Positions 1-64,000 of a DNA stretch of 64,000 bases are shown in pieces; the first letter of the stretch is position 1, and each line of letters opens with the position of its first letter. The position numbers were made by a program, and so were the translations under genes. The notes beneath the pieces are model-generated. The model saw only the letters and a list, made by a program, of their open reading frames with translations, searched no databases and was not told the DNA's origin. The stretch spans positions 2,389,001 through 2,453,000 of the forward strand of contig OY282373.1 of the NCBI GenBank assembly GCA_958295805.1, in the 5' to 3' direction. The stretch comes from an uncultured Nitrospirales bacterium. GTDB lineage: Bacteria > Nitrospirota > Nitrospiria > Nitrospirales > UBA8639.

Positions 1-651
1 GCACGAGCAGAAATTCAAGCCGTGACGGTCGAAGTTGAAAATACCGTCATTCGCGCCCCTTTCGATGGAACCGTCATAAAAAAATTCGCTGAAGTCGGAG
101 AAATCGTGGCGCCAATGGCCGGCGCGTCGCAGTCTAGAGGTTCCGTTGCCGCTATCGCCGATTTACGCACGTTGCACGTAGAAGCCGAAGTCTCGGAGCC
201 CTTTCTCGGGTCGGTGGCCCTCGATCAACCGGTCCACGTTACCCTGGAAGCCGTTCCGGATCGTCTCTATCACGGCAGCGTGAGCCGGATTGTCCCGACC
301 GCAGATCGCACGAAAGCCACGATTCCCGTCAACGTCCGCTTTGCGGATCTGGACGACAAGGTTTTCCCGGACATGAGCGCCACGGTGACCTTTTTGGAGG
401 AGTCTTCCCCAAAAGAAGCGCCATCTGACGCCTTGGGGGTTTCCCCCGAAGCCATCGTGACTCGAAACGGACAAACGATAGTCCTGCTGGTCGAGAACAA
501 CGTGACGTCGGAAATTCCCGTTGAAACCGGATCGCCTCTGAACGGACTCATTCCCATTCGAGGAAACGTCATCCAGGGACAGACCGTCGTCATGAATCCC
601 TCCGACGATCTCGTGACGGGCAGCATCATTCAAAAACGCGTTCAGGAGTGA
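1..651 (+). CDS. Efflux periplasmic adaptor (HlyD/MFP family), 5'-truncated by window edge
   Basis: The frame is open from base 1, so the N-terminus lies upstream of the window. The visible part begins in the lipoyl/hairpin region: the phrase TVIRAPFDGTVIKKFAEVGE is typical of membrane-fusion adaptors. A beta-barrel follows (LHVEAEVSEPFLGSVALDQP) and then a membrane-proximal domain. Such adaptors bridge an inner-membrane transporter to an outer-membrane channel in the periplasm. It ends 4 bp before an ABC ATPase and two FtsX-type permeases, so it most likely serves a MacAB-like exporter rather than an RND pump. Substrate unknown. Confidence 0.85.
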   Translation, partial: ARAEIQAVTVEVENTVIRAPFDGTVIKKFAEVGEIVAPMAGASQSRGSVAAIADLRTLHVEAEVSEPFLGSVALDQPVHVTLEAVPDRLYHGSVSRIVPTADRTKATIPVNVRFADLDDKVFPDMSATVTFLEESSPKEAPSDALGVSPEAIVTRNGQTIVLLVENNVTSEIPVETGSPLNGLIPIRGNVIQGQTVVMNPSDDLVTGSIIQKRVQE

Positions 652-655
652 CTCC

Positions 656-1330
656 ATGACCTCATCCATCATCGACCTGCAAAAGATTTCGCACTCCTAT
701 TTCCGGGACGACGTCGAAATTCCCGTTCTGAAGCAACTGACGCTTGCCATCGAACCCGCGAGTTTTGTCGCCTTGCTGGGTCCCTCCGGATCGGGAAAAA
801 CCACCGTGTTGAATCTCATGGCCGGCTTCGATCGCCCCACGCGCGGACGCGTGTCCATCAATCAGACCACCGTGAGCCACCTGTCCGACCGTCAACTTGC
901 CAAATGGCGAGCCAACACGCTCGGCTTCATTTTTCAGTTTTACAATTTGATTCCGGTTCTGACGGCGGCTGAAAACGTGGAGTTGCCCTTGTTGCTGACG
1001 TCTTTGTCCCGCGTGCAGCGTGCAAAACACGTGACGACGGCACTGCGTCTCGTCGGACTGGGCGACCGAATGACGCATTACCCACGCCAGCTCTCGGGAG
1101 GACAGGAGCAACGCGTGGCAATTGCACGCGCGATCGTGATGGATCCGAAGATTCTTCTCGCGGATGAGCCGACGGGCAACCTGGACGGTGAAGCCGCAGA
1201 CGAGATCATGACTCTTCTCCAACGACTGAACGCGGAACAAGGCAAGACGATCGTGTTGGTCACTCATGACCTCGAAGCCGCTCAACGCGCCACAAGCATC
1301 TGCAAGCTTCAGAAGGGAAGGTTGGTGTAA
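656..1330 (+). CDS. ABC transporter ATP-binding protein (MacB/LolD type)
   Basis: This 224-aa ATPase has the size of LolD/MacB nucleotide-binding subunits. Walker A (GPSGSGKTT) is at residues 42-50. The signature reads [14 protein letters not shown], with E where many relatives have Q, and Walker B is ILLADEPTG. The Q-loop stretch [21 protein letters not shown] is characteristic of the MacB/LolD subfamily, which drives mechanotransmission in the periplasm rather than transport across the inner membrane. It sits 4 bp after the adaptor and 3 bp before the first permease, consistent with one operon. Substrate (drug, peptide, lipoprotein or other) cannot be told from sequence. Confidence 0.93.
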
Positions 1331-1333
1331 GAC

Positions 1334-2503
1334 GTGACGTTGTTTCGCTACGTCCTCCGCAACCTGGTCCGTCATCCACTCCGGACCACCTTAACCATTC
1401 TGGCCATCAGCATTATCATTCTGGCCTTCGGTCTCCTTCGCACGACGGTCACGGCTTGGTACGCGGAAGCCCTCGGGTCGCCACCCGATCGCTTGAGAAC
1501 CCGACACGCCGTTTCCATTTCCTTTCAACTTCCCGTGAGTTACCAACAACGCATTGCCGCGATTCCCGGCGTGATCGGGGTTTCCTACGCAAACTGGTTT
1601 GGTGGACGATGGAAAGACGGCAAAGCGTTTTTTCCTCGCTACGCCGTCGAGCCGACCTCGTATTTAGCACTCCATCCCGACGTTCACTTACCGCCTCTCC
1701 AACAACAAGCCTTTCTCCAGGACCGTCGGGCCTGCGTCGTTGGACGAAAACTTGCTGAAAAACTCGGGTGGCGCATTGGAGACGTTGTCCGACTGCAAGG
1801 CAGTCTCTATCCGGGCAATTGGGAATTCACGATACGAGGAATCTACACGGGAACGTCTCCTACCACTGATGAAGGGAACATGTATCTTCATTGGGCCGCG
1901 ATGGATGAGCGACGGCGAATCGAAGACCCGGGTCGTGCGGGGACCGTCGGCTGGTTTGTCGTTCGGATGGAGAAACCGGAGGACGCCGCGCAACTCTCCA
2001 CGACCATCGATCAGACCTTTATCAATTCCACGGCGGAAACGAGAACGGAAACGGAACAAGCGTTTCGAGCAAACATGGTAGCCATGTCCGGCGCCGTCAT
2101 CCGCGTCGTCGAAATCATGTCCGTCATCATCCTGGGCATCAGCATCCTGGTCGTCGCCAACGCCATGGCCATGACCGTTCGGGAGCGACGTCACGAATAC
2201 GGGATCTTGAAGACGTTGGGGTTTCGGGCTCCTCATTTCGGTCTCTTCATCTTCGGTGAATCCGCCTGTCTCTCTCTTCTCGGCGGAATCCTTGGGGTCG
2301 CCCTTTTATATCCTGCGAGCCGATGGTTCGGCACGCTCCTGACCCGCAATTTCGGAGGATTTTTCCCAATCGTTGAGTTGCCTGCTCATTTGCCGATGCT
2401 GGCGGTATTCCTCAGCGTGGGTCTTGGCCTGGTCGGGGGAATCATCCCGTTTTTCCTCTGCCTCCGCGGCCGGATTCAAGATGAACTCCGTTACGTGGGG
2501 TGA
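1334..2503 (+). CDS. ABC transporter permease, FtsX domain (first of two)
   Basis: 389 aa, GTG start three bases after the ATPase stop. The layout is typical of FtsX/MacB permeases: one N-terminal transmembrane helix (about 17-38), a large periplasmic domain, then three C-terminal helices from about residue 250. The conserved cytoplasmic phrase RERRHEYGILKTLGFRAPHF lies after the second helix and is the FtsX coupling segment. It pairs with the following permease, so the exporter probably uses a heterodimer of two FtsX-type subunits, as LolC/LolE does, rather than a MacB homodimer. Confidence 0.9.
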   Translation: MTLFRYVLRNLVRHPLRTTLTILAISIIILAFGLLRTTVTAWYAEALGSPPDRLRTRHAVSISFQLPVSYQQRIAAIPGVIGVSYANWFGGRWKDGKAFFPRYAVEPTSYLALHPDVHLPPLQQQAFLQDRRACVVGRKLAEKLGWRIGDVVRLQGSLYPGNWEFTIRGIYTGTSPTTDEGNMYLHWAAMDERRRIEDPGRAGTVGWFVVRMEKPEDAAQLSTTIDQTFINSTAETRTETEQAFRANMVAMSGAVIRVVEIMSVIILGISILVVANAMAMTVRERRHEYGILKTLGFRAPHFGLFIFGESACLSLLGGILGVALLYPASRWFGTLLTRNFGGFFPIVELPAHLPMLAVFLSVGLGLVGGIIPFFLCLRGRIQDELRYVG

Positions 2504-2512
2504 CGACGCCGA

Positions 2513-3682
2513 ATGCGTCTTTTCTTCTCATATAATCTCCGTCACCTGTTAACTCGACGAGCCACGAGCCTGTTCGCGATTACGGGAGTCGGTCTGGTCG
2601 TGTTCATTTTTGTGGGAGTTCTCATGTTGGCACACGGCGTCGAACACACCTTGGTCAATACAGGATCACCGGAAAACGCTTTGGTCCTTCGGAAGGGAGC
2701 CATCAGCGAAATCGGCAGCGGACTCTATCGGGAGCAGGCTGCCATCCTGCGGACGCTTCCGGAAATTGCACAAGAGAACGACCGCTTGCTGTTCTCACCT
2801 GAAATCGTGGTTCTCATCAACTTGGTGAAACGGGGAACGGACGCCTCCGGCAACGTGACGCTCCGCGGCGGATCAGCAGACTCGTTTCGCGTGCGGCCTC
2901 AAGTCAAAATTGTGAAAGGCCGCACGTGGCGTCCCGGAACCAATGAAGTGGTCACGGGGAAAGAAATCGCTCGACGCTTTCAAAACGCGGACGTCGGCCA
3001 GACGCTTCGGTTCGGCAGACAGACCTGGACCGTGGTCGGAACCTTTGAAGCAGGCGGAAGCGGGTTTGAATCTGAAACGTGGGGAGACGCTGACCGATTC
3101 ATGGACGCGTTCGGGCGCACGTATTATTCTTCCGCGGTCTTCCGACTCCGCAACCCCTCGCTCCTTTCCACGCTCCAAGCTCACGTTGACCAGGATCCCC
3201 GCCTGCCGATTTCCATTACCAAAGAGACCGCCTACTATGAATCGCGATCCGGCTCGCTTGCGAACTTTATCCGAACGCTGGGACTCATACTGACGGGGCT
3301 CTTCAGCGCGGGGGCAAGCCTCGGCGCCATGATTACGATGTACGGCGCGGTTGCGAATCGGACCACGGAAATCGGCACGTTGCGTGCGATGGGATTCACG
3401 CGAAGTCGGATCTTCAGCCTCTTCGTGTTTGAATCAGCCTTGATCGGGCTCATCGGATCCGGTCTGGGCATCATGCTGGCTTCATTGCTTCAATTCACTT
3501 CCTTGTCAACCATCAACTACGCCACCATGTCTGAATTGGTCTATGGTTTTATCCTGACGCATTCGATCGCCACGTGGGGCGTCCTGTTTGGCGTCGTCAT
3601 GGCCACCCTCGGCGGACTGCTCCCGGCCGTTCGCGCCATGCGCACGAACATTCCTCATGCTCTCAAGTTCAGAGGAGCCTGA
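2513..3682 (+). CDS. ABC transporter permease, FtsX domain (second of two)
   Basis: 389 aa, the same length as the preceding permease but clearly divergent. It has an N-terminal transmembrane helix (about 17-42), a periplasmic domain, and three C-terminal helices. The coupling motif is NRTTEIGTLRAMGFTRSRIF. It is the last gene of the efflux operon; no obvious hairpin terminator was seen in the 140 bp after it. The two permeases with one ATPase and one adaptor make a complete inner-membrane module; an outer-membrane channel would have to be encoded upstream of the window or elsewhere. Confidence 0.9.
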   Translation: MRLFFSYNLRHLLTRRATSLFAITGVGLVVFIFVGVLMLAHGVEHTLVNTGSPENALVLRKGAISEIGSGLYREQAAILRTLPEIAQENDRLLFSPEIVVLINLVKRGTDASGNVTLRGGSADSFRVRPQVKIVKGRTWRPGTNEVVTGKEIARRFQNADVGQTLRFGRQTWTVVGTFEAGGSGFESETWGDADRFMDAFGRTYYSSAVFRLRNPSLLSTLQAHVDQDPRLPISITKETAYYESRSGSLANFIRTLGLILTGLFSAGASLGAMITMYGAVANRTTEIGTLRAMGFTRSRIFSLFVFESALIGLIGSGLGIMLASLLQFTSLSTINYATMSELVYGFILTHSIATWGVLFGVVMATLGGLLPAVRAMRTNIPHALKFRGA

Positions 3683-3824
3683 CGCTTCCTCCATCTTGGA
3701 GCAATCAACCCGCCCTCATCTCGACGTCGCCCAAAGGGGACGCCAACGTGCGGGCAATTTCCTTCTCCTCCCGGCTTGGTCAACCGCGAAAAGCTCCGTT
3801 GCACGGCACGAGCGAGCCGAAAAT

Positions 3825-3930
3825 CCGGTCATTGAACATAGAAATCCGGTGATTCGACATGTTGGAGGCAGGAGTTTTGGTCTATACTTTAACGATTTCG
3901 ATAATTGGTTTCATCATTAAAATGATAATC
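3825..3930 (+). promoter_or_regulatory. Promoter P1: 21-bp-spaced direct-repeat operator, -10 and Fur-like box (tonB operon)
   Basis: Two 15-bp direct repeats lie at 3825-3839 (CCGGTCATTGAACAT) and 3846-3860 (CCGGTGATTCGACAT), 21 bp start to start. Exactly 22 bp later comes TATACT (3883-3888), a good -10. There is no clear -35, so the second repeat covers that position, as expected for an activator-dependent promoter. Downstream, 3900-3930 holds overlapping Fur-like sequence (for example CATCATTAAAATGATAATC). The same arrangement recurs at 8133, 10820 and 14948. The activator is unknown; tandem repeats abutting -35 suggest an AraC-family type, which is inference. Confidence 0.75.
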
Positions 3931-3953
3931 CGCTGAAGCGGCAGGGGTCGTGA

Positions 3954-5204
3954 ATGCGCCGTTCCGTTTTGCGTGCAAGGCACAATCCACATTATTGGAG
4001 CAGTTGGGGATTATCGGCGGGCACGCATACGCTGATGGTCGGCCTGGCTCTGATACTGTCGCACGCGCTCCCCGTTCCGAAAAAAGTAGAACGAAATCCA
4101 ATCACCGTTTCCTTCGTCACCCCTAAGCTCACCCAACCCCGGACGACTCCCGTCCATCGTCCGACCGTGAAAAGACCACCACTCACGCCGACGACGCAAA
4201 CGACGCTGGTACAACCCAAACCGATGCCCAAAGAACCCACTCAATCCAAACCTCGGACCCAGACGCAGACCAGACAATCCGTCTCTCCCCGAACGGTTGT
4301 CCAACCTTCCTTGAAGCCGTCTTCTCAACCACTGGCACGCCCCACCGGCGTCACGCGGACGTCCACGGCCCAACCGAAGACGGTCGTGCAGGCACAGGCG
4401 TCTTCTCAGCCTCGGGTCAGGAACGGCGCGGTTTCTTCCCACCCCGTGGCACGACCAGTCGGCAGAGCCGCGACGCAACCACGGTCACGTTCCATCGGCA
4501 CGACACGGCAACAGACGGCCGCCGTGGTTCATGCCTCGGCTTTCCATCGAGAGCAGACTCACACGAACGCGATGACCGCCAAGGTTCATCCCGTTGCACC
4601 ACGCAACCCGATCGTCCAGAAGAAAGTCATCCGTGCTCCGGCAATGGAAGCCGTGAAACAAACGCCACGCGTGGCACCCAAGGCGTCGCACGCGGAGAGG
4701 GTTCATGGTTCCCCAAAGACCGTGCGTCAACGGGTATCACGGCCTCATCAGATAAAGCCCAGCGTGGGTCAGAATTCCTCAAGGACCGTGCGTCAACGGG
4801 TATCACGGCCATCGGAAAATTCCGTCGTGCGGACGCGGACAACGACCCGTCACGTCCACCAAACGAGAAGAACCTCTGCAACAATTTCCAGGCCCGTTTC
4901 GACGGACGGGTTTTCTCCTGCACTCTTGGCCTTCAGCAAGCTTCTGCGCGAGAAAATCGCCCAAGCCCTTGAATTCCCACGTCTAGCCAGACGCCTGGGA
5001 TATTCCGGGACGACCCACGTCGTGATTACCTTGTCAAAGAACGGAATCGTGCAAGCCTTAACCATCTCGCAACCGTCGGGCTATGAGGTTCTGGACAAGG
5101 CAGCCGTTGCCACGTTGAAAAAAGTTCTCCCGACGGTGGAACCGCCTGAATCCATTGACGTGGCCCAGCTCGCCATTCCCATTGCCTTCAATCTGAAACA
5201 GTAA
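3954..5204 (+). CDS. tonB: TonB energy transducer
   Basis: 416 aa. A single N-terminal transmembrane segment (about residues 18-40) is followed by a very long, basic, Pro/Gln/Arg/Thr-rich spacer of roughly 280 residues and a C-terminal TonB_C domain (about 330-416; phrase TTHVVITLSKNGIVQALTIS). The spacer is not the usual Glu-Pro/Lys-Pro type; it carries an internal duplication of TVRQRVSRP, visible as a near-exact DNA repeat at 4719-4746 and 4782-4810. TonB spans the periplasm and passes proton-motive energy from ExbB/ExbD to outer-membrane receptors. exbB and exbD follow, and the receptor at 8315 is a likely client. ATG at 3954 has an AGGGG just upstream. Confidence 0.9.
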   Translation: MRRSVLRARHNPHYWSSWGLSAGTHTLMVGLALILSHALPVPKKVERNPITVSFVTPKLTQPRTTPVHRPTVKRPPLTPTTQTTLVQPKPMPKEPTQSKPRTQTQTRQSVSPRTVVQPSLKPSSQPLARPTGVTRTSTAQPKTVVQAQASSQPRVRNGAVSSHPVARPVGRAATQPRSRSIGTTRQQTAAVVHASAFHREQTHTNAMTAKVHPVAPRNPIVQKKVIRAPAMEAVKQTPRVAPKASHAERVHGSPKTVRQRVSRPHQIKPSVGQNSSRTVRQRVSRPSENSVVRTRTTTRHVHQTRRTSATISRPVSTDGFSPALLAFSKLLREKIAQALEFPRLARRLGYSGTTHVVITLSKNGIVQALTISQPSGYEVLDKAAVATLKKVLPTVEPPESIDVAQLAIPIAFNLKQ

Positions 5205-5251
5205 CGGCGTGCCCTGCGATAACGCCCCATCATCAAAAAGGAGAACGTGTC

Positions 5252-5713
5252 ATGATGCGCACAAGTTTCTTCGCCTGCCTCCTGTCTCTGACGATCCTGG
5301 TTCCACCGTATGCCCTGGCTCAAACCAGCACGTTTACCGCTGAAACCATTGACGCCGACGGCATTCAGATGTCGGTCTCCAACGCCCGGTTATACTGGGA
5401 AGAAAAAATTGATGAGACGACGTTTGTCCCTCATGAAATTACACACGTGCCGGTCAAACGCGGCGCCGCAACGATTAACGTCCAATTTGAGCGGATCGCG
5501 AGCATTCAGATCAGACCCGATCACCCGACGAAGGGACGTCAGGCTCTGACTATCAAGCTGGTCAATGGAAAATCCGGGGAATTCCCCCTGGCGAAAGCGG
5601 TCACGCTCATCGGACAATCCGACTTCGGCGAGACCCGCGTTTCCATGAATGGCCTTCGGTCCATTACCTTTTCCAAGAACCCCGGCGAGCAACGGGCGGC
5701 ACAAGCCCCGTAA
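5252..5713 (+). CDS. Secreted protein of unknown function in TonB-ExbBD operon
   Basis: 153 aa with a clear signal peptide (about 1-24, cleavage after ALAQ); the first of two adjacent ATGs has an AAAAGGAG upstream. I do not recognise the family. The mature protein looks all-beta: short hydrophobic strands separated by charged turns (MSVSNARLYWEEK, TINVQFERIASIQI, RVSMNGLRSITFS). It sits between tonB and exbB, so it is probably periplasmic and made together with the energising complex. It could be a binding protein, an assembly factor or an accessory TonB partner; nothing in the sequence decides. No cysteines suggest lipidation. Confidence 0.8.
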   Translation: MMRTSFFACLLSLTILVPPYALAQTSTFTAETIDADGIQMSVSNARLYWEEKIDETTFVPHEITHVPVKRGAATINVQFERIASIQIRPDHPTKGRQALTIKLVNGKSGEFPLAKAVTLIGQSDFGETRVSMNGLRSITFSKNPGEQRAAQAP

Positions 5714-5753
5714 GGCGTGACCAGACAACACACGAGAAGGAGAAGGCGACCGT

Positions 5754-6179
5754 ATGACCACCTTACACGCCGTCATTGATTATGGAATTATCGGGCTCCT
5801 CCTGCTGTTGAGCACGTGGGCCGTTGCCGTTGCCGTCGAACGGTGGCTCTTTTATCGGCGCGCGCCCTTAGCTCAGTTCGCCGATTCACATCAACTGGAA
5901 ATTTCATTAACGAAACGACTCGTCGTCATCGGCACCGTTGCCGCCAATGCGCCCTACATCGGCCTGCTTGGAACCGTCCTCGGCATCATGGTGACGTTTC
6001 ACTCCATGGGCACTACCAAAACGATCGAAGTGAGCGCGATCATGGTCGGATTAAGCCTGGCGTTGAAAGCCACGGCGGTCGGCCTGCTGGTCGCCATTCC
6101 TTGCGTCGTCATGAACAATGCGTTACGGCGACGGGTGGCGGAGTTGATGACGCAATATAAGGCTCTCCATGGATCATGA
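5754..6179 (+). CDS. exbB: ExbB/TolQ-family proton channel, short type-2 ExbB
   Basis: 141 aa, much shorter than enterobacterial ExbB (about 240) and matching the short type-2 ExbB subfamily that lacks the long cytoplasmic insert. Three transmembrane helices are visible (about 9-27, 55-77, 95-118). The conserved core NAPYIGLLGTVLGIMVTFHSM and the helix-3 stretch LSLALKATAVGLLVAIPCVV contain the small and polar residues that line the pore. It forms the pentameric stator that, with ExbD, energises TonB. The exbD start lies inside its 3' end (11-bp overlap), suggesting translational coupling. Confidence 0.9.
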   Translation: MTTLHAVIDYGIIGLLLLLSTWAVAVAVERWLFYRRAPLAQFADSHQLEISLTKRLVVIGTVAANAPYIGLLGTVLGIMVTFHSMGTTKTIEVSAIMVGLSLALKATAVGLLVAIPCVVMNNALRRRVAELMTQYKALHGS

Positions 6180-6543
6180 ACTGAATCAGATCAACGTCAT
6201 TCCCCTTGTCGACGTGATGTTGGTCCTGCTGGTCATTGTTCTGACGACGGCGACCTTTATTTCGACGGGACAAATTCCCGTGGATCTCGCGCAAGCCGAC
6301 GCCACCGGCGCCACATCGAGCGAGTCGATTACGATCACGATGACCGCATCAGGGGATGTCTTTTTGAACGGCGCCCCCCTTCCACAAGAAGCCATACGCA
6401 GCGAATTGCAGCGGTTCCCGCCGGACACGCTGGTTCTCGTTCGAGCCGACCGCGTTCTTCAGCTTGAGCAATTCGTTGAAGTCGTGGATGACGTGAGAGG
6501 CGCCGGATTAACAAACGTCAGTCTTGCCGTTGAACAAGAGTGA
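6169..6543 (+). CDS. exbD: ExbD/TolR-family biopolymer transport protein
   Basis: 124 aa. The N-terminal transmembrane helix contains the essential acidic residue (Asp15 in NVIPLVDVMLVLLVIVL), which carries protons in this family. It is followed by a periplasmic ExbD/TolR domain (about 45-124; phrase DTLVLVRADRVLQLEQFVEV). The start overlaps the exbB stop and its own stop overlaps the GTG of the next gene, so exbB-exbD-DUF2141 are tightly coupled. TolR is the alternative, but the adjacent tonB favours ExbD. Confidence 0.9.
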   Translation: MDHELNQINVIPLVDVMLVLLVIVLTTATFISTGQIPVDLAQADATGATSSESITITMTASGDVFLNGAPLPQEAIRSELQRFPPDTLVLVRADRVLQLEQFVEVVDDVRGAGLTNVSLAVEQE

Positions 6544-7049
6544 CGACCGGAGTGGAGCGTTCCAACCATAAACCCACACGCCTGACCCTTCTCCTCAGTC
6601 GATGCCGGCTTCGTGGCGTGACCACGTGGCTCTGGATCACGTGGGGGGTCTTTGGTGCAGGATTGTTATCCATCGACTCCGGTCTCGCGGCCACGCTCCG
6701 AGTCACGGTAGAGGGAGTCCATAATAGCTCACAACCCGTTCGCGTTCTTCTCTTCAATTCCCCCGACTCATTCCCCGATGAAGCACGCCGTTTCAAAGCT
6801 CTCGCAACGGGGGCCGCACAAGGCGTGGCCATCGTTGAATTTACGCACCTCGATCCCGGCACCTACGCGATCATGGCCTATCATGACGAAAATGGAGACA
6901 ACAAGCTGAATCGGACCTTGGGAATGTGGCCGTCGGAAGGATATGGGCTCAGTCTGAACCCGCTTGTCCTCGGTCCGCCTGCTTTTCAAGAGACCGCTTT
7001 CGAACTCCCGCCGCACGGACTCTCCCTGACTATTGCTTTGCACTATTAA
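6540..7049 (+). CDS. DUF2141-family secreted/anchored protein
   Basis: 169 aa; GTG start overlaps the exbD stop (GTGA). A hydrophobic segment (about 28-50, ending GLAA) is a signal peptide or anchor preceded by a basic stretch. The mature part matches DUF2141: RVLLFNSPDSFPDEARRFKA, then TYAIMAYHDENGDNKLNR, a calcium-loop-like acidic turn, then MWPSEGYGLSLNP. DUF2141 proteins are small periplasmic beta proteins often found near TonB systems; their function is unknown. The last codons (IALHY, then stop) coincide with the start of the downstream tandem array, and a 70-bp copy of its internal MWPSEGYGLSLNP region lies beyond the array. Confidence 0.85.
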   Translation: MTTGVERSNHKPTRLTLLLSRCRLRGVTTWLWITWGVFGAGLLSIDSGLAATLRVTVEGVHNSSQPVRVLLFNSPDSFPDEARRFKALATGAAQGVAIVEFTHLDPGTYAIMAYHDENGDNKLNRTLGMWPSEGYGLSLNPLVLGPPAFQETAFELPPHGLSLTIALHY

Positions 7050-7859
7050 GCTTTCTCCTTCTTTTGTAGCCGCGCCATCTTATGGCGCTTTCCGGTGGTC
7101 GCATGAGATGCGACCCTACGCATCCCTGGATCCCCGACTCACAATGAACACCACAGACTTGATCGAACCATTGCTTTGCACTATGAAGCTTTCTCCTTCT
7201 TTTGTAGCCGCGCCATCTTATGGCGCTTTCCAGTGGTCGCATAAGATGCGACCCTACGCATCCCTGGATTCCCGATTCACAATGAACACCACAGACTTGA
7301 TCGAACCATTGCTTTGCACTATGAAGCTTTCTCCTTCTTTTGTAGCCGCGCCATCTTATGGCGCTTTCCGGTGGCCGCATAAGATGCGGCCCTACGCATC
7401 CCTGAATTCCCGATTCACAATGAACACCACAGACTTGATCGAACCATTGCTTTGCACTATGAAGCTTTCTCCTTCTTTTGTAGCCGCGCCATCTTATGGC
7501 GCTTTCCGGTGGCCGCATAAGATGCGACCCTACGCATCCCTGAATTCCCGATTCACAATGAACACTACAGACTTGATCCAACCATTGCTTTGCACTATGA
7601 AGCTTTCTCCTTCTTTTGTAGCCGCGCCATCTTATGGCGCTTTCCGGTGGCCGCATAAGATGCGACCCTACGCATCCCTGAATTCCCGATTCACAATGAA
7701 CACTACAGACTTGATCGAACCATTGCTTTGCACTATGAAGCTTTCTCCTTCTTTTGTAGCCGCGCCATCTTATGGCGCTTTCCAGTGGTCGCATAAGATG
7801 CGACCCTACGCATCCCTGGATCCCCGACTCACAATGAACACCACAGACTTGATCGAACC
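7032..7859 (+). repeat. Tandem array of six 138-bp units, each holding a pair of REP-like palindromes (BIME-like)
   Basis: Units start at 7032, 7170, 7308, 7446, 7584 and 7722, each 138 bp and nearly identical. Within each, a 54-bp core (7066-7119 in unit 1) begins with GTAG and ends with CTAC. It contains two hairpins: GCGCCAT-CTT-ATGGCGC (7072-7088) and GGTCGCAT-GAG-ATGCGACC (7097-7115). Read from either end, each hairpin is preceded by GTAG, the signature of REP elements mobilised by RAYT (Y1) transposases. The second stem varies between units with partly compensatory changes (GGTCGCAT/ATGCGACC versus GGCCGCAT/ATGCGGCC). No RAYT gene is in the window. Because 138 is divisible by three, long ORFs run through both strands; I regard them as non-coding. 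Confidence 0.85.
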
Positions 7860-7860
7860 T

Positions 7861-7930
7861 CGGAAATGTGGCCATCGGAAGGATATGGGCTCAGTCTGAA
7901 CCCGCTTGTCCGCGGGCCGCCTGCTTTTCA
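7861..7930 (+). pseudogene. Duplicated internal fragment of the DUF2141 gene
   Basis: This stretch repeats 6921-6990 inside the DUF2141 gene with only a few substitutions; it would encode MWPSEGYGLSLNPLVRGPPA. It lacks a start, a signal peptide and the rest of the domain. It lies directly after the sixth 138-bp unit, so the REP-like array is bracketed by copies of DUF2141 sequence. This suggests duplication by slippage or unequal recombination through the repeats. Confidence 0.8.
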
Positions 7931-7931
7931 A

Positions 7932-8103
7932 GCTTTCCGGTGGCCGCATGAGATGCGGCCCTACTCCTTCTTTTGTAGCTGCGCCATCTTATGGCGCTTT
8001 CCGGTGGTCACAGGAGATGCGGCACTACGCATCCCTGGATTGGGCGCGGATCCGTCGCAGGCTTCTCCGGCCAGCCCGGGCCGCATGAGATGCGGCACTA
8101 CTC
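7932..8103 (+). repeat. Degenerate REP-like palindromes beyond the array
   Basis: Further copies of the same palindromes follow the gene fragment: GGCCGCAT-GAG-ATGCGGCC near 7941-7959, a GTAG-preceded GCGCCAT hairpin near 7976-7998, a decayed GGTCACAG-GAG-ATGCGGC near 8006, and a final GGCCGCAT-GAG-ATGCGGC near 8080-8098. Spacing is irregular and arms are mismatched, so these look like older or scattered insertions. They end about 30 bp before promoter P2. Confidence 0.7.
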
Positions 8104-8132
8104 CATCGAATCACGAATCAAAAAGCTTTTTT

Positions 8133-8222
8133 CAGGCGAATAGACATAAATTTCAGGCCAATGAACATGTTGAACGAGTCCATTTCTCGTTATAAGTATG
8201 ATGAAAATGATTCTATCTATCA
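8133..8222 (+). promoter_or_regulatory. Promoter P2: 21-bp-spaced direct-repeat operator, -10 and Fur-like box (TonB-dependent receptor)
   Basis: Direct repeats at 8133-8147 (CAGGCGAATAGACAT) and 8154-8168 (CAGGCCAATGAACAT) are 21 bp apart, with spacer AAATTT. After exactly 22 bp comes TATAAG (8191-8196). The Fur-like box at 8202-8222 (TGAAAATGATTCTATCTATC, then A) matches 16 of 21 positions of the TGATAATGAT-type Fur palindrome by my count, the best of the four. A second partial box (TGAAATTGATT) follows at 8229. The start codon is about 120 bp downstream of the -10. Confidence 0.78.
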
Positions 8223-8314
8223 ATATCTGAAATTGATTGCCCCTTCGCAGAACGTCGGCAGCGGCCGAAAGCCGTCTCCTGCGTATTCATTATCAAGAAT
8301 AAAAGGAGACTTGC

Positions 8315-10675
8315 ATGATGAGAAAGATTTGTCTGTTGGCTGTCCTTCTATCTGGTCTATGGGGCCTTTCCACGGCCTTGGTCCACGCGCAAGACACTGA
8401 AGACGCTACGGACGCGCAATCCAACAAAGTCAAACTACGACTCGAACAGGTGACGGTCAGCGCCACCAAAACCAAACGGGATACGTTGACGACCCCAGGC
8501 GAAGTCAGCGTCCTGACGCAAGAATATTTTCAACAACGCCAGGCACAAAGCCTGGACGACGTGTTGCGCTACGAACCGGGCGTTGATTCGGGAGGAGGCC
8601 CGCGGAGCATGGCAGAAGGCCCGAACATTCGAGGGTTGTCGGGTGACCGAGTCCTGACGCTGTTGGACGGCGTCCGGCTCACCTTCCAATCCGGTCACAA
8701 GGGTCGGCTCTTTATAGACATGGATCAACTCAAACAAGTTGAAGTCATTCGCGGACCAGGCTCGGCTTTGTACGGCAGCCAGGCCGTCGGCGGGGTCGTG
8801 GCCATGGAGACAAAGGATCCCTCCGACTATCTGGCTCCGGACATGCGGTACGGCCTTCGCCAGAAATTCGGCTATCAATACGCCAACGAAGAACTCCTCT
8901 CCACCACCACGTTATCGGCTCGCTTGGCCAAGCAGTGGTCCGTCATGACCAGCGGCACCTTTCGGGCCGGTGAGAACATTCATCTGGGCGGCGACCTGGG
9001 ACGTTTATCCAACTCTGCTCGAGATAACGCGGCCAATTTGAGCAAACTCGTATGGACGCCGACGCCGCACGATGAAGCCGAGTTTTCGATTCAAGCCACT
9101 CGCCAAGCCGCCCAGGTGCCCTTCCAAGCGAATTCTATGCCCTCCATGCAGAGTTCCGTTGCGAACCGAGTGAATCGTCAAATCACGTATCGCCTGGGAT
9201 ACACGCATAACAATCCGACGAATCCTTACGTGAATCTTCGGGGATTCGTCTATCTCACGACGCTGGACGTGACGGAAAGCCGGATTACCGATCCTGGAGA
9301 AAAAGACGATATCAGTTTCGACACGTTTGGATATGATCTCAGGAATTCCGTGAATTTCGGCGATCCTTCGACGCACCATCACATTGTGACCTTCGGGTCG
9401 GAATTTTACCGGAACACTCAGAAGGGACAAGGCAGCCGCACCACGAGTCGTCGATTTATTTACTCCGAGCCTCGAAGTATCAGCCGGGGACCCTTCCTCC
9501 CGCCCGTTACTGTCCCCAGTTTTCCCATCGGCCTCAGTGCTGAAAGTGTCCCTCTGGGATCCCGGGTATTTTTTCCCTCTGCCCAAGCCAATACCTTCGC
9601 TCTGTACGTTCAGGATGAGATCACGATCATGGACCGCGTCAACCTCATTCCCGCCGTACGATGGGATCATTGGGAAAATAAAACGGCCGGCCGTGAAACC
9701 AAATCCGTAGGCACCGTGAACCCCAAAGTCGGCGCAGTGATTCAGGTCACGGATTTTCTGTTTCTTCACGCGAACTATGCCCATGGATTTCGTCAACCCA
9801 CGTTCGGCGAACTCTTTATCTCCGGCACGCATTTTCCAGGTTCCGTCTTCGCTCCGAATCCTGACCTGAAACCGGAACGGAGCCGGAATCTCGACGCGGG
9901 ATTCCGCATGAAATTGCCAAACGTGCTTTCCGGCAACGATCAATTCATTTTCAAAGGAACCTACTTCAGAAATTCGTTCAAGGATTTTATTGACTTTACC
10001 TCCGGAGGGGCGGTTCAAAATCAAATTTGTAATACGAATCCTCCCAATCTTCCAGGCGGGCGAAGGTTTAATCCAAGACAACCGATAACGGCACCGTGCC
10101 CTTTTATCCATTTTGGCGGGAGGAACGTTCGGCCAGGATTTCATTTCGGCACGCTCGTCCAGCGGGGAACGGATGCCATCCAAACGTTCAGGAACGTTCC
10201 GGATGCCTTGATTCAGGGATGGGAAGCCGAGTTTGAATGGCGCACCCTTGAGAACGTGACCCTCTATGGAAACTACAGTCAATCCCACGGCACCGACAGA
10301 ATCAATGAACGCCCACTCTCCAGCATTCTCCCAAAACAGTTCGTCCTGGGCATTGACTATCAACTACCTGCCTGGGGAGTCACCATGGGCGGACGAACGC
10401 AAATGGTCGGCGACCAGAGTCGCGTGCCAATATCCGATGATCCCTTCGTAACCGGAACCCCGACCGGAGGCTATACGCTTTTTGACATCTGGGCCACCGT
10501 GCATCCCGCCAGGGCGCTGCTGCCCGACCTTCCGACGTCGTGGGTTCAAGGTTTCCAGGTCAATCTCGGGGTTGATAACCTGACCGATCGAAATTACCGG
10601 CGACACTTATCATCGCTTCCTGAGGCCGGAATCAATCCCAAGGTGTCGGTGTGGTACTCCTTGAACCTTCCGTAA
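8315..10675 (+). CDS. TonB-dependent outer-membrane receptor, heme/hemoglobin/transferrin-receptor type
   Basis: 786 aa; two adjacent ATGs follow AAAAGGAG. Signal peptide about 1-26 (ending VHAQ). A TonB-box-like segment (LEQVTVSA, about 43-50) leads into the plug, with PNIRGLSGDRVLTLLDGVR and EVIRGPGSALYGSQAVGGVV. The barrel fills the rest. The FRQPTFGELF (about 492) and NPDLKPERSRN (about 515) boxes match the FRAP and NPNL motifs of heme/hemoglobin receptors, as does the ending YRRHLSSLPEAGINPKVSV. Two cysteines in one extracellular loop (about 571-605) could form a disulphide. Heme or another tetrapyrrole is therefore the favoured ligand, but the motifs are not decisive and a siderophore remains possible. 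It is monocistronic, with its own promoter P2 and terminator. Confidence 0.9.
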   Translation: MMRKICLLAVLLSGLWGLSTALVHAQDTEDATDAQSNKVKLRLEQVTVSATKTKRDTLTTPGEVSVLTQEYFQQRQAQSLDDVLRYEPGVDSGGGPRSMAEGPNIRGLSGDRVLTLLDGVRLTFQSGHKGRLFIDMDQLKQVEVIRGPGSALYGSQAVGGVVAMETKDPSDYLAPDMRYGLRQKFGYQYANEELLSTTTLSARLAKQWSVMTSGTFRAGENIHLGGDLGRLSNSARDNAANLSKLVWTPTPHDEAEFSIQATRQAAQVPFQANSMPSMQSSVANRVNRQITYRLGYTHNNPTNPYVNLRGFVYLTTLDVTESRITDPGEKDDISFDTFGYDLRNSVNFGDPSTHHHIVTFGSEFYRNTQKGQGSRTTSRRFIYSEPRSISRGPFLPPVTVPSFPIGLSAESVPLGSRVFFPSAQANTFALYVQDEITIMDRVNLIPAVRWDHWENKTAGRETKSVGTVNPKVGAVIQVTDFLFLHANYAHGFRQPTFGELFISGTHFPGSVFAPNPDLKPERSRNLDAGFRMKLPNVLSGNDQFIFKGTYFRNSFKDFIDFTSGGAVQNQICNTNPPNLPGGRRFNPRQPITAPCPFIHFGGRNVRPGFHFGTLVQRGTDAIQTFRNVPDALIQGWEAEFEWRTLENVTLYGNYSQSHGTDRINERPLSSILPKQFVLGIDYQLPAWGVTMGGRTQMVGDQSRVPISDDPFVTGTPTGGYTLFDIWATVHPARALLPDLPTSWVQGFQVNLGVDNLTDRNYRRHLSSLPEAGINPKVSVWYSLNLP

Positions 10676-10694
10676 CGTCCAACGCTTCCAATCC

Positions 10695-10775
10695 GTGACT
10701 CTCTGCTACTCCTCCTTCCCCCTTGCAGAAGTCACAGAGAGAGGCCGGCCCCTGGTCGGCCTCTCCTCTTCTTCT
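10695..10775 (+). ncRNA. 3' module A: C-rich-loop hairpin plus intrinsic terminator (candidate 3'UTR-derived sRNA)
   Basis: Beginning 19 bp after the receptor stop, GTGACT (10695-10700) pairs with AGTCAC (10730-10735) and CTGC with GCAG. They enclose a pyrimidine loop containing ACTCCTCCTTCCCCC, which resembles the anti-Shine-Dalgarno tail of 16S rRNA. A terminator stem follows: GAGAGGCCG (10739-10747) with CGGCCTCTC (10757-10765), then a T/C-rich tail. The module recurs almost unchanged at 11344-11424. At minimum it is the receptor transcript's terminator; a separate small-RNA role is inference. Confidence 0.55.
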
Positions 10776-10819
10776 TGAAAGTACGCGAACCCGTTGAATA
10801 CGAATCAACACGTCATTTT

Positions 10820-10915
10820 CCGGTGGATGGACATAAATTTCCGGCCAATGAACATGTTAAAGATGGCTGTTTCCGGTTATAAGAGTCTCTAAACTGAAAA
10901 TGATTGTGCATTTCA
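10820..10915 (+). promoter_or_regulatory. Promoter P3: 21-bp-spaced direct-repeat operator, -10 and Fur-like box (heptad-repeat peptide)
   Basis: Direct repeats at 10820-10834 (CCGGTGGATGGACAT) and 10841-10855 (CCGGCCAATGAACAT) are 21 bp apart, with spacer AAATTT as in P2. TATAAG lies exactly 22 bp later (10878-10883). The Fur-like palindrome TGAAAATGATTGTGCATTTC plus A occupies 10895-10915 (15 of 21 positions by my count). P2 and P3 are similar beyond the motifs (both have GACATAAATTT and GGTTATAAG or CGTTATAAG), suggesting duplication. Confidence 0.78.
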
Positions 10916-10996
10916 AATTTGAAATGTTACATCCAGAACGTCAAGAGAGGCCGAACGGCATACGTCCATTCAGATAAAATTAACAAGGAGGAACCG

Positions 10997-11299
10997 ATGA
11001 GGAAATTTTGTTTCTTGGCTATCCTGCTGTTCTTTGGACTTTCTACAAGTGGGGTCTTCGTGCAAGCCGCCGAAGACACGCAATCCGATCCTAAGGGTGA
11101 GCAAACCGCTGCCCAAGGTGAACAACCCGCCGCTAAGGGCGAACAACCCGCCGCCATGGACGAACAACCCGCCGCCACGGACGAACAACCCGCCGCTAAG
11201 GGCGAGCAACCCGCCGCCATGGACGAACAACCCGCCGCCACGGACGAACAACCCGCCGCTAAGGGTGAACAACCCACCGCCAAAGGAGCGCAGGAGTGA
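10997..11299 (+). CDS. Small secreted heptad-repeat protein (EQPAA repeats)
   Basis: 100 aa. The ATG at 10997 is preceded by AACAAGGAGGAACCG, an excellent ribosome site, so the longer upstream reading is rejected. Residues 1-24 form a signal peptide (MRKFCFLAILLFFGLSTSGV..) that resembles that of the receptor gene (MRKICLLAVLLSG..). The mature peptide is about ten imperfect heptads of the form (K/M/T)(G/D)EQPAA and is acidic, Gln/Pro/Ala-rich and without Cys or His. No known family is recognised. Promoter P3, the similar signal peptide and the 3' module tie it to the receptor gene, as if a receptor transcription unit had had its body replaced by repeats. It could be a periplasmic or secreted spacer, a surface peptide, or merely the carrier of a regulatory 3'UTR. 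Confidence 0.75.
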   Translation: MRKFCFLAILLFFGLSTSGVFVQAAEDTQSDPKGEQTAAQGEQPAAKGEQPAAMDEQPAATDEQPAAKGEQPAAMDEQPAATDEQPAAKGEQPTAKGAQE

Positions 11300-11343
11300 C
11301 TGTTGTTTCAAGTCGTGAGTTTTAAGGATTGCAAGCTGATTCC

Positions 11344-11424
11344 GTGACTCTGCTCTGCTCCTCCTTTCCCCTGATTGCAGAAGTCACGTCCGAGAGGCCG
11401 ACCCCTGGTCGGCCTCTTTTTTTT
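11344..11424 (+). ncRNA. 3' module B: C-rich-loop hairpin plus strong intrinsic terminator (candidate sRNA)
   Basis: Near-copy of module A. GTGACT (11344-11349) pairs with AGTCAC (11382-11387) and CTGC with GCAG. The loop contains CTCCTCCTTTCCCC, nine of ten bases like the 16S tail CACCUCCUUU. The terminator stem is GAGAGGCCG (11392-11400) with CGGCCTCTT (11410-11418), followed by a run of eight T, stronger than in module A. Loop, stem and terminator are conserved while the genes in front differ, which argues that the RNA structure itself is selected. Confidence 0.6.
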
Positions 11425-11534
11425 GAACACCGGGGGGAACAACACGTACAATTTGAACGGTTCATTTGCAAAAGCCCGTCTAAGCAAACGTGTCTCCGAA
11501 GTGTTTAATCTGGGGATGGATTCCCGCTAAAACC

Positions 11535-11708
11535 TGCGGGAATGACAGCGGGAAGGCCGCGGAAATGACACCGGGAAGGTTACGGGAATGACACCGGGAA
11601 GGTCGCGGGCATGACAGTGGGAAGGTTACGGGAATGACAACGGAAGGTTGCGGGAATGACAACGAAGGCTGCGAGAATGACAAGAAAACTTACGAACTGC
11701 GGGAATGA
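11535..11708 (+). repeat. About seven tandem 23-bp repeats of GCGGGAATGAC type
   Basis: Imperfect units of about 23 bp (for example TACGGGAATGACACCGGGAA followed by GGT) run from 11535 to about 11708 and decay toward the 3' end. The first is the right arm of a palindrome with GGATTCCCGC at 11518-11527. The core GTCATTCCCGC / GCGGGAATGAC is the same as in the 22691-22775 element, a common dispersed intergenic repeat type. The array ends 12 bp before the next gene's ATG, where no good ribosome site is visible. The rest of 11425-11534 shows nothing else I recognise. Confidence 0.75.
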
Positions 11709-11720
11709 GCCCGTTTTTCC

Positions 11721-14700
11721 ATGACCACCCTGATTCTGCTCTTGTTCGCCGTTCATTCTTTTGTCGGCATTGCCTATGAGGTCGTGTGGATCAAGCTGTT
11801 GACCGCCTCCATCGGCATGACGGTGACTGCCTTCGGCGTCGTGCTCTCCACGTTCATGGCAGGGTTGGGCATCGGCAGTTACGTGATCGCTCGATGGAAC
11901 GGCTCGCCTCAGGCCCATCACGAATCCGTCAGTCGCGTCGCCTGTCGCTTCATCGCCTTTCTGCAAATTCTGATGGCTCTCCTGGGCGTCACGTTTCCTC
12001 TTTTATTGAACTGGGGGGACCAGTTCTACGTGCTGCTCGCACCGGAAACCGACGGGATCCGGCACCTTCTGGTAAGAAGCTTCTACGTCGGGGCACTCCT
12101 CCTTCCCGTCACCACCCTGCACGGGATGAACTTTCCCGTGCTGGCCTCCTTGCTCACGCGATGTTTTGCTCGTTCAGGCACGACCAAACCCGGCCTGCTT
12201 TACTGTATCGGCCTGCTGGCCTCAGGATTGGGCTCGCTCGCTTCGCTCGCCTTGATTCCTTCTCTGGGATTGGAGAACACCTCCCTGGCACTCGGCGTCA
12301 CGAACCTCATCCTCGCTCTGGCTGCTTTTCTCGCAAGTTACCAGACACGTGCTCGTGCCCAAACCATTCAGAAAGGAGCGTCCCCATCTCGCACACGTCG
12401 CACCCAGGACGCCGTCGCGCCCACCCCATTTTCTGCATCCGTTCTTCAAACGCTGGGCGCAGTCGTGGGATTTCTTGTTCTTTCGTTAGAAATCATCGGC
12501 GCCCAATACGTCTGGCTCATCGTCAACGTCACCGCCTATGCGGAAGGCATCCTTCTCACCACGGTTCTGCTCATGATGGGATTCGGCTCCGGCGCCTACC
12601 TCTTGCTCAGAGGACGGGTGCGGAACCGATCCACGTTGTTGACGTGGGGACTCTTCATCACCCTCATCGCTCAAATCGCGGTCGTGCCTCTTGCGGGTGA
12701 CATTGCTGGTCTGTTTGATCGAATCTTCCAGGAACTGCGCCCGGACGAGATGGTGGTCCACTTTCTTCTCAGCGACGCGTTGCTGACCTTTACGATTCTC
12801 GGCGTGCCCATGATTGGATTGGGCATGGCCTTTTGCAGCCTCTGCGACCTTGCAACGTCATCCTCACCCAACCAACCCCATGCGGCCGTCATTTCTCCTT
12901 TGGGACGGTTGTATGCGTGGCACAACTGGGGAGCCGTGGTCGGATCCGTGCTCACGACCTTCGGGTTTCTTCTCCTGTTGGGACTCACCCATACCTGGCT
13001 GTTGCTCTCAGCCTGTCTCGTTTGCACGCTGGCGTTGCTGGTTTGGCGTCTTCCCTTGTCGTCGGCACGGGGCAAGCCCGTCCCACGCCGTGCCAGAATT
13101 TTCGGCACGTGGGGCAAAGGATTCGCCTTCTTTCTGCTTCTCGGCGTCCTCGTCCGGCTTGCAACGAACGCGGACCTGACCTTCCGGCACGCCGCGGCCG
13201 GGAGTTCCCAACGGGTACTGTATCACCATGAAGACGCCATGGGAGTCACGGAAGTCTTTGAAGACGAAGAAACCACGGCCCGCACGCTCCTGACCAGCCG
13301 GCTGCGACAGGAAGGGGGCAGCGGCCCTGAAGAGATCCGCGTTCAGCGCATTCAAGGTTATTTGCCACTGTTCCTGCATCCCGATCCCCGACGCGTGCTC
13401 GTGGTGGGATTAGGCACGGGCATCAGCCTTTCTCCCACCTTACGGGAGGAAGTCAAACAAGTCACGGTGGTCGAAATCTCTCCAGGCGTCATTGAAGCGG
13501 CGGAACGTTTCTTTGCTCAGGCGAATGCTTACGTTCTGGAGCACCCCAAAGTCCGGGTCGTGGAACAAGACGGACGCAACTTTATCAAGCTGACGCGCAA
13601 CAGGTACGACCTCATCGTGCAAGAATTGTTTTTTCCCTACCAGACCGGGGTCGGCAGTCTGTACACCCGGGAGCATTATCAGCAGTGTCGAGACAAATTG
13701 GCTCCCGGCGGCCTCATGGCCCAATGGATTACGATCAATCAGTTGAGCACGAATGATTTGCGGACCCTGGTCGGTACCTTCCAGTCCGTGTTTCCGGCGA
13801 CCTCTCTGTGGTTGAACGGCGGATACCTGTTGATTCTGGGCGGACGTGATCCCCTGCACGTCGATCTTCAACGCTTTCTGGCACGATACGAGATCAACGA
13901 TCCATTGGGCGGCACGTCCCAGCTCGATTCCGATCCCTACAATCTGTTGGGCCTGTTCGTCAGCCACGGCTCGGCCGTTCGGAATTGGACGGACGATGCG
14001 CCGCTGAATACCGATGATAACCGCTTCATCGAATACTCGACGCCTCTTGCCTTCAACGCCTTGAACACGGTGAACTTGGCCGCGGAGACGTTGACAAGCC
14101 TGCTCCCCCACTTCCGTCCCCTCACCGATGTGGTCCGCGTCGGCCCGTCCTCGGACGACGACGCGCTCACGCGGTTGTCTCAAGTTTCCGCGGCGGCACG
14201 ACTCCTGATTAAAGGCATCGTGGCACGTGCCGGAAACCGCGTCGATGAGGCCATGGAGCTCTATGCTCAATCATGGGAACTTCACCCTTCGAATTATCAG
14301 ACCCGCACGTTTCTCGAACGGACCTGGGCAACCAAAGGGCACGCGCTGGTTCTCGAAGAACGCGACGACGCTGCCCTCCCCTGGCTGCACAAGGCTCTGA
14401 TGATCAACGCACGGAACCTCAACGTGCGGTTCGACCTCGGCCTGATCCATTCACGGCAAGGAAACGATCCGGTGGCGGCAGATTTGTATGAATCCATCAT
14501 TCGTCTGAATCCCGGGTGGACCCAAATCGCGTCCGTCTGGTTCAACCTGGGGCTAATCCGCTATCGAATGGGTCTCTATCAATCCGCCACAACCTCGTTC
14601 CGCGAAGTACTGGCGCACGAATCCACGTCGATTGACGCTCGATTCAATTTGGCCAACAGCCTGGCTCAATCAGGAAAATACCGGGAAGCCGTCACGCAGT

Positions 14701-14831
14701 ATCAAGAACTCTTGAAACTCGCCCCCGACCATCAAGAGGCCCGGGCGAATCTCAAGGAAATCCTTGCCTGGCTTGAACGTGGTGACAAGCGTCACCGTGA
14801 TGCTTCATCAGGACGCCTCTCCGTCAAGTAA
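11721..14831 (+). CDS. Polytopic membrane spermidine-synthase-like protein with C-terminal TPRs
   Basis: 1036 aa. Residues about 1-490 hold many transmembrane helices in two blocks separated by a short loop near 210-240. This matches the large membrane-embedded spermidine-synthase-like (fused MFS/SpeE) family. Residues about 550-720 are a Rossmann methyltransferase/aminopropyltransferase fold: VLVVGLGTGISLSPTLREEV, acidic VVEISPGVIEAA, and LIVQELFFPYQTGVGSLYT. About 840-1030 are tetratricopeptide repeats (NVRFDLGLIHSRQGNDPVAA, IDARFNLANSLAQSGKYREA). True spermidine synthase activity is doubtful in this family; the substrate is unknown. It lacks the shared P1-P4 promoter, and the ATG has no clear Shine-Dalgarno. 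Confidence 0.85.
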   Translation: MTTLILLLFAVHSFVGIAYEVVWIKLLTASIGMTVTAFGVVLSTFMAGLGIGSYVIARWNGSPQAHHESVSRVACRFIAFLQILMALLGVTFPLLLNWGDQFYVLLAPETDGIRHLLVRSFYVGALLLPVTTLHGMNFPVLASLLTRCFARSGTTKPGLLYCIGLLASGLGSLASLALIPSLGLENTSLALGVTNLILALAAFLASYQTRARAQTIQKGASPSRTRRTQDAVAPTPFSASVLQTLGAVVGFLVLSLEIIGAQYVWLIVNVTAYAEGILLTTVLLMMGFGSGAYLLLRGRVRNRSTLLTWGLFITLIAQIAVVPLAGDIAGLFDRIFQELRPDEMVVHFLLSDALLTFTILGVPMIGLGMAFCSLCDLATSSSPNQPHAAVISPLGRLYAWHNWGAVVGSVLTTFGFLLLLGLTHTWLLLSACLVCTLALLVWRLPLSSARGKPVPRRARIFGTWGKGFAFFLLLGVLVRLATNADLTFRHAAAGSSQRVLYHHEDAMGVTEVFEDEETTARTLLTSRLRQEGGSGPEEIRVQRIQGYLPLFLHPDPRRVLVVGLGTGISLSPTLREEVKQVTVVEISPGVIEAAERFFAQANAYVLEHPKVRVVEQDGRNFIKLTRNRYDLIVQELFFPYQTGVGSLYTREHYQQCRDKLAPGGLMAQWITINQLSTNDLRTLVGTFQSVFPATSLWLNGGYLLILGGRDPLHVDLQRFLARYEINDPLGGTSQLDSDPYNLLGLFVSHGSAVRNWTDDAPLNTDDNRFIEYSTPLAFNALNTVNLAAETLTSLLPHFRPLTDVVRVGPSSDDDALTRLSQVSAAARLLIKGIVARAGNRVDEAMELYAQSWELHPSNYQTRTFLERTWATKGHALVLEERDDAALPWLHKALMINARNLNVRFDLGLIHSRQGNDPVAADLYESIIRLNPGWTQIASVWFNLGLIRYRMGLYQSATTSFREVLAHESTSIDARFNLANSLAQSGKYREAVTQYQELLKLAPDHQEARANLKEILAWLERGDKRHRDASSGRLSVK

Positions 14832-14947
14832 AAGGCAAGCACGCTCTTCTCCACCACGTCGGCGAACGCCTTGATCGCCGGGACAACGCCGGCAGTCGAG
14901 ACGTCATCCCGTTCTCCGCGTCACGTGACCACCCGTTTCCCACATAG

Positions 14948-15040
14948 CCGGTCATTGAACATCTTTTTCCGGCGATTGAACATGTACGGCTTTCATCGTA
15001 CTTGGTATTTTTCAAAAACTGAAATTGATTCGCTATTTCA
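14948..15040 (+). promoter_or_regulatory. Promoter P4: 21-bp-spaced direct-repeat operator, -10 and Fur-like box (secreted chelatase)
   Basis: Direct repeats at 14948-14962 (CCGGTCATTGAACAT, identical to the first repeat of P1) and 14969-14983 (CCGGCGATTGAACAT) are 21 bp apart. After exactly 22 bp comes TATTTT (15006-15011), a weak -10. The Fur-like palindrome TGAAATTGATTCGCTATTTC plus A occupies 15020-15040 (14 of 21 positions by my count) and runs into the ribosome site AAAAAGGAGG. A repressor bound here would also block the start region. Confidence 0.76.
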
Positions 15041-15057
15041 TAAAAAGGAGGTCCGTG

Positions 15058-16728
15058 ATGAACCATCTGAGGAAAAACCCGTGGACGGCTCTGTTTCTGT
15101 TCGTCCTGATGAGTACCAGTCCCCTCCCCGCATGGGGCCAATCTCATCTCGGCTTTCTGGTCGTTGCACCGGACCGTGGGTTTCTTGGGAATCAGGAAAC
15201 CAGGAAGATCGTCGAAGAATTCCAGCGCAATTATCCCGTATCCCTGGCTTTTGTCGGAAACAAGTATGAAAGCGTCGATACCGCGTATACGTCATACATC
15301 AAACAAGCCCTGAACCAACTACGTTCATTACACGTGACGTCCGTCGTCGCGATTCCATTCTTTCTTTCCGATGCCGACCCGCAACTGCGTGCAGTCCGTA
15401 ACCTGTTGCCTGCCTATGGAAACGATCTGGACATCAAATGGGCTCCAGCCATGGCCGAGAGTCATCTGATCGGCCAGATCCTTCTCGACCGGATCAAAGC
15501 CGTCAGCCAATCTCCTCAACACGAACGACTCGTGCTCGTCGGACTCGGCGCGCGCGACGAAAAAAGTGAACGGGCCATTACGGACGACTTAACGCAGTTG
15601 CTTCAGTACGTCCAACGATATAAGTCGTTCCAGAAGAGTGAAATCGTCGTCTACTATGACCGGCACGCGGAACAAGCCCGTGAAAAAAATCAGAAGATTA
15701 CCGCGCACGTGACGGAATTGGCCGCCATGCAAGGGCGTACCTTGGTCGTCCCGGCGTTTATCGGCGTCAAGTTCGATCACATGATGGCCATGACGTCCTG
15801 GCTCCAACGCAGATTTCAGAAACTGAACGTGGTGTTTCAGCCGGAAGAAATCGCTCCTCACCCCAACCTGCTTGTGTGGCTCAAGAAAACCGCACATCAG
15901 CACGTGGACGTGCTTCCCAACGAAATCGGGGTCGTCATTATGCCGCACGGATCAACCCAACCGTACAATGATGCCATTGAAAAGACGATTGCCCCGCTGA
16001 CGCGGCTCTATCAAATAGAAATGGCGTATGGCATGGGAGATCAGGTCATTATTCAACGCGCCGCGTCTCGTCTTGAACAACGAGGCATCAAGAAAATCGT
16101 GTTTGGAAGGATGTATGGGCTCGTCGATCACATGAAACCTAAAACGGATTACATCCTCGGTCTTTCCGACGAGTATCTCCATGAGTTGGATCAGGGCCAT
16201 ACCCCGCCACCACAAATTCGAAGCGCCGCAATTTTTTCTACGTTCGGAGGCTATGAAGAAGGTGCCGACGTTGCGCAGGTGTTGCACGACCGGATCACGG
16301 AAATCAGTCAAAACCCTTCAGAGGAAACCGTCATTCTTCTTGCTCATGGGACGAAATCCGACGAAGACAATCAACGCTGGTTGTCGGTGATTAACGCCAA
16401 CATCGAGAAACTCCGACGGGAACCGCATTGCGCAAAACTGAAGGCCATCAAGGCCGCGACCGTACGCGAAGATTGGCCTGAGTTGCGCAAGAAGGCGGTG
16501 AAGGAGGTGCGCGAACTCATTCAGGAAGGGAATAAAACCGGAAGAGTGCTCGTCATCTCGAATCGTCTCTACGGTCCAGGGCCCTACCCCAAAATGCTGG
16601 ACGGCCTCGACTTTGAATTCAATGGGAAAGGATTTCTCTCTCCAGTCATCGCACACTGGCTTGAGCAATCCATTCAGCAAGTCACCGAACGGCTGAGAAA
16701 CCCGACAAGGGGCACTGAGCAAAGCTAG
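15058..16728 (+). CDS. Secreted CbiX/sirohydrochlorin-chelatase-like protein with four half-domains
   Basis: 556 aa from the ATG at 15058, chosen because AAAAAGGAGG lies 7 bp upstream. Residues 1-28 are a signal peptide, unusual since CbiX, SirB and ferrochelatases are cytoplasmic; periplasmic CbiK of Desulfovibrio is a known parallel. Four CbiX-like half-domains can be traced (about 31-150, 150-285, 288-410, 415-556). Halves three and four keep the metal-site histidine (His297 in IMPHGSTQP, His430 in LLAHGTKS). The equivalent spots in halves one and two read VAPDRG and VGLGARDE without His. Family knowledge suggests insertion, removal or binding of Co, Ni or Fe in a tetrapyrrole, here in the periplasm. 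Promoter P4 links it to the TonB system and receptor. Confidence 0.8.
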   Translation: MNHLRKNPWTALFLFVLMSTSPLPAWGQSHLGFLVVAPDRGFLGNQETRKIVEEFQRNYPVSLAFVGNKYESVDTAYTSYIKQALNQLRSLHVTSVVAIPFFLSDADPQLRAVRNLLPAYGNDLDIKWAPAMAESHLIGQILLDRIKAVSQSPQHERLVLVGLGARDEKSERAITDDLTQLLQYVQRYKSFQKSEIVVYYDRHAEQAREKNQKITAHVTELAAMQGRTLVVPAFIGVKFDHMMAMTSWLQRRFQKLNVVFQPEEIAPHPNLLVWLKKTAHQHVDVLPNEIGVVIMPHGSTQPYNDAIEKTIAPLTRLYQIEMAYGMGDQVIIQRAASRLEQRGIKKIVFGRMYGLVDHMKPKTDYILGLSDEYLHELDQGHTPPPQIRSAAIFSTFGGYEEGADVAQVLHDRITEISQNPSEETVILLAHGTKSDEDNQRWLSVINANIEKLRREPHCAKLKAIKAATVREDWPELRKKAVKEVRELIQEGNKTGRVLVISNRLYGPGPYPKMLDGLDFEFNGKGFLSPVIAHWLEQSIQQVTERLRNPTRGTEQS

Positions 16729-16747
16729 ATTGCCGTTCTGTTTCAGC

Positions 16748-16996
16748 ATGATGAGAAAAAAACCCATCACGGCGGCAGACGGGGCACGTGAAGTCCGCTG
16801 TCTCTGCGGCCAACTGATTGCGAAATTCGTCCCTCAAGGATTGGAAATGAGATGCAAGCGCTGCAAACGCGTTCACGTTCTTTCTTTCCGTTCCCCAAAC
16901 GCTCAGATACACAAATCGCTTGAAGATCAAAAGAAGGGACGAGAAAGCCCGGATGGGATGGAACGGGACTCCTCTTTGGTTTACGTAGGACACTGA
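16748..16996 (+). CDS. Small Com-like zinc-ribbon protein
   Basis: 82 aa from the ATG at 16748 (a second ATG follows directly). The core VRCLCGQLIAKFVPQGLEMR plus CKRCKR has CxC..CxxC spacing. It resembles the Com family, named for the Mu phage translational activator of mom, and similar bacterial zinc ribbons that bind RNA or DNA. The C-terminal 35 residues are polar and look disordered. It starts 19 bp after the chelatase stop and may be cotranscribed with it. No other phage genes are nearby, so phage origin is not supported. Confidence 0.65.
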   Translation: MMRKKPITAADGAREVRCLCGQLIAKFVPQGLEMRCKRCKRVHVLSFRSPNAQIHKSLEDQKKGRESPDGMERDSSLVYVGH

Positions 16997-17029
16997 TTCC
17001 TTTGAAGGCAAGAAGAAAGGAGACGTGTG

Positions 17030-18049
17030 ATGGTTGTGCGGACCCTCTTTATTATTGGCAGCGTTCTAGCAGGATTTGCGTTGGGATCAAGCCTGGGAAC
17101 GGAAACGTTCACGTCCGGGGTCTTCGGCGGTCTCTTCATGGGAGGGCTCAGCACGGGATTGATCTGGTTTGAACGTCTCGTGTTTCCTCTACGACCGAGT
17201 GAGATATTGGGTGGCCTCGCCGGTTTTTCGATTGGAATCTGTTTGAGTGGACTCATCAGTTTCATCAGCCAACAGATTTTCATCCAGAGTGCTGAGATTA
17301 CCGCCTTTTTAACCGCCACCACTGCACTCGGTTTCTGCTATATCGGAATCTTTCTGGGAATCCAAATGGGAAGAACGTTCTCTTTTGTTCCCGTCTCGCG
17401 TGGCACCGACTCCTCATCGCAAATCCGGCAACCTAAGATTCTGGATACGAGCGCTCTTATCGACGGACGCGTGGCAGACTTATCCCGGACGGGGTTTTTG
17501 GACGGTCCGATCATCGTTCCACAATTCGTTCTCCGAGAACTCCAACGTATCGCGGATTCCTCTGACGGTCACAAACGCGTTCGGGGAAAACGCGGCATGG
17601 ACGTTCTCCAGGACCTCATGAACGTGGAAAGCATGGACGTCCAGATTATTGACGCCGACTTTCCTCAAGTTTCCGACGTCGACACGAAGCTGGTGAAATT
17701 GGCGAAACTCCAAAAAGCAAAAATCGTCACCACCGACATGAATCTCAATAAGGTTGCCTCGGTGCAGGGCATACAGATTTTAAATACCCACGAACTGTCG
17801 AACGTGATTCGACCGATCGTCCTACCTGGAGAATCCCTCAAGGTCTTCCTGTTGAGAGAAGGCAAAGAAGTGGGACAGGGCGTGGCTCACTTGGATGATG
17901 GGACGATGGTTGTCGTCGACCACGCCAGACGGTGGATCGGGAAACACGTTGAGGTGGTGGTGACCCGCGTCATTCAAACCAACGCCGGTCGAATGATCTT
18001 CTCCAGCCTTCGGGAAGGAACGCCTCGCTTGCAGGCAAGTTACGGCTGA
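17030..18049 (+). CDS. Membrane-anchored PIN-TRAM domain protein (YacL-like)
   Basis: 339 aa from ATG 17030 (a GTG lies one codon before; AGAAAGGAG upstream). Four predicted transmembrane helices in residues 1-120 are followed by a PIN nuclease-fold domain (about 137-260). Its acidic residues are visible in KILDTSALIDGRVADL, in the DAD of IIDADFPQVSDVDTKLV, and in KIVTTDMNLN. The TRAM domain follows (about 270-335; FLLREGKEVGQGVAHLDDGT). This is the YacL-type protein widespread in bacteria, presumed to bind and perhaps cleave RNA at the membrane; its role is not established. Its stop region overlaps the convergent glnD by 10 bp. Confidence 0.88.
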   Translation: MVVRTLFIIGSVLAGFALGSSLGTETFTSGVFGGLFMGGLSTGLIWFERLVFPLRPSEILGGLAGFSIGICLSGLISFISQQIFIQSAEITAFLTATTALGFCYIGIFLGIQMGRTFSFVPVSRGTDSSSQIRQPKILDTSALIDGRVADLSRTGFLDGPIIVPQFVLRELQRIADSSDGHKRVRGKRGMDVLQDLMNVESMDVQIIDADFPQVSDVDTKLVKLAKLQKAKIVTTDMNLNKVASVQGIQILNTHELSNVIRPIVLPGESLKVFLLREGKEVGQGVAHLDDGTMVVVDHARRWIGKHVEVVVTRVIQTNAGRMIFSSLREGTPRLQASYG

Positions 18050-20754
18050 TCGTGTAAAAATCGATCGACCTGCTCCTGCAACCTCGTTTGAATCACTTCG
18101 CACGTTCGGGCGTCTTCGACTTTGTTGCCGTTCTGTTCCGTCACGTGAAACACGTCGACCACCTGATCCAGGCGCGTCCCGATTTTGGCTGCGTGAATGG
18201 AAAGGCCGAGATCATACAAGGTTTTGGCTATTTCATACAGGAGACCCGGCTTATCATCGGCAAACACGTCGAGAATGGTAAACTGATCCGACGTCGCATT
18301 GTCGATTCTCACTTCGGTCCGATGTTGCTGAATTGGTTTTTGGTTGTGAAACGACGCGCGTTGATTCTGGGCGAGAACCTCTTCAATTGAGATTTCTCCG
18401 CGTAACACGCTGACGATCGCATTCCCGACTTTTTCCAACCGCGCCGGCGTCGGGGCCCCGCCAAAATCGTGGTCCTTGACCCAGAACGTATCCACCACGA
18501 CGCCGTCCGACTTTGTCACGATCTGGGCGTCCAGCACGCGCAGACCTTTGGCCGCCAACACCCCCGTCACCTTCATAAACGTCCCGGGGGCCACGGCGTC
18601 ACGCGCAATCAGTGAATACTCACACACCTTGAGTTCCTGATGATAGGCGGCTTCGACAATGGGGCGTTCGGGCGTCACGGCTTGAATCGCAGAAAGATGA
18701 ACGGCAATTCGATCCTTGGCCGTTCCGGAAAGATAGCGCGTCGGAAAGGTTTCCAACTGCCTCTTGACCCATTCACGAGTCAGGAGAGGCGGCCTCTGAG
18801 TCGATGGGCCACGTCCTGCCGATTGGCCGTTGGCCTTCCACGCCTCCAGTACCTCGCCGGTGATGGACTCGATGTCAACGGTCAACTCACTCTGGTCGCT
18901 TTCTCCAGACACTTCAGAGAGTGCCCGCCCAAACAACTCAACCAGCAACGATTCCTTCCATTTTGTCAGCATGTCGGGACCCACCGCGGCGATGTCTGCC
19001 GCGGTGAGGAGTAAGAGTTTTTTTAATCGATGGGGCGTGCCCACTGCCCGAGAAAACGTCAGCAGCACTTTTTCATCATGAGGGTCTCGCCGAAAAGCCG
19101 TATTGGCCATGAGCAGATGTTCATGAACCAGAAACGTCAGGGTTTGAGATTCTTGCTCGTCGAGTCCTAATCTGACGGACACGTCCTGCGCAATCTTTTG
19201 ACCGACCTCACTGTGATCTTCAGGCAAACCCTTTCCCGCGTCGTGAAGCAGCACGGCCAAGTGCAGGAGATCCTTCTGCTGAATTTCTCGATACACCTTC
19301 CCGAAAGTCCCAGGCTGTTGGCCCAGAGATTCGACGTGCTTCACGGCCAGCAGGCTGTGCTCATCAACCGTATATTTGTGGTATTGATTAAACTGCATGA
19401 GCCCACGAACGCGACCAAAGGCCGGGACGAATTTCTCTAAAACCCGTGCCTGGTGCATCAGCATCAAGGAATCAGCAACCGATCCGGGTCCTGACAACAA
19501 GGCGCGAAACCGCCGACTCACGCCCGGGGAAGCAAACAGATGATCCGGCACGCTCTCCACGTGGCGATGAATCTCTTCCAGCACCAATCCGTCGATCGTG
19601 AGGCCACGTCGTTGCGCAAGGTGAAACAGGCTCAAGAGGACTTCCGGATCATCCAGGACCTGAACGAGTTTCTCCGCCGGCACCGTCACTTTTCCATCGG
19701 ACGCTCGAAACAGCCCGTCAATCAACGGGGAAGGCCAAAGATTTTTCATGCGGGTCGCCAGAGAAACCGATCTCGTCCGACTCACGAATCGCATCGCCCG
19801 ATCGTGAAGTCCGGTCGTCAAACGATAGTAGTGCTGCATGAACTGCTCGACTCCCAGCAAATGGGGTTGATCCCGGTAACCGAACTCTCGAGCCAAGCGG
19901 ACTTGTTCATCGAAGGATAACACTTCCTGGGCGCGACCGGCTTCGAGGTGCAGGAAGGCGCGCACCTTCCATAACAATTCTCGTGCCTCAAGCAACGCCG
20001 TATAATCCTGGCGCGACAAGACTCCCCGGTTGGCTAACTCCTGCAACGTGGCAGCATGATAACGGGCCATCCCCACCCATTGAAGCAGATGCAGGTCCCT
20101 GAGTCCGCCTTTGGTTTTCTTGATGTTCGGTTCGAGGAGAAACACCGTTTCGCCAAATTTGGCGTACTCCCGCTTCCGTTCTTCCATTTTCTCCCGGATA
20201 AAACTCTCTACCCGTTTTCCCACCACGCGCGTGGCAAACCGCTGTTGGAATTTCTGAAAGACCGAAGAACTTCCCGCTAAAAACCGGGACTCCATCAAAG
20301 CGGTTTTGGCTGACAAATCGCCATCGGCCACAAACGTGCAGTCCTGCATTGATCGAACGCTGTGCCCCACCTGAAACCCCAAATCCCATAAATGGTGAAA
20401 GACCTGCGACGAGAGATCATTCACGACGTTTCTCCCGCTTCCCTGATACAGCATCATGACGTCCACGTCGGAATAAGGGGCGAGTTCCCGCCGACCATAC
20501 CCACCCAGCGCCACGAGACAACACTGTTGCAAGCCGGCGGACGCCTCTCGGTTCCACTGTCTCACCACGTTCCGATATCGACCGATCAGAACCGCGTCAA
20601 CGAGATCCGTAAATCCCCAGACGACTTCAGCCCCCGAGGCTCCATCCCGCAATCGTTGACAGATGCCTTCTCGACGATCTCGTAACACCGCTTGGGTGGT
20701 GAGCGTATCAGACGGATGAGCCGTCTGATTTTCCTCTAGAGTGTCCTGCTTCAC
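18040..20754 (-). CDS. glnD: [Protein-PII] uridylyltransferase/uridylyl-removing enzyme
   Basis: 904 aa, normal for GlnD, GTG start with AGAGGTG upstream. The nucleotidyltransferase motif GGYGRRELAPYSDVDV is at 84-99. The HD phosphohydrolase motif is HLAVLLHDAGKGLPEDHS (about residue 500). Two C-terminal ACT domains (about 715-790 and 830-900) sense glutamine. GlnD uridylylates PII under nitrogen limitation and removes UMP when glutamine is high. It follows nadE (73 bp), which also uses glutamine, so the two may be cotranscribed. No PII or glnA gene lies in the window. Confidence 0.95.
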   Translation of the reverse strand: MKQDTLEENQTAHPSDTLTTQAVLRDRREGICQRLRDGASGAEVVWGFTDLVDAVLIGRYRNVVRQWNREASAGLQQCCLVALGGYGRRELAPYSDVDVMMLYQGSGRNVVNDLSSQVFHHLWDLGFQVGHSVRSMQDCTFVADGDLSAKTALMESRFLAGSSSVFQKFQQRFATRVVGKRVESFIREKMEERKREYAKFGETVFLLEPNIKKTKGGLRDLHLLQWVGMARYHAATLQELANRGVLSRQDYTALLEARELLWKVRAFLHLEAGRAQEVLSFDEQVRLAREFGYRDQPHLLGVEQFMQHYYRLTTGLHDRAMRFVSRTRSVSLATRMKNLWPSPLIDGLFRASDGKVTVPAEKLVQVLDDPEVLLSLFHLAQRRGLTIDGLVLEEIHRHVESVPDHLFASPGVSRRFRALLSGPGSVADSLMLMHQARVLEKFVPAFGRVRGLMQFNQYHKYTVDEHSLLAVKHVESLGQQPGTFGKVYREIQQKDLLHLAVLLHDAGKGLPEDHSEVGQKIAQDVSVRLGLDEQESQTLTFLVHEHLLMANTAFRRDPHDEKVLLTFSRAVGTPHRLKKLLLLTAADIAAVGPDMLTKWKESLLVELFGRALSEVSGESDQSELTVDIESITGEVLEAWKANGQSAGRGPSTQRPPLLTREWVKRQLETFPTRYLSGTAKDRIAVHLSAIQAVTPERPIVEAAYHQELKVCEYSLIARDAVAPGTFMKVTGVLAAKGLRVLDAQIVTKSDGVVVDTFWVKDHDFGGAPTPARLEKVGNAIVSVLRGEISIEEVLAQNQRASFHNQKPIQQHRTEVRIDNATSDQFTILDVFADDKPGLLYEIAKTLYDLGLSIHAAKIGTRLDQVVDVFHVTEQNGNKVEDARTCEVIQTRLQEQVDRFLHDQP

Positions 20755-20827
20755 GGAAACACCTCTTTCCCTTGCACGAGTTTTTCACTCACGGACGGAA
20801 ACGCGGACGATGACTCGGACCGTTTCA

Positions 20828-22645
20828 TCAAGGCTTCACGTATCGATTGGTAATCGGCATCCGCCGATCCTTCCCAAGGGCCCGTTGCGTGATTTTTATC
20901 CCGATCGGAGCTTGACGTCGTTTATATTCACTGCCGTCCACCATGGCCACCACGTGCTTGACGGTCTGAACCGGAAATCCCACGTGAACGATTTCCGTCA
21001 AAGAACGCTCTTCTTCGACGTAGGCCGCCAAAATGGGGTCGAGAACGTCGTAGGGCGGCAGAGTTTCTTGATCGGTCTGATCGGGCTTGAGTTCAGCGGA
21101 CGGGGCGCGATCAATGATCCGTTGAGGAATCACCGCCGACCCGTCGTCACGCACGGCTTTTCGGTTCCGATACCGAGCCAAGGCGTAGATGAAGGTTTTC
21201 GACACGTCTTTCAGCACGGCAAAGCCGCCCGCCATGTCGCCGTACAGGGTGGCGTAGCCGACGCTCATTTCGCTCTTATTGCCCGTCGTCAAGACTAAAT
21301 GACCAAACTTATTGGACAAGGCCATCATCAGCGTCCCACGGATACGAGCTTGTAAATTTTCTTCCGTGGCGTCAGTCGTGGCCGACCCAAACGTTGCAGA
21401 CAACGTCCTCAGGTATTGCTTCCAGAGCGTTGTAATCGGAATCGTCAAGAGTTGAACGTCCAACGCCTTCGTCAGGGCTTCCGCATCGACCCGACTTTCT
21501 CGTGAAGTAAACGGTGAAGGCATGAACACGCCCATCACGACGTCCGGCCCAAGAGCATCGGCGGCAATCACCGTGGTCAAGGCTGAATCAATGCCTCCAC
21601 TGATCGCGATCAGCACCCGTTGAAACCGGTTCTTCTTGACGTAGTCTCGCACTCCGGTTACTAAGGCGAGATACATCTCTTCCAAATCGCTGAGGCGAGA
21701 CGGACGTTTCACGGGCGCGGGCTTTTTCGGTTTTCGTTGTTCAACTGATGAAAGTTTCACTCGTTTGACGGGATACCGTTGCGTTGACCGTTTCGTGCGA
21801 ACCGCAACGCGCCTTCCACGTGGAGCGTCGCAAGGCAGGTCAGCCACAAGCAGATCTTCTGCAAACGCCTTGGCACGTGAAATCACCGTCCCCGTTCGGT
21901 CCACGATCACGCTGTTTCCATCAAACACGATCTCGTCCTGCCCCCCGACCATGTTGGTGTAACTCACCACGACGCCGTTTTCTCTGGCCCGTTGCGCCAA
22001 GACGTGCTCTCGCGTTCTTGCCTTCCCGACGTGATAGGGAGAAGCATTGACGTTCAGAATGATCTGGGCACGACCGACGGCAACCTGATCGCGAGTGGGC
22101 CCATCTGCGTACCAAACGTCCTCACAAATATTCACGCCGAACCACACCCCTCGGATTTGGCAGACGACGGTCTTTTCGCCCGGAGAGAAATATCGGCTCT
22201 CGTCAAACACGCCATAATTCGGCAAGAACGTCTTGCGGCACGTCGTCACGATCCGTCGATCATGAATCACGGCCGCGGCATTAAACACGTGACGGGTTCC
22301 CGATGGAACGATGAAAGGGGTCGCGTCACGTGAACGAATCAGCCCGCCTTCTTCAACGTAGCCAACCACCGCGGTGATGCCGCGGCAGTGCTTGGCCAAC
22401 TGTTCCAGAGCGTTCTTCGTGTCCTTGAGAAAACTCGGCCGCAAGACCAAGTCTTCAGGTGGATACCCGGTCATTGCCAATTCCGGAAAAACGGCAATAT
22501 CGGCCCCATTCTGCCGTGCCTGCCTCACCCATTGACTCATCGCGTGGGCGTTTCCCTCCACGTCTCCCACGACTGAATTCATTTGAACCATGGCAATTCG
22601 GCACGTGTTCATCGCAAAAAACGCCCTCTTCTCTTCGGGAGACAT
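20828..22645 (-). CDS. nadE: Glutamine-dependent NAD+ synthetase
   Basis: 605 aa as drawn; the start may instead be the ATG at 22612 (MNTCRIAMVQMN), where GAAGAGAAGAGG lies upstream and where family members usually begin. The N-terminal nitrilase-type glutaminase shows Glu in FPELAMTGYPPED, Lys in CRKTFLPNYGVFDESRYF and the nucleophile Cys in GVNICEDVWY. The C-terminal synthetase has the ATP pyrophosphatase loop ISGGIDSALTTVIAADALG. It amidates deamido-NAD+ to NAD+ in the cytoplasm using glutamine nitrogen. Confidence 0.94.
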   Translation of the reverse strand: MSPEEKRAFFAMNTCRIAMVQMNSVVGDVEGNAHAMSQWVRQARQNGADIAVFPELAMTGYPPEDLVLRPSFLKDTKNALEQLAKHCRGITAVVGYVEEGGLIRSRDATPFIVPSGTRHVFNAAAVIHDRRIVTTCRKTFLPNYGVFDESRYFSPGEKTVVCQIRGVWFGVNICEDVWYADGPTRDQVAVGRAQIILNVNASPYHVGKARTREHVLAQRARENGVVVSYTNMVGGQDEIVFDGNSVIVDRTGTVISRAKAFAEDLLVADLPCDAPRGRRVAVRTKRSTQRYPVKRVKLSSVEQRKPKKPAPVKRPSRLSDLEEMYLALVTGVRDYVKKNRFQRVLIAISGGIDSALTTVIAADALGPDVVMGVFMPSPFTSRESRVDAEALTKALDVQLLTIPITTLWKQYLRTLSATFGSATTDATEENLQARIRGTLMMALSNKFGHLVLTTGNKSEMSVGYATLYGDMAGGFAVLKDVSKTFIYALARYRNRKAVRDDGSAVIPQRIIDRAPSAELKPDQTDQETLPPYDVLDPILAAYVEEERSLTEIVHVGFPVQTVKHVVAMVDGSEYKRRQAPIGIKITQRALGKDRRMPITNRYVKP

Positions 22646-22690
22646 TTACAACAATCGAATGACTACCCCTAGCACTCACCGATCCACGCC

Positions 22691-22775
22691 GTCATTCCCG
22701 TGTAAACGGGAATCCAGAGGAACGTGCGCAGGCCCCCGAGGTTCCTCTCCAGATTCCCACGTGCGCGGGAATGAC
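22691..22775 (+). repeat. 85-bp inverted-repeat element with GTCATTCCCG ends (MITE/REP-like)
   Basis: The element begins GTCATTCCCG (22691-22700) and ends CGGGAATGAC (22766-22775), a perfect terminal inverted repeat. It has inner arms AGAGGAAC (22716-22723) and GTTCCTCT (22741-22748), plus further pairing between GGGAATCC and the mirrored AGATTCCC. This matches a dispersed intergenic palindrome seen in many bacterial genomes. It lies between the nadE start and the end of the GAF-ANTAR gene, where it could fold in mRNA and act as a transcription boundary. Confidence 0.75.
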
Positions 22776-22831
22776 GACGTTCCAAAGGTCTCTTCAGGGG
22801 ATGAAGGGCGCCGACGTTGTGCTTGACGGAT

Positions 22832-24103
22832 TCACGGCCGTTCCGTCGCGTTGCCTTCCAACTCTCCAGCTAAAATGATGGCCTCGGCAATTTCCCTCAT
22901 GGATTTTCGCATGTTCATGCTTTGACGCTGAATCAACCTGAAGGCTTCGGCTTCGGATAATTTTCTGGAGTGCATGAGGTACCCCTTCGCTCGTTCGACG
23001 AGCTTTCTCACGGTCAACGCCTCCTGCATTTCAAACGACTTTTCCAGCAGACGAGTATGTTCAATGGCCACCGCGGCCTGGTTGGCAATGGCTTGCAGAA
23101 TCTTGACTTCCTTGTCGTCAAACACGTGCCTTATGGACGTATAGGTATTGATGACGCCGATGACGTTTTCTTTGCTCATCATCGGCACTGATAACAAGGA
23201 GCACAACGACTCGCGTTTGGCCAAATCCTGATAGAAAAATTCTTTTTCCTTCGTCACGTCGGGGACGTAAATCGGCCGTCGTTTTTTCACCGCGCGGCCG
23301 CTGATGCTCTGACCGATTTTGATCGGAGGCTTTCGACGATAGGCTTCGCTCAGACTCTGCGTCGCCGCAATCCGCAACTCTTTCGCGTCCTCGTCCACCA
23401 ACATCAGCGAACAGATCGTCGAATTCATCATTTCGGCCGTCGTCGTCACGATCAACTCCAGGACGTCGTCAATCAGCCGGTTGGACGCCACGGTTTCAGA
23501 AACCTGGGACAGGGTATCCAGTTGGAGCGCCTGCCGTCTCATGGCTTCATACAAACGGGCGTTTTCAATTGCACCGCCGACTTGGTTCGCAATCGTCGAC
23601 AGCAACGCAAGCTCGGCGTCCTGATACCGTTTCGTCCGTTTGTGCTGGACGTTGATGACTCCGATGACGTTCCCCTTCGTCACGATGGGAAGCGACACGA
23701 ACGCTTGGTATCGATCCTCCGGCAAGTTATGAAAAAATTTGAACCGTGGATCATCGCTCGCGTTACGAGGAATCACAACCGGCACCTGTTCTTGCGCCAC
23801 CCATCCCGTTATCCCTTCACCCAAACCCAAGGCGGTTCGACCGATGAGCGTGGGGTGAGGATTTTTAGAAGACCGCAACACGAGTTCATCCCGATTCTCA
23901 GAGACCAGGTACAGCAAACATGAATCGGCTTTCGTCACCTCGACCACGACTTCGACGATGTGTGTGAGAACCGATTCCAGATCGAGCGTGCTGCTGATGG
24001 ATTGACTGATCCGATGGAGCACTTCCACTTCTCGCGTCCGTTCGCGGAGAACGGTCTTCACGTCCTTCTTCCGTCGGTTCATGGGTTGTTTCGTCGGACT
24101 CAT
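22832..24103 (-). CDS. Two-GAF sensor with C-terminal ANTAR RNA-binding domain
   Basis: 423 aa from ATG 24103, whose ATGA overlaps the aroB stop; a longer reading to 24241 lies inside aroB and is rejected. A short coiled segment (RERTREVEVLHRISQSISST) leads to GAF 1 (about 35-180; GITGWVAQEQVPVVIP) and GAF 2 (about 200-345; SISGRAVKKRRPIYVPDVTK). The C-terminus (about 360-415; KLVERAKGYLMHSRKLSEAE) is an ANTAR domain, the family that binds dual-hairpin RNA to prevent transcription termination. The ligand is unknown; GAF domains may sense a small molecule or redox state. Coupling to aroB and aroC is unusual for such a regulator. Confidence 0.88.
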   Translation of the reverse strand: MSPTKQPMNRRKKDVKTVLRERTREVEVLHRISQSISSTLDLESVLTHIVEVVVEVTKADSCLLYLVSENRDELVLRSSKNPHPTLIGRTALGLGEGITGWVAQEQVPVVIPRNASDDPRFKFFHNLPEDRYQAFVSLPIVTKGNVIGVINVQHKRTKRYQDAELALLSTIANQVGGAIENARLYEAMRRQALQLDTLSQVSETVASNRLIDDVLELIVTTTAEMMNSTICSLMLVDEDAKELRIAATQSLSEAYRRKPPIKIGQSISGRAVKKRRPIYVPDVTKEKEFFYQDLAKRESLCSLLSVPMMSKENVIGVINTYTSIRHVFDDKEVKILQAIANQAAVAIEHTRLLEKSFEMQEALTVRKLVERAKGYLMHSRKLSEAEAFRLIQRQSMNMRKSMREIAEAIILAGELEGNATERP

Positions 24104-25251
24104 CTCGACGACCGTCGCGTGAACGGCGCGTCCGCCGGTCCCCTGGTCGGAAGGTTCACGCCGCGCGCGTACCATCGTTTCACCACCCGTTGCTCCAGGG
24201 GCGTGACTTGGACGTTCCCGATTGATTTCGGCAGCACGCAATGCACGATCCCTTGTGACACTTTCTTATCGTGAAGCATGGCTGCCCAGAGTTTGGAAAA
24301 ACTATGGACCGGCATGTGCACGGGCAGACCCGTTCGCTGAATCAATTCACGCTGCCGATGCACGACCGAGGCGGAGCACAATTGGAGATGATGAGCCAGC
24401 AACGCTTCATGAACCATGCCGATTCCCACGGCCTCACCGTGAATGTATCGTTTGTAACGGCCCAGGGACTCCAAGGCATGACCAATCGTGTGCCCATAAT
24501 TCAAGATGCGTCGCAGGCCGGATTCCTGCTCATCTTTGGCCACGACCCACGCTTTAATTTCGCAACAACGCTTGACCACCTTGATGACGTCCTCATCCTT
24601 CACGTCAAGAAGGTGGCCCATTCGCTCCTCTAAAAAGGCAAAAAACTTCTTGTCGATGATGACGCCGTATTTCATCACTTCGGCCAATCCCGCCAGCCAT
24701 TCTCGTCGCGGCAGCGTGTGGAGGGTCTCGGTGTCGCACAACACGAGGACGGGTTGGTAAAAGGCCCCGATTAAATTTTTTCCCAACGGGTGGTTGACGC
24801 CGGTTTTTCCTCCCACGCTGGAATCGACTTGTGCCACGAGCGTCGTCGGCACTTGAACGAAGGGGATGCCTCGAAGATACAGTGACGCCGCGAATCCCGT
24901 CACGTCGCCGACCACCCCTCCCCCCAACGCCATCAAAACCGATCGACGCTCAAATCGATGCTTGACCAACTGATCCAGGATGTACGACGTCCACCGAACC
25001 GTTTTGGCCTGCTCACCATCAGGAACGCGGATCGTCCGACAGGTGAAGCCGGCGTTCACCATTGCCTTTCTCAGAGACGCCCCATAGTACCGGTCCACCG
25101 TCGGATTGGTCACAATCCCGACTTTCCCGGACAATCCCAATGCTTGACAATACGTCCCCAGCCGCTGCACACCGCCAGGGTCAATGACGATATCATAGCT
25201 TCGCTTCCCGAGACCTACTTTGACGGTTTGCTGATCGTGACGTTGGCCCAT
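24100..25251 (-). CDS. aroB: 3-dehydroquinate synthase
   Basis: 383 aa. It carries the NAD-binding and catalytic core GGGVVGDVTGFAASLYLRGI, then QVPTTLVAQVDSSVGGKTGV and the metal/substrate region RRILNYGHTIGHALE with the zinc-ligand histidines. It converts DAHP to 3-dehydroquinate, the second step of the shikimate pathway, in the cytoplasm. It starts 2 bp after the aroC stop and its TGA overlaps the ATG of the GAF-ANTAR gene. The C-terminal 30 residues are basic and slightly longer than usual. Confidence 0.96.
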   Translation of the reverse strand: MGQRHDQQTVKVGLGKRSYDIVIDPGGVQRLGTYCQALGLSGKVGIVTNPTVDRYYGASLRKAMVNAGFTCRTIRVPDGEQAKTVRWTSYILDQLVKHRFERRSVLMALGGGVVGDVTGFAASLYLRGIPFVQVPTTLVAQVDSSVGGKTGVNHPLGKNLIGAFYQPVLVLCDTETLHTLPRREWLAGLAEVMKYGVIIDKKFFAFLEERMGHLLDVKDEDVIKVVKRCCEIKAWVVAKDEQESGLRRILNYGHTIGHALESLGRYKRYIHGEAVGIGMVHEALLAHHLQLCSASVVHRQRELIQRTGLPVHMPVHSFSKLWAAMLHDKKVSQGIVHCVLPKSIGNVQVTPLEQRVVKRWYARGVNLPTRGPADAPFTRRSSR

Positions 25252-25253
25252 GG

Positions 25254-26414
25254 TTAGAAATTCTTCACGTATTCCTGGTACGCGGCGAAATTTCGTTTCA
25301 TCTCATCGACGCAATCACCACTGAATTTTTCCAACATGGCGTTCGCCATTTCATAGGCAATCACGGCTTCACCCACCACGCCGGCCGCGGGAACCGTACA
25401 GACGTCGGATCGCTCCACGGTGGCTTCAAAAGGTTCCTTGGTCTGGATATCGACGCTGTTCTTGGGTTGATACAACGTCGCAATCGGTTTCATGGCGACC
25501 CGCAGGATCACTGGCTGACCATTGGTGATCCCCCCTTCCAACCCACCGGCGTTGTTGGTCCTTCGTTCAAATCCCGGTTGGATCTCACTGGGATAAATGT
25601 CGTCGTGTACTTCAGAACCGAATCGCTGAGCAGATTCAAATCCCATGCCGATTTCTACGCCTTTCATGGCCTGGATGCTCATGGCCGCCATGGCTAACCG
25701 TGCGCTCAAGCGACGATCCCACTGGGCATAACTGCCCAACCCAATGGGCGGATTCGTCACCACCACTTCAAAAACTCCCCCCAGGGAGTCGCCCTTATGT
25801 TTCGCGGATCGGATGTGTTCAATCATTTTCTCACTTGCCACGGCATCCGCACACCGAACCTGAGAGTGTTCGGCACGTTCAAACGCCTCCACGTAATCAT
25901 CAACCCGCGGGGCCACGACGGATCCGATTCGGATCGTGTAACTCACCACCCGCACGTCAAACTCAGCTAATAAGGTCTTGGCCACGGCTCCAATGGCCAC
26001 GCGGATCGCGGTTTCTCTCGCACTCGCTTTTTCCAGCACGTTGCGGATGTCCCGATGCCCATATTTCATCGCACCCACCAGGTCCGCGTGACCGGGCCGC
26101 GGACGGGTCACCACGCGTTCCACGGACGGAGGACCGGGTTCCGCGGCCATCACGTCTTGCCAATTGTCCCAATCCCGATTGCGGATCATTAATCCTAACG
26201 GATTCCCCAGCGTCTTGCCTTTCCGAACGCCGCAGTAGAATTCAATCTGATCCTTTTCAATTCGCATTCGGCCGCCTCGGCCATAGCCACCTTGCCGTCT
26301 TGCTAAATCGCCATTGATCATTTCCGCCGTGAGAGGAAGCCCTGCAGGAACCCCTTCCAGTACGGCCATTAACCCCTTTCCATGTGATTCACCGGCGTTG
26401 AGATAACGAAGCAT
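25254..26414 (-). CDS. aroC: Chorismate synthase
   Basis: 386 aa. The N-terminus LRYLNAGESHGKGLMAVLEG contains the first chorismate synthase signature. RPGHADLVGAMKYGHRDIRN and ASARETAIRVAIGAVAK are the second, flavin/substrate-binding region; the third is in VERSDVCTVPAAGVVGEAVI. It makes chorismate from EPSP using reduced FMN. It is the first gene of the aroC-aroB-GAF/ANTAR operon; the 97 bp before it (26415-26511) show no clear promoter. Confidence 0.96.
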   Translation of the reverse strand: MLRYLNAGESHGKGLMAVLEGVPAGLPLTAEMINGDLARRQGGYGRGGRMRIEKDQIEFYCGVRKGKTLGNPLGLMIRNRDWDNWQDVMAAEPGPPSVERVVTRPRPGHADLVGAMKYGHRDIRNVLEKASARETAIRVAIGAVAKTLLAEFDVRVVSYTIRIGSVVAPRVDDYVEAFERAEHSQVRCADAVASEKMIEHIRSAKHKGDSLGGVFEVVVTNPPIGLGSYAQWDRRLSARLAMAAMSIQAMKGVEIGMGFESAQRFGSEVHDDIYPSEIQPGFERRTNNAGGLEGGITNGQPVILRVAMKPIATLYQPKNSVDIQTKEPFEATVERSDVCTVPAAGVVGEAVIAYEMANAMLEKFSGDCVDEMKRNFAAYQEYVKNF

Positions 26415-26511
26415 CAGGTTCCTCTTCTGATTTGGTGAACGGCTTCGCCGTGGCTTCCGCGTTCTTCACGACGGGTGAACAGGGGATGCCTCGTGGCGGA
26501 TACCTTATCCT

Positions 26512-27126
26512 TTAACTTCTGACCGGCTCGGATTGTCGCATGGGTCCAGTCTCGGTTGCCTCGAATCCCACCAGTTCAAACGAAGCGTGAATGACGTCCT
26601 CCAGGCTCTCCGTCCCCATCTCCTGGAGGTGAAAATCCATTGACTGCACAATCAACGTTTTCGGCAAAGTGTGCAGTTCTTCAAGAAAGCGGGCGAGCGC
26701 ATAATATCGCCCTTCTGCATAGAGCCGAAGCGTGACTCGACTTACGTCCATTTCCGACAGCGCAATCGGCTCCTCGGGTTTCCATGAGGTCAGCGTCACA
26801 CCAGCCGATTGAGCAACGTCGAAGATCTCCGTCAGCATGTGCTCCATGGGCACCTGAATGCCCAGCCGTCTTTTTTGCAAGGCGACTTGAGACTTCAGAC
26901 GAGCGATCTCGTCAGTCAGACGTTCTAATTGACCTCCATGCTCACCGGCGGCAATCCGATGATTCAGCGACTGAAGCGTTTCCTGAAGTGCCTGGATTCG
27001 TTGATTGCGAGGCTCGACGACAAATTGAAACAGGATGAGGGAGAACACCGCCACGCACAAAAACAGAGTGAGAAGTTTTGACGTCATGGGCGTGTCTTCC
27101 ACCCAATCCAGCATTCGTTCAACCAT
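26512..27126 (-). CDS. pilO: Type IV pilus assembly protein PilO
   Basis: 204 aa, bitopic: one N-terminal membrane helix (about 15-35), a coiled coil (about 38-90; RIQALQETLQSLNHRIAAGE) and a C-terminal ferredoxin-like fold (phrase GRYYALARFLEELHTLPKTL). PilO forms a heterodimer with PilN in the inner-membrane alignment subcomplex of the pilus machine. The start overlaps the pilN stop by 8 bp. PilP and PilQ, which usually follow, are absent; aroC is next on the same strand. Confidence 0.87.
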   Translation of the reverse strand: MVERMLDWVEDTPMTSKLLTLFLCVAVFSLILFQFVVEPRNQRIQALQETLQSLNHRIAAGEHGGQLERLTDEIARLKSQVALQKRRLGIQVPMEHMLTEIFDVAQSAGVTLTSWKPEEPIALSEMDVSRVTLRLYAEGRYYALARFLEELHTLPKTLIVQSMDFHLQEMGTESLEDVIHASFELVGFEATETGPMRQSEPVRS

Positions 27127-27673
27127 GATCCACGGAGTCCATGTTTATCGAAAATCGCAAGCGTGACGGCTGAACCGCATCGGCCTGGGTCTCAAACGTG
27201 CTGACGGAACCGATCACCTCGGTCTCCTCCAGATTCTCCGTCAACTTCACGATCGCGTCCTGGGAAAGAGCAAGGCCGGACAACAGAACCCGTTGATCTT
27301 TCGTCTGAAGACGCAGCAACCACACGTCCAAGGGATCAACCACTTGACTGATCACGGACAACAGGCGGAGGGGTCCGTTTGGATCGCGGGTGAGGGTCGT
27401 CAGTCGTTTCCGTTCGGCTACAATGGTTCGCCGTTGTTCCTTCAGGGCAAGAACCTGATCCCGGGTTTCTTCCATCAAGGCAAGACGAGACTGTTTCTCT
27501 CGTACTTTTTGTTCAAGTCGTTGTCCGGCATCATTCCCATCAAAGACAAGCCATCCCCAAACCGAGACGGTACACGCCACAACCATTATCCCCGCGACGA
27601 ACTCCGACTTGGCGCGGCGGCGAGCCGGATGGTCGCGGGCTTGCGGGCTTTTGAGCAAGTTAATGGCAATCAT
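27119..27673 (-). CDS. pilN: Type IV pilus assembly protein PilN
   Basis: 184 aa. It begins MIAINLLKSPQ, the conserved PilN N-terminal INLLP-like motif that docks into PilM. A membrane helix (about 27-45) and a coiled segment (about 50-95) follow, then a ferredoxin-like fold (about 100-184; DVWLLRLQTKDQRVLLSG). It overlaps pilM by 14 bp and pilO by 8 bp, indicating coupled translation. Confidence 0.88.
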   Translation of the reverse strand: MIAINLLKSPQARDHPARRRAKSEFVAGIMVVACTVSVWGWLVFDGNDAGQRLEQKVREKQSRLALMEETRDQVLALKEQRRTIVAERKRLTTLTRDPNGPLRLLSVISQVVDPLDVWLLRLQTKDQRVLLSGLALSQDAIVKLTENLEETEVIGSVSTFETQADAVQPSRLRFSINMDSVDHG

Positions 27674-28736
27674 GGTTATCCTTATGGAGTGCCAACCCCA
27701 ACGCTACGCCTCCGAGATGCGCGGAATCCACGAGTGCGTCCCCGTCTTGATGATTCCTCACGTCGTCGATTTCAGCAAAAGGATTCAGTGAGATCGTCGG
27801 AATCCCCAACGCGCGCTGGAGGTCATCTTGCAGTTGCGGATTTTTCGACTTCCCTCCGCAAAGGAACATCTTGTCTATCTTGAGTTCCTCGTCCTGATCC
27901 AGGATGAACGTGAAACAGCCTTGGACGTGCCTGATGATTTCCTCAAATGAAGGCGACGTGCCCGGATACGCGAGTCCACCGTCAGGAGCACCCTGAACAT
28001 CGGTGGAATCAACGGATACGCCTTGCCCATCCAAAGCCTGGATCAAAGACGTGTCCTCAAAGCTCACGTCCCGAACCAGGAGGGGATTCCCATTACCCAC
28101 AAAGGCAAGATTCATTCCACTTGCTCCGACGTTGGCGATACCGAATGAACGTCCCCTCAAGGTTGGGCTCTTTCCCATCACCATGTTCATCAACGCGAGC
28201 CCGTCAACGTCACACACGATCGGCTGAACCCCGCTCTCTTCCAACAACGTCTTCCGGCTCTCAACCGCCTGTTGCTTCGCGGCAACGAGCAGCACGTCCA
28301 TCTCGTTCGATACGGGGTCACGTCGAGATTCAGGAAGAATCCAATAATCAAAATACACCTCATTCATGGCATAGGGAACGTAGCGATGTCCCTCCCAGGT
28401 CAAATATTCATCAAGAGCGTCCCTCTCGACGCCGGACACGTGTATCACCTTGACCATCACGGCTGATCCGGATAACGAGAGCGCAACCGGACTGCCACGC
28501 AACTCCAGGTCCTCAATCAGACCCTTCAGGGCTGCCTTGAGTCGGCTGGGATCGTGAATCACGGCATCTTCGACGATCCCGGATTCAAGCCGGCGCATTC
28601 CATAGCGTTTGATACAATTTCGGGCAGCACGGCGTTCCAGTTGAATGACCTTGATCGTGGAAGAGCCGATATCGACGCCCACGCGTGACTGAGGTTTTGC
28701 AAACAAGGACGCCCACTTCTTGAGTCGGCTTATCAT
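27660..28736 (-). CDS. pilM: Type IV pilus assembly ATPase-fold protein PilM
   Basis: 358 aa from ATG 28736 (MISRLKKW); a TTG 14 codons upstream is less likely. The actin-like nucleotide motif GVDIGSSTIKVIQLE comes first, followed by YVPYAMNEVYFDYWILP, SFGIANVGASGMNLAFVGNG and MFLCGGKSKNPQLQDDL, all typical of the PilM/FtsA fold. It is the cytoplasmic member that binds the PilN N-terminus. pilMNO may be a platform for pili made elsewhere in the genome, or a type II-like secretion platform. Confidence 0.9.
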   Translation of the reverse strand: MISRLKKWASLFAKPQSRVGVDIGSSTIKVIQLERRAARNCIKRYGMRRLESGIVEDAVIHDPSRLKAALKGLIEDLELRGSPVALSLSGSAVMVKVIHVSGVERDALDEYLTWEGHRYVPYAMNEVYFDYWILPESRRDPVSNEMDVLLVAAKQQAVESRKTLLEESGVQPIVCDVDGLALMNMVMGKSPTLRGRSFGIANVGASGMNLAFVGNGNPLLVRDVSFEDTSLIQALDGQGVSVDSTDVQGAPDGGLAYPGTSPSFEEIIRHVQGCFTFILDQDEELKIDKMFLCGGKSKNPQLQDDLQRALGIPTISLNPFAEIDDVRNHQDGDALVDSAHLGGVALGLALHKDNHDCH

Positions 28737-28920
28737 CGAATACGAATTTCCGTTGCCGGAGTACCGGCTGCCGTGCAAAACCGCTTTTCAGGATGACATC
28801 GATTCTGGAAGACGTTTGTAAGACGTTACCTCTAGGCAAAAACCCGAGATTCAACCCTACACCGTTCTACGATTCATCGTCAAACCGTAGAAGTTCAGAA
28901 CCCTTTGGCCTTCCTCAACT

Positions 28921-29070
28921 CAATCTTTTCTCTCCCCTGTAGGGAGAGGAGAAAGGAACCGGAGGGGAATGAAAAGGGAGAGAGAGCCTCATTTTTTCCT
29001 CTCCACTTGGCGAGAGGGGAAATCTCGCCCCCTCGGACTCAGAGGGGTGAGGGGGGAAAGGGAAGGGAGA
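28921..29070 (+). repeat. Purine-rich palindromic intergenic element (GGGAGAGG/CCTCTCCC type)
   Basis: In the 420-bp gap between rpoN and pilM, this stretch is one long run of G/A-rich sequence with several hairpins: CTCTCCCCT-GT-AGGGAGAG near 28931-28949, CCTCTC-CACTTGGC-GAGAGG near 29000-29018, and CCCCTCGGACTCAGAGGGG near 29030. This CCTCTCCC..GAGGGG composition is a well-known dispersed repeat class in bacteria. It may act as a terminator or attenuator between rpoN and pilMNO. No gene is supported in 28779-29156. Confidence 0.6.
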
Positions 29071-29156
29071 GTGGAAAACGCCACTCAGGCGGAATGGACA
29101 GGCGGCTCCTCCTGCTTCGAGGAGGGCCATAGGTTGCGGAACTTATACAGAGACGC

Positions 29157-30635
29157 TCAATAGATCCGTTTTCGCTGACTGGCCGGGGCGATGTTCAGGT
29201 CCGCCCGATATTTCGCAACGGTTCGTCTCGCAATGACAATCCCTCGGGCTCGTCGTAACCTCAACACAATCTCTTGATCTTTCAGCGGCTTGCGGGAATT
29301 TTCTTTGCCGACCATTTCACGAATGAACTCCCGAACGGTCAGCGAGGATACATGTTCAGTGCCAGGCTCTGACCCTTGAATGCCTGCGTTGAAGAAAAAC
29401 TTGAGTTCCAACGTGCCTTGGGGACAATACATATATTTATTCGTCGTTACCCGGCTGATGGTCGATTCGTGCATCCCCACGTCTTCGGCCACTTGCTTGA
29501 GCACGAGTGGCTTCAAATATTGAATGCCTTTTTCCAAAAAGGGTTCTTGAAATGTGATTAAGCTTTCGACGACCTTCCGAATCGTCCGATTTCTCTGATC
29601 GAGACTCCGAATGATCCACTGAGCCCCTCGCAATTTCTCTTCGAGGTACGCCCGCACGGAATCTCCATTGCCGCTCGTCTCTCCTAACATCCGTTTGTAA
29701 TACGGCTTGATCCGCACGCGATGCATTCCGTCATCGTTGAGAACGACCTGCCATGTTCCTTCTTCCTTCAACACGAAGACGTCCGGCACAATGATCTGGT
29801 TGTCGTCAGACGAATAAGGACGTCCGGGTTTAGGTTCCAGGCTTTCAATGATGCGCACGGCTTCACCAATTTTTTCAACGCCGTAGCCGACTGCCTTCGC
29901 GATGACGGTCAATCGTTTTTTCTGAAGGTCGTGGAGATGGTTGTTGATTATCAGTTCGAGCAGTGACTCCTGAGAAATTCCATCATGAGCATAATCGCTT
30001 CCAAGGGGCGTTTTAAGAAGATAGCGGAGTTGAATCAACAAACATTCTTGGAGATCGCGAGCACCCACGCCAATCGGATCAAAGGTTTGAATGAGGGATA
30101 ACACCGAATCAACTTTTTTGACGGAGACATGGGACTCCTTGGCAATTTCCTCTATCGACGTGCGAAGATACCCGTCTTCATCAATGTTGCCGATTAACAT
30201 GACTCCAACGGCTTTGTCTTCGTCATCCTCAGAAGACAGTCGGAGTTGCCACAACAAGTGGTCTGCCAGCGTCGTCGGTTTCGTCAGCGTTTGGTCATAG
30301 GAAGGAAAGTCGTCGTGCAGGGAAGCAGGATCATAGCCGTCTCCGGGTCGCCAATCACTCTCATAATAATCTTCCCACCCTTCCGGTGAGAGCGGCTCAG
30401 AGAACTCTTCTGTTTCTCCCCGGTCGCCCTCGTTCTCCTGCTCCTCTTCCTCCTCTTCTTCTTCCTCCTCTTCCTCAACCTCTTCAAGGAGGGGATTGTC
30501 CAGCAAATGTTGCGCAAGGACTTGCTGGAGTTCCAGCCTGGATAATTGCAATAACTTGATGGCTTGTTGAAGTTGGGGGGTCATCACCAACTTCTGACTC
30601 AGCCGAAGATCAAGTTTCAGTTCCATCTGGGCCAT
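29157..30635 (-). CDS. rpoN: RNA polymerase sigma-54 factor
   Basis: 492 aa. Region I (1-50) has the Gln/Leu-rich LSQKLVMTPQLQQAIKLLQL. Region II is extremely acidic, with an almost unbroken run of glutamates at about 52-65. The core-binding domain, the helix-turn-helix (EDVGMHESTISRVTTNKYMY) and the C-terminal RpoN box ARRTVAKYRADLNI follow, so it should recognise -24/-12 promoters with activator ATPases. It lies after lptB (19 bp), the order common in many diderms, but without hpf or PTS genes. Confidence 0.96.
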   Translation of the reverse strand: MAQMELKLDLRLSQKLVMTPQLQQAIKLLQLSRLELQQVLAQHLLDNPLLEEVEEEEEEEEEEEEQENEGDRGETEEFSEPLSPEGWEDYYESDWRPGDGYDPASLHDDFPSYDQTLTKPTTLADHLLWQLRLSSEDDEDKAVGVMLIGNIDEDGYLRTSIEEIAKESHVSVKKVDSVLSLIQTFDPIGVGARDLQECLLIQLRYLLKTPLGSDYAHDGISQESLLELIINNHLHDLQKKRLTVIAKAVGYGVEKIGEAVRIIESLEPKPGRPYSSDDNQIIVPDVFVLKEEGTWQVVLNDDGMHRVRIKPYYKRMLGETSGNGDSVRAYLEEKLRGAQWIIRSLDQRNRTIRKVVESLITFQEPFLEKGIQYLKPLVLKQVAEDVGMHESTISRVTTNKYMYCPQGTLELKFFFNAGIQGSEPGTEHVSSLTVREFIREMVGKENSRKPLKDQEIVLRLRRARGIVIARRTVAKYRADLNIAPASQRKRIY

Positions 30636-30654
30636 CCAGGAAGAGGAACACCCT

Positions 30655-31404
30655 TCAGAGTCTGAATCGTTCGCCTAAATAAACAGATCTTGCCTTTTGG
30701 CTCTTCACAATGGAGTCCGACGTTCCTGCTTCAAGAATCGTTCCTTCATGAATGATATACGCGCGGTCCGTGATGGAAAGCGTGTCTTGAACGTTATGAT
30801 CCGTAATCAAAATCCCAATGTTTTTTCTTTTCAAGGATTGAATGATTTCTTGGATATCGACGACGGCAATGGGATCAATTCCGGCAAATGGCTCATCCAA
30901 CAATAAAAATCGAGGATTCGTGGCCAAGGCCCTGATGATTTCCAACCGACGACGCTCGCCCCCAGAAAGCACCAGGGCTTTGCTTTTTCGAAGATTTGCT
31001 AATCCGAGATCAGTCAGCAAGTTCTCCAGACGTTCCTTGCGCTCCTCCCGGGAAAGATTCAGGGATTCTAAGACGGCGGCAATGTTATCTTGAACGGATA
31101 ATTGACGAAAAACGGAGGATTCTTGAGGGAGATACCCAATCCCCCGACGAGCCCGCTGATACATGGGCAAGGCCGTGACTGACTCGTCATTTAAGAGAAT
31201 CTGACCATGATCCGGCTGGCATAGGCCGACCATCATGTCAAAAATGGTTGTTTTTCCCGCGCCATTGGGACCCAATAACCCGACGATTTCTCCTGATCCC
31301 ACGTCTAACGAGACGTCGCAAACAACCTCGCGTCCTCTAAAACTTTTTCGTAGCCCCTTGGCATACAGCCAAAAGCGCGGGATGGCGGGAGGTACCTGAT
31401 CCAA
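30655..31404 (-). CDS. lptB: LPS export ABC transporter ATP-binding protein LptB
   Basis: 249 aa. Walker A GPNGAGKTT near residue 40, the Q-loop stretch IGYLPQESSVFRQLSVQDNI, signature LSGGERRRLEI and Walker B FLLLDEPFAGIDPIA are typical of LptB. It powers extraction of lipopolysaccharide from the inner membrane with LptF/G (not in window), working with LptC and LptA encoded just upstream. It starts 12 bp after the lptA stop. Confidence 0.95.
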   Translation of the reverse strand: MDQVPPAIPRFWLYAKGLRKSFRGREVVCDVSLDVGSGEIVGLLGPNGAGKTTIFDMMVGLCQPDHGQILLNDESVTALPMYQRARRGIGYLPQESSVFRQLSVQDNIAAVLESLNLSREERKERLENLLTDLGLANLRKSKALVLSGGERRRLEIIRALATNPRFLLLDEPFAGIDPIAVVDIQEIIQSLKRKNIGILITDHNVQDTLSITDRAYIIHEGTILEAGTSDSIVKSQKARSVYLGERFRL

Positions 31405-31415
31405 GGTCGCCAGCC

Positions 31416-31943
31416 TTACTGCCCTTGATCATCGAGAATCACCCGGGATCCACCCTCGACGATGCTCCGGTCTTCCTCAATAAACATAGTCATTCGGGTT
31501 CCCGTCACCTTCGTTCCTTTCTGCCAAGCCACTGGCGACTCGGTGAGGACCATTTTTTCTTCATCTTTATAATACACGGCTCGTCCACAAGTGGCCTTCC
31601 CATCCGATCTCTCAATGATCACGTTGCCGATGGCTTCAATCCGTTTAATCTGATTCGTGGTCTCCTCTTCTGTTTCCTGATCTTGATCGTGTTGATCCTT
31701 TTTATCAAACGTCACAACCATATGATCAGATCGTATGACAAGTTCCCCTTTTGTGAGAACGACGTTGCCTTCAAAGGTCGTTCGTTGGGATTTTCCTTCG
31801 GTGGTCATGGTCCTCGACGTAATCGTGGTTGTCTCGTCCTTTTCAGCCACGCTGAAGGGCGTCCCCCAGACGAGACCACAGACGAGCATCGCCACTGGGA
31901 TCAGACGATTCGCGTTAGGAAACAACGTCAACCCGAACATCAT
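31416..31943 (-). CDS. lptA: LPS transport periplasmic protein LptA (OstA-like)
   Basis: 175 aa from the first of two ATGs at 31943, where AGGA lies six bases upstream; the ORF extends further but into lptC. Signal peptide to about residue 33 (ending PFSVAEK). The LptA/OstA beta-jellyroll follows: KSQRTTFEGNVVLTKGELVI, IKRIEAIGNVIIERSDGKAT, KVTGTRMTMFIEEDRSIVEG. A charged insert rich in D/Q/E (about residue 80) is unusual. It bridges LptC to the outer-membrane LptDE complex. It overlaps lptC by about 29 bp. Confidence 0.88.
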   Translation of the reverse strand: MMFGLTLFPNANRLIPVAMLVCGLVWGTPFSVAEKDETTTITSRTMTTEGKSQRTTFEGNVVLTKGELVIRSDHMVVTFDKKDQHDQDQETEEETTNQIKRIEAIGNVIIERSDGKATCGRAVYYKDEEKMVLTESPVAWQKGTKVTGTRMTMFIEEDRSIVEGGSRVILDDQGQ

Positions 31944-32481
31944 CCAATATCCTGAACTTTTCCATTTGTAATTCCGCGATGATGCCAATCCCCGTAATGG
32001 TCATGCCATGCCCATGAATGGTCACGGCGTCATTCGTGCGGATTTGCTGTTCGCCGTCCTCCCAGTGGATAGACGGCGTCAGGATCGTATAGCCGTTTGC
32101 TAATTCAACGGCAATCCATTCTTCTTGGTTCCGGAGGTCAAAATTACTGTTGGCAGTATCAAGGGTTCCTTGATCAGCCTCCAGCATCATCGTTTGCCCG
32201 TTTTCGCTCAACAGCCGAACTTGAACGCGTTCCAGCACGACGTGATGTTCGGACTCATACACCTGAGCGTTTTGAGCTTCCACCTCCCACTGGATTCTTC
32301 CTTCCTCGGTTTGACGATACACAAACCCTTCCAGGCCGGCGTCAGCGTTTTCAAAGACCGGCGAGGTCGCCACTGACGTGGAAGGATTGGACTTGACGTG
32401 CTGGGTCAGGACATACCCGAGATACCCCGTCACGCTCAGGACGATTCCTGCAAAAATCCATCGGAACAAGGTGTTCGGCAT
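31915..32481 (-). CDS. lptC: LPS export protein LptC
   Basis: 188 aa with one N-terminal membrane helix (about 8-27) and a periplasmic jellyroll: LEGFVYRQTEEGRIQWEVEA, QTMMLEADQGTLDTANSNFD, IRTNDAVTIHGHGMTITGIG. It anchors to the LptB2FG transporter and hands LPS to LptA. It begins about 125 bp after the rplQ stop. Whether it shares the ribosomal transcript is unclear; no terminator hairpin was recognised in 32482-32606. Confidence 0.88.
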   Translation of the reverse strand: MPNTLFRWIFAGIVLSVTGYLGYVLTQHVKSNPSTSVATSPVFENADAGLEGFVYRQTEEGRIQWEVEAQNAQVYESEHHVVLERVQVRLLSENGQTMMLEADQGTLDTANSNFDLRNQEEWIAVELANGYTILTPSIHWEDGEQQIRTNDAVTIHGHGMTITGIGIIAELQMEKFRILDDVRVDVVS

Positions 32482-32606
32482 CTCTGCACGCTTTCATTGG
32501 TGAGGCAAATCTCGGAAAAGAATATCACACTTGCTCCCTCTGGTAAACTTCACGGTCGAGGAAGGAGCAGGCGCGCGAGCAACGCAGCGGCGAGAATGGG
32601 AAACGC

Positions 32607-33017
32607 TTATGATGCGTTGTCTTCCTCCGCCGGAGATTCGGACGCATCAGCCGTCACCACGTCGCGTTGGATCAACTCCACCGCCACCAGTTCCGCGGCA
32701 TCTCCCGGGCGTCGTCTCGTTGGAATGATTCTGACGTAGCCACCGGCACGACCGCTGAATCGCCCGGCAACGTCGCTGAAGAGTTTGGACACGATGTCTT
32801 TTTCACGGATAAAACTTAAGGCGCGCCTGCGAGCATGGAGAGAACCTTCTTTCCCCAACGTAATCATTTTTTCGGTCATGCCGCGTATTTCTTTGGCTTT
32901 TGCCTCAGTCGTCTCAATACGTTCGTGTTCCAGTAATGAGGTTACCAGATTCCGATACATCGCACGTCGATGTTTCGTGTTACGTCCCAATTGTCTGCCA
33001 TTTTTTCGATGACGCAC
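32607..33017 (-). CDS. rplQ: 50S ribosomal protein L17
   Basis: 136 aa. The N-terminus MRHRKNGRQLGRNTKHRRAM is the L17 signature, and VTSLLEHERIETTEAKAKEI follows. The C-terminal 20 residues are a variable acidic tail. It is the last gene of the alpha operon, 30 bp after rpoA, as usual. Confidence 0.96.
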   Translation of the reverse strand: MRHRKNGRQLGRNTKHRRAMYRNLVTSLLEHERIETTEAKAKEIRGMTEKMITLGKEGSLHARRRALSFIREKDIVSKLFSDVAGRFSGRAGGYVRIIPTRRRPGDAAELVAVELIQRDVVTADASESPAEEDNAS

Positions 33018-33047
33018 GGCCCACCCTCTCGATCAATCGCTCATTTG

Positions 33048-34034
33048 TTAGTTGTTGGTCTGTCCAACATTCTCCCGCTTGCTTCCTAAGCTCAACCCCA
33101 TTTCGGCCAACACTTCTTTGATTTCATTCAGAGATTTTTTTCCGAAGTTTTTCGTTTTCAGCATCTCCATTTCGGTTTTCTGAACGAGGTCTTCAATGGT
33201 TTGGATGTTGGCCTTTTTGAGACAATTCGCCGCACGCACGGACAGTTCCAGCTCATTCACGCTTCGAGCCAGATGTTTATTCAACTCCGTTTGCGTTTCA
33301 CTCTGAGCGGAATCCGATTCCACATCTTTCATGTCTTCACTGGGAATACAAATGGCTAAATGCTCTCGCAGAATGGAAGCCGACGACGACACCGCTTCTT
33401 GTGGCGTGATGCTTCCATCCGTCCACACCTCAAGATTCAATTTATCATAGTCCGTCATCCGCCCTACGCGCGCATTTTCCACGTGAAAGTTGACTCGCTT
33501 GATCGGCGAAAAAATGGAATCGACCGGAATCACGCCAATGGGCAATCCTTCTTCCTTATTCCGGTCAGCCGGAATGTATCCTCGTCCCGGTTTAATAATT
33601 AACTCCATGTCGAGCACGCCGTTTTTGTCTAAGGTGGCAATGTGTAAATCAGGATTGAGAATCGTCACCTCGGCGTCATGTTGAACGTCGGTCGCATAAA
33701 CCGGGCCCGGCCCCTTTTTCTTCAATCGTAACGCTTTGGCTCTCTCGGTGTGGAGTTTGAGGCGCAGATTCTTGACGTTCAATATGATAATGGTAATGTC
33801 TTCGGTCACGCCAGGAAGCGTGGAGAATTCATGAAACGCCCCTTCTATTTTGACGGAGGTTACGGCCGCACCGGTCAACGATGACAACAACACGCGACGA
33901 AGAGCGTTGCCAATTGTTGTCCCGAATCCGCGTTCAAACGGCTCTGCCGTAAATTTCCCATAGGTGGGCGAAGTTGTTTCTTTTTCCAACTCCAGCCGCA
34001 TCGGCAACTGAAAATCCTTGATCCCTTTGCTCAT
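33048..34034 (-). CDS. rpoA: DNA-directed RNA polymerase subunit alpha
   Basis: 328 aa. The N-terminal dimerisation domain contains [20 protein letters not shown]. The C-terminal domain (about 250-318) that contacts UP elements and activators contains [20 protein letters not shown] and [20 protein letters not shown]. Length and domain layout are normal. It stands between rpsD and rplQ in the alpha operon. Confidence 0.97.
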
Positions 34035-34104
34035 TGCGCCCCCTTCACCTCATCTGTCTCAGCCTGAACACTCAGCCTCTACGTGATTTCCCGTTATTCA
34101 CCCG

Positions 34105-34731
34105 TTATCGGGAATATAATTCAACCACCACCTGTTCATTGACCGGCGCCCCGATATCATCCTTCGCGGGAAGTGCCCGAATGGTCCCTTTCAAGGCGGC
34201 ACGGTCACAATCGATCCAGGTGACCATCGGCCAGCTCTCCGTCACATCAACCGCGGCTTTGATCGCCAGTAATTCCAGGCTCCGCGGCCTGACCTGAATC
34301 ACGTCTCCGACCCCAGTGGTATACGATGGAATATCCGTCTTTCTCCCGTTGACCAGAATATGGCCATGCGTGACGAATTGCCGGGCTTGCTTACGCGACA
34401 GCGCCAACCCACTCCGGTAGACGACGTTATCTAAACGTCGCTCAAGCAGGGCCAACAGATTTTCACCCGTGACGCCGGCTTGACGCTCGGCTCGCTTGAA
34501 GATACCCCGGAACTGACGCTCTTGAATGCCGTACATCCGGCGTAATTTCTGCTTTTCGCGAAGCTGCATACTGTAATCCGTCGCCCGACTGCGAGATTGT
34601 CCGTGTTGACCGGGAGGATAACTGCGCCGTTCAATCGCACATTTATCCGTCATACAGCGTGTCCCCTTGAGGAACAGCTTGACACCCTCTCGTCGACAAA
34701 TCCTACACACTGGCCCACGATAATTTGCCAC
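34105..34731 (-). CDS. rpsD: 30S ribosomal protein S4 (zinc-binding form)
   Basis: 208 aa. The N-terminus has four cysteines ([18 protein letters not shown]), the zinc-ribbon form of S4. [20 protein letters not shown] lies in the S4 RNA-binding domain. S4 is a primary 16S binder and, in many bacteria, the translational regulator of the alpha operon. Confidence 0.97.
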
Positions 34732-34811
34732 GTCTTGCTCCTCTCACTTCCAATGCTTCAGACCCCGAAGTTCTCGCGCCCCAAAGAGTCTGAACGTTTC
34801 TTGAAAATCCC

Positions 34812-35195
34812 TTACACCCTTCGCCGTTTAGGCGGACGGCATCCATTATGAGGAATGGGGGTCACGTCACGAATCAAATTCACGCGTAAGCCGACGGATT
34901 GCAAGGCACGCACGGCCGACTCCCGTCCAGAGCCCGGGCCGTTGACGTAGACGTCAATTTGGCGCATACCCTGTTCCATGGCTTTCCGTCCTGCCGCCTC
35001 ACCCGCGCGTGTCGCCGCAAACGGTGTACTTTTTCTGGATCCTTTGAAGCCTAATCCGCCGGCACTTGACCAGGACACCGTATTGCCGCTCATATCCGTA
35101 ATGGTCACAAGCGTATTGTTGAATGAGGCTTGAACGTGGGCAATGCCCATTTGCACGACTTTTTTCTCTTTTTTTCGACTCTTTTTCACGCTCAT
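34812..35195 (-). CDS. rpsK: 30S ribosomal protein S11
   Basis: 127 aa from the second of two ATGs (35195), which has the better-spaced GGAG. The phrases [20 protein letters not shown] and [20 protein letters not shown] are S11 signatures, and the end [11 protein letters not shown] is canonical. It lines the mRNA exit channel of the 30S platform. It is 16 bp after rpsM. Confidence 0.96.
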
Positions 35196-35210
35196 CATCT
35201 CTCCGTCCTG

Positions 35211-35579
35211 TTATTTTTTGATCCGGCCGATCGACGCCCGTTTCCCTTTTCTCGTTCGTGAATTGGTTTTGGTACGCTGTCCGCGAACGGGAAGCCCCCG
35301 ACGATGCCGAAGGCCTCGATACGTCCCCGTGTCGACCAGACGTTTAATGCTGAGCGTAACTTCTTTCCGGAGATCTCCTTCCACCATGTAGTCTGTATCG
35401 ATCGTCTCACGAAGTTTGACAATGTCTCCTTCCAGAAGATCTTTGACCCGCACGGCACCGTCAATGCCCGTTTTCTGTAATATCCGTTGTGCACTTCGGG
35501 GTCCGATGCCGTAAATATAGGTCAAACCGATGTCAATTCGTTTTCCAACGGGAAGATCAACGCCTGCGATCCGAGCCAT
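35211..35579 (-). CDS. rpsM: 30S ribosomal protein S13
   Basis: 122 aa. It begins [20 protein letters not shown], with [17 protein letters not shown] and the C-terminal [20 protein letters not shown] that reaches the tRNA sites. It is the first of the three alpha-operon S proteins, 65 bp after rpmJ. Confidence 0.97.
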
Positions 35580-35644
35580 GGGGTCTCCTTTTCACGTCAC
35601 GCGCATGCCGTCAAGCTGCATTGACGAGGCATTCATCGCTTTCA

Positions 35645-35758
35645 TTATCCTTGTCGTTGCTTATGCCGGGGATTGGTGCATCGCACGCGAACAACGCCCC
35701 GTCGTCGATACACGACACATTTCGAACAAATGGGTTTGACGGAGGATTTGACTTTCAT
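35645..35758 (-). CDS. rpmJ: 50S ribosomal protein L36
   Basis: 37-aa gene found by reading the - strand of the gap between infA and rpsM; too short for most ORF listings. It begins [14 protein letters not shown] and ends [11 protein letters not shown], with zinc ligands Cys11, Cys14, Cys27 and His32: the C+ (zinc-binding) form. AAGGAAAGAG precedes the ATG. Position infA-rpmJ-rpsM is canonical. Confidence 0.96.
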
Positions 35759-35774
35759 AACCGTGTCTCTTTCC

Positions 35775-35993
35775 TTATTTGAATCGGTACGTAATTCTCC
35801 CCCTCGTGAGATCATACGGCGACAATTCCACGGTCACCCTATCACCGGGAAGAATCCGAATAAAGTGCATACGCATCTTCCCTGAAATATGTGCCAAAAT
35901 TTTATGCCCAGTCTCTAATTGAACGCGGAACATGGCATTGGGCAAGGTCTCCCTGACCACTCCCTGCACTTCAATCACGTCTTCTTTTGCCAT
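35775..35993 (-). CDS. infA: Translation initiation factor IF-1
   Basis: 72 aa from ATG 35993 ([13 protein letters not shown]), the standard IF-1 start; three extra codons upstream are unlikely. The OB fold contains [20 protein letters not shown] and [20 protein letters not shown]. It occupies the A site during initiation. It lies between map and rpmJ. Confidence 0.97.
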
Positions 35994-36025
35994 AATCCTC
36001 AATCACGCCCACGGTCAATGAACGC

Positions 36026-36784
36026 TCAGTGATCCTTCACTGTCGTCAGTATCTTTGGCGGTCCCTCCGGTTGGATGGCAATCGTGTGTTCAAAGTGCGC
36101 CGACAGGCTACCATCTTGGGTCACGGCCGTCCATTGATCTTCCAACACCTTCACCTGAGGTCTCCCCACATTCACCATGGGCTCAATGGCCAACACCATT
36201 CCAAACTGAAGACGCGAGCCTTGACCGGGACGTCCATAATTCGGCACCTGCGGGTCCTCATGAAGTTGACGGCCAATCCCATGACCCACAAAATCTCTCA
36301 CGACCGAAAATCCATGAGCCTCCACGTGACGTTGAATCGTATGCCCGATATCCGACAGACGATGTCCCACCCGTGCTTGATCGATCCCCTTATACATCGC
36401 CTCTTCCGTCACCTTGAGCAGGATTTCAACTTGGTCGGAAATTGGACCAACGGGGACCGTGACGGCCCCATCGCCATAAAAGCCCTGCACAATCGCCCCT
36501 AAGTCGAGTCCGATGATGTCTCCCTCTTTCAATTCCCGGTGAGAGGGAATGCCATGCACCACTTCGTGATTCACCGAGGCACACAAGGTGTGGGGAAAAT
36601 TGCGATACCCTTTGAAGGCGGGAATCCCTCCATGGTCTCGAATAAACGTTTCCGCCAGTTCGTCCAAGTACAACGTAGTGACTCCAGGCCTAACTTCCCG
36701 TTGAAGCACCTGATGCGCCGCCGCCACAATCTTCGAGGCCTGCGCCATCAGATCAATTTCCTCCGCGGTCTTGAGCATAATCAT
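36026..36784 (-). CDS. map: Methionine aminopeptidase, type I
   Basis: 252 aa. Metal and substrate residues are visible in LCASVNHEVVHGIPS (His), DIIGLDLGAIVQGFYGDGAV (two Asp), FVGHGIGRQLHEDPQVPNYG (His) and the Glu residues of VLAIEPMVNVG and SAHFEHTIAI. It removes N-terminal methionine from nascent proteins. It is 6 bp after adk, in the common secY-adk-map-infA order. Confidence 0.97.
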   Translation of the reverse strand: MIMLKTAEEIDLMAQASKIVAAAHQVLQREVRPGVTTLYLDELAETFIRDHGGIPAFKGYRNFPHTLCASVNHEVVHGIPSHRELKEGDIIGLDLGAIVQGFYGDGAVTVPVGPISDQVEILLKVTEEAMYKGIDQARVGHRLSDIGHTIQRHVEAHGFSVVRDFVGHGIGRQLHEDPQVPNYGRPGQGSRLQFGMVLAIEPMVNVGRPQVKVLEDQWTAVTQDGSLSAHFEHTIAIQPEGPPKILTTVKDH

Positions 36785-36790
36785 GAAAGA

Positions 36791-37438
36791 TTAAGCCCTA
36801 GGCAATAACGCGAGCAATCGCTCCTGTACCTCTTCGACGCGACCCGTGCCGTCTAATTCAGCAAGTAACCGCTTCTCTTTATAATAGGCAATCAGCGGAG
36901 AGGTTTGCTCTTCATACACCCTGAGTCGTGATTCCACCGTTTCTTTTTTATCGTCACTCCGTTGCACGAGAACCGCTCCACACTCGTCACAGACTCCGTC
37001 ACGCCGCGGTGGAACATAATCAACGTGATAGACCGCGGGGCACTTGGAACAACTTCGTCGTCCACTCAACCGTCTGATGACTTCATCACGGGGCAGCACG
37101 AAATACATGACCCGATCCAAATCCCAACGATGCTTCTGAAGAATTCCCAACAATGAATCCGCTTGGAGAACGGTCCGAGGAAATCCATCAAGAATAAATC
37201 CCTTTTCGCATTCTGCAGACCCGATTTTTTCTTCCACCAGCCTTATCACCACATCGTCCGGCACGAGAGTTCCTTGATCCATGTACTGTTTCGCTTCAAG
37301 ACCCAGGGACGTCTTCTTGGCCACCCCGTCACGTAATAAGTCCCCCGTGGAAATTTTCGAAATCGCCAGTTTGGCTGAAGCCATTTCAGCCTGCGTGCCT
37401 TTTCCCACTCCGGGAGCCCCAAGAAACACCAATCGCAT
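36791..37438 (-). CDS. adk: Adenylate kinase (zinc-containing long form)
   Basis: 215 aa. P-loop GAPGVGKGT at 7-15; LID domain with a four-cysteine zinc site at Cys130, Cys133, Cys150 and Cys153; GFILDGFPRTVLQAD is the adenylate kinase signature. It interconverts ATP, AMP and ADP. It lies 6 bp after secY. Confidence 0.97.
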   Translation of the reverse strand: MRLVFLGAPGVGKGTQAEMASAKLAISKISTGDLLRDGVAKKTSLGLEAKQYMDQGTLVPDDVVIRLVEEKIGSAECEKGFILDGFPRTVLQADSLLGILQKHRWDLDRVMYFVLPRDEVIRRLSGRRSCSKCPAVYHVDYVPPRRDGVCDECGAVLVQRSDDKKETVESRLRVYEEQTSPLIAYYKEKRLLAELDGTGRVEEVQERLLALLPRA

Positions 37439-37444
37439 CTCGCG

Positions 37445-38758
37445 TTATCCGCTTCGGCCCTTTAAGCGGCCCTTGGACAAAAATCCTTCATAATTCCGCA
37501 TCAACATATGCGATTCAATTTGCTGGGCCGTATCCAACCCGACTCCGACGACGATGAGCAATGAGGTTCCCCCAAAATAAAAGGGAACGTTCAATTTATA
37601 GATCAATAATTCCGGAATGACGCAGACAACCGCCAAGTAGATGGCTCCGGCAAACGTGATCCGCGTGAGCACCTTGTAAATATAATCCGCGGTTCGCTGG
37701 CCCGGCCGAATGCCAGGAATAAATCCTCCATACTTTTTCATGTTGTCCGCCATATCAACCGGATTCAACACGACCGCCGTATAGAAAAAACAGAAGAAAA
37801 TAATAAGTCCCACGTATAACAACGTGTAGATGAGCGACCCGGGAGCTAATTGCGCTCCCAGAGATTGGACCCACGGCACTTGAATAAATGAAGTAATGGT
37901 GGCCGGGAACGCAATAATGGAGGAGGCAAAGATCGGCGGAATCACGCCGGCTGTATTGATTTTCAACGGAATGTGCGTGCTCTGCCCTCCATACACCCTG
38001 CGCCCGATGACCCGTTTGGCGTATTGAACCGCAACTTTTCGTCTCCCGCTCTCTAAAAACACAATGGCGGTGACGACCGCCACCATGGTCACGCCCAACA
38101 GGATCAGGAGGAGCAGACTGAGCTCTCCCACTCGGTACAAATCGACAGTTTGGACCACCGCGCTGGGAAGCCGCGCCACGATGCCTGCAAAAATAATCAG
38201 AGAGATCCCGTTGCCGACTCCACGCTCCGTAATTTGTTCCCCCAACCACATCAGGAACGCGGTACCCGCGGTTAACGTGATGACGGTCATGAGCCGAAAG
38301 GGCCAACCAGACTCCAAGACGTATTGGCCTTGATTCATGCCTTCAAGACCCAACGCAATCCCGAACCCCTGCACGAGCGCAATCCCAATGGTTGCATACC
38401 GGGTATATTGGATAATCGTCTTTCTTCCTCGTTCACCCTCCTTGGCCAGCTTCGATAAATGTGGAATCACCACGGTCAACAATTGCAAAATAATCGAAGC
38501 ACTGATGTAGGGCATAATGCCCAGCGCAAAAATCGTCAGCCTTGATAGCGAACCTCCGGAAAAAATATCGAGGAAGCCCATGAGGGCTCCACCACGATCC
38601 AATAAAAACTTCGCCAATTCATCGTTGTTGATCCCCGGCGTGGGAATGTGAGCCCCAATCCGGTAGACCGCCAACATCGCCAACGTAAAAAGGACACGGC
38701 TACGTAATTCCGGAATTTTGAGGATGTTCTGGAAACTCGTAATGAGCCGTTCAAGCAC
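37445..38758 (-). CDS. secY: Preprotein translocase subunit SecY
   Basis: 437 aa from GTG 38758 (LERLITSFQNILKIPELRSR), which overlaps the rplO stop by 8 bp. A longer reading from 38833 sits inside rplO and has no SecY-like sequence. Ten membrane helices are traceable; GINNDELAKFLLDRGGALMG contains the plug region and the cytoplasmic loop motif QYTRYATIG is conserved. It forms the Sec channel with SecE (63756) and SecG (not seen). Confidence 0.95.
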   Translation of the reverse strand: MLERLITSFQNILKIPELRSRVLFTLAMLAVYRIGAHIPTPGINNDELAKFLLDRGGALMGFLDIFSGGSLSRLTIFALGIMPYISASIILQLLTVVIPHLSKLAKEGERGRKTIIQYTRYATIGIALVQGFGIALGLEGMNQGQYVLESGWPFRLMTVITLTAGTAFLMWLGEQITERGVGNGISLIIFAGIVARLPSAVVQTVDLYRVGELSLLLLILLGVTMVAVVTAIVFLESGRRKVAVQYAKRVIGRRVYGGQSTHIPLKINTAGVIPPIFASSIIAFPATITSFIQVPWVQSLGAQLAPGSLIYTLLYVGLIIFFCFFYTAVVLNPVDMADNMKKYGGFIPGIRPGQRTADYIYKVLTRITFAGAIYLAVVCVIPELLIYKLNVPFYFGGTSLLIVVGVGLDTAQQIESHMLMRNYEGFLSKGRLKGRSG

Positions 38759-39200
38759 GGCCGATGACCTTGGCGTGTCCGCCCGCTTGGTTGATTTTTT
38801 GAAGAGCCGACTGACTGAACTTATGTGCTTCAATCACCAGGGGCTTGCTCAACTCTCCGACACCGAGAATCTTTATGGGTTTTGACTGCTTCTTGACAAT
38901 CTTCTTCTCATATAAGACTTGTGGAGTTATCGTTCCCATATCGGCAAGGGCGGATAGCGTGACGAGGTTGATCACGACGTATTCGACCCGAAAAGGATTA
39001 TGGAATCCCCGCTTGGGCAATCGTCTGGCCAACGGCATCTGTCCGCCTTCGAAGCCGGCGACGTTCGCTCGTCCGGCACGAGCCAGCATACCCTTATGCC
39101 CTTTGCCTGCCGTTTTTCCACGACCTGATCCCGGACCACGACCCAAGCGTTTCTTCGCTTTCTTGGAACCTGGTGCCGGTTGCAATTGGTGAAGATTCAT
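38751..39200 (-). CDS. rplO: 50S ribosomal protein L15
   Basis: 149 aa. It begins MNLHQLQPAPGSKKAKKRLG with the Gly-rich RGPGSGRGKTAGKGHKG stretch of L15; the C-terminal KPLVIEAHKFSQSALQKINQ is also conserved. Its ATG overlaps the rpmD stop (ATGA), so the two are translationally coupled. Confidence 0.97.
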   Translation of the reverse strand: MNLHQLQPAPGSKKAKKRLGRGPGSGRGKTAGKGHKGMLARAGRANVAGFEGGQMPLARRLPKRGFHNPFRVEYVVINLVTLSALADMGTITPQVLYEKKIVKKQSKPIKILGVGELSKPLVIEAHKFSQSALQKINQAGGHAKVIGRA

Positions 39201-39394
39201 TGGAAACGCACCTGGACGAGATGCTTGACCTTCTCAATCAAACCCAGCACTTGCGGCGTTCGTGGATGAGTGACGGTTTGATGGAGTTTTCGCAATCCCA
39301 GACTCTGCAAATAGAGTTTTTGCTTATACGGTCTGCCTATGGAACTATGTTTCAAGGTAATGGAAACGTGTTCCGTGTGTTTGGAGTGAGTCAC
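39197..39394 (-). CDS. rpmD: 50S ribosomal protein L30
   Basis: 65 aa. The core ITLKHSSIGRPYKQKLYLQS and LGLRKLHQTVTHPRTPQVLG match L30. It sits between rpsE and rplO as expected and overlaps rplO by 4 bp. Confidence 0.93.
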   Translation of the reverse strand: MTHSKHTEHVSITLKHSSIGRPYKQKLYLQSLGLRKLHQTVTHPRTPQVLGLIEKVKHLVQVRFQ

Positions 39395-39412
39395 GATACC
39401 TGCCTTGCACGG

Positions 39413-39931
39413 TTAGAGCGACGTCCCATTCTCCACTCGACGGAGTTGCTTGACGTCTTTCGGGTTTTTGAGTTGGGACAATCCGGCCAACGTGGCTTGC
39501 ACCACGTTGTAGGGATTTCCACGGCCGAGCGTTTTCGCAATAATGTTGTGAGCCCCCAAGACCTCTAAAATTGCTCGGACGGCCCCACCGGCAATGATTC
39601 CCGTGCCCTCTTTTGCCGGCTTCATCAACACGTGCTCTCCGCAAAAGTACCCATGCACGTCGTGTGGAATACTACCGTTTTTCAACGGAACCTGGATCAG
39701 TTGCTTTTTGGCCCGGCCGACGGCTTTGGCAATGGCCGGCGGCACCTCCGTGGCCTTTCCCTTACCAATCCCGACCCATCCCTGTCCATTTCCTACCACG
39801 ACTAACGCACTGAAGGAAAAACGTTTCCCTCCTTTGACGACTTTCGCGACGCGGTTAATGGAAACCAATTTATCCTTGAGGTTCAATTCTTCCGAATTTA
39901 CTCGCGCCAAATCCCGTCCCTCCCCGGTCAA
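39413..39931 (-). CDS. rpsE: 30S ribosomal protein S5
   Basis: 172 aa. The S5 signature [20 protein letters not shown] is followed by [20 protein letters not shown] and [20 protein letters not shown]. It helps mRNA unwinding and decoding fidelity. It overlaps rplR by 4 bp. Confidence 0.97.
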
Positions 39932-40293
39932 AAAATCAGTCCCGCTTCACGGGAAGCGTCTGCCAAGGCTTGCAGACGACCATGATACAGTTGTCCATTT
40001 CGGTCAAACACCACGGTGGTTACCTGAGCCGACTTGGCTCGTTCGCCTAAGAGTCTCCCCACGGCCTGTGCCGCCGCCTTTGACGAACCGGACGTCAAGG
40101 TTTCACGAAGACTGGAGTCCGTGGATGAGGCAGCCGCAAGGGTTCGACCTGCGATATCATCAATGACCTGCGCGTAAATATGCGCATTACTTCGAAACAC
40201 CGTCAGCCTCGGCTGAGCGGGCGTGCCCTGAATTTTTTTTCTGACGCGGGCTTTTCGCCGCTCAAATCGCCGTTGTCTTGTCCGTTGATTCAT
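39928..40293 (-). CDS. rplR: 50S ribosomal protein L18
   Basis: 121 aa. The central phrases [20 protein letters not shown] and [20 protein letters not shown], and the end [19 protein letters not shown], are L18 hallmarks. It binds 5S rRNA together with L5 (rplE, same cluster). Confidence 0.96.
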
Positions 40294-40302
40294 GTTCGTG
40301 CC

Positions 40303-40842
40303 CTACTTCTTGCCCGCCTTGCCGGCTTTTTTCAGCAAGCGTTCACCGGCATATTTGATCCCCTTCTGTTTATAGACATCGGGTGGACGCACGCTTCGAA
40401 TATTGGCAGCGACTTGGCTGACCAAACGCTTATCAATGCCTTTGACGGAGACCACAGTTTGCTTATCGACCGAGACTTGCACGCTTGGTGGAATCGACAA
40501 GACCACGGGATGCGAAAACCCGACGTTCAAGGTCAGCGATTGGCCTTGCACCTGGGCCCGATACCCGACGCCGGTCAATTCCAACGTTCGCTCAAATCCC
40601 TTCGTCACCCCTTGAACCAAGTTAAAAAGCTCAACGCGGGTCAACCCATGCAAGGCCTTCATACGAGACGAATTCCCTCGTCGTCCCACGTGAACTGCCC
40701 CGTCCTTCACGTCAACGTCAATCCCATCAACAAGATCCCAGCCCAGTTGGCCTAATGCCCCTTTCACGGACACGTGACGATCTTCAACGTTCACCTCTAC
40801 ACCGGAGGTGAGAGCAACTGGTTTGATCCCGATTCTCGACAT
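40303..40842 (-). CDS. rplF: 50S ribosomal protein L6
   Basis: 179 aa. It begins MSRIGIKPVALTSGVEVNVE; the signature region IRSVRPPDVYKQKGIKYAGE lies near the C-terminus and is canonical. It lies near the GTPase-associated centre of the 50S. It is 9 bp before rplR. Confidence 0.97.
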   Translation of the reverse strand: MSRIGIKPVALTSGVEVNVEDRHVSVKGALGQLGWDLVDGIDVDVKDGAVHVGRRGNSSRMKALHGLTRVELFNLVQGVTKGFERTLELTGVGYRAQVQGQSLTLNVGFSHPVVLSIPPSVQVSVDKQTVVSVKGIDKRLVSQVAANIRSVRPPDVYKQKGIKYAGERLLKKAGKAGKK

Positions 40843-40887
40843 CGCTGATGTGACCCTAAATACTCAACACGTCGGGACATCCCGACG

Positions 40888-41292
40888 TTACCACACGTGG
40901 CACAAGACTTCCCCGCCTATTCCGCTGTGTCGTGCTTGCCGATCAGTCATGACCCCTTTGGACGTAGAGAGAATCGCGACGCCTAACCCTCCCATCACGC
41001 GAGGGATGGACGAGGTCCCGACATAGACCCGCTTGCCAGGCTTGCTGATCCGCTTGATTCCTTCAATGCCGGGTTTCTTTTCCCTTCCGGGGACATACCG
41101 CAACTCCACGTGAAGGACCGGATGCCCATCAACCGTGGCAGACGCCCAATCTTGAATAAATCCTTCGGCCTTAAACACAGACAGAATATGGGCTTTCAGT
41201 TTGGAAGTAGGAACGTTGACGGCAGAATGACCGCGTCGCAGAGCATTCATGATTCGAATGAAAAGGTCAGCAATTGGATCCGTCATGGCCAT
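40888..41292 (-). CDS. rpsH: 30S ribosomal protein S8
   Basis: 134 aa; the start could also be the ATG two codons in (41286, MTDPIADLFIRIMNA). The C-terminal part has GKRVYVGTSSIPRVMGGLGV and ILSTSKGVMTDRQARHSGIG, typical of S8. In many bacteria S8 represses the spc operon by binding mRNA near rplE; that is family knowledge, not seen here. Confidence 0.96.
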   Translation of the reverse strand: MAMTDPIADLFIRIMNALRRGHSAVNVPTSKLKAHILSVFKAEGFIQDWASATVDGHPVLHVELRYVPGREKKPGIEGIKRISKPGKRVYVGTSSIPRVMGGLGVAILSTSKGVMTDRQARHSGIGGEVLCHVW

Positions 41293-41319
41293 AGCGTTAT
41301 CTCACTGAGAAATTGGTTG

Positions 41320-41505
41320 TTACCAGCTTGATTTTGTGACCCCGGGAATGTCCCCACGCAGACTGTGCAGGCGAAAACAAATCCGACACATGTGGAACCG
41401 TCGTAAAAAGGCCCGCACTCGACCGCAGAGCGGGCATCGATGATACCGGCGGACGGGAAACTTCGGTTCCGCCGCGGCTTTGTTCCGTAATGCTTTTCTT
41501 GCCAC
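41320..41505 (-). CDS. rpsN: 30S ribosomal protein S14, zinc-binding type Z
   Basis: 61 aa from GTG 41505, chosen because GGGAGA precedes it and type-Z S14 has 61 residues; longer readings to 41526 are less likely. Zinc ligands Cys24, Cys27, Cys40 and Cys43 are in [11 protein letters not shown] and HMCRICFR; the end [11 protein letters not shown] is typical. Confidence 0.94.
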
Positions 41506-41540
41506 AAGAGTCTCCCTGTCAATCACTGCGGGTTACAACG

Positions 41541-42140
41541 TCAACGAAACGGCATCCCCAAATGAGCCAACAAGGATTTGGCCTCGTCATTTCGTTGAGC
41601 ACTCGTCACGATCGTAATATCCATCCCGTGAATCGATGCCACGTCGTCATATTTGATTTCCGGAAAGGTCAATTGTTCCTTTAATCCGAGCGTAAAGTTT
41701 CCACGGCCGTCAAAGGCCTTAGGCGACACGCCACGAAAGTCTCGAATGCGCGGCAATCCAATATTCAGTAACCGGTCAAGAAACTCATACATCCGGGGAC
41801 CGCGAAGCGACACTTTGGCGCCGATCGGCATGCCTTGCCGCACCTTAAATCCGGCGATGGCTTTCTTGGCCCGGGTCACCACCGGCTTCTGCCCCGTGAT
41901 CAACGCCAACTCAGCCACGACACTATCCAACAGCTTGACGTTTTGAATGGCTTCTCCCATTCCCACGTTAATGACCACCCGTTCCAAACGAGGCACTTGC
42001 ATCGGGTTGGAATACGAAAATTCTTTCATCATTTTCCGGACGATCTCATTCCGATAGAGTTCCTTCAATCTGGGCGGACGGCCTCCGTTCGACGACGGCT
42101 TCTTTTTGTCAGGTTGTTCCGCTGTTTTCTTTTTACCCAT
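41541..42140 (-). CDS. rplE: 50S ribosomal protein L5
   Basis: 199 aa. It starts with a Lys/Pro-rich extension (about 1-25) longer than in E. coli. The core follows: [60 protein letters not shown]. It binds 5S rRNA and contacts P-site tRNA. Its start touches the rplX stop (TAATG). Confidence 0.97.
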
Positions 42141-42502
42141 TACACTTTATCCAACACGTCGTCCGTATTCTTCTGTAAAACTCGAACGCGACGCCCGTCA
42201 TCCAAGGTTTTCATGATGACTCGAGATGGTTTCCCCAATGAATGGGAGTACACCATGACGTTCGATACGTCCAGCGGCGCTTCCTTCTCGACGATCCCAC
42301 CCTGTCGGACTTTTTGAGAAGGTTTCGTGTGCCGCTTAATGATATTGAGTTTTTCTACGGTCACTCGACCCGCTCGTGAATTGACGTGCAAAACTTTACC
42401 CACTTTCCCTTTTTCCCGCCCAGAGATCACCATCACGGTATCACCCTTCCGAATGCGAGATTTGGCAACGACGGAGCCTGAATTTGAGGTTCGGAACGCC
42501 AT
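42140..42502 (-). CDS. rplX: 50S ribosomal protein L24
   Basis: 120 aa. The KOW motif region [20 protein letters not shown] and [20 protein letters not shown] identify L24, an initiator of 50S assembly. About 12 extra residues precede the usual start; an internal start cannot be excluded. Confidence 0.96.
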
Positions 42503-42507
42503 AAACG

Positions 42508-42876
42508 CTATAACACCTCAGGAGCAAGGGAAACGATTTTCATAAACTTCTTTTTTCGCAATTCTCGAGCCACGGGGCCGAAAATCCTCGTGCCAACCGG
42601 TTCGCCTTGATTATTCACCAACACGCAAGCATTACGATCAAATCGAATATAGGATCCATCCTCACGACGCCGGCTTTTTCTGGTGCGAACGATCACTGCT
42701 TTCACGACGTCTCCCTTTTTGACTGATCCTTTGGGGATCGCCTCTCGCACCGACACGACCACGATGTCGCCAATCCCGGCATATCGTCGGCGAGTGCCCC
42801 CAAGGACGTGAAAACACCGAACGCTTTTCGCGCCGGAATTATCCGCAACGTCGAGACAGCTATAATTTTGAATCAT
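42508..42876 (-). CDS. rplN: 50S ribosomal protein L14
   Basis: 122 aa. It begins [20 protein letters not shown], with [20 protein letters not shown] and [20 protein letters not shown], all standard for L14. It forms bridge B8 with 16S rRNA. Confidence 0.98.
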
Positions 42877-42921
42877 CGTTCGTCAGCACTTCACCCCTGC
42901 CTCGAGCAGGGACTCTCAGGA

Positions 42922-43200
42922 TTATGACGATGGACTCGACTCACCTCGGGCGACAATGGCAGCAATCCGCCAATGTTTATCTTTACTGATCGGTCTCGTC
43001 TCCACGATTTTCACCTGGTCGCCGATACGAGACGCATTGTGTTCATCATGGGCCTTGAGTCTGGTCAACCGTCGCACCACTTTTCCGTACAAGGGATGAG
43101 GCACCAGCCGCGTCACGGCAACGACCACGGTTTTGTTCATTTTGTCGCTAATCACTCGTCCATACGATACGCGCCGTCGTTTGTGGTTATTGCCCATCAT
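42922..43200 (-). CDS. rpsQ: 30S ribosomal protein S17
   Basis: 92 aa. YGRVISDKMNKTVVVAVTRL and GDQVKIVETRPISKDKHWRI are the S17 signature. A Ser-rich tail closes the protein. It lies 9 bp after rpmC. Confidence 0.96.
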   Translation of the reverse strand: MMGNNHKRRRVSYGRVISDKMNKTVVVAVTRLVPHPLYGKVVRRLTRLKAHDEHNASRIGDQVKIVETRPISKDKHWRIAAIVARGESSPSS

Positions 43201-43209
43201 TCGCCATAC

Positions 43210-43428
43210 CTAAAGGTTTTCTTTTGAACGTTCAATGGATTGTTTTTCTCGAAGAACGGTCTTGGCTCTGGCCACGTTTTTTCTCGTTTGTCGAATTCTC
43301 ATTGGATTTTCGATGCGACCAAGAGCGAGTTGACACCGAAGATGAAACAGTTCTTGTTTCAACTCATGCACCCGCGCGACCAACTCTTCGACTTCCATGC
43401 TCTGGAATGCTTTGACGTCCATCATCAC
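43210..43428 (-). CDS. rpmC: 50S ribosomal protein L29
   Basis: 72 aa, helical: MEVEELVARVHELKQELFHL and RCQLALGRIENPMRIRQTRK match L29, which sits at the peptide exit tunnel and binds trigger factor and SRP. It overlaps nothing and lies 3 bp after rplP. Confidence 0.95.
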   Translation of the reverse strand: MMMDVKAFQSMEVEELVARVHELKQELFHLRCQLALGRIENPMRIRQTRKNVARAKTVLREKQSIERSKENL

Positions 43429-43431
43429 GCC

Positions 43432-43851
43432 TCAGACCGAATACTCGCCTCGCACGACGAATTTGGTCGCCAACGGCAGCTTATGGCCGGCCAAACGAAA
43501 CGCCTCTTCAGCGACGCTTCTCGAAACATCATCCATTTCATAGAGAATTCGACCAGGCTTGACCACCGCAACCCAAAATTCCGGACTGCCTTTTCCTTTT
43601 CCCATTCGCACTTCTGCCGGCTTTTTGGTAATCGGTTTATCAGGGAAAATTCGCGTCCAGATTCTGCCTCCGCGCTTCACGTGGCGCGTCATCGCAATCC
43701 GTGCCGCCTCGATTTGCCTCGCCGTAATCCGCCCGGGCTCAAGCACTTTGAGCCCAAATTGCCCGAACGAAACGTCACTGCCCCGGTAAGCCTTCCCATA
43801 CATACGGCCTTTCTGCATTTTTCGAAATTTGACTTTTTTAGGGGCTAACAT
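43432..43851 (-). CDS. rplP: 50S ribosomal protein L16
   Basis: 139 aa from ATG 43851 ([20 protein letters not shown]), the standard L16 start; the upstream extension is not L16-like. It contains [20 protein letters not shown] and GPSEFW-like [20 protein letters not shown]. It organises the A-site region of the 50S. Confidence 0.97.
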
Positions 43852-43927
43852 GTTTTGGTCACACCAGACGTTCTGAATACACAATCAAGACGAAAAGGGA
43901 CGTGAGTCCTGCCAATTCCCAATCCTG

Positions 43928-44593
43928 CTATAGGACGCTCAAAGACGACTCTTCTTTGGTCACGGACGGCAATTCGGCGTCACCCTTATAAATCCAAGCC
44001 TTCACCCCAATGATGCCCATGGTCGTATGGGATTCGGCAAACCCGTAATCTACGTCAGCCCGCAGAGTATGAAGCGGGACACGACCTTCCCGATACCATT
44101 CGGTTCTAGCGATTTCATTCCCACCCAACCTGCCTGCACACGATACCCGAACGCCTTGGGCGCCCAAGCGAAGGGCCGACGCTACGCTTCTTTTCATGGC
44201 ACGACGGAAGGAAACGCGCTTCTCCAACTGCAAGGCGATATTTTCGGCGACCAGTTGAGCATCCAATTCCGGTTTCTTAATTTCCTTGACGGTCACGTAG
44301 ACCTTTCGACCGTATCGTTGCTCTAACGAACCCTTTAACTTATCAACTTCCGCGCCCTTTCTTCCGATAATAATGCCCGGGCGTGCCGTATAAATGATGA
44401 CTTTGACCTGATTCCCGGAACGTTCAAGTTCAACTCGTGAAATGCCGGCATGATATAAACGAGATTTGACGGTTCTCCGAATTTCCACGTCCTCGTGCAA
44501 CAATTTCACAAAATCTTTCTTGGCGTACCATCGAGAATTCCAGGTCCGGGTATAACCAAGTCGAAAACCATACGGATGCGTTTTTTGCCCCAT
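43928..44593 (-). CDS. rpsC: 30S ribosomal protein S3
   Basis: 221 aa. It begins [20 protein letters not shown]; the KH domain has [20 protein letters not shown], and the C-terminal region [20 protein letters not shown] is canonical. S3 lies at the mRNA entry site and has helicase function with S4 and S5. Confidence 0.97.
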
Positions 44594-44602
44594 AATCCCT
44601 GT

Positions 44603-44986
44603 TTACCTCGCTACACCAACTGAACGAACTCGCTCCGGTTCGACGTCTCCACTCATCTGGGAAACCACGATAGTCACGTGACTCGTTCGCTTATGAATGG
44701 GGCTTGCCCGCCCCATGGATCTGGCCAGGAATCGCTTTAAGACAGGGCCGCCATCCACATAGGCCTTTGCGATTCTCAACGACTCGGCATCCCCCAACTC
44801 CTTTTGTTCGGCATTCGCAACGGCAGACTTCAACACCTTTTCCACGACCGGGGCCGCGGCTCTCGGCAAGTATTTGAGCATCGCCAACGCCTCAGGCACC
44901 GCACGCCCGCGAATTAAATCAACCACCATTCGCACTTTCCTCGGCGTCATTCTGACGTATCTCAATACCGCCTTTGCTTCAGCCAT
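44603..44986 (-). CDS. rplV: 50S ribosomal protein L22
   Basis: 127 aa from ATG 44986 ([20 protein letters not shown]), the usual L22 beginning; eight extra codons upstream are possible. [20 protein letters not shown] and the tunnel hairpin [19 protein letters not shown] are conserved. It lines the exit tunnel near the macrolide site. Confidence 0.95.
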
Positions 44987-45012
44987 GGCTTGTCCTCGTT
45001 CGTTGACCATTC

Positions 45013-45300
45013 TTACTTTAATGGAACGGCTTTTTCCGTTTTGGCGGCACCATGCCCCTTAAAAAACCGAGTAGGAGCAAACTCTCCGAGCTTATGTCCC
45101 ACCATATTTTCCGTCACGTAGACCGGGATAAATTTCTTTCCATTATGCACGGCAAACGTATGCCCGATCATTTCTGGAATCACCGTTGATCGACGCGACC
45201 AAGTCTTAATCAATTTCCGGTCACGAGACTGGTTCATCTTCTCAATCTTTTCCATAAGGTGCGAGTCGATAAACGGCCCTTTACGAATTGAACGCGGCAT
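45013..45300 (-). CDS. rpsS: 30S ribosomal protein S19
   Basis: 95 aa from ATG 45300 ([20 protein letters not shown]). A longer in-frame reading to 45471 lies within rplB and is an artefact. [20 protein letters not shown] and [19 protein letters not shown] are S19 signatures. Confidence 0.97.
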
Positions 45301-45322
45301 AGTCGGTTTCCGTTCGTTATTC

Positions 45323-46153
45323 CTATTTCGTCCGTCGAGAAATAATGAACCGCGAGGACGCTTTCTTCTTCTTCCGAGTCTTAAATCCTTTGGTGGGTAC
45401 ACCCCATGGAGAGACCGGATGGGGATTGCCTTGACCGGATTTGCCTTCACCACCGCCATGAGGATGATCAACGGGATTCATCACCACCCCTCGAACGTGT
45501 GGGCGCCTCCCCATCCACCTGGAACGCCCGGCTTTCCCAACTGCGACCTTCTCGTGATCAAGATTCCCGACTTGTCCCACGGTCGCCATACACGTCCCGA
45601 GAATCCGACGCATCTCGCCGGAAGCCAATCGAACCTGAACATACGACCCTTCTCGTCCCATCACCTGAGCCGCGGCCCCGGCACTCCGCGCCAATTGCCC
45701 CCCTTTTCCCTGCTTGAGTTCAATATTATGAATGATGGTTCCAAGAGGGATCGAAGACAACGGAAGGGCATTTCCAGGACGAATATCCGACCCAAGGCCA
45801 TCCTGAACGATGTCTCCCACCGACAAGCCCACCGGGCACAGAATGTACCGTTTCTCCCCATCGACGCAGGCAATCAACGCAATTCGAGCCGATCGATTGG
45901 GATCGTATTCGATCCGCACCACTTTTCCAGGCACGCCGACTTTATTTCGTTTAAAGTCAATAACGCGGTACAGGCGCTTATGCCCCCCTCCACGAAACCG
46001 ACTCGTCACCCGCCCCTGATCATTCCGACCACCGGAGTGAACCAGAGAGATCGTCAAACTTTTTTCAGGCCGCTCCTTCGACAACACGTCGTCCTTAAGG
46101 AACGTCATTCCCCGCCGACCAGGGGAGGTCGGCCGATACGGCTTAATGGGCAT
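45323..46153 (-). CDS. rplB: 50S ribosomal protein L2
   Basis: 276 aa. It contains the conserved catalytic-centre region [20 protein letters not shown] with the key histidine. The N-terminal [20 protein letters not shown] and [20 protein letters not shown] are also typical. It is required for subunit joining and peptidyl transferase function. Confidence 0.98.
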
Positions 46154-46212
46154 CGCCTGCTCTCTCCCTTTTCTCCTGTAAGAGATTACACAAAGTGTCC
46201 AAACGCAAGCAC

Positions 46213-46506
46213 CTACGCACTTTCATACAACTCCAGTTTTTCTCCTTCATGGAGGGTCACGATGGCCTTCTTCCAATCCGGCCGCTTTCCCAGATATCGA
46301 CCTTGTCGCTTCTTCTTGCCCATCACCTTCATGACGTTCACGGACTTGACTTTCACGTTGAGCGCCGACTCGACGGCCCGACGGATCTCGATACGATTCA
46401 CGTCATGTTTCACGACAAACGCAACGCGGTTGGCACGGTCCTGAAGCCCCGTAATTTTTTCGGTCAACAACGGTCTGATTAGAACGTCAAACGGATCGCA
46501 CTTCAT
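46213..46506 (-). CDS. rplW: 50S ribosomal protein L23
   Basis: 97 aa from ATG 46506, whose ATGA overlaps the rplD stop. [20 protein letters not shown] and [20 protein letters not shown] are L23 hallmarks, as is [20 protein letters not shown]. It is at the exit tunnel and is the trigger factor dock. Confidence 0.96.
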
Positions 46507-47126
46507 GACCATAACTCCTGAAGCGTAGCCACTTCATCTTTCAACACCACGAGCGTGTGATATCGAAGCACGTCGTACACGTTGAGTTCGTGGGGCGAGA
46601 CGGCCTTTGCCCGAGCCAAATTCCGAGTCGCGCGTAAGACCGCGTGACTGTCTTGACCCACGACGAAAAGGACCGTGCCGGTCAACCCCAATTGACTGAT
46701 GGCCCGTGCCATCCACTTGGTCTTTGGTTCAGGAAACGACAGTTCCGACAGAATCACGAGATCGCCCGCCGCCTTCTTTGCGGACAATGCACTTTGCATG
46801 GCCTTTCGATACATTTTTTTGGACATGGCGGACTGATACGTTCGTGGCCGAGGCCCAAAAACCGTTCCTCCATGACGCCATACAGGAGATCGATTCGAAC
46901 CGACTCGAGCACGCCCGGTGTGTTTTTGCTTCCACGGTTTCTTCCCAGTCCCACTCACCTCCCCACGGCTTTTCGTACTGGCCGTCCCCTGACGGAGAGA
47001 GGCGCGCTGCATCACCACGGCTGAATGTACCAGAGACCCGTGCGGTTCCACTGCAAAGACTTGATCACTTACCTCAACGGCTCCCACGGATTGTTTCTGT
47101 TGGTCCACGACTTCTATGAAGGCCAT
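46503..47126 (-). CDS. rplD: 50S ribosomal protein L4
   Basis: 207 aa. It contains GTASTKSRGEVSGTGKKPWK and QKHTGRARVGSNRSPVWRHG, the extended loop that reaches the exit tunnel, then GGTVFGPRPRTYQSAMSKKM. In E. coli L4 also represses its own operon; no test is possible here. Confidence 0.97.
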   Translation of the reverse strand: MAFIEVVDQQKQSVGAVEVSDQVFAVEPHGSLVHSAVVMQRASLRQGTASTKSRGEVSGTGKKPWKQKHTGRARVGSNRSPVWRHGGTVFGPRPRTYQSAMSKKMYRKAMQSALSAKKAAGDLVILSELSFPEPKTKWMARAISQLGLTGTVLFVVGQDSHAVLRATRNLARAKAVSPHELNVYDVLRYHTLVVLKDEVATLQELWS

Positions 47127-47132
47127 AATCCC

Positions 47133-47759
47133 CTACGATTTTCCTGCTTTACGGATCAGAACCAATCCACCCACGGGACCGGGAACAGATCCGAAAATAA
47201 GAACCAGGTTTTCCTCTGATCGAATTTCCATCACCTGCAACCCTTTGACCGTGACCCGCTCATTCCCCATCTGCCCGGGAAGCGACTTATTCTTCAAAAC
47301 ACGAGAGGGATACGAGCTGCTTCCAATGGACCCCGGAGCACGATGAAACATCGAACCGTGACTGGCAGGCCCGCCAGCGTAATTATGCCGTTTCATGACG
47401 CCCTGAAACCCCTTGCCTTTGGAGGTACCTTGCACATGAACCAGATCACCTTTTTCAAACAGGCCTACGGTCACGGCATCCCCCACCGCGGGATCCGGCA
47501 TATCACGAAACTCGCGCAAATACTTAAAAAGCTTTTCAGAACCGGCAGAACGAAGATGCCCAGCTTCAGCTTTGGTGAGTTTCCGCTCGGGCACTTCGAC
47601 GTAACCAAGCTGCACGGCCTCGTATCCATGACGTTCCTTGGTCCGGACGGCAGTCACGTAACAAGGACCGGCTTCGATAACGGTCACGGGATGGAGACGA
47701 CGATGCTCATCGTAAATCTGCGTCATTCCCAATTTCTTCCCTATCAATCCGCTACTCAT
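47133..47759 (-). CDS. rplC: 50S ribosomal protein L3
   Basis: 208 aa. It begins SGLIGKKLGMTQIYDEHRRL; the L3 signature FEKGDLVHVQGTSKGKGFQG and KRHNYAGGPASHGSMFHRAP follow. It is a primary assembly initiator near the peptidyl transferase centre. Confidence 0.98.
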   Translation of the reverse strand: MSSGLIGKKLGMTQIYDEHRRLHPVTVIEAGPCYVTAVRTKERHGYEAVQLGYVEVPERKLTKAEAGHLRSAGSEKLFKYLREFRDMPDPAVGDAVTVGLFEKGDLVHVQGTSKGKGFQGVMKRHNYAGGPASHGSMFHRAPGSIGSSSYPSRVLKNKSLPGQMGNERVTVKGLQVMEIRSEENLVLIFGSVPGPVGGLVLIRKAGKS

Positions 47760-47799
47760 GTGAACCTTTCACCCTGCAAGTTTCATGAACGACGTCATC

Positions 47800-48117
47800 C
47801 TACAGCTTGATTTCAACGTCAACTCCAGCGGCCAGATTTAACTTCATCAAGGCATCCATTGTTTCTGGAGTGGGGTCGAGAATATCCAACAGCCGTTTGT
47901 GGGTACGGATTTCAAACTGTTCGCGGGACTTCTTATCAGCATGAGTAGATCGTTGAATAGTAAATTTCTCAATACGGGTGGGAAGAGGAATAGGCCCGAC
48001 AACGCGCGCGCCCGTCTGTTTCACGGTGTCCACAATTTCCCGCACCGATTGATCGAGAATCCGGTAATCAAAGCCCTTCAATCGAATGCGAATGCGTTGA
48101 TCTACACTGACAACCAC
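47800..48117 (-). CDS. rpsJ: 30S ribosomal protein S10
   Basis: 105 aa, beginning with [20 protein letters not shown] and carrying [20 protein letters not shown], both S10 hallmarks. It is first of the S10 operon, about 55 bp after tuf, and also acts as NusE in antitermination complexes. Confidence 0.97.
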
Positions 48118-48172
48118 TGAATTTCTCCTTCAGCAAGCGGGGGAGCCGTCTGGCTCGGCTGCCCCGCCGTCC

Positions 48173-49378
<1,206 letters not shown>

Positions 49379-49478
49379 CGCCCCCTCCCTCTTTCAATGC
49401 GAATCTTTTGAGACTCACCGAGAAAGAAACAATATAAAACCTGTCGCTTTCTTATCTTTCCAAATAAAACGGAGAACG

Positions 49479-51560
49479 TTATTCTCCACGTTGTTTGCTG
49501 ATAATCTGATCAGCCAGTTGTTTCGGAACCGGATGGTAATTATCAAATTCCATCGAATGTGTGGCCCTGCCTTGAGTTTTGGAGCGAAGGCCCGTAGCAT
49601 ACCCAAACATTTCGCCCAAGGGGACCGTGGACTCCACGGCCTGCGACCCGGCTCTCGCTTTGATTCCATGAACTTTTCCACGTCGAGAATTCAAATCCCC
49701 AATGACGTCACCCATAAAGTCCTGCGGAACCAGAACCTCCACTTTCATCACCGGCTCAAGCAGAATGGGGTTGGCTTTGTGACAGGCCTGTTCAAAGGCC
49801 ATGGACGCAGCGATTTTGAAGGCCATTTCACTTGAATCGACCTCATGAAACGAACCATCAAACAATGTGACTCGAATATCCCGCATCGGATATCCCGCCA
49901 TCACGCCGGACTCCATACGCCCCTGCACCCCCTTCTGTACTGCGGGGATATATTCACGCGGAATCGTGCCGCCGACGATCTTGTTGACGAACTCCAGACC
50001 CGCACCGGGTTCAGACGGCTCAACCGTTAACACCACGTGCCCGTACTGCCCTCGACCACCCGATTGCTTGATATATTTTCCCTCGGCTTCTCCCTTCTTG
50101 CGAATCGTCTCCCGATACGCAACCTCAGGTTTTCCGACGTTGGCCTGAACCTTAAATTCCCTGACCAGCCGATCAACAATAATTTCCAGATGTAATTCCC
50201 CCATTCCCGAAATGATGGTTTGAGCGGTTTCCTCGTCACTCCGAACGTGAAAGGACGGGTCCTCTTGAGCCAGTTTTTCTAAAGAAAAACCAAGTTTCTC
50301 AAGATCCTGTTTGGTCTTGGGTTCTACCGCCATGGAAATGACCGGTTCTGGAAATTTAATCACCTCTAACAAGATTTGATGCTTTTCATCGGCTAAGGTA
50401 TCACCCGTTCTCGTGCCTTTCATTCCAACCGCGGCCGCGATATCCCCCGAATATACGATGTCGATATCTTCACGTTTATTCGCGTGCATTTTGAGCAAAC
50501 GGCCGATCCGCTCGCGCTTCCCCTGGGTGACGTTATACACGTACGAGCCCGTTTCTAATCTCCCGGAATACACGCGGAAATACGTGAGCTGCCCGGCAAA
50601 GGGATCCGTCAAGATCTTAAAAGCTAACGCCGAAAACGTCTCTTGCTCATTGGCCTTACGGGTCAAGGGATTGCCGTTCACCGGATCCACTCCCTCCACT
50701 TCAGGCACGTCCAACGGCGACGGCAAATACTCCACCACGGCGTCAAGCAACGGCTGGACTCCTTTATTCTTAAAGGCCGACCCGCAGAGGACCGGCGTCA
50801 CTTTCAGGCGATTGGTCCCCGCACGGATCGCACGCTTGATTTCATCCGGTTTGAGCGAGTCACCGTTCAGGTATTGCTCAAGAACAATTTCATCAAATTC
50901 CGCGACGGCTTCCAACATGTGGTCTCGATATTCCTGAGCCAGGGGTAACAGGTCAGGCGAAATATCCTCAACCACGAAACTGGCACCTAAGGTTTCGTCG
51001 TCAAAGAGGTACGACTTCATCACGACGAGATCCACCACTCCTCGAAAATCCGCTTCTTTTCCAATGGGCAGTTGCACGGGAACCGGGGTTGCCCCCAAGC
51101 GATCGACAATGGTCTGAATGCTCCCCAGAAAATCGGCGCCCACTCGATCCATCTTATTTAGAAAGGTAATTCGAGGAACGCGATATTTATCGGCCTGACG
51201 CCAAACCGTTTCGGTTTGCGGTTCGACCCCTTGCACCGAATCAAACACGGCCACGGCTCCATCCAACACGCGAAGAGACCGTTCGACTTCCACCGTAAAG
51301 TCCACGTGCCCGGGTGTATCGATGATATTAATGCGGTGATCTTTCCAGAAACAGGTTGTCGCGGCAGACGTAATGGTAATCCCTCGCTCACGTTCCTGTT
51401 CCATCCAATCCATTTGAGCCGCGCCTTCGTGGACTTCTCCCATCCGATGCGAAACGCCGGTATAAAACAGGATGCGTTCGGTCGTCGTGGTTTTACCCGC
51501 GTCAATATGGGCCATGATGCCGATATTGCGCGTCCGCTCTAATGGATATTCCTTTGTCAC
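49479..51560 (-). CDS. fusA: Translation elongation factor G
   Basis: 693 aa from GTG 51560 ([20 protein letters not shown]), which has GGAGGAAGG just upstream; the longer reading to 51647 is rejected. G1 is [13 protein letters not shown]3 [12 protein letters not shown] and G4 NKMDR. Domain IV contains [20 protein letters not shown]. It catalyses ribosomal translocation. Order rpsL-rpsG-fusA-tuf is the classic str operon. Confidence 0.97.
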
Positions 51561-51692
51561 CCTTCCTCCAAACACAACAATGCTGTAGTCCGTCCACCCC
51601 TTCTCAATCAGAACAACGTCGCTCAGGACGCCGATTGAGAAAAACAAAAACCCGACGTGTGCAGAGTGGTTCGACTACAGCAACAGAAACCG

Positions 51693-52163
51693 TTACCAAC
51701 GGTAATGTGCAAACGCACGATTTGCCTCTGCCATTCTGTGCGTCTCGTCTCGTTTCTTGACCGCAGCCCCCGTGTTACTGGCAGCATCAAGTAACTCGGC
51801 GGCAAGCTTTTCTTGCATACTCTTGCCGGTTCGAGCCCGCGCACTTTTCTTAATCCATCGAAAGGCCAAGGCCACCTGTCTGACTGGTCGAATTTCGACG
51901 GGCACCTGATATGACGCACCACCTACCCGTCTTGACTTGACTTCCACCATTGGCTTGACGTTGCCAAGAGCGGAATGGAAGACCTTCAAAGGATCGCTGC
52001 CGGTCTTCCCGTGAATCACATCAAATGCCCCATAACACACACGCTGCGCAGTACTTTTTTTGCCTCTGGTCATCAGGATATTGACAAACTTTCCCACCAA
52101 GTGATCCCGATATTTTGAATCGGCTGGATGCGTTCTGACTCCGGCTCCGCGACCACGAGACAT
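51693..52163 (-). CDS. rpsG: 30S ribosomal protein S7
   Basis: 156 aa. It begins [20 protein letters not shown], with [20 protein letters not shown] and [20 protein letters not shown], standard S7 motifs. It nucleates assembly of the 30S head and can regulate the str operon. Confidence 0.97.
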
Positions 52164-52199
52164 GTTTTAAGCCACCTTCTCCATCGGATACATGATTCT

Positions 52200-52571
52200 T
52201 TATTTCGGTTTCTTAGCTCCATACTTGGAACGGCCCTGTTTTCGATTGGCCACTCCCACGGCGTCAAGTGTTCCGCGGACCAAATGATACCGCACCCCGG
52301 GCAGATCCTTCACCCGACCACCCCGAACCAGAACAATGGAATGCTCTTGTAAATTATGCCCCATGCCCGGAATATACGTGGTCACCTCTACCCCGGTTGT
52401 CAAACGCACACGAGCCACTTTCCGTAACGCCGAATTTGGCTTTTTCGGGGTCGTGGTATACACGCGCAAACACACCCCACGCCGTTGAGGACAACGATTC
52501 AGCGCCGGACTATTACTCGTGACTTTTGGAGCCGTTCGACCTTTTCTCACGAGTTGATTGACCGTCGGCAT
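52200..52571 (-). CDS. rpsL: 30S ribosomal protein S12
   Basis: 123 aa. It contains [20 protein letters not shown] and [20 protein letters not shown]; the lysines in PKKPNS and VKDLPG are those of streptomycin-sensitive S12. It sits at the decoding centre. It follows rpoC after a 116-bp gap in which I see no other gene. Confidence 0.98.
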
Positions 52572-52687
52572 CGCCTAACTGTTCCTTCCCGTTCGTCTAT
52601 TGAAAACGTACAACACGCGGACAACCGAACGATTGTATTGAAGACGAATTTTTCTGTCAAGGCAATCCATGACGTCTTCCACACTCG

Positions 52688-55600
52688 TCACGTGAATTGC
52701 CCCTCCAACTCTTTTCCTTGCTCGACTTCAGCCCCGCCATTGTCAAATCCGACTTCGAGTAAATCCTCCTGAGGCGTCGGCACAAAGGTTTCACGGTAGT
52801 AGGAGAATCCCGTTCCCGCCGGGATCAAACGACCCACAATGACGTTTTCTTTGAGTCCTCGTAAATCATCAAGCTGGCCATTGATCGCGGCTTCCGTCAG
52901 CACGCGCGTGGTCTCTTGGAAGGATGCCCCTGAAATAAAGCTGTCCGTACTCAATGAAGCTTTGGTAATACCCAAGAGGACCGGCTTGCCAATCGCCGGC
53001 TTGCCTCCTTCGGTGAGGACCCGGTGATTTTCATTGGAGAACGCAAATTTTCCAACTTGGGCTCCTGGCAAAAAGTTGGTATCCCCAGGGTCTTCAATGC
53101 GAATTTTTTTCAACATCTGCCGAGCAATAATTTCAATGTGCTTGTCGCTGATCGACACCCCCTGCAATCGATACACTTCTTGAACCTGATTCACGAGGTA
53201 ACGTTGCAATTCCCTGGGACCCAGCACGTTCAGAATATCATGAGGATTCGCCGACCCATCCATTAAAGGTTCACCGGCACGCACCCAATCCCCTTCATGC
53301 ACGTTGACGTGCTTGCCTCGAGGAATGAAGTATTCTTTCAGTCCCTCATCGTCTCCCATCTTGTTGTCAACGACCACCTTTCGCATGCCCTTGACAAATC
53401 CACCAAAGGAGATCTCTCCATCAATTTCACTGATAACCGCTTGCTCCTTCGGCTTTCTGGCCTCAAACAGCTCTGCCACCCTTGGCAACCCACCTGTAAT
53501 ATCTTTAGTTTTCGTGGTCTCTCGAGGAATTTTCGCTAAGATGTCCCCGGGATGGACGATCCCACCTTTTTCCACCTCTATGTGCGCGCCAACGGGCAGG
53601 AGATAGCGGGCCAGCGCTCCGGATCCTGGTAATTTCGCAGTCCGCCCTCCCTCATCCTTGATAGAAATTCTGGGGCGAAGATTGGTGCCGGCTTGCTCAA
53701 TGACCACCTTCCGGGACAGGCCCGTGATTTCGTCGACCTCTTCCTTCATGGTGACGCCTTCTGATGCTCTGCTGTCCGTTGCCGCCACGATATCACCATA
53801 GGCGATTTTCCCACCAACCTCCGTCAGAATGGTCAACGAATAGGGGTCCCACTCAACGAGTTTCTGCCCCACCGTCACCCGGGCACCGTCTCTTGCTTTA
53901 ATTTTGGCGCCATAGACGACTGGATATTTTTCCCGTTCCCGGCCGGAATCATCATAGACGGCGATCTTTGCGTTTCGATTCATGACCACCCATTCGCCTT
54001 GCTTATTCTTCACAGCCATCTTGCTATTATGAAAATCCGAGTTTCTCTTGGCGTCAAAACTGAGGTATTTCAACACTCCGTCATGGCGGGATTCGACCAC
54101 GCTTTGCTCCACGACTTTACTGGCGGTCCCGCCGATGTGGAAAGTCCGCATGGTTAATTGAGTGCCAGGCTCACCAATGGATTGCGCGGCGATCACTCCG
54201 ACCGGCTCACCCAATTCGATCAACTTTCCTTTGGCGAGATCCCGGCCATAACACCTCACGCACACGCCCCACCGCGACTGACAAGCCAACACCGACCGAA
54301 TGCGGACGTGGTCAATGCCTGCTTCAACCACCGCCTTCACGCGAGCTTCGTCTAATTCTTCGTTCGCGGCCACGATCACGTCATTGGTTAAAGGATCAAG
54401 AATATCTTCCGCGGCAATCCGACCTAAAATCCGTTCTTCTATAGGCTGGATCACTTCACCGCCTTCAACCAAGGCGGAGACATCAATCCCATCCGTCGTG
54501 TTGCAATCGTTTTCACTCACGATGACGTCTTGCGAAATATCGACCAGCCGCCTGGTCAGATACCCGGAATTTGCAGTTTTCAGTGCCGTATCGGCCAAGC
54601 CTTTTCGTGCTCCGTGCGTCGAGATAAAATATTGAAGGACCGTCAAGCCTTCCCGGAAGTTCGCCGTGATGGGTGTCTCAATAATCTCACCGGACGGCTT
54701 CGCCATTAATCCACGCATCCCGCCCAACTGCCGAATTTGCTGTGAACTCCCTCTCGCGCCCGAGTCGGCCATCATAAAGATGGGATTCAAGGTATCCTCC
54801 GGTCCTTGACCGCCGCCGGCCTTGATTTCTTTCATCATCTCATTGGCCACCTGCTCGCTCACGTGTGCCCAAATGTCAATAACCTTGTTGTAGCGCTCAC
54901 CGTTCGTGATCAGCCCCTCGCTGTACTGCTTCTCTACCTCCGATACGTCATTGTGCGCGTCACCCAGCAACACCGTCTTCTTACTGGGGATGTGCATGTT
55001 GTCAATGCAGATGGAGACCCCCGCCTTGGTGGCATAGTAGAACCCCATGTCCTTCAGTTTATCAAGCATCTTGACCGCGTCAAGTAAACCGGCCGTCCGA
55101 TACACCACGTCAATCAGCTTGGTCATTTCTTTTTTGGTCATGACCTGATTGACGTGGGCAAAGTCAATGGATGCAGGAAGAATTTCCCCAAACAACACCC
55201 GTCCGACGGTCGTTTCGACTAATTCCCCATTGATTCGCACTTTGACCTTGGCTTGCTCATCCAGTTGTCCCGCATCATACGCAATACGCACCTCTTCAAA
55301 CGAAGACAATGTTTTGCCTTCACCTTTGGCGCCCGGCCGTTCCTGCGTCAACCAATAACAACCCAGGACCATGTCTTGTGAGGGGATCGCAAGCGGACGG
55401 CCGTTCGCCGGCGACAGGACGTTGTTGATGGACATCATCAAGACGCGAGCTTCAATTTGCGCTTCAACCGTCAGAGGAACGTGAACGGCCATCTGATCGC
55501 CGTCGAAGTCCGCGTTAAACGCCGCGCAGACCAGGGGATGCAAGCGAATGGCTTTGCCTTCAACCAACACGGGATCAAACGCCTGCATGCCCAAGCGATG

Positions 55601-56890
55601 AAGCGTAGGAGCACGATTCAAAATCACGGGGTGTTCTCGAATCACTTCGTCCAACACGTCCCAGACCTCGGGTCGCTCCTTTTCCACCAGACGCTTGGCG
55701 CTTTTAATGGTGGTCGCCGCGCCACGTTCTTCCAACTTGTGAAAGATGAACGGCTTGAATAACTCCAACGCCATTTTTTTAGGCAACCCGCATTGATTCA
55801 ACTTCAGTTCCGGGCCCACCACGATGACCGACCGACCCGAATAGTCGACCCGTTTTCCCAGGAGATTTTGACGGAACCGGCCTTGCTTGCCTTTGAGCAT
55901 GTCGCTGAGGGACTTCAAGGCTCGTTTATTGGCCCCACGAATCGTCCGCCCCCTCCGCCCATTATCAAAGAGGGCATCCACGGCCTCCTGCAACATCCGC
56001 ATCTCGTTACGAATAATCACACCGGGCGCCTTTAATTCCACCAACCGTTTCAACCGGTTGTTTCGATTAATGACCCGTCGATAGAGATCGTTCAAATCAG
56101 AGGTGGCAAATCGTCCGCCGTCTAACGGCACTAGTGGTCTCAGTTCAGGCGGCAGCACCGGAATCACGTCCATAATCATCGATTCCGGTTTATTGCCCGA
56201 CTTATAAAAGGCCTCAATCACCTTCAGCCGCTTGGTAATTTTCTTGTTCAGGGCCACCGACGTCGTGGCCTTCACCTTGTCGTGGCGTTCGGCCCACAAG
56301 GTTTCAACGTCAATTGTTCTCAACAATTCACGAATGGCTTCAGCACCAATGCCGACCTGAAAGCCCTGTGGGCCGTATTGATCCACGTACTTCCGATATT
56401 CTTCCTCCGTGAGCAACTCTTTCTCTTTGAGGGGAGTATCCAACGGATCAATCACCACATACGCCTCAAAATAGAGAATTTTTTCCAACTGTTTCAGGCT
56501 CATGTCCAGAAGGATTCCAATCCGACTCGGGACTCCTTTCAAAAACCAGATGTGAGCAACGGGGGCGGCCAGTTCAATGTGCCCCATGCGTTCGCGACGG
56601 ACTTTCGATTGAATGACCTCAACCCCGCATTTATCGCAGACGATGCCGCGATGCTTCATCTGCTTATATTTCCCGCAATTGCACTGCCAATCCTTGGTCG
56701 GGCCGAAAATCTTCGCACAAAACAGTCCATCCTTTTCCGGCTTAAACGATCGATAATTGATGGTTTCCGGTTTTTTGACTTCTCCATATGACCACGAGCG
56801 AATTTTCTCCGGCGAAGCAATCCGAATGCGCATCGCGTCAAAGGACACGGCGTCACGCGGCTTTTCAAACAAAGCATAGATGCTTTCCAA
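52688..56890 (-). CDS. rpoC: DNA-directed RNA polymerase subunit beta'
   Basis: 1400 aa. The N-terminal zinc site [20 protein letters not shown] and the catalytic magnesium loop [12 protein letters not shown] are present, followed by the bridge helix and trigger loop regions and a second cysteine cluster ([18 protein letters not shown]). Length is typical. It follows rpoB after about 60 bp. Confidence 0.98.
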
Positions 56891-56950
56891 GGCACGACCC
56901 TCCTATTCGGAATGAGGAAATACTCGCGACGTGACTCATCAACGACGACG

Positions 56951-59900
56951 TTACTCGGTTGATTTCATCAACTCCACGTCTAAGCCCAGGCTTTGCAATT
57001 CTCTGACCAACACGTTAAACGACTCGGGCAACCCCGGCTCCAGAAAATTTTCTCCCTTCACGATCGCTTCATACATTCTCGACCGCCCCGGGACATCATC
57101 GGACTTCACGGTTAAAAACTCTTGCAGGGTGGAGGCCGCGCCGTAGGCCTGGAGGGCCCAAACCTCCATTTCGCCCAACCGCTGACCGCCGAACTGAGCC
57201 TTGCCGCCCAGCGGTTGCTGAGTCACCAACGAATACGGCCCAATGGATCGAGCGTGGATTTTATCATCAACCAAGTGGTGTAATTTCATCATGTACACGT
57301 AGCCAACCGTCACCGGGCTTTTGAACGGTTCACCCGAGCGACCGTCATACACGTCAGATTGCCCATTTTCCGGCAACTCCGCGTTGCGTAATAATTTCTT
57401 GACTTCCGTTTCCGTGGCTCCATCGAATACCGGACTGGCGACGTGAATACCCAACGCTTTGGCGGCCCAGCCTAAATGAGTTTCCAAAATTTGTCCGACG
57501 TTCATCCGGGAGGGCACGCCCAACGGATTCAAGACGATCTCGATTGGCGTGCCGTCGGGCAAGTAGGGCATATCTTCTTCGGGAAGAATCCGAGAGACCA
57601 CTCCCTTGTTTCCATGGCGGCCGGCCATCTTATCCCCAACCGAGATTTTCCGCTTAATGGCGAGATAGACTTTTACCAGCTTAATGACGCCAGGCGGCAA
57701 CTCATCACCACGACGAAGTCGCCCCACTTGTTCGTCGTAGAAGGTTTGCAAGATTTCTTCCTGTTCCTTGGCCGCGCGTTTAATGTCCTCAAGTTTTTTC
57801 TGCTCCTCCGGGTCCCCTAACGTCACGCGGCGCACGTCGTCAGACAGCCTCCGCAAGACATCAGCCGTGATTTTGCCCTTTTTCTTTAAGAGAACTTCAC
57901 CACTTTCGGAATCCATCAAATCACGGCCGACGACTTGTCCGAGTAACAATTTCCGAATTTTCCTGTTCCGTTCCTCCTCAATAATGCGGAGTTCATCCTG
58001 ATGATTTCGTTCGATCTTCACGTCTTGAGATTCACGAATGTGCTTCGACCGCTCATCCTTATCAATGCCCTTTCGAGAGAAAATTTTGACGTCGACGACA
58101 ATCCCTTCAATCCCTGGAGGAACCTGAAGTGACGTATCTTTGACGTCACCGGCTTTTTCTCCAAAAATCGCTCGCAGCAACTTTTCCTCCGAGGTCAATT
58201 GCGTTTCACCCTTGGGGGTCACTTTTCCAACCAGAATGTCTCCGGCTTTCACCTCAGCGCCAATGCGCACGATGCCGCTTTCATCAAGGTTCCGAAGGGC
58301 CTCTTCACCCAAGTTGGGAATGTCGCGGGTAATCTCTTCCTTTCCCAATTTGGTATCACGGGCTTCCACTTCAAACTCTTCAACGTGGATGGACGTAAAG
58401 GTGTCTTCCCGCACCAGTCGCTCGCTGAGCAAAATCGCGTCTTCAAAGTTATACCCGCCCCACGGCATAAATCCGACCAGGATGTTTTTACCCAACGCCA
58501 GTTCCCCGCGGTGAATGGCCGGACCATCCGCCAGAACCTGTCCTTTCTTCACGGGTTGTCCAACGGTCACGATAGGGGTTTGAGTGACGCAGGTATTTTG
58601 ATTGGTTCGTTGAAATTTGACCAAGTCATACGTATCCAGAAAGCGTCCGGTCTGCTTTTCCCCGTCTTCCCGTTTGCCCAGCTCAGTTCGTACCACGATG
58701 CGTCGCGCATCCACGCTTTCCACGACCCCGTCTCGTCGTGCTTGTTCAACGTAACCCGAATCGCGAGCGACGACGGCTTCCATGCCGGTGCCGACCAAGG
58801 GCTCTTCACTCTGGACGAGCGGGACAGCCTGACGTTGCATGTTTGAACCCATCAACGCCCGGTTGGCGTCGTCGTGCTCGAGGAAGGGGATCAACGCCGT
58901 TGCCACGCTCACCACTTGCTTTGGGGAGACGTCGACGTAATCCACACGATCCGGCGTGGTCGAAATAGACTCACCTGCAGATCGGGCCGTTATGGAATCG
59001 GATAACAACCGACCGGATTCATCCACTTTCGAATTGGCCTGGGCAATGACGTACCGCTCACCTTCCAAGGGGGAGAGATATTTGACTCGCCCCACCACGC
59101 GGCCGTTCTGGACTTTGCGAAACGGCGCTTCAATAAACCCAAACTCGTCAATGCGCGCATAGGTGGCCAGGGAGGTGATGAGCCCGATGTTCGGCCCTTC
59201 CGGCGTCTCAATGGGACAGATCCGACTATAGTGCGAGGGATGGACGTCTCGGACTTCAAAACCCGCACGTTCACGGGTAAGCCCGCCCGGACCTAAGGCA
59301 GACAGTCGCCGCTTATGCGTGATCTCAGCCAACGGGTTCGTTTGATCCATGAACTGGGACAACTGACTGCCGGCAAAAAATTCCTTGATGGCCGCAACAA
59401 TGGGCTTGGCATTAATCAGGTCGTGAGGAAGCACCGTCTCCATGTCCAGCAAATTCATCCGTTCCTTAATGCTGCGCTCCATTCGGGCCAAGCCCACACG
59501 AATCTGATTCTCCAGCAATTCTCCTACGGAACGCACCCGACGATTACCCAGATGATCAATGTCATCCACCTCGCCCTTACCCATTTTCAATTCGACGAGA
59601 CAGCGGACGACCTCGGCCACGTCTTGAGGGGTCAACACGCGCTGGTCGAGAGGCAGGTCCAACCCAAACCGGTTATTTATCTTAAACCGCCCCACGGGGG
59701 ACAAATCATACCGTTTCGGGTTCGAGAAAAGGGTTTGAAATAACTCTCGGGCCGAATCCACCGATGGAATCTCTCCAGGCCGCAGTCGTTTATAGATTTC
59801 GACCCACGCTTCTTCGGAATTCGTTCGTTCCGGTTCCGCATCCAGGGTATCCAGAATGACGGGGTTGGCGGGACTGTCGATATACGTCACGTTGAACTTC

Positions 59901-60916
59901 TGAACGCTCAATTCAAGAAGCCGTTCAATCGTGGGCAAGTTCAACCGTTGATGTTTCTCAATCAGCACCTCTCCGCTACCCGGGCCTCGGATGTCCGTCA
60001 ACACCGCCCGCCCGACCAATTCTTCCGGCTTCACCGGAATCTCCTTTATGCCCGCCGCTCGAATTCTGGTCATCAACGATTTCGTCAGCCGCGCGCCTTC
60101 TCGAACGATCGGGTCCTTGCCGGACTTCTCAACGACTTGGACCGACGACCGTAATCCGACGTGCAGGTCAGCATCCAACTTCCGCATCAGTTTGCCGTCT
60201 GAGATCCGGATTTCCTCAATCGGATAATACAGCTTCAACAGGTCATCCGTTGACAAACCAAAAGCCTTCAAGAGAATCGTGGCCGGCATTTTTCGTCGAC
60301 GGTCGATACGGACGTACAAAATATCCCGTGCATCAAACTCGAAATCCAACCACGACCCGCGATACGGAATGATACGCGCGGAAAACAACACTTTTCCGCT
60401 GGAATGTGTACGCCCTTTATCGTGACTAAAGGATACCCCGGGAGATCGGTGCAACTGACTCACCACCACCCGCTCCGTGCCGTTAATAATAAAAGTGCCA
60501 CGATCTGTCATCAGAGGCAGTTCGCCCACGTACACTTCCTGCTCTCGCACGTCGAGAATCTTCTTGTTGTTCTTCGCGCCCTTTTCCTGCGCCTCAAAGA
60601 CCACCAACTGGATCCGCAGTTTTAACGGCGAGGCAAAGGTCATCCCCTGTTCCAGACATTCACGCATGTCGTACTTGGGAGTTCCCAGTGCGTAACTGGA
60701 AAATTCAAGAATGGCGGAACTATTAAAATCCGCAATGGGAAACACGCTCTTGAGCGCGGCTTGAAGACCCTTGTCTACACGACGTTCCGACTCGGCATCT
60801 TTTTGCAAAAAATCTTCATATGAGCGTTTTTGGACTTCGACGAGGTCGGGAATCTCAATCGTCGATTGAATTTTTGAAAAATCCATGCGCTTGATGATTC
60901 CAGGCAATTGAGGCAT
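56951..60916 (-). CDS. rpoB: DNA-directed RNA polymerase subunit beta
   Basis: 1321 aa. The rifampicin pocket reads [20 protein letters not shown] then [10 protein letters not shown], the unmutated sequence. The C-terminal [20 protein letters not shown] and [20 protein letters not shown] are canonical. It forms the catalytic core with RpoC. It lies 74 bp after the fused rplJ-rplL gene. Confidence 0.98.
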
Positions 60917-60990
60917 ATCAGAGCTCCTTACGTATCTCCACTTCTCAGACGTCTCATCATCAGCAACGGTCCCATCATGAACTCCGACTT

Positions 60991-61920
60991 TTACTTGACC
61001 TCGACGGTCGCACCTGCATCCGAGAGTTTCTTCTTGATCGTTTCAGCCTCGTCTTTTGTGGCATCCTCTTTCACCGGTTTCGGCGCCCCTTCCACTAAAT
61101 CTTTGGCTTCCTTTAACCCAAGCGACGTAATCTCACGAACGACTTTGATGACCTGGATTTTCTTATCAGGCGGCGCACTCGCCAACACGACGTCAAAGGA
61201 ATCTTTTTCTTCAGCCGCCACCACCCCGGCAGCCGGCGCCGCAGCGGCAACGGCCACCGGCGCCGCGGCCGTCACGCCGAATTTTTCTTCAAATCCCTTG
61301 ACCAGTTCCGATAATTCTAAAACCGTCATGCTTTCAACGGCACCTAAAATGTCATCCTTTGAAAGCTTTGCTTCCGTTGCAGCCATTGCTCCCTCTCCTT
61401 TCTTTTTTTCTTGAATCGCAACCAGCACGGTCACAAATCCACGTACGATGTTTTGAAGCACGCCGACCAGTCCTCGAAGAGGCCCTTGCATGGCGGAGAC
61501 CACCATTGACAGCAACACCTCTTTGGAAGGCAAATCAGCCACAGCAATCAGTTGTGCCGGTTCCAGCACTTTGCCCTCAACAATGCCGCCTCGCCAAATG
61601 ATTTTATCGTCACATTTTTCGTTCTTAATAAAATCGCGAAGGATTTTGGTTGGCAACACGGAATCATCATAGCCAATGACCATCGCCACCTGCCCCTTGA
61701 ACAACGACGCGACGGGCAAGACCGAGGTTTTTTCCGCGGCCCGTGCAGCCAGGGTGTTCTTGACAACCTTAAGCTCTGCGTGAACGTCACGCAGTTGATG
61801 CCGCAGATGCGCAACCTGATTCACGGACATCCCGCCACATTCCGTGATGACCGCCAACCTCGCCTTCACAAATTTCTCATGCAATGCAGCAACGGTCGCT
61901 GCCTTGTCTGCCTTTTTCAT
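60991..61920 (-). CDS. rplJ-rplL: Fused ribosomal stalk protein L10-L7/L12
   Basis: A single 309-aa frame with no stop codon. Residues 1-178 are L10 ([20 protein letters not shown]..; [20 protein letters not shown]) and residues 179-309 are L7/L12 ([20 protein letters not shown]; Ala-rich hinge; [20 protein letters not shown]). Start ATG 61920 has AAGGAG upstream. The L7/L12 part keeps its own ATG at 61386 with AAAGGAG eight bases before it, so free L7/L12 could also be made by internal initiation. L10 is normally a separate gene that anchors four to six L7/L12 copies. A sequencing error at the A7 run is possible, but a one-base shift there would not give a nearby stop. Confidence 0.8.
61402..61408 (-). 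other. Slippery heptamer A AAA AAG at the L10/L12 junction
   Basis: On the coding strand the L10 end reads CAA GAA AAA AAG AAA GGA GAG. The heptamer A-AAA-AAG is in the same phase as the dnaX frameshift site of E. coli. The Shine-Dalgarno AAAGGAG that serves rplL begins one base after it; for dnaX-type slippage the stimulatory one lies upstream. A -1 shift would end at a TGA about 17 codons on, giving L10 without L7/L12. Function is inference. Confidence 0.35.
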
Positions 61921-61948
61921 TCCCGGCTCCTTTTCACGCCACGGCTCA

Positions 61949-62647
61949 TCACGGCGAATCAACCCGTCGGGCAAGGGTCATGCACTCCAGGGGAACGCCA
62001 GGGCCCATGGTGCTCGACATCGTGGCCCCCTTCATATATTTTCCCTTACTCGTGGAGGGTTTGGCTTTCAACACCGACGTAAAGACGGCCTGAGCATTCT
62101 CGGTAATTTGTGCGACGGTAAACGACACTTTCCCGATCAACACGTGCACGATGCCGGCCTTATCGACTTTGTATTCGACGCGACCTTTTCGGATTTCCTC
62201 AATCGCCTTCTTCACCTCAAACGTGACGGTTCCCGTCTTGGGATTGGGCATCAGACCACGAGGGCCCAACACTTTCCCCAATTTTCCAACGGACGCCATC
62301 ATATCCGGCGTGGCGATGGCTTGATCAAAATCCAACCAGCCGCCTTTGATTTTTTCCAACACGTCATCGGCTCCCACGAAATCGGCTCCGGCCTCCCTGG
62401 CTTCTTTCTCTTTTTCACCTTTCGCAAACGCCACAATCCTGACTTTTTTCCCCGTGCCGTGAGGCAAGAGCGTCGTACCCCGAACCATCTGATCCGCACG
62501 TTTTGGATCAACGCCCAGCCGAATGGTTAATTCCACGGTCTCATCAAATTTGGCGTAGGCCGTTTGCTTGACCAATGCACTCGCCTCCTGAAGGTCGTAC
62601 AGCTTAGACTCAATTTGTGCCGCAGCGTTCTGTAATTTCTTTCCCAC
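61949..62647 (-). CDS. rplA: 50S ribosomal protein L1
   Basis: 232 aa from GTG 62647 ([20 protein letters not shown]) with AGAGGAG upstream; the longer reading to 62668 is less likely. It contains [20 protein letters not shown] and [21 protein letters not shown]1 signatures. It forms the L1 stalk and in many bacteria represses the rplK-rplA mRNA. Confidence 0.96.
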
Positions 62648-62680
62648 GACTCTTACTCCTCTTTGCAACCCGCCAACGAT

Positions 62681-63106
62681 CTAATCGGATACCGTGATTC
62701 CCATGCTTCTAGCGGTTCCTTCGATAACGTGCATCGCTCCTTCAAGACTCACCGCGTTCAAATCCTGCATCTTCTGCTTGGAGATCTCCTGGAGTTGCGT
62801 CCGGGAGATCGTGCCAACCTTTTCCTTCTGCGGAACTCCGGATCCTTTAATGATTCCTGCCGCCTTTTTTAAGAGGTCAGCAGCCGGCGGGGTTTTTGTG
62901 ATAAAGGTAAAGCTCCGATCTTTATAGACGGTCAGCACCACGGGAATGACGCTGCCTTCCTGCTTTTGTGTCTTCGCGTTAAATTGCTTGCAAAAGTCCA
63001 TGATATTCACGCCATGCTGACCCAATGACGGGCCGACGGGCGGAGCAGGATTCGCTTTGCCAGCGGGAATCTGCAATTTAATTTGCGTCACGACCTCCTT
63101 TGCCAT
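62681..63106 (-). CDS. rplK: 50S ribosomal protein L11
   Basis: 141 aa. It begins [20 protein letters not shown] with [20 protein letters not shown], the Pro-rich L11 signature, and [20 protein letters not shown]. With 23S helices it forms the GTPase-associated centre beside the L10-L12 stalk. Confidence 0.98.
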
Positions 63107-63195
63107 GTCTTTACCCTTTTTTCTGCAGAACGGTTAACGAATGAACACCTTGGAACTTCATCGCCCCTGAACCCTGCACGACGCCACGGGCGAGG

Positions 63196-63732
63196 CTATC
63201 CGGATTCGATCTGCGAAAAAGCCAATTCGACCGGGGTTGACCGACCCAAGATGCTGACCAACACTTTAGCTCGACTATGCTCGTCATCAACCTCATCAAT
63301 TAAGCCGTGAAATCCCATGAAGGGACCATCAATAATCCGGACGTTGTCGCTTTTGGAAAAGATGACTCGCTCTCGAGGAACCGACGCCCCCGATTCGATT
63401 TGTTGAAGGAGTACGTCTGCTTCCTCTTTCGGTAGAGGCATAGGCTTCGTCCCGCCCCCCACAAACCCCGTTACTTTCGGAGTTTCTTTGATCATAATCA
63501 CGGTTTCGTCTTTGACGGGATCTTCCAATTCCATAAGCACGTACCCGGGAAAAAATTTCCGTTTAGAGGCGCGACGTTTTCCATCTTTGATTTCGATGAT
63601 ATCCTGCGTCGGCACCAGAACCTGCCCGAGTTCTCCCTGAAGTCCCATTTGCATTGCCCGCTCGCCCAAGGAAATTCGGACTCGTCCCTCATAACCCGCG
63701 TAGGTGTGAATCACGTACCAATTTTTCGCCAT
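63196..63732 (-). CDS. nusG: Transcription termination/antitermination protein NusG
   Basis: 178 aa from ATG 63732 (AKNWYVIHTYAGYEGRVRIS); the upstream extension is not NusG-like. The NGN domain contains FFPGYVLMELEDPVKDETVI, and the C-terminal KOW domain has GPFMGFHGLIDEVDDEHSRA. It links RNA polymerase to Rho and to ribosomes through S10. Confidence 0.97.
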   Translation of the reverse strand: MAKNWYVIHTYAGYEGRVRISLGERAMQMGLQGELGQVLVPTQDIIEIKDGKRRASKRKFFPGYVLMELEDPVKDETVIMIKETPKVTGFVGGGTKPMPLPKEEADVLLQQIESGASVPRERVIFSKSDNVRIIDGPFMGFHGLIDEVDDEHSRAKVLVSILGRSTPVELAFSQIESG

Positions 63733-63755
63733 AGAACGCGACCTCAGCGTTTCCC

Positions 63756-63947
63756 TTAAAAGATTTGACCGACCAACCAGACTAAAATGGAATCCACCAG
63801 TGAGAGATACAGGGACATAATCAAACAAAACACGACCACCACCGAGGTGGAGCCGATCGTTTCATCACGGGTAGGATAAGAAACCTTCTTCAACTCCCCT
63901 TTCACGTCAGTCAGAAATTCAAGAATGGTTGACCACAGTTTCTTCAT
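63756..63947 (-). CDS. secE: Preprotein translocase subunit SecE
   Basis: 63 aa from ATG 63947 (a GTG lies one codon earlier; AAGGAAC upstream). The conserved amphipathic stretch FLTDVKGELKKVSYPTRDET precedes one membrane helix (about 34-60). It clamps SecY. It is followed 23 bp later by nusG, the usual pair. The last 50 bases of the window show no recognisable gene. Confidence 0.94.
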   Translation of the reverse strand: MKKLWSTILEFLTDVKGELKKVSYPTRDETIGSTSVVVVFCLIMSLYLSLVDSILVWLVGQIF

Positions 63948-64000
63948 CACGAACGTTCCTTATTCCATCCCTCGTCAGACAACCTCATCAACTCGTGGCA

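Follow-up and report, generated by a model that had tools for sequence, protein, structure and literature searches.

A secreted tandem protein of the class II chelatase fold in a putative heme-type iron acquisition locus of Nitrospirota

How iron is obtained from heme without a heme oxygenase is an open question, and the answer offered by the protein HmuS applies mainly to the Bacteroidota. A candidate is offered by a locus of an uncultured Nitrospirales bacterium in which a secreted protein with CbiX-like domains, here called CbiX4, is encoded together with a TonB-dependent receptor. We analysed a stretch of 64,000 nucleotides of this genome (contig OY282373.1, positions 2,389,001 to 2,453,000; in the following the window). 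Positions refer to the window unless genome positions are indicated, and all genes, codons and operator copies given with window positions lie on the plus strand. As judged from sequence comparisons and structure models, we suggest that the locus encodes a regulated system of outer membrane and periplasm for heme-type iron acquisition and that CbiX4 would be either a bis-histidine heme binder or a de-chelatase, an overall reading which we regard as reasonably likely.

The gene of CbiX4 (15058–16728) encodes 556 amino acids from an ATG at 15058, which is preceded by a ribosome-site-like AAGGAGG, and the stop codon ends at 16728. By inspection, the N-terminus (MNHLRKNPWTALFLFVLMSTSPLPAWGQ) carries a Sec-type signal peptide of about residues 1–28 and no lipobox, and N-terminal hydrophobic leaders are kept in the aligned homologues, in agreement with the signal peptide already assigned in the first-pass annotation. 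The assignment to a protein family is based on Pfam, HHalign, structural alignment and an alignment of 23 homologues. The Pfam model PF01903 (CbiX) is matched with 24.5 bits at a cut-off of 22, and some CbiX4 homologues score below this cut-off. In contrast, the equivalog model of the sirohydrochlorin nickelochelatase CfbA (NF033198) yields only 26.9 bits against a cut-off of 120, and no CobN match was found in the Pfam search of the 556-residue protein. The first-pass annotation had described four CbiX-like half-domains. Four lobes are indeed found (D1, residues ~30–153; D2, ~154–288; D3, ~289–420; D4, ~421–556), and when the lobe profiles derived from the 23-sequence alignment are compared with HHalign, D1 matches D3 with 96% and D2 matches D4 with 97%, while the N-terminal half matches the C-terminal half with 98.9% (E 1.3e-17). 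Because of these matches CbiX4 is, on profile evidence, better described as two bilobal class II chelatase units in tandem, which arose by duplication.

The AlphaFold models of full mature CbiX4 (three sequences; pLDDT 56, pTM 0.40) and of the C unit (six rows including the paralogous halves; pLDDT 53) allow statements at the level of the fold only. In the low-confidence model, the N unit aligns (VIA-align) to 27 class II chelatase entries with Z 11.1–13.8, the next row having 10.3. Among these matches are SirB, HemH/CpfC, CbiK, FetB and the periplasmic CbiK of Desulfovibrio. With the weak C-unit model chelatases again rank first, with Z up to 9.8. The search rows omit some chelatase families, and absence from the rows carried no weight. 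The bilobal class II chelatase fold is thus found for the N unit by structure (model pLDDT 56) and for the C unit through its HHalign match with the N unit, which upholds the CbiX-type fold proposed before.

Invariant in all 23 homologues are Asp39, Arg40, His268, His297, His430, Glu471, Asp472, Trp473, Arg503, and Trp534. His297 in lobe D3 (codon 15946–15948) and His430 in lobe D4 (codon 16345–16347) occupy the HG position of CbiX, which is the first catalytic position, so that each lobe of the C unit contributes one histidine. D1 and D2 lack the histidine at this position and the N unit has neither catalytic position; the earlier remark that only the last two half-domains keep the histidine was therefore correct. 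The invariant His268 at the end of lobe D2 (codon 15859–15861) and the invariant Glu471-Asp472-Trp473 of lobe D4 (codons 16468–16476) are features which had escaped the first reading. According to the alignment, neither D3 nor D4 retains the second catalytic position, D4 reading NRLYGPGPY at this place. In many homologues the loop between D3 and D4 is enriched in histidine (8.6% versus 2.6%, in a test that ignores relatedness). In addition, a one-unit homologue with a lipobox in genome G366 (locus L078), for which a sequence search against solved structures gave no significant match, keeps both His297 and His430 as well as the REDW motif. Since this homologue retains these residues, the C unit stands out as the core of CbiX4.

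The known bilobal class II enzymes carry a catalytic pair of histidines, or a histidine plus a glutamate, within one lobe (PMC7689651). Judged by alignment and not from a solved structure, this canonical pair is missing from all lobes of CbiX4. Because of this CbiX4 is, as far as its residues tell, no standard metal-inserting chelatase. It has the fold and the lobe duplication in common with CbiX, CfbA, SirB and HemH, but is exported, has four lobes and carries one histidine in each lobe of the C unit, where these enzymes have a pair in a single lobe. The periplasmic CbiK of Desulfovibrio vulgaris (2xvx, 2xvz; Z 11.8) is an exported class II protein as well; it is a cobaltochelatase with a canonical active site and consists of one unit, whereas CbiX4 consists of two and lacks the histidine pair in one lobe. 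In fold and setting, FetB/IhtB of Porphyromonas gingivalis (9b86) comes closest among the known proteins; it is not named in the first-pass annotation, is the top Foldseek row of the CbiX4 model and is structurally aligned with Z 12.2. Compared with FetB/IhtB, a secreted lipoprotein from a different phylum with a single bilobal unit and a link to a TonB receptor, CbiX4 shows a signal peptide, a fold match and a link to a receptor, but has two units in tandem and no lipobox, so that it agrees with FetB/IhtB only in part. In unit number, the lipoprotein homologue of G366 is FetB-like. We know of no AraC operator for FetB/IhtB. It has been described as an outer-membrane CbiK-like protein of the chelatase fold and is suggested to act on extracytoplasmic heme (PMC6460266, PMC13402209).

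The receptor encoded at 8315–10675 is a TonB-dependent receptor of the heme/hemoglobin type. It passes the cut-offs of both TIGR01785 (TonB-hemin; 432.6 bits, cut-off 316.85) and TIGR01786 (374.5 bits, cut-off 323.75), confirming the earlier call. Histidines are found in an SGH motif in the plug and in a GTHF motif between the FRQP and NPDL boxes, and both are kept in the four receptors of the window type. These places correspond to what we take, from the motif of ShuA and HemR, to be the heme-ligand sites, namely the plug and the region between the FRAP and NPNL boxes. The receptor thus resembles ShuA and HemR in TIGR01785 score and ligand histidines, but its partner is a chelatase-fold protein and not an importer of the HmuTUV type.

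Upstream of the receptor lie the genes of TonB (3954–5204; PF03544, 52.3 bits), of p153, a secreted protein of 153 amino acids without a Pfam match which is carried by eight examined CbiX4 or receptor loci (5252–5713), of ExbB (5754–6179; PF01618), of ExbD (6169–6543; PF02472) and of a DUF2141 protein (6540–7049; PF09912, 94.6 bits). Between the DUF2141 gene and the receptor gene, six near-identical tandem copies of 138 bp (7032–7859; 97% alike) are open in both strands. Downstream of the receptor follow a small secreted low-complexity protein with EQPAAKG repeats (10994–11299), which are coded by 21-bp repeat units (11093–11283), then a non-coding array of 23-bp repeats (TGCGGGAATGACAACGGGAAGGT; 11535–11683) and a membrane protein of family F18 with spermidine-synthase-like (PF01564) and TPR matches (11721–14831). 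The latter adjoins the window-type receptor in all four loci having this receptor. The locus also reaches farther upstream than noted before, as it comprises an AraC gene and a block at 1–3682 with a MacA-like adaptor, whose start is outside the window, an ABC ATPase (656–1330) and two FtsX-type permeases (1334–2503 and 2513–3682). The same block precedes tonB in genome G007 and in many loci of f3, another family of the same order, probably the Nitrospiraceae. Upstream of the AraC gene (genome positions 2380850–2387621; L087:4851–11622) are found genes for ApbE, a porin-like protein of 502 amino acids, a protein with an FMN-binding domain and a membrane protein, which may represent a flavin-based reductase of the periplasm tied to the uptake locus.

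The genes of the locus are connected by an operator of 37 bp, which consists of CCGG-N7-GAACAT-like units in a direct repeat with a period of 21 bp. Copies are found before tonB (3826–3862), the receptor gene (8134–8170), the gene of the small secreted protein (10821–10857) and the CbiX4 gene (14949–14985). All four lie in this locus, with 0 expected by chance, and no fifth copy was found in the 2.9-Mb genome with up to three mismatches. An operator common to the chelatase, tonB-exbBD and the receptor had been proposed before and is borne out. Direct repeats of 21 bp are typical of AraC-type activators, and the gene of an AraC-family regulator is located just upstream of the window (genome positions 2387646–2388386), as is likewise the case in f3 loci, several of which have related operator sites before tonB. 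At the level of the sequence, the direct repeat of about 21 bp and the nearby AraC gene thus are those of an AraC-type regulon, and we infer that the AraC protein binds the operator. The operator is followed by a TATAAG-like element and then by an inverted repeat which resembles a Fur box and is weak by score; before the receptor TATAAG and the Fur-like box, the latter at about 8203–8221, are found, and before CbiX4 the inverted repeat reads TGAAATTGATTCGCTATTTCA. The Fur-like boxes of the window match the 19-mer consensus at 12–14 of 19 positions and have a near-fixed position, but taken site by site they are little above the AT-rich background; we keep putative Fur control as a suggestion.

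Relatives were searched within one phylum, in plasmids and by one pattern scan of genome contigs. Of the 14 genomes of the genus, three have the receptor, and precisely these three also have an intact CbiX4 (Fisher P 0.003, where the shared block may be one event). Genome G007 is syntenic (MacA-ABC-FtsX-FtsX-tonB-p153-exbBD-DUF2141-receptor-spermidine synthase-like-CbiX4) and G003 keeps the block from tonB onward, its contig ending there. Three genomes without the receptor (G005, G006, G011) contain only broken pieces of CbiX4 (L006, L007, L008), and these remnants suggest that the whole locus was lost. Outside of the syntenic group of the genus, a TonB receptor is found in the analysed stretch (~20 kb for most) at 18 of 22 loci, compared to 4 of 40 control stretches of the same genomes (P 2e-8, which is generous as the loci are related). 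The association of receptor and chelatase across genomes, which the first-pass annotation had named as a check, is thus seen within the genus and beyond.

Many f3 genomes have an operon AraC-MacA-ABC-FtsX-FtsX-TonB-CbiX4-receptor-CbiX2-PepSY_TM. Here CbiX2 (L066:16528–17466 and equivalents) is a second secreted chelatase-fold protein, beside the TonB receptor and PepSY_TM, and its first lobe keeps both catalytic histidines of CfbA (NHGSR, PHTFDDIP). We do not count CbiX2 to the system of the window: it is absent from the genus, and the genes hit weakly in G000, G003 and G007 are those of CbiX4. HmuY is the hemophore family of the Bacteroidota hmu system. Two genomes of f7, a family of the same class, show the gene order CbiX4-receptor-HmuY, so that HmuY-family proteins outside the Bacteroidota (L070:4393–5973, L073:10774–12015) adjoin CbiX4 and a TonB receptor. 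CbiX4 and a receptor are also carried near PRTRC genes on the circular Manganitrophus plasmids CP114554, CP114559 and CP114562; in Manganitrophus GAC4 the CbiX4 gene is split into four annotated pieces. A scan of viral contigs with the family alignment yielded no relatives. A protein of 250 amino acids beside CbiX4 in G017, G270 and G178 was considered as a ZIP transporter, which we do not claim, as it has no Pfam match at E 1e-4.

The gene content of the host genome might give a hint where the heme is handled. A search for the classical heme oxygenase family found nothing in it, and the one FecCD permease that it encodes belongs to a B12-type locus, so that the gene content shows no evident HmuUV-type transporter by which intact heme would be imported. 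For these two reasons handling of heme in the periplasm is favoured. FeoB and AhbA/B (PF17805) were not found in the host genome. None of the 25 genomes of f1, the family to which the host belongs and is counted, gave a HemH (PF00762) match, while 13 of 16 genomes from sister families did. The idea that the locus is driven by heme auxotrophy was rejected, since most of the f1 genomes do not have the locus. A CbiX-like protein of 177 amino acids is encoded elsewhere (genome positions 572744–573277; L001:1306–1839) next to a MerR-type regulator gene and is a candidate substitute for the missing ferrochelatase. By inspection it lacks a signal peptide; it is distinct from the secreted protein and has no NCBIfam assignment.

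Given the TonB-hemin receptor with its ligand histidines, the shared operator, the AraC gene, the co-occurrence, HmuY and the chelatase fold, we consider heme-type iron uptake by the locus highly probable. Heme, or an iron tetrapyrrole like it, would reach the periplasm through the receptor and be received in the cleft of the C unit of CbiX4, where His297 and His430, one from each lobe, would hold the iron on its two faces. The invariant Glu-Asp pair would then help CbiX4 to remove the iron, or CbiX4 would hold the heme for another step; its N-terminal unit, which lacks these histidines, would serve for structure or docking. Empty porphyrin or surplus heme may leave through the MacA/FtsX exporter, and transcription would be activated by AraC and repressed by Fur. 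That CbiX4 acts on the imported tetrapyrrole in the periplasm appears likely to us, and roughly half of our confidence in this action goes to de-chelation rather than to binding only. The first-pass proposal of metallo-tetrapyrrole import with a periplasmic chelatase that removes or inserts metal or carries the ligand is thus supported in part, namely as regards export signal, fold, receptor type, operator and co-occurrence. Because the canonical histidine pair in one lobe is absent, metal insertion seems the weakest part of the proposal, and binding or removal would fit the residues better.

There are other ways to read the same evidence. The chelatase fold might have been reused for binding, CbiX4 being a hemophore-like periplasmic shuttle which performs no chemistry. 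The loss of the canonical catalytic pair and the one histidine per lobe, which suits bis-histidine binding of heme, agree with this, and the class II fold is close to that of periplasmic binding proteins, as seen from the LacI/PBP rows among the structural matches and from a likeness also described in PMC12583661. However, the invariant Glu-Asp-Trp in the lobe of His430 and the histidine-rich loop of many homologues suggest metal handling, and in two genomes HmuY is already found beside CbiX4; we regard a mere shuttle as possible but not likely. If CbiX4 inserted a metal (Co, Ni, Mn or Fe) into a porphyrin that is imported or located at the surface, or supplied cobalt or B12 metabolism, this would be in line with the CbiK- and FetB-like fold and with the FetB-dependent insertion of Mn reported in a review (PMC13402209). 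Such a role is nevertheless improbable, as the canonical histidine pair is absent and the genome has its B12-type receptor and transporter genes elsewhere, without the operator.

A broader role is conceivable as well, since some CbiX4 loci have siderophore-type receptors and the substrate may thus be another iron complex. In four f3 genomes (L069, L072, L074, L075) a siderophore-type receptor, FecI/FecR and PepSY_TM proteins are found near CbiX4, and on the Manganitrophus plasmids CbiX4 is accompanied by PepSY_TM, ferritin and a receptor that scores best as siderophore-like. CbiX4 could then be a general periplasmic protein for ferric complexes, siderophores included, the heme receptor being one partner of several. 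This appears rather unlikely to us, because the receptor of the window clearly belongs to the TonB-hemin type, as do its syntenic relatives, HmuY occurs in two genomes, and the fold as well as the secreted CfbA-like companion in f3 point to tetrapyrroles. Still, the CbiX4 family may serve more than heme, and a metallo-tetrapyrrole may not be the substrate of all its members. Least of all do we expect CbiX4 to be an unrelated passenger beside the receptor, as might be imagined from G017, which keeps CbiX4 without a nearby TonB receptor: the CbiX4 gene has its own operator copy, CbiX4 and receptor are present and lost together in the genus, and the excess of TonB receptors at the 22 further loci over the controls is hard to reconcile with a passenger.

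Returning to heme-type uptake with CbiX4 as binder or de-chelatase, HmuS of the Bacteroidota hmu operons offers a comparison. It is reported to remove iron from heme with a class I fold, and His-carboxylate dyads on two faces have been proposed (PMC12583661). Both proteins are found in a heme-uptake setting with a TonB receptor, and HmuY also occurs in some CbiX4 loci. In architecture they are unrelated: HmuS is class I, CobN-like, membrane-bound and has about 1450 amino acids, whereas CbiX4 has 556 amino acids and the class II fold. By analogy, CbiX4 may work like HmuS without being an HmuS. We tentatively propose, as a possibility that is well short of probable, that the Nitrospirota have an independent route to heme iron without oxygenase in which a secreted tandem class II protein de-chelates periplasmic heme by means of two histidines that face each other, one from each lobe, and of the Glu-Asp pair, and an FtsX-type exporter removes the porphyrin. 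If this is true, CbiX4 would correspond to HmuS on the class II side and could take its place beside HmuY.

CbiX4 thus represents a widespread, regulated and exported family in heme-type loci of Nitrospirota, found in Nitrospirales genomes and on Manganitrophus plasmids. It is a soluble candidate for heme iron acquisition whose residues are directly testable, and its locus connects heme scavenging with a group of bacteria that has a demand for heme, within a family in whose genomes HemH, the usual ferrochelatase, was not detected.

Follow-up and report, generated by a model that had tools for sequence, protein, structure and literature searches.

Two RNA modules at the 3' ends of neighbouring genes in the genome of an uncultured Nitrospirales bacterium appear to owe their likeness to the tandem duplication of a TonB-dependent receptor unit. 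The window, that is, the whole stretch of 64,000 nucleotides of contig OY282373.1 that was analysed, contains a receptor gene followed by module A and a short peptide gene followed by module B. In the reading that we favour, to which we give a probability of roughly two in three, the receptor unit, from its operator and leader through signal peptide and body to the 3' hairpin and terminator, would have undergone a tandem duplication in the line of descent leading to this genome. The downstream copy would have lost the receptor body, with a coding stretch made of 21-nt repeats presumably filling the gap, and the outcome would be a gene for a small, putatively secreted peptide on a receptor-type promoter and 3' end. 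Each module would then consist of an intrinsic terminator and an upstream stem with a CU-rich loop that may protect or define the 3' end of the mRNA. The duplication itself, with A and B as paralogous 3' ends, is well supported and in our judgment very probable. The features concerned are listed below in window positions; G003 and G007 designate two congeneric genomes.

8133..8168 (genome 2397133-2397168), + strand: operator-like direct repeat 5' of the receptor gene (CAGGCGAATAGACAT / CAGGCCAATGAACAT, 21-bp period), with 1 mismatch
8315..10675, + strand: TonB-dependent receptor gene, 786 aa, with Plug and beta-barrel domains (domain search)
10695..10735, + strand: module A hairpin 1, with a GTGACT/AGTCAC stem, an inner UCUGC/GCAGA stem and an 18-nt CU-rich loop (pattern match, predicted fold)
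10739..10765, + strand: module A predicted intrinsic terminator, a hairpin with a mixed CU tail after it (terminator scan, predicted fold)
10820..10855, + strand: duplicate operator-like direct repeat 5' of the peptide gene, with 0 mismatches, in a homologous leader
10997..11299, + strand: peptide gene, 100 aa, with a receptor-like signal peptide and 7-aa (21-nt) EQPAA-type repeats (alignments, repeat search)
11344..11387, + strand: module B hairpin 1, with a 23-nt CU-rich loop (pattern match, predicted fold)
11392..11418, + strand: module B predicted intrinsic terminator, a hairpin with a T run after it (terminator scan, predicted fold)
11444..11479, + strand: 36-nt stretch in common with the flank downstream of the single G007 module (score 37, 0 of 500 shuffles as good)

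The twin modules described in the initial annotation are real. The composite pattern GTGACT...CTCCTCCTT...GCAGNAGTCAC coincides with both hairpins 1 (10695-10735 and 11344-11387), and this combination of stem, CTCCTCCTT loop, GCAG and stem has two matches in the window as against none in 100 shuffles. Folding z-scores are -6.3 and -6.8 for A and B, and the four modules of the window, G003 and G007 all have a similar predicted fold (z -6.0 to -6.8). Terminators had also been claimed, and the hairpins at 10739-10765 and 11392-11418 bear this out: both modules present a GC-rich hairpin with a U-rich tract 3' of a gene, as predicted for intrinsic terminators. The inner CTGC/GCAG stem exists as described, except that in B the CTGC taking part lies two columns away from its position in the other three copies.

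A DNA search of the genome itself (2.9 Mb) returned A and B alone as strong matches (E values of 1e-38 and 1e-14, the rest being at 0.03 or weaker). With a covariance model, A and B scored 96.3 and 89.5 bits and the next place in the genome 20.0 bits; in 48 genomes of the family the four copies scored 89.5-96.3 bits and anything else reported at most 30.4 bits, the source alignment of the model placing the G003 loop differently from the hand alignment from which the conservation columns given below were taken. Weak model matches were reported in G035, G229, G031, G021, G029 and at two places in G005, among other genomes; the ones inspected by eye (G015, G002, the first place in G005, and G033, at 24.2-30.4 bits) look like terminator hairpins; a weak match at 636420 of the genome itself is, again by eye, a C-rich stretch. 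A dispersed repeat or a regulon-wide 3' element found no support, as nothing beyond A and B exceeded 20.0 bits in this genome and no other gene end of the cluster was reported. Nor were the modules recognised as a known Rfam family: no family reached its gathering score in an Rfam scan, which gave 17 weak matches, all under their cut-offs.

It is hardly credible that A and B, or their CUCCUCC word, came to be alike through chance or convergence. Judged by window counts against shuffles, the word alone is unremarkable. CTCCTCC is not rare, with 13 occurrences against 8.9 expected, a number reached by 13 of 100 shuffles, and CTCCTCCTT occurs three times, once within a coding region (12096-12104), against a shuffle mean of 0.69, a count reached by 4 of 100 shuffles. 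However, chance does not account for a composite pattern absent from the shuffles, for the distance in bits between the four copies and everything else reported in the family, or for the synteny found in relatives, and the two genes, with their homologous leaders and flanks, have already disproved it.

These two genes had been regarded as otherwise unrelated, which proved incorrect. The upstream regions of the receptor and peptide genes align with a local score of 104, whereas none of 300 mononucleotide shuffles scored above 27, and the homologous stretch runs from slightly 5' of the operator-like repeat, across the leader, into the signal peptide; in the leader alignment 156 of 239 columns are identical. 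The peptide signal sequence also aligns to the signal peptides of the receptor and of receptor orthologues. The second copy in the window is without the receptor body, and most of the peptide's coding sequence consists of the 21-nt repeats; no Pfam family match was found for the peptide. We read the peptide gene as a body-replaced duplicate of the receptor gene. The stretch directly 5' of module B shows no homology to the end of the receptor gene, so that the 3' breakpoint would lie almost exactly at the base of the hairpin, which counts against our preferred reading.

The flanks show the junction expected of a tandem duplication. After module A, the copied leader opens with the flank that precedes the receptor leader (equalled by 0.2% of 500 shuffles); this match adjoins the leader alignment and does not count as independent evidence. 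Compared with the downstream flanks of G003 and G007, the sequence after A resembles neither (0.94 and 0.77 of shuffles as good). The flank after module B matches that of the single G007 module through the 36-nt stretch listed above, which probably marks B as the original distal end. The comparison of the B flank with that of G003 is not significant (0.104 of shuffles as good) and counts against this detail. Homologous 5' and 3' ends, a single copy in the relatives and this junction thus come together, and the recurrence of the module is attributable to one duplicated 3' end. Independent 3' modules behind unrelated genes are ruled out by the homologous leaders, signal peptides and flanks. The apparent convergence is thereby removed: copying of an entire transcription unit would account for the two occurrences of the 3' module. 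A receptor gene would also have supplied promoter, signal peptide and terminator to a gene for a small, probably secreted peptide.

In G003 and G007, which we take to be sponge-associated, the order is receptor, single module and then a spermidine-synthase/TPR gene, 51 nt past the module in G003 and 146 nt past it in G007. Counted from the first ATG, this last gene has an open frame of 1036 aa in the window and 1024 aa in G003 but 693 aa in G007, perhaps through a broken frame or an assembly error. Among 14 genomes of the genus, a receptor hit at E <= 1e-80 was obtained in three, and exactly those three also have strong module matches. Over 235 genomes of the order, five have the receptor at E <= 1e-60 and three the module at E <= 1e-4, the module search having used stricter filters that can lose weak matches. 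A wider contig search for further module homologues gave two loci, both of them the known two relatives. In the two additional genomes with a receptor, G023 and G230, the protein is 62-65% identical over the matched pieces; the GTGACT hairpin is absent from the place of the module, which is occupied by a GAGGCCAGC...GCTGGCCTC GC-rich hairpin. A hairpin at this place speaks for our preferred reading, its poor T tract against it. The leaders of A and B are no closer to each other than those of A and G007 (identities of 0.65 and 0.67), so that the duplication may predate the species split, with loss elsewhere, or else B may have evolved fast.

The operator-like repeat (approximately CCGGYSAWTGRACAT twice, with a 21-bp period) is found at 3825-3860, 8133-8168, 10820-10855 and 14948-14983. 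Allowing up to 3 mismatches, these four sites, located 5' of the TonB, receptor, peptide and chelatase-like genes, are the only ones in the genome and all belong to the cluster; the reversed control gave 0, and distant variants may be missed because the pattern was drawn from these same sites. In seven further genomes, the pattern matched in three (2 places in G003, 7 in G007 and 1 in G010). The copied promoter, rather than the 3' module, would link the peptide to the receptor system. The stretch TGAAAATGATT (8203-8221 and 10896-10914) is invariant across all four leaders; by eye it resembles a Fur box. In G007 (L036, 5618-6124, minus strand), a divergent gene with a signal-peptide-like start lies behind an operator-like site with 2 mismatches, and blastn of window positions 3001-16000 gave no match at this gene.

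Stem and loop are conserved in relatives beyond the terminator, the point on which the initial annotation had made its proposal depend: the hairpin and its CU-rich loop are kept in the two congeneric genomes. Module identity among the four copies is 0.78-0.86; fourfold sites of the two neighbouring genes give 0.57-0.69 and the leaders 0.59-0.74, with gap columns omitted throughout and the peptide leader trimmed 2 nt off. In a hand alignment of the three species, identical columns amount to 12 of 12 in the outer stem, 8 of 11 in the inner part, 15 of 17 in the loop, 0 of 3 in the spacer and 20 of 22 in the terminator stem, as against 280 of 555 (0.505) fourfold sites in the same species; these comparisons lean in favour of conservation, since they use a manual alignment, leave out gapped columns and include a loop that consists almost only of C and T. 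Between A and B, 16 of 18 loop columns are kept. In the four sequences, no pair is altered on both sides and 16 of 21 pairs never vary; 96.4% of cells are paired, as compared with 96.7% for shuffles and 37-54% when the partners are slid. As the module, loop included, is more conserved than fourfold sites, hairpin 1 is probably under constraint and probably matters.

A loop about as conserved as the stems would be more than plain protection of the 3' end needs, and this speaks against the protective role in our preferred reading. It would suit a loop that serves as a protein site, or as a pairing site for the leader of its own mRNA, as would its CUCCUCC...CCCC make-up with variable length. Pairing with the own leader is, however, unexceptional: of 500 shuffled loops, 161 do as well for A with the receptor leader, 78 for B with the peptide leader, 176 in G003 and 52 in G007. 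We consider such a site improbable.

The loop had been described as matching nine of ten bases (CTCCTCCTTT) of the 16S 3' tail. Compared by eye with the usual bacterial 16S tail, this is correct for B; A and G003 match at 8 of 10 positions and G007 at 7 of 10. The tail of the genome's own 16S was searched for and not found. In G007 the CUCCUCC core is retained and the following UU of the anti-Shine-Dalgarno (anti-SD) match is lost. SD-like sites do precede the ATG of the peptide gene (10997) and that of the chelatase-like gene (15058), as had been noted. The proposal that the loops target the ribosome sites of the cluster gained no support from comparison with other genes: among 62 leaders, those of tonB, receptor, peptide and chelatase-like genes rank 17-46, gene calls in the window being crude and starts chosen partly by SD strength. 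Measured against mononucleotide-shuffled loops, 40-398 of 500 pair as well with these four leaders, the fewest (40-78) where the leader is that of the chelatase-like or the peptide gene. When the leader window was widened, with the peptide start placed 2 nt too far, the figure was 114-384. No special anti-SD target thus emerged among the cluster leaders: their pairing is no better than that of the other leaders in the window and in some cases mildly better than with shuffled loops.

The initial annotation had seen in the modules 3'UTR-derived small RNAs (sRNAs). On this account, sRNAs of about 80 nt would be released from both mRNAs and pair, Hfq-free, with ribosome-binding sites through the CU-rich loop, exerting feedback on the receptor cluster or acting on many mRNAs. 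Part of its basis stands, namely a conserved structured hairpin that exposes a CUCCUCC loop ahead of a terminator, a loop that is also retained in the duplicate. In its favour as well, the module loops pair somewhat better than most shuffled ones with the leaders of the chelatase-like and peptide genes. Another part is lost, since the recurrence behind seemingly unrelated genes comes down to one duplicated 3' end. Furthermore, no Hfq was found in any of the three genomes by a search that was positive in 5 of 14 control genomes, and a scan for promoter-like sites just 5' of module A or B gave none. The pairing, Hfq and promoter results remove the specific reasons to expect an sRNA; the UU lost in G007 and the Rfam result also weigh against one, as may the missing compensatory changes in the four sequences. 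We judge this account unlikely, although less so than a loop acting as a protein or own-leader site.

Intrinsic (Rho-independent) terminators with an additional upstream hairpin in the 3'UTR are of a known kind. The modules resemble them in having a GC-rich stem and a U-rich tail shortly past the coding region, and differ from them in that the upstream hairpin has an 18-23 nt CU-rich loop whose sequence is kept in three species. CcsR RNAs have a CU-rich unpaired loop resembling the anti-SD. These RNAs are alpha-proteobacterial and are co-transcribed with a DUF1127 gene (PMC10253847). Alpha-r14 sRNAs, also alpha-proteobacterial, are predicted to form three hairpins, each with an identical unpaired anti-SD motif CCUCCUCCC (PMC10746234). 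Such a loop is common to the modules and to alpha-r14, cuckoo and CcsR RNAs, and it lends the sRNA account some plausibility, but unlike alpha-r14 each module has a single one. The Rfam ar14 model gave the module 17.9 bits and did not reach its gathering score of 58.8. Autoregulatory 3'UTR-derived sRNAs are documented: OppZ and CarZ repress their own operon (PMC7398697). The modules likewise lie between the stop codon and the terminator of a transport gene; as opposed to OppZ and CarZ, they are predicted from sequence, with no Hfq found and no specific pairing to cluster leaders. If the conserved CU loop were a regulator, it would make the modules candidate sRNAs of Nitrospirales whose genomes yielded no Hfq. 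More speculative, and slightly less probable again than the protein or own-leader site, is a genus-restricted, Hfq-independent anti-SD-like hairpin acting as a sponge or sRNA, duplication having made one copy of the receptor unit a carrier that chiefly yields this regulatory 3' end together with a secreted small peptide. A literature search found no paper on Nitrospira small RNAs or transcriptomes with TonB-dependent systems, or on siderophore/TonB functions of sponge-symbiont Nitrospira.

Finally, the locus is rich in repeats. Besides the 21-nt array within the peptide gene, six copies of a 138-bp tandem unit (7032-7859, 97% matches), with short inverted repeats visible by eye, lie between a DUF2141 gene and the receptor gene, and a 23-bp tandem array of 6.6 copies (11535-11683) lies between module B and the next gene.
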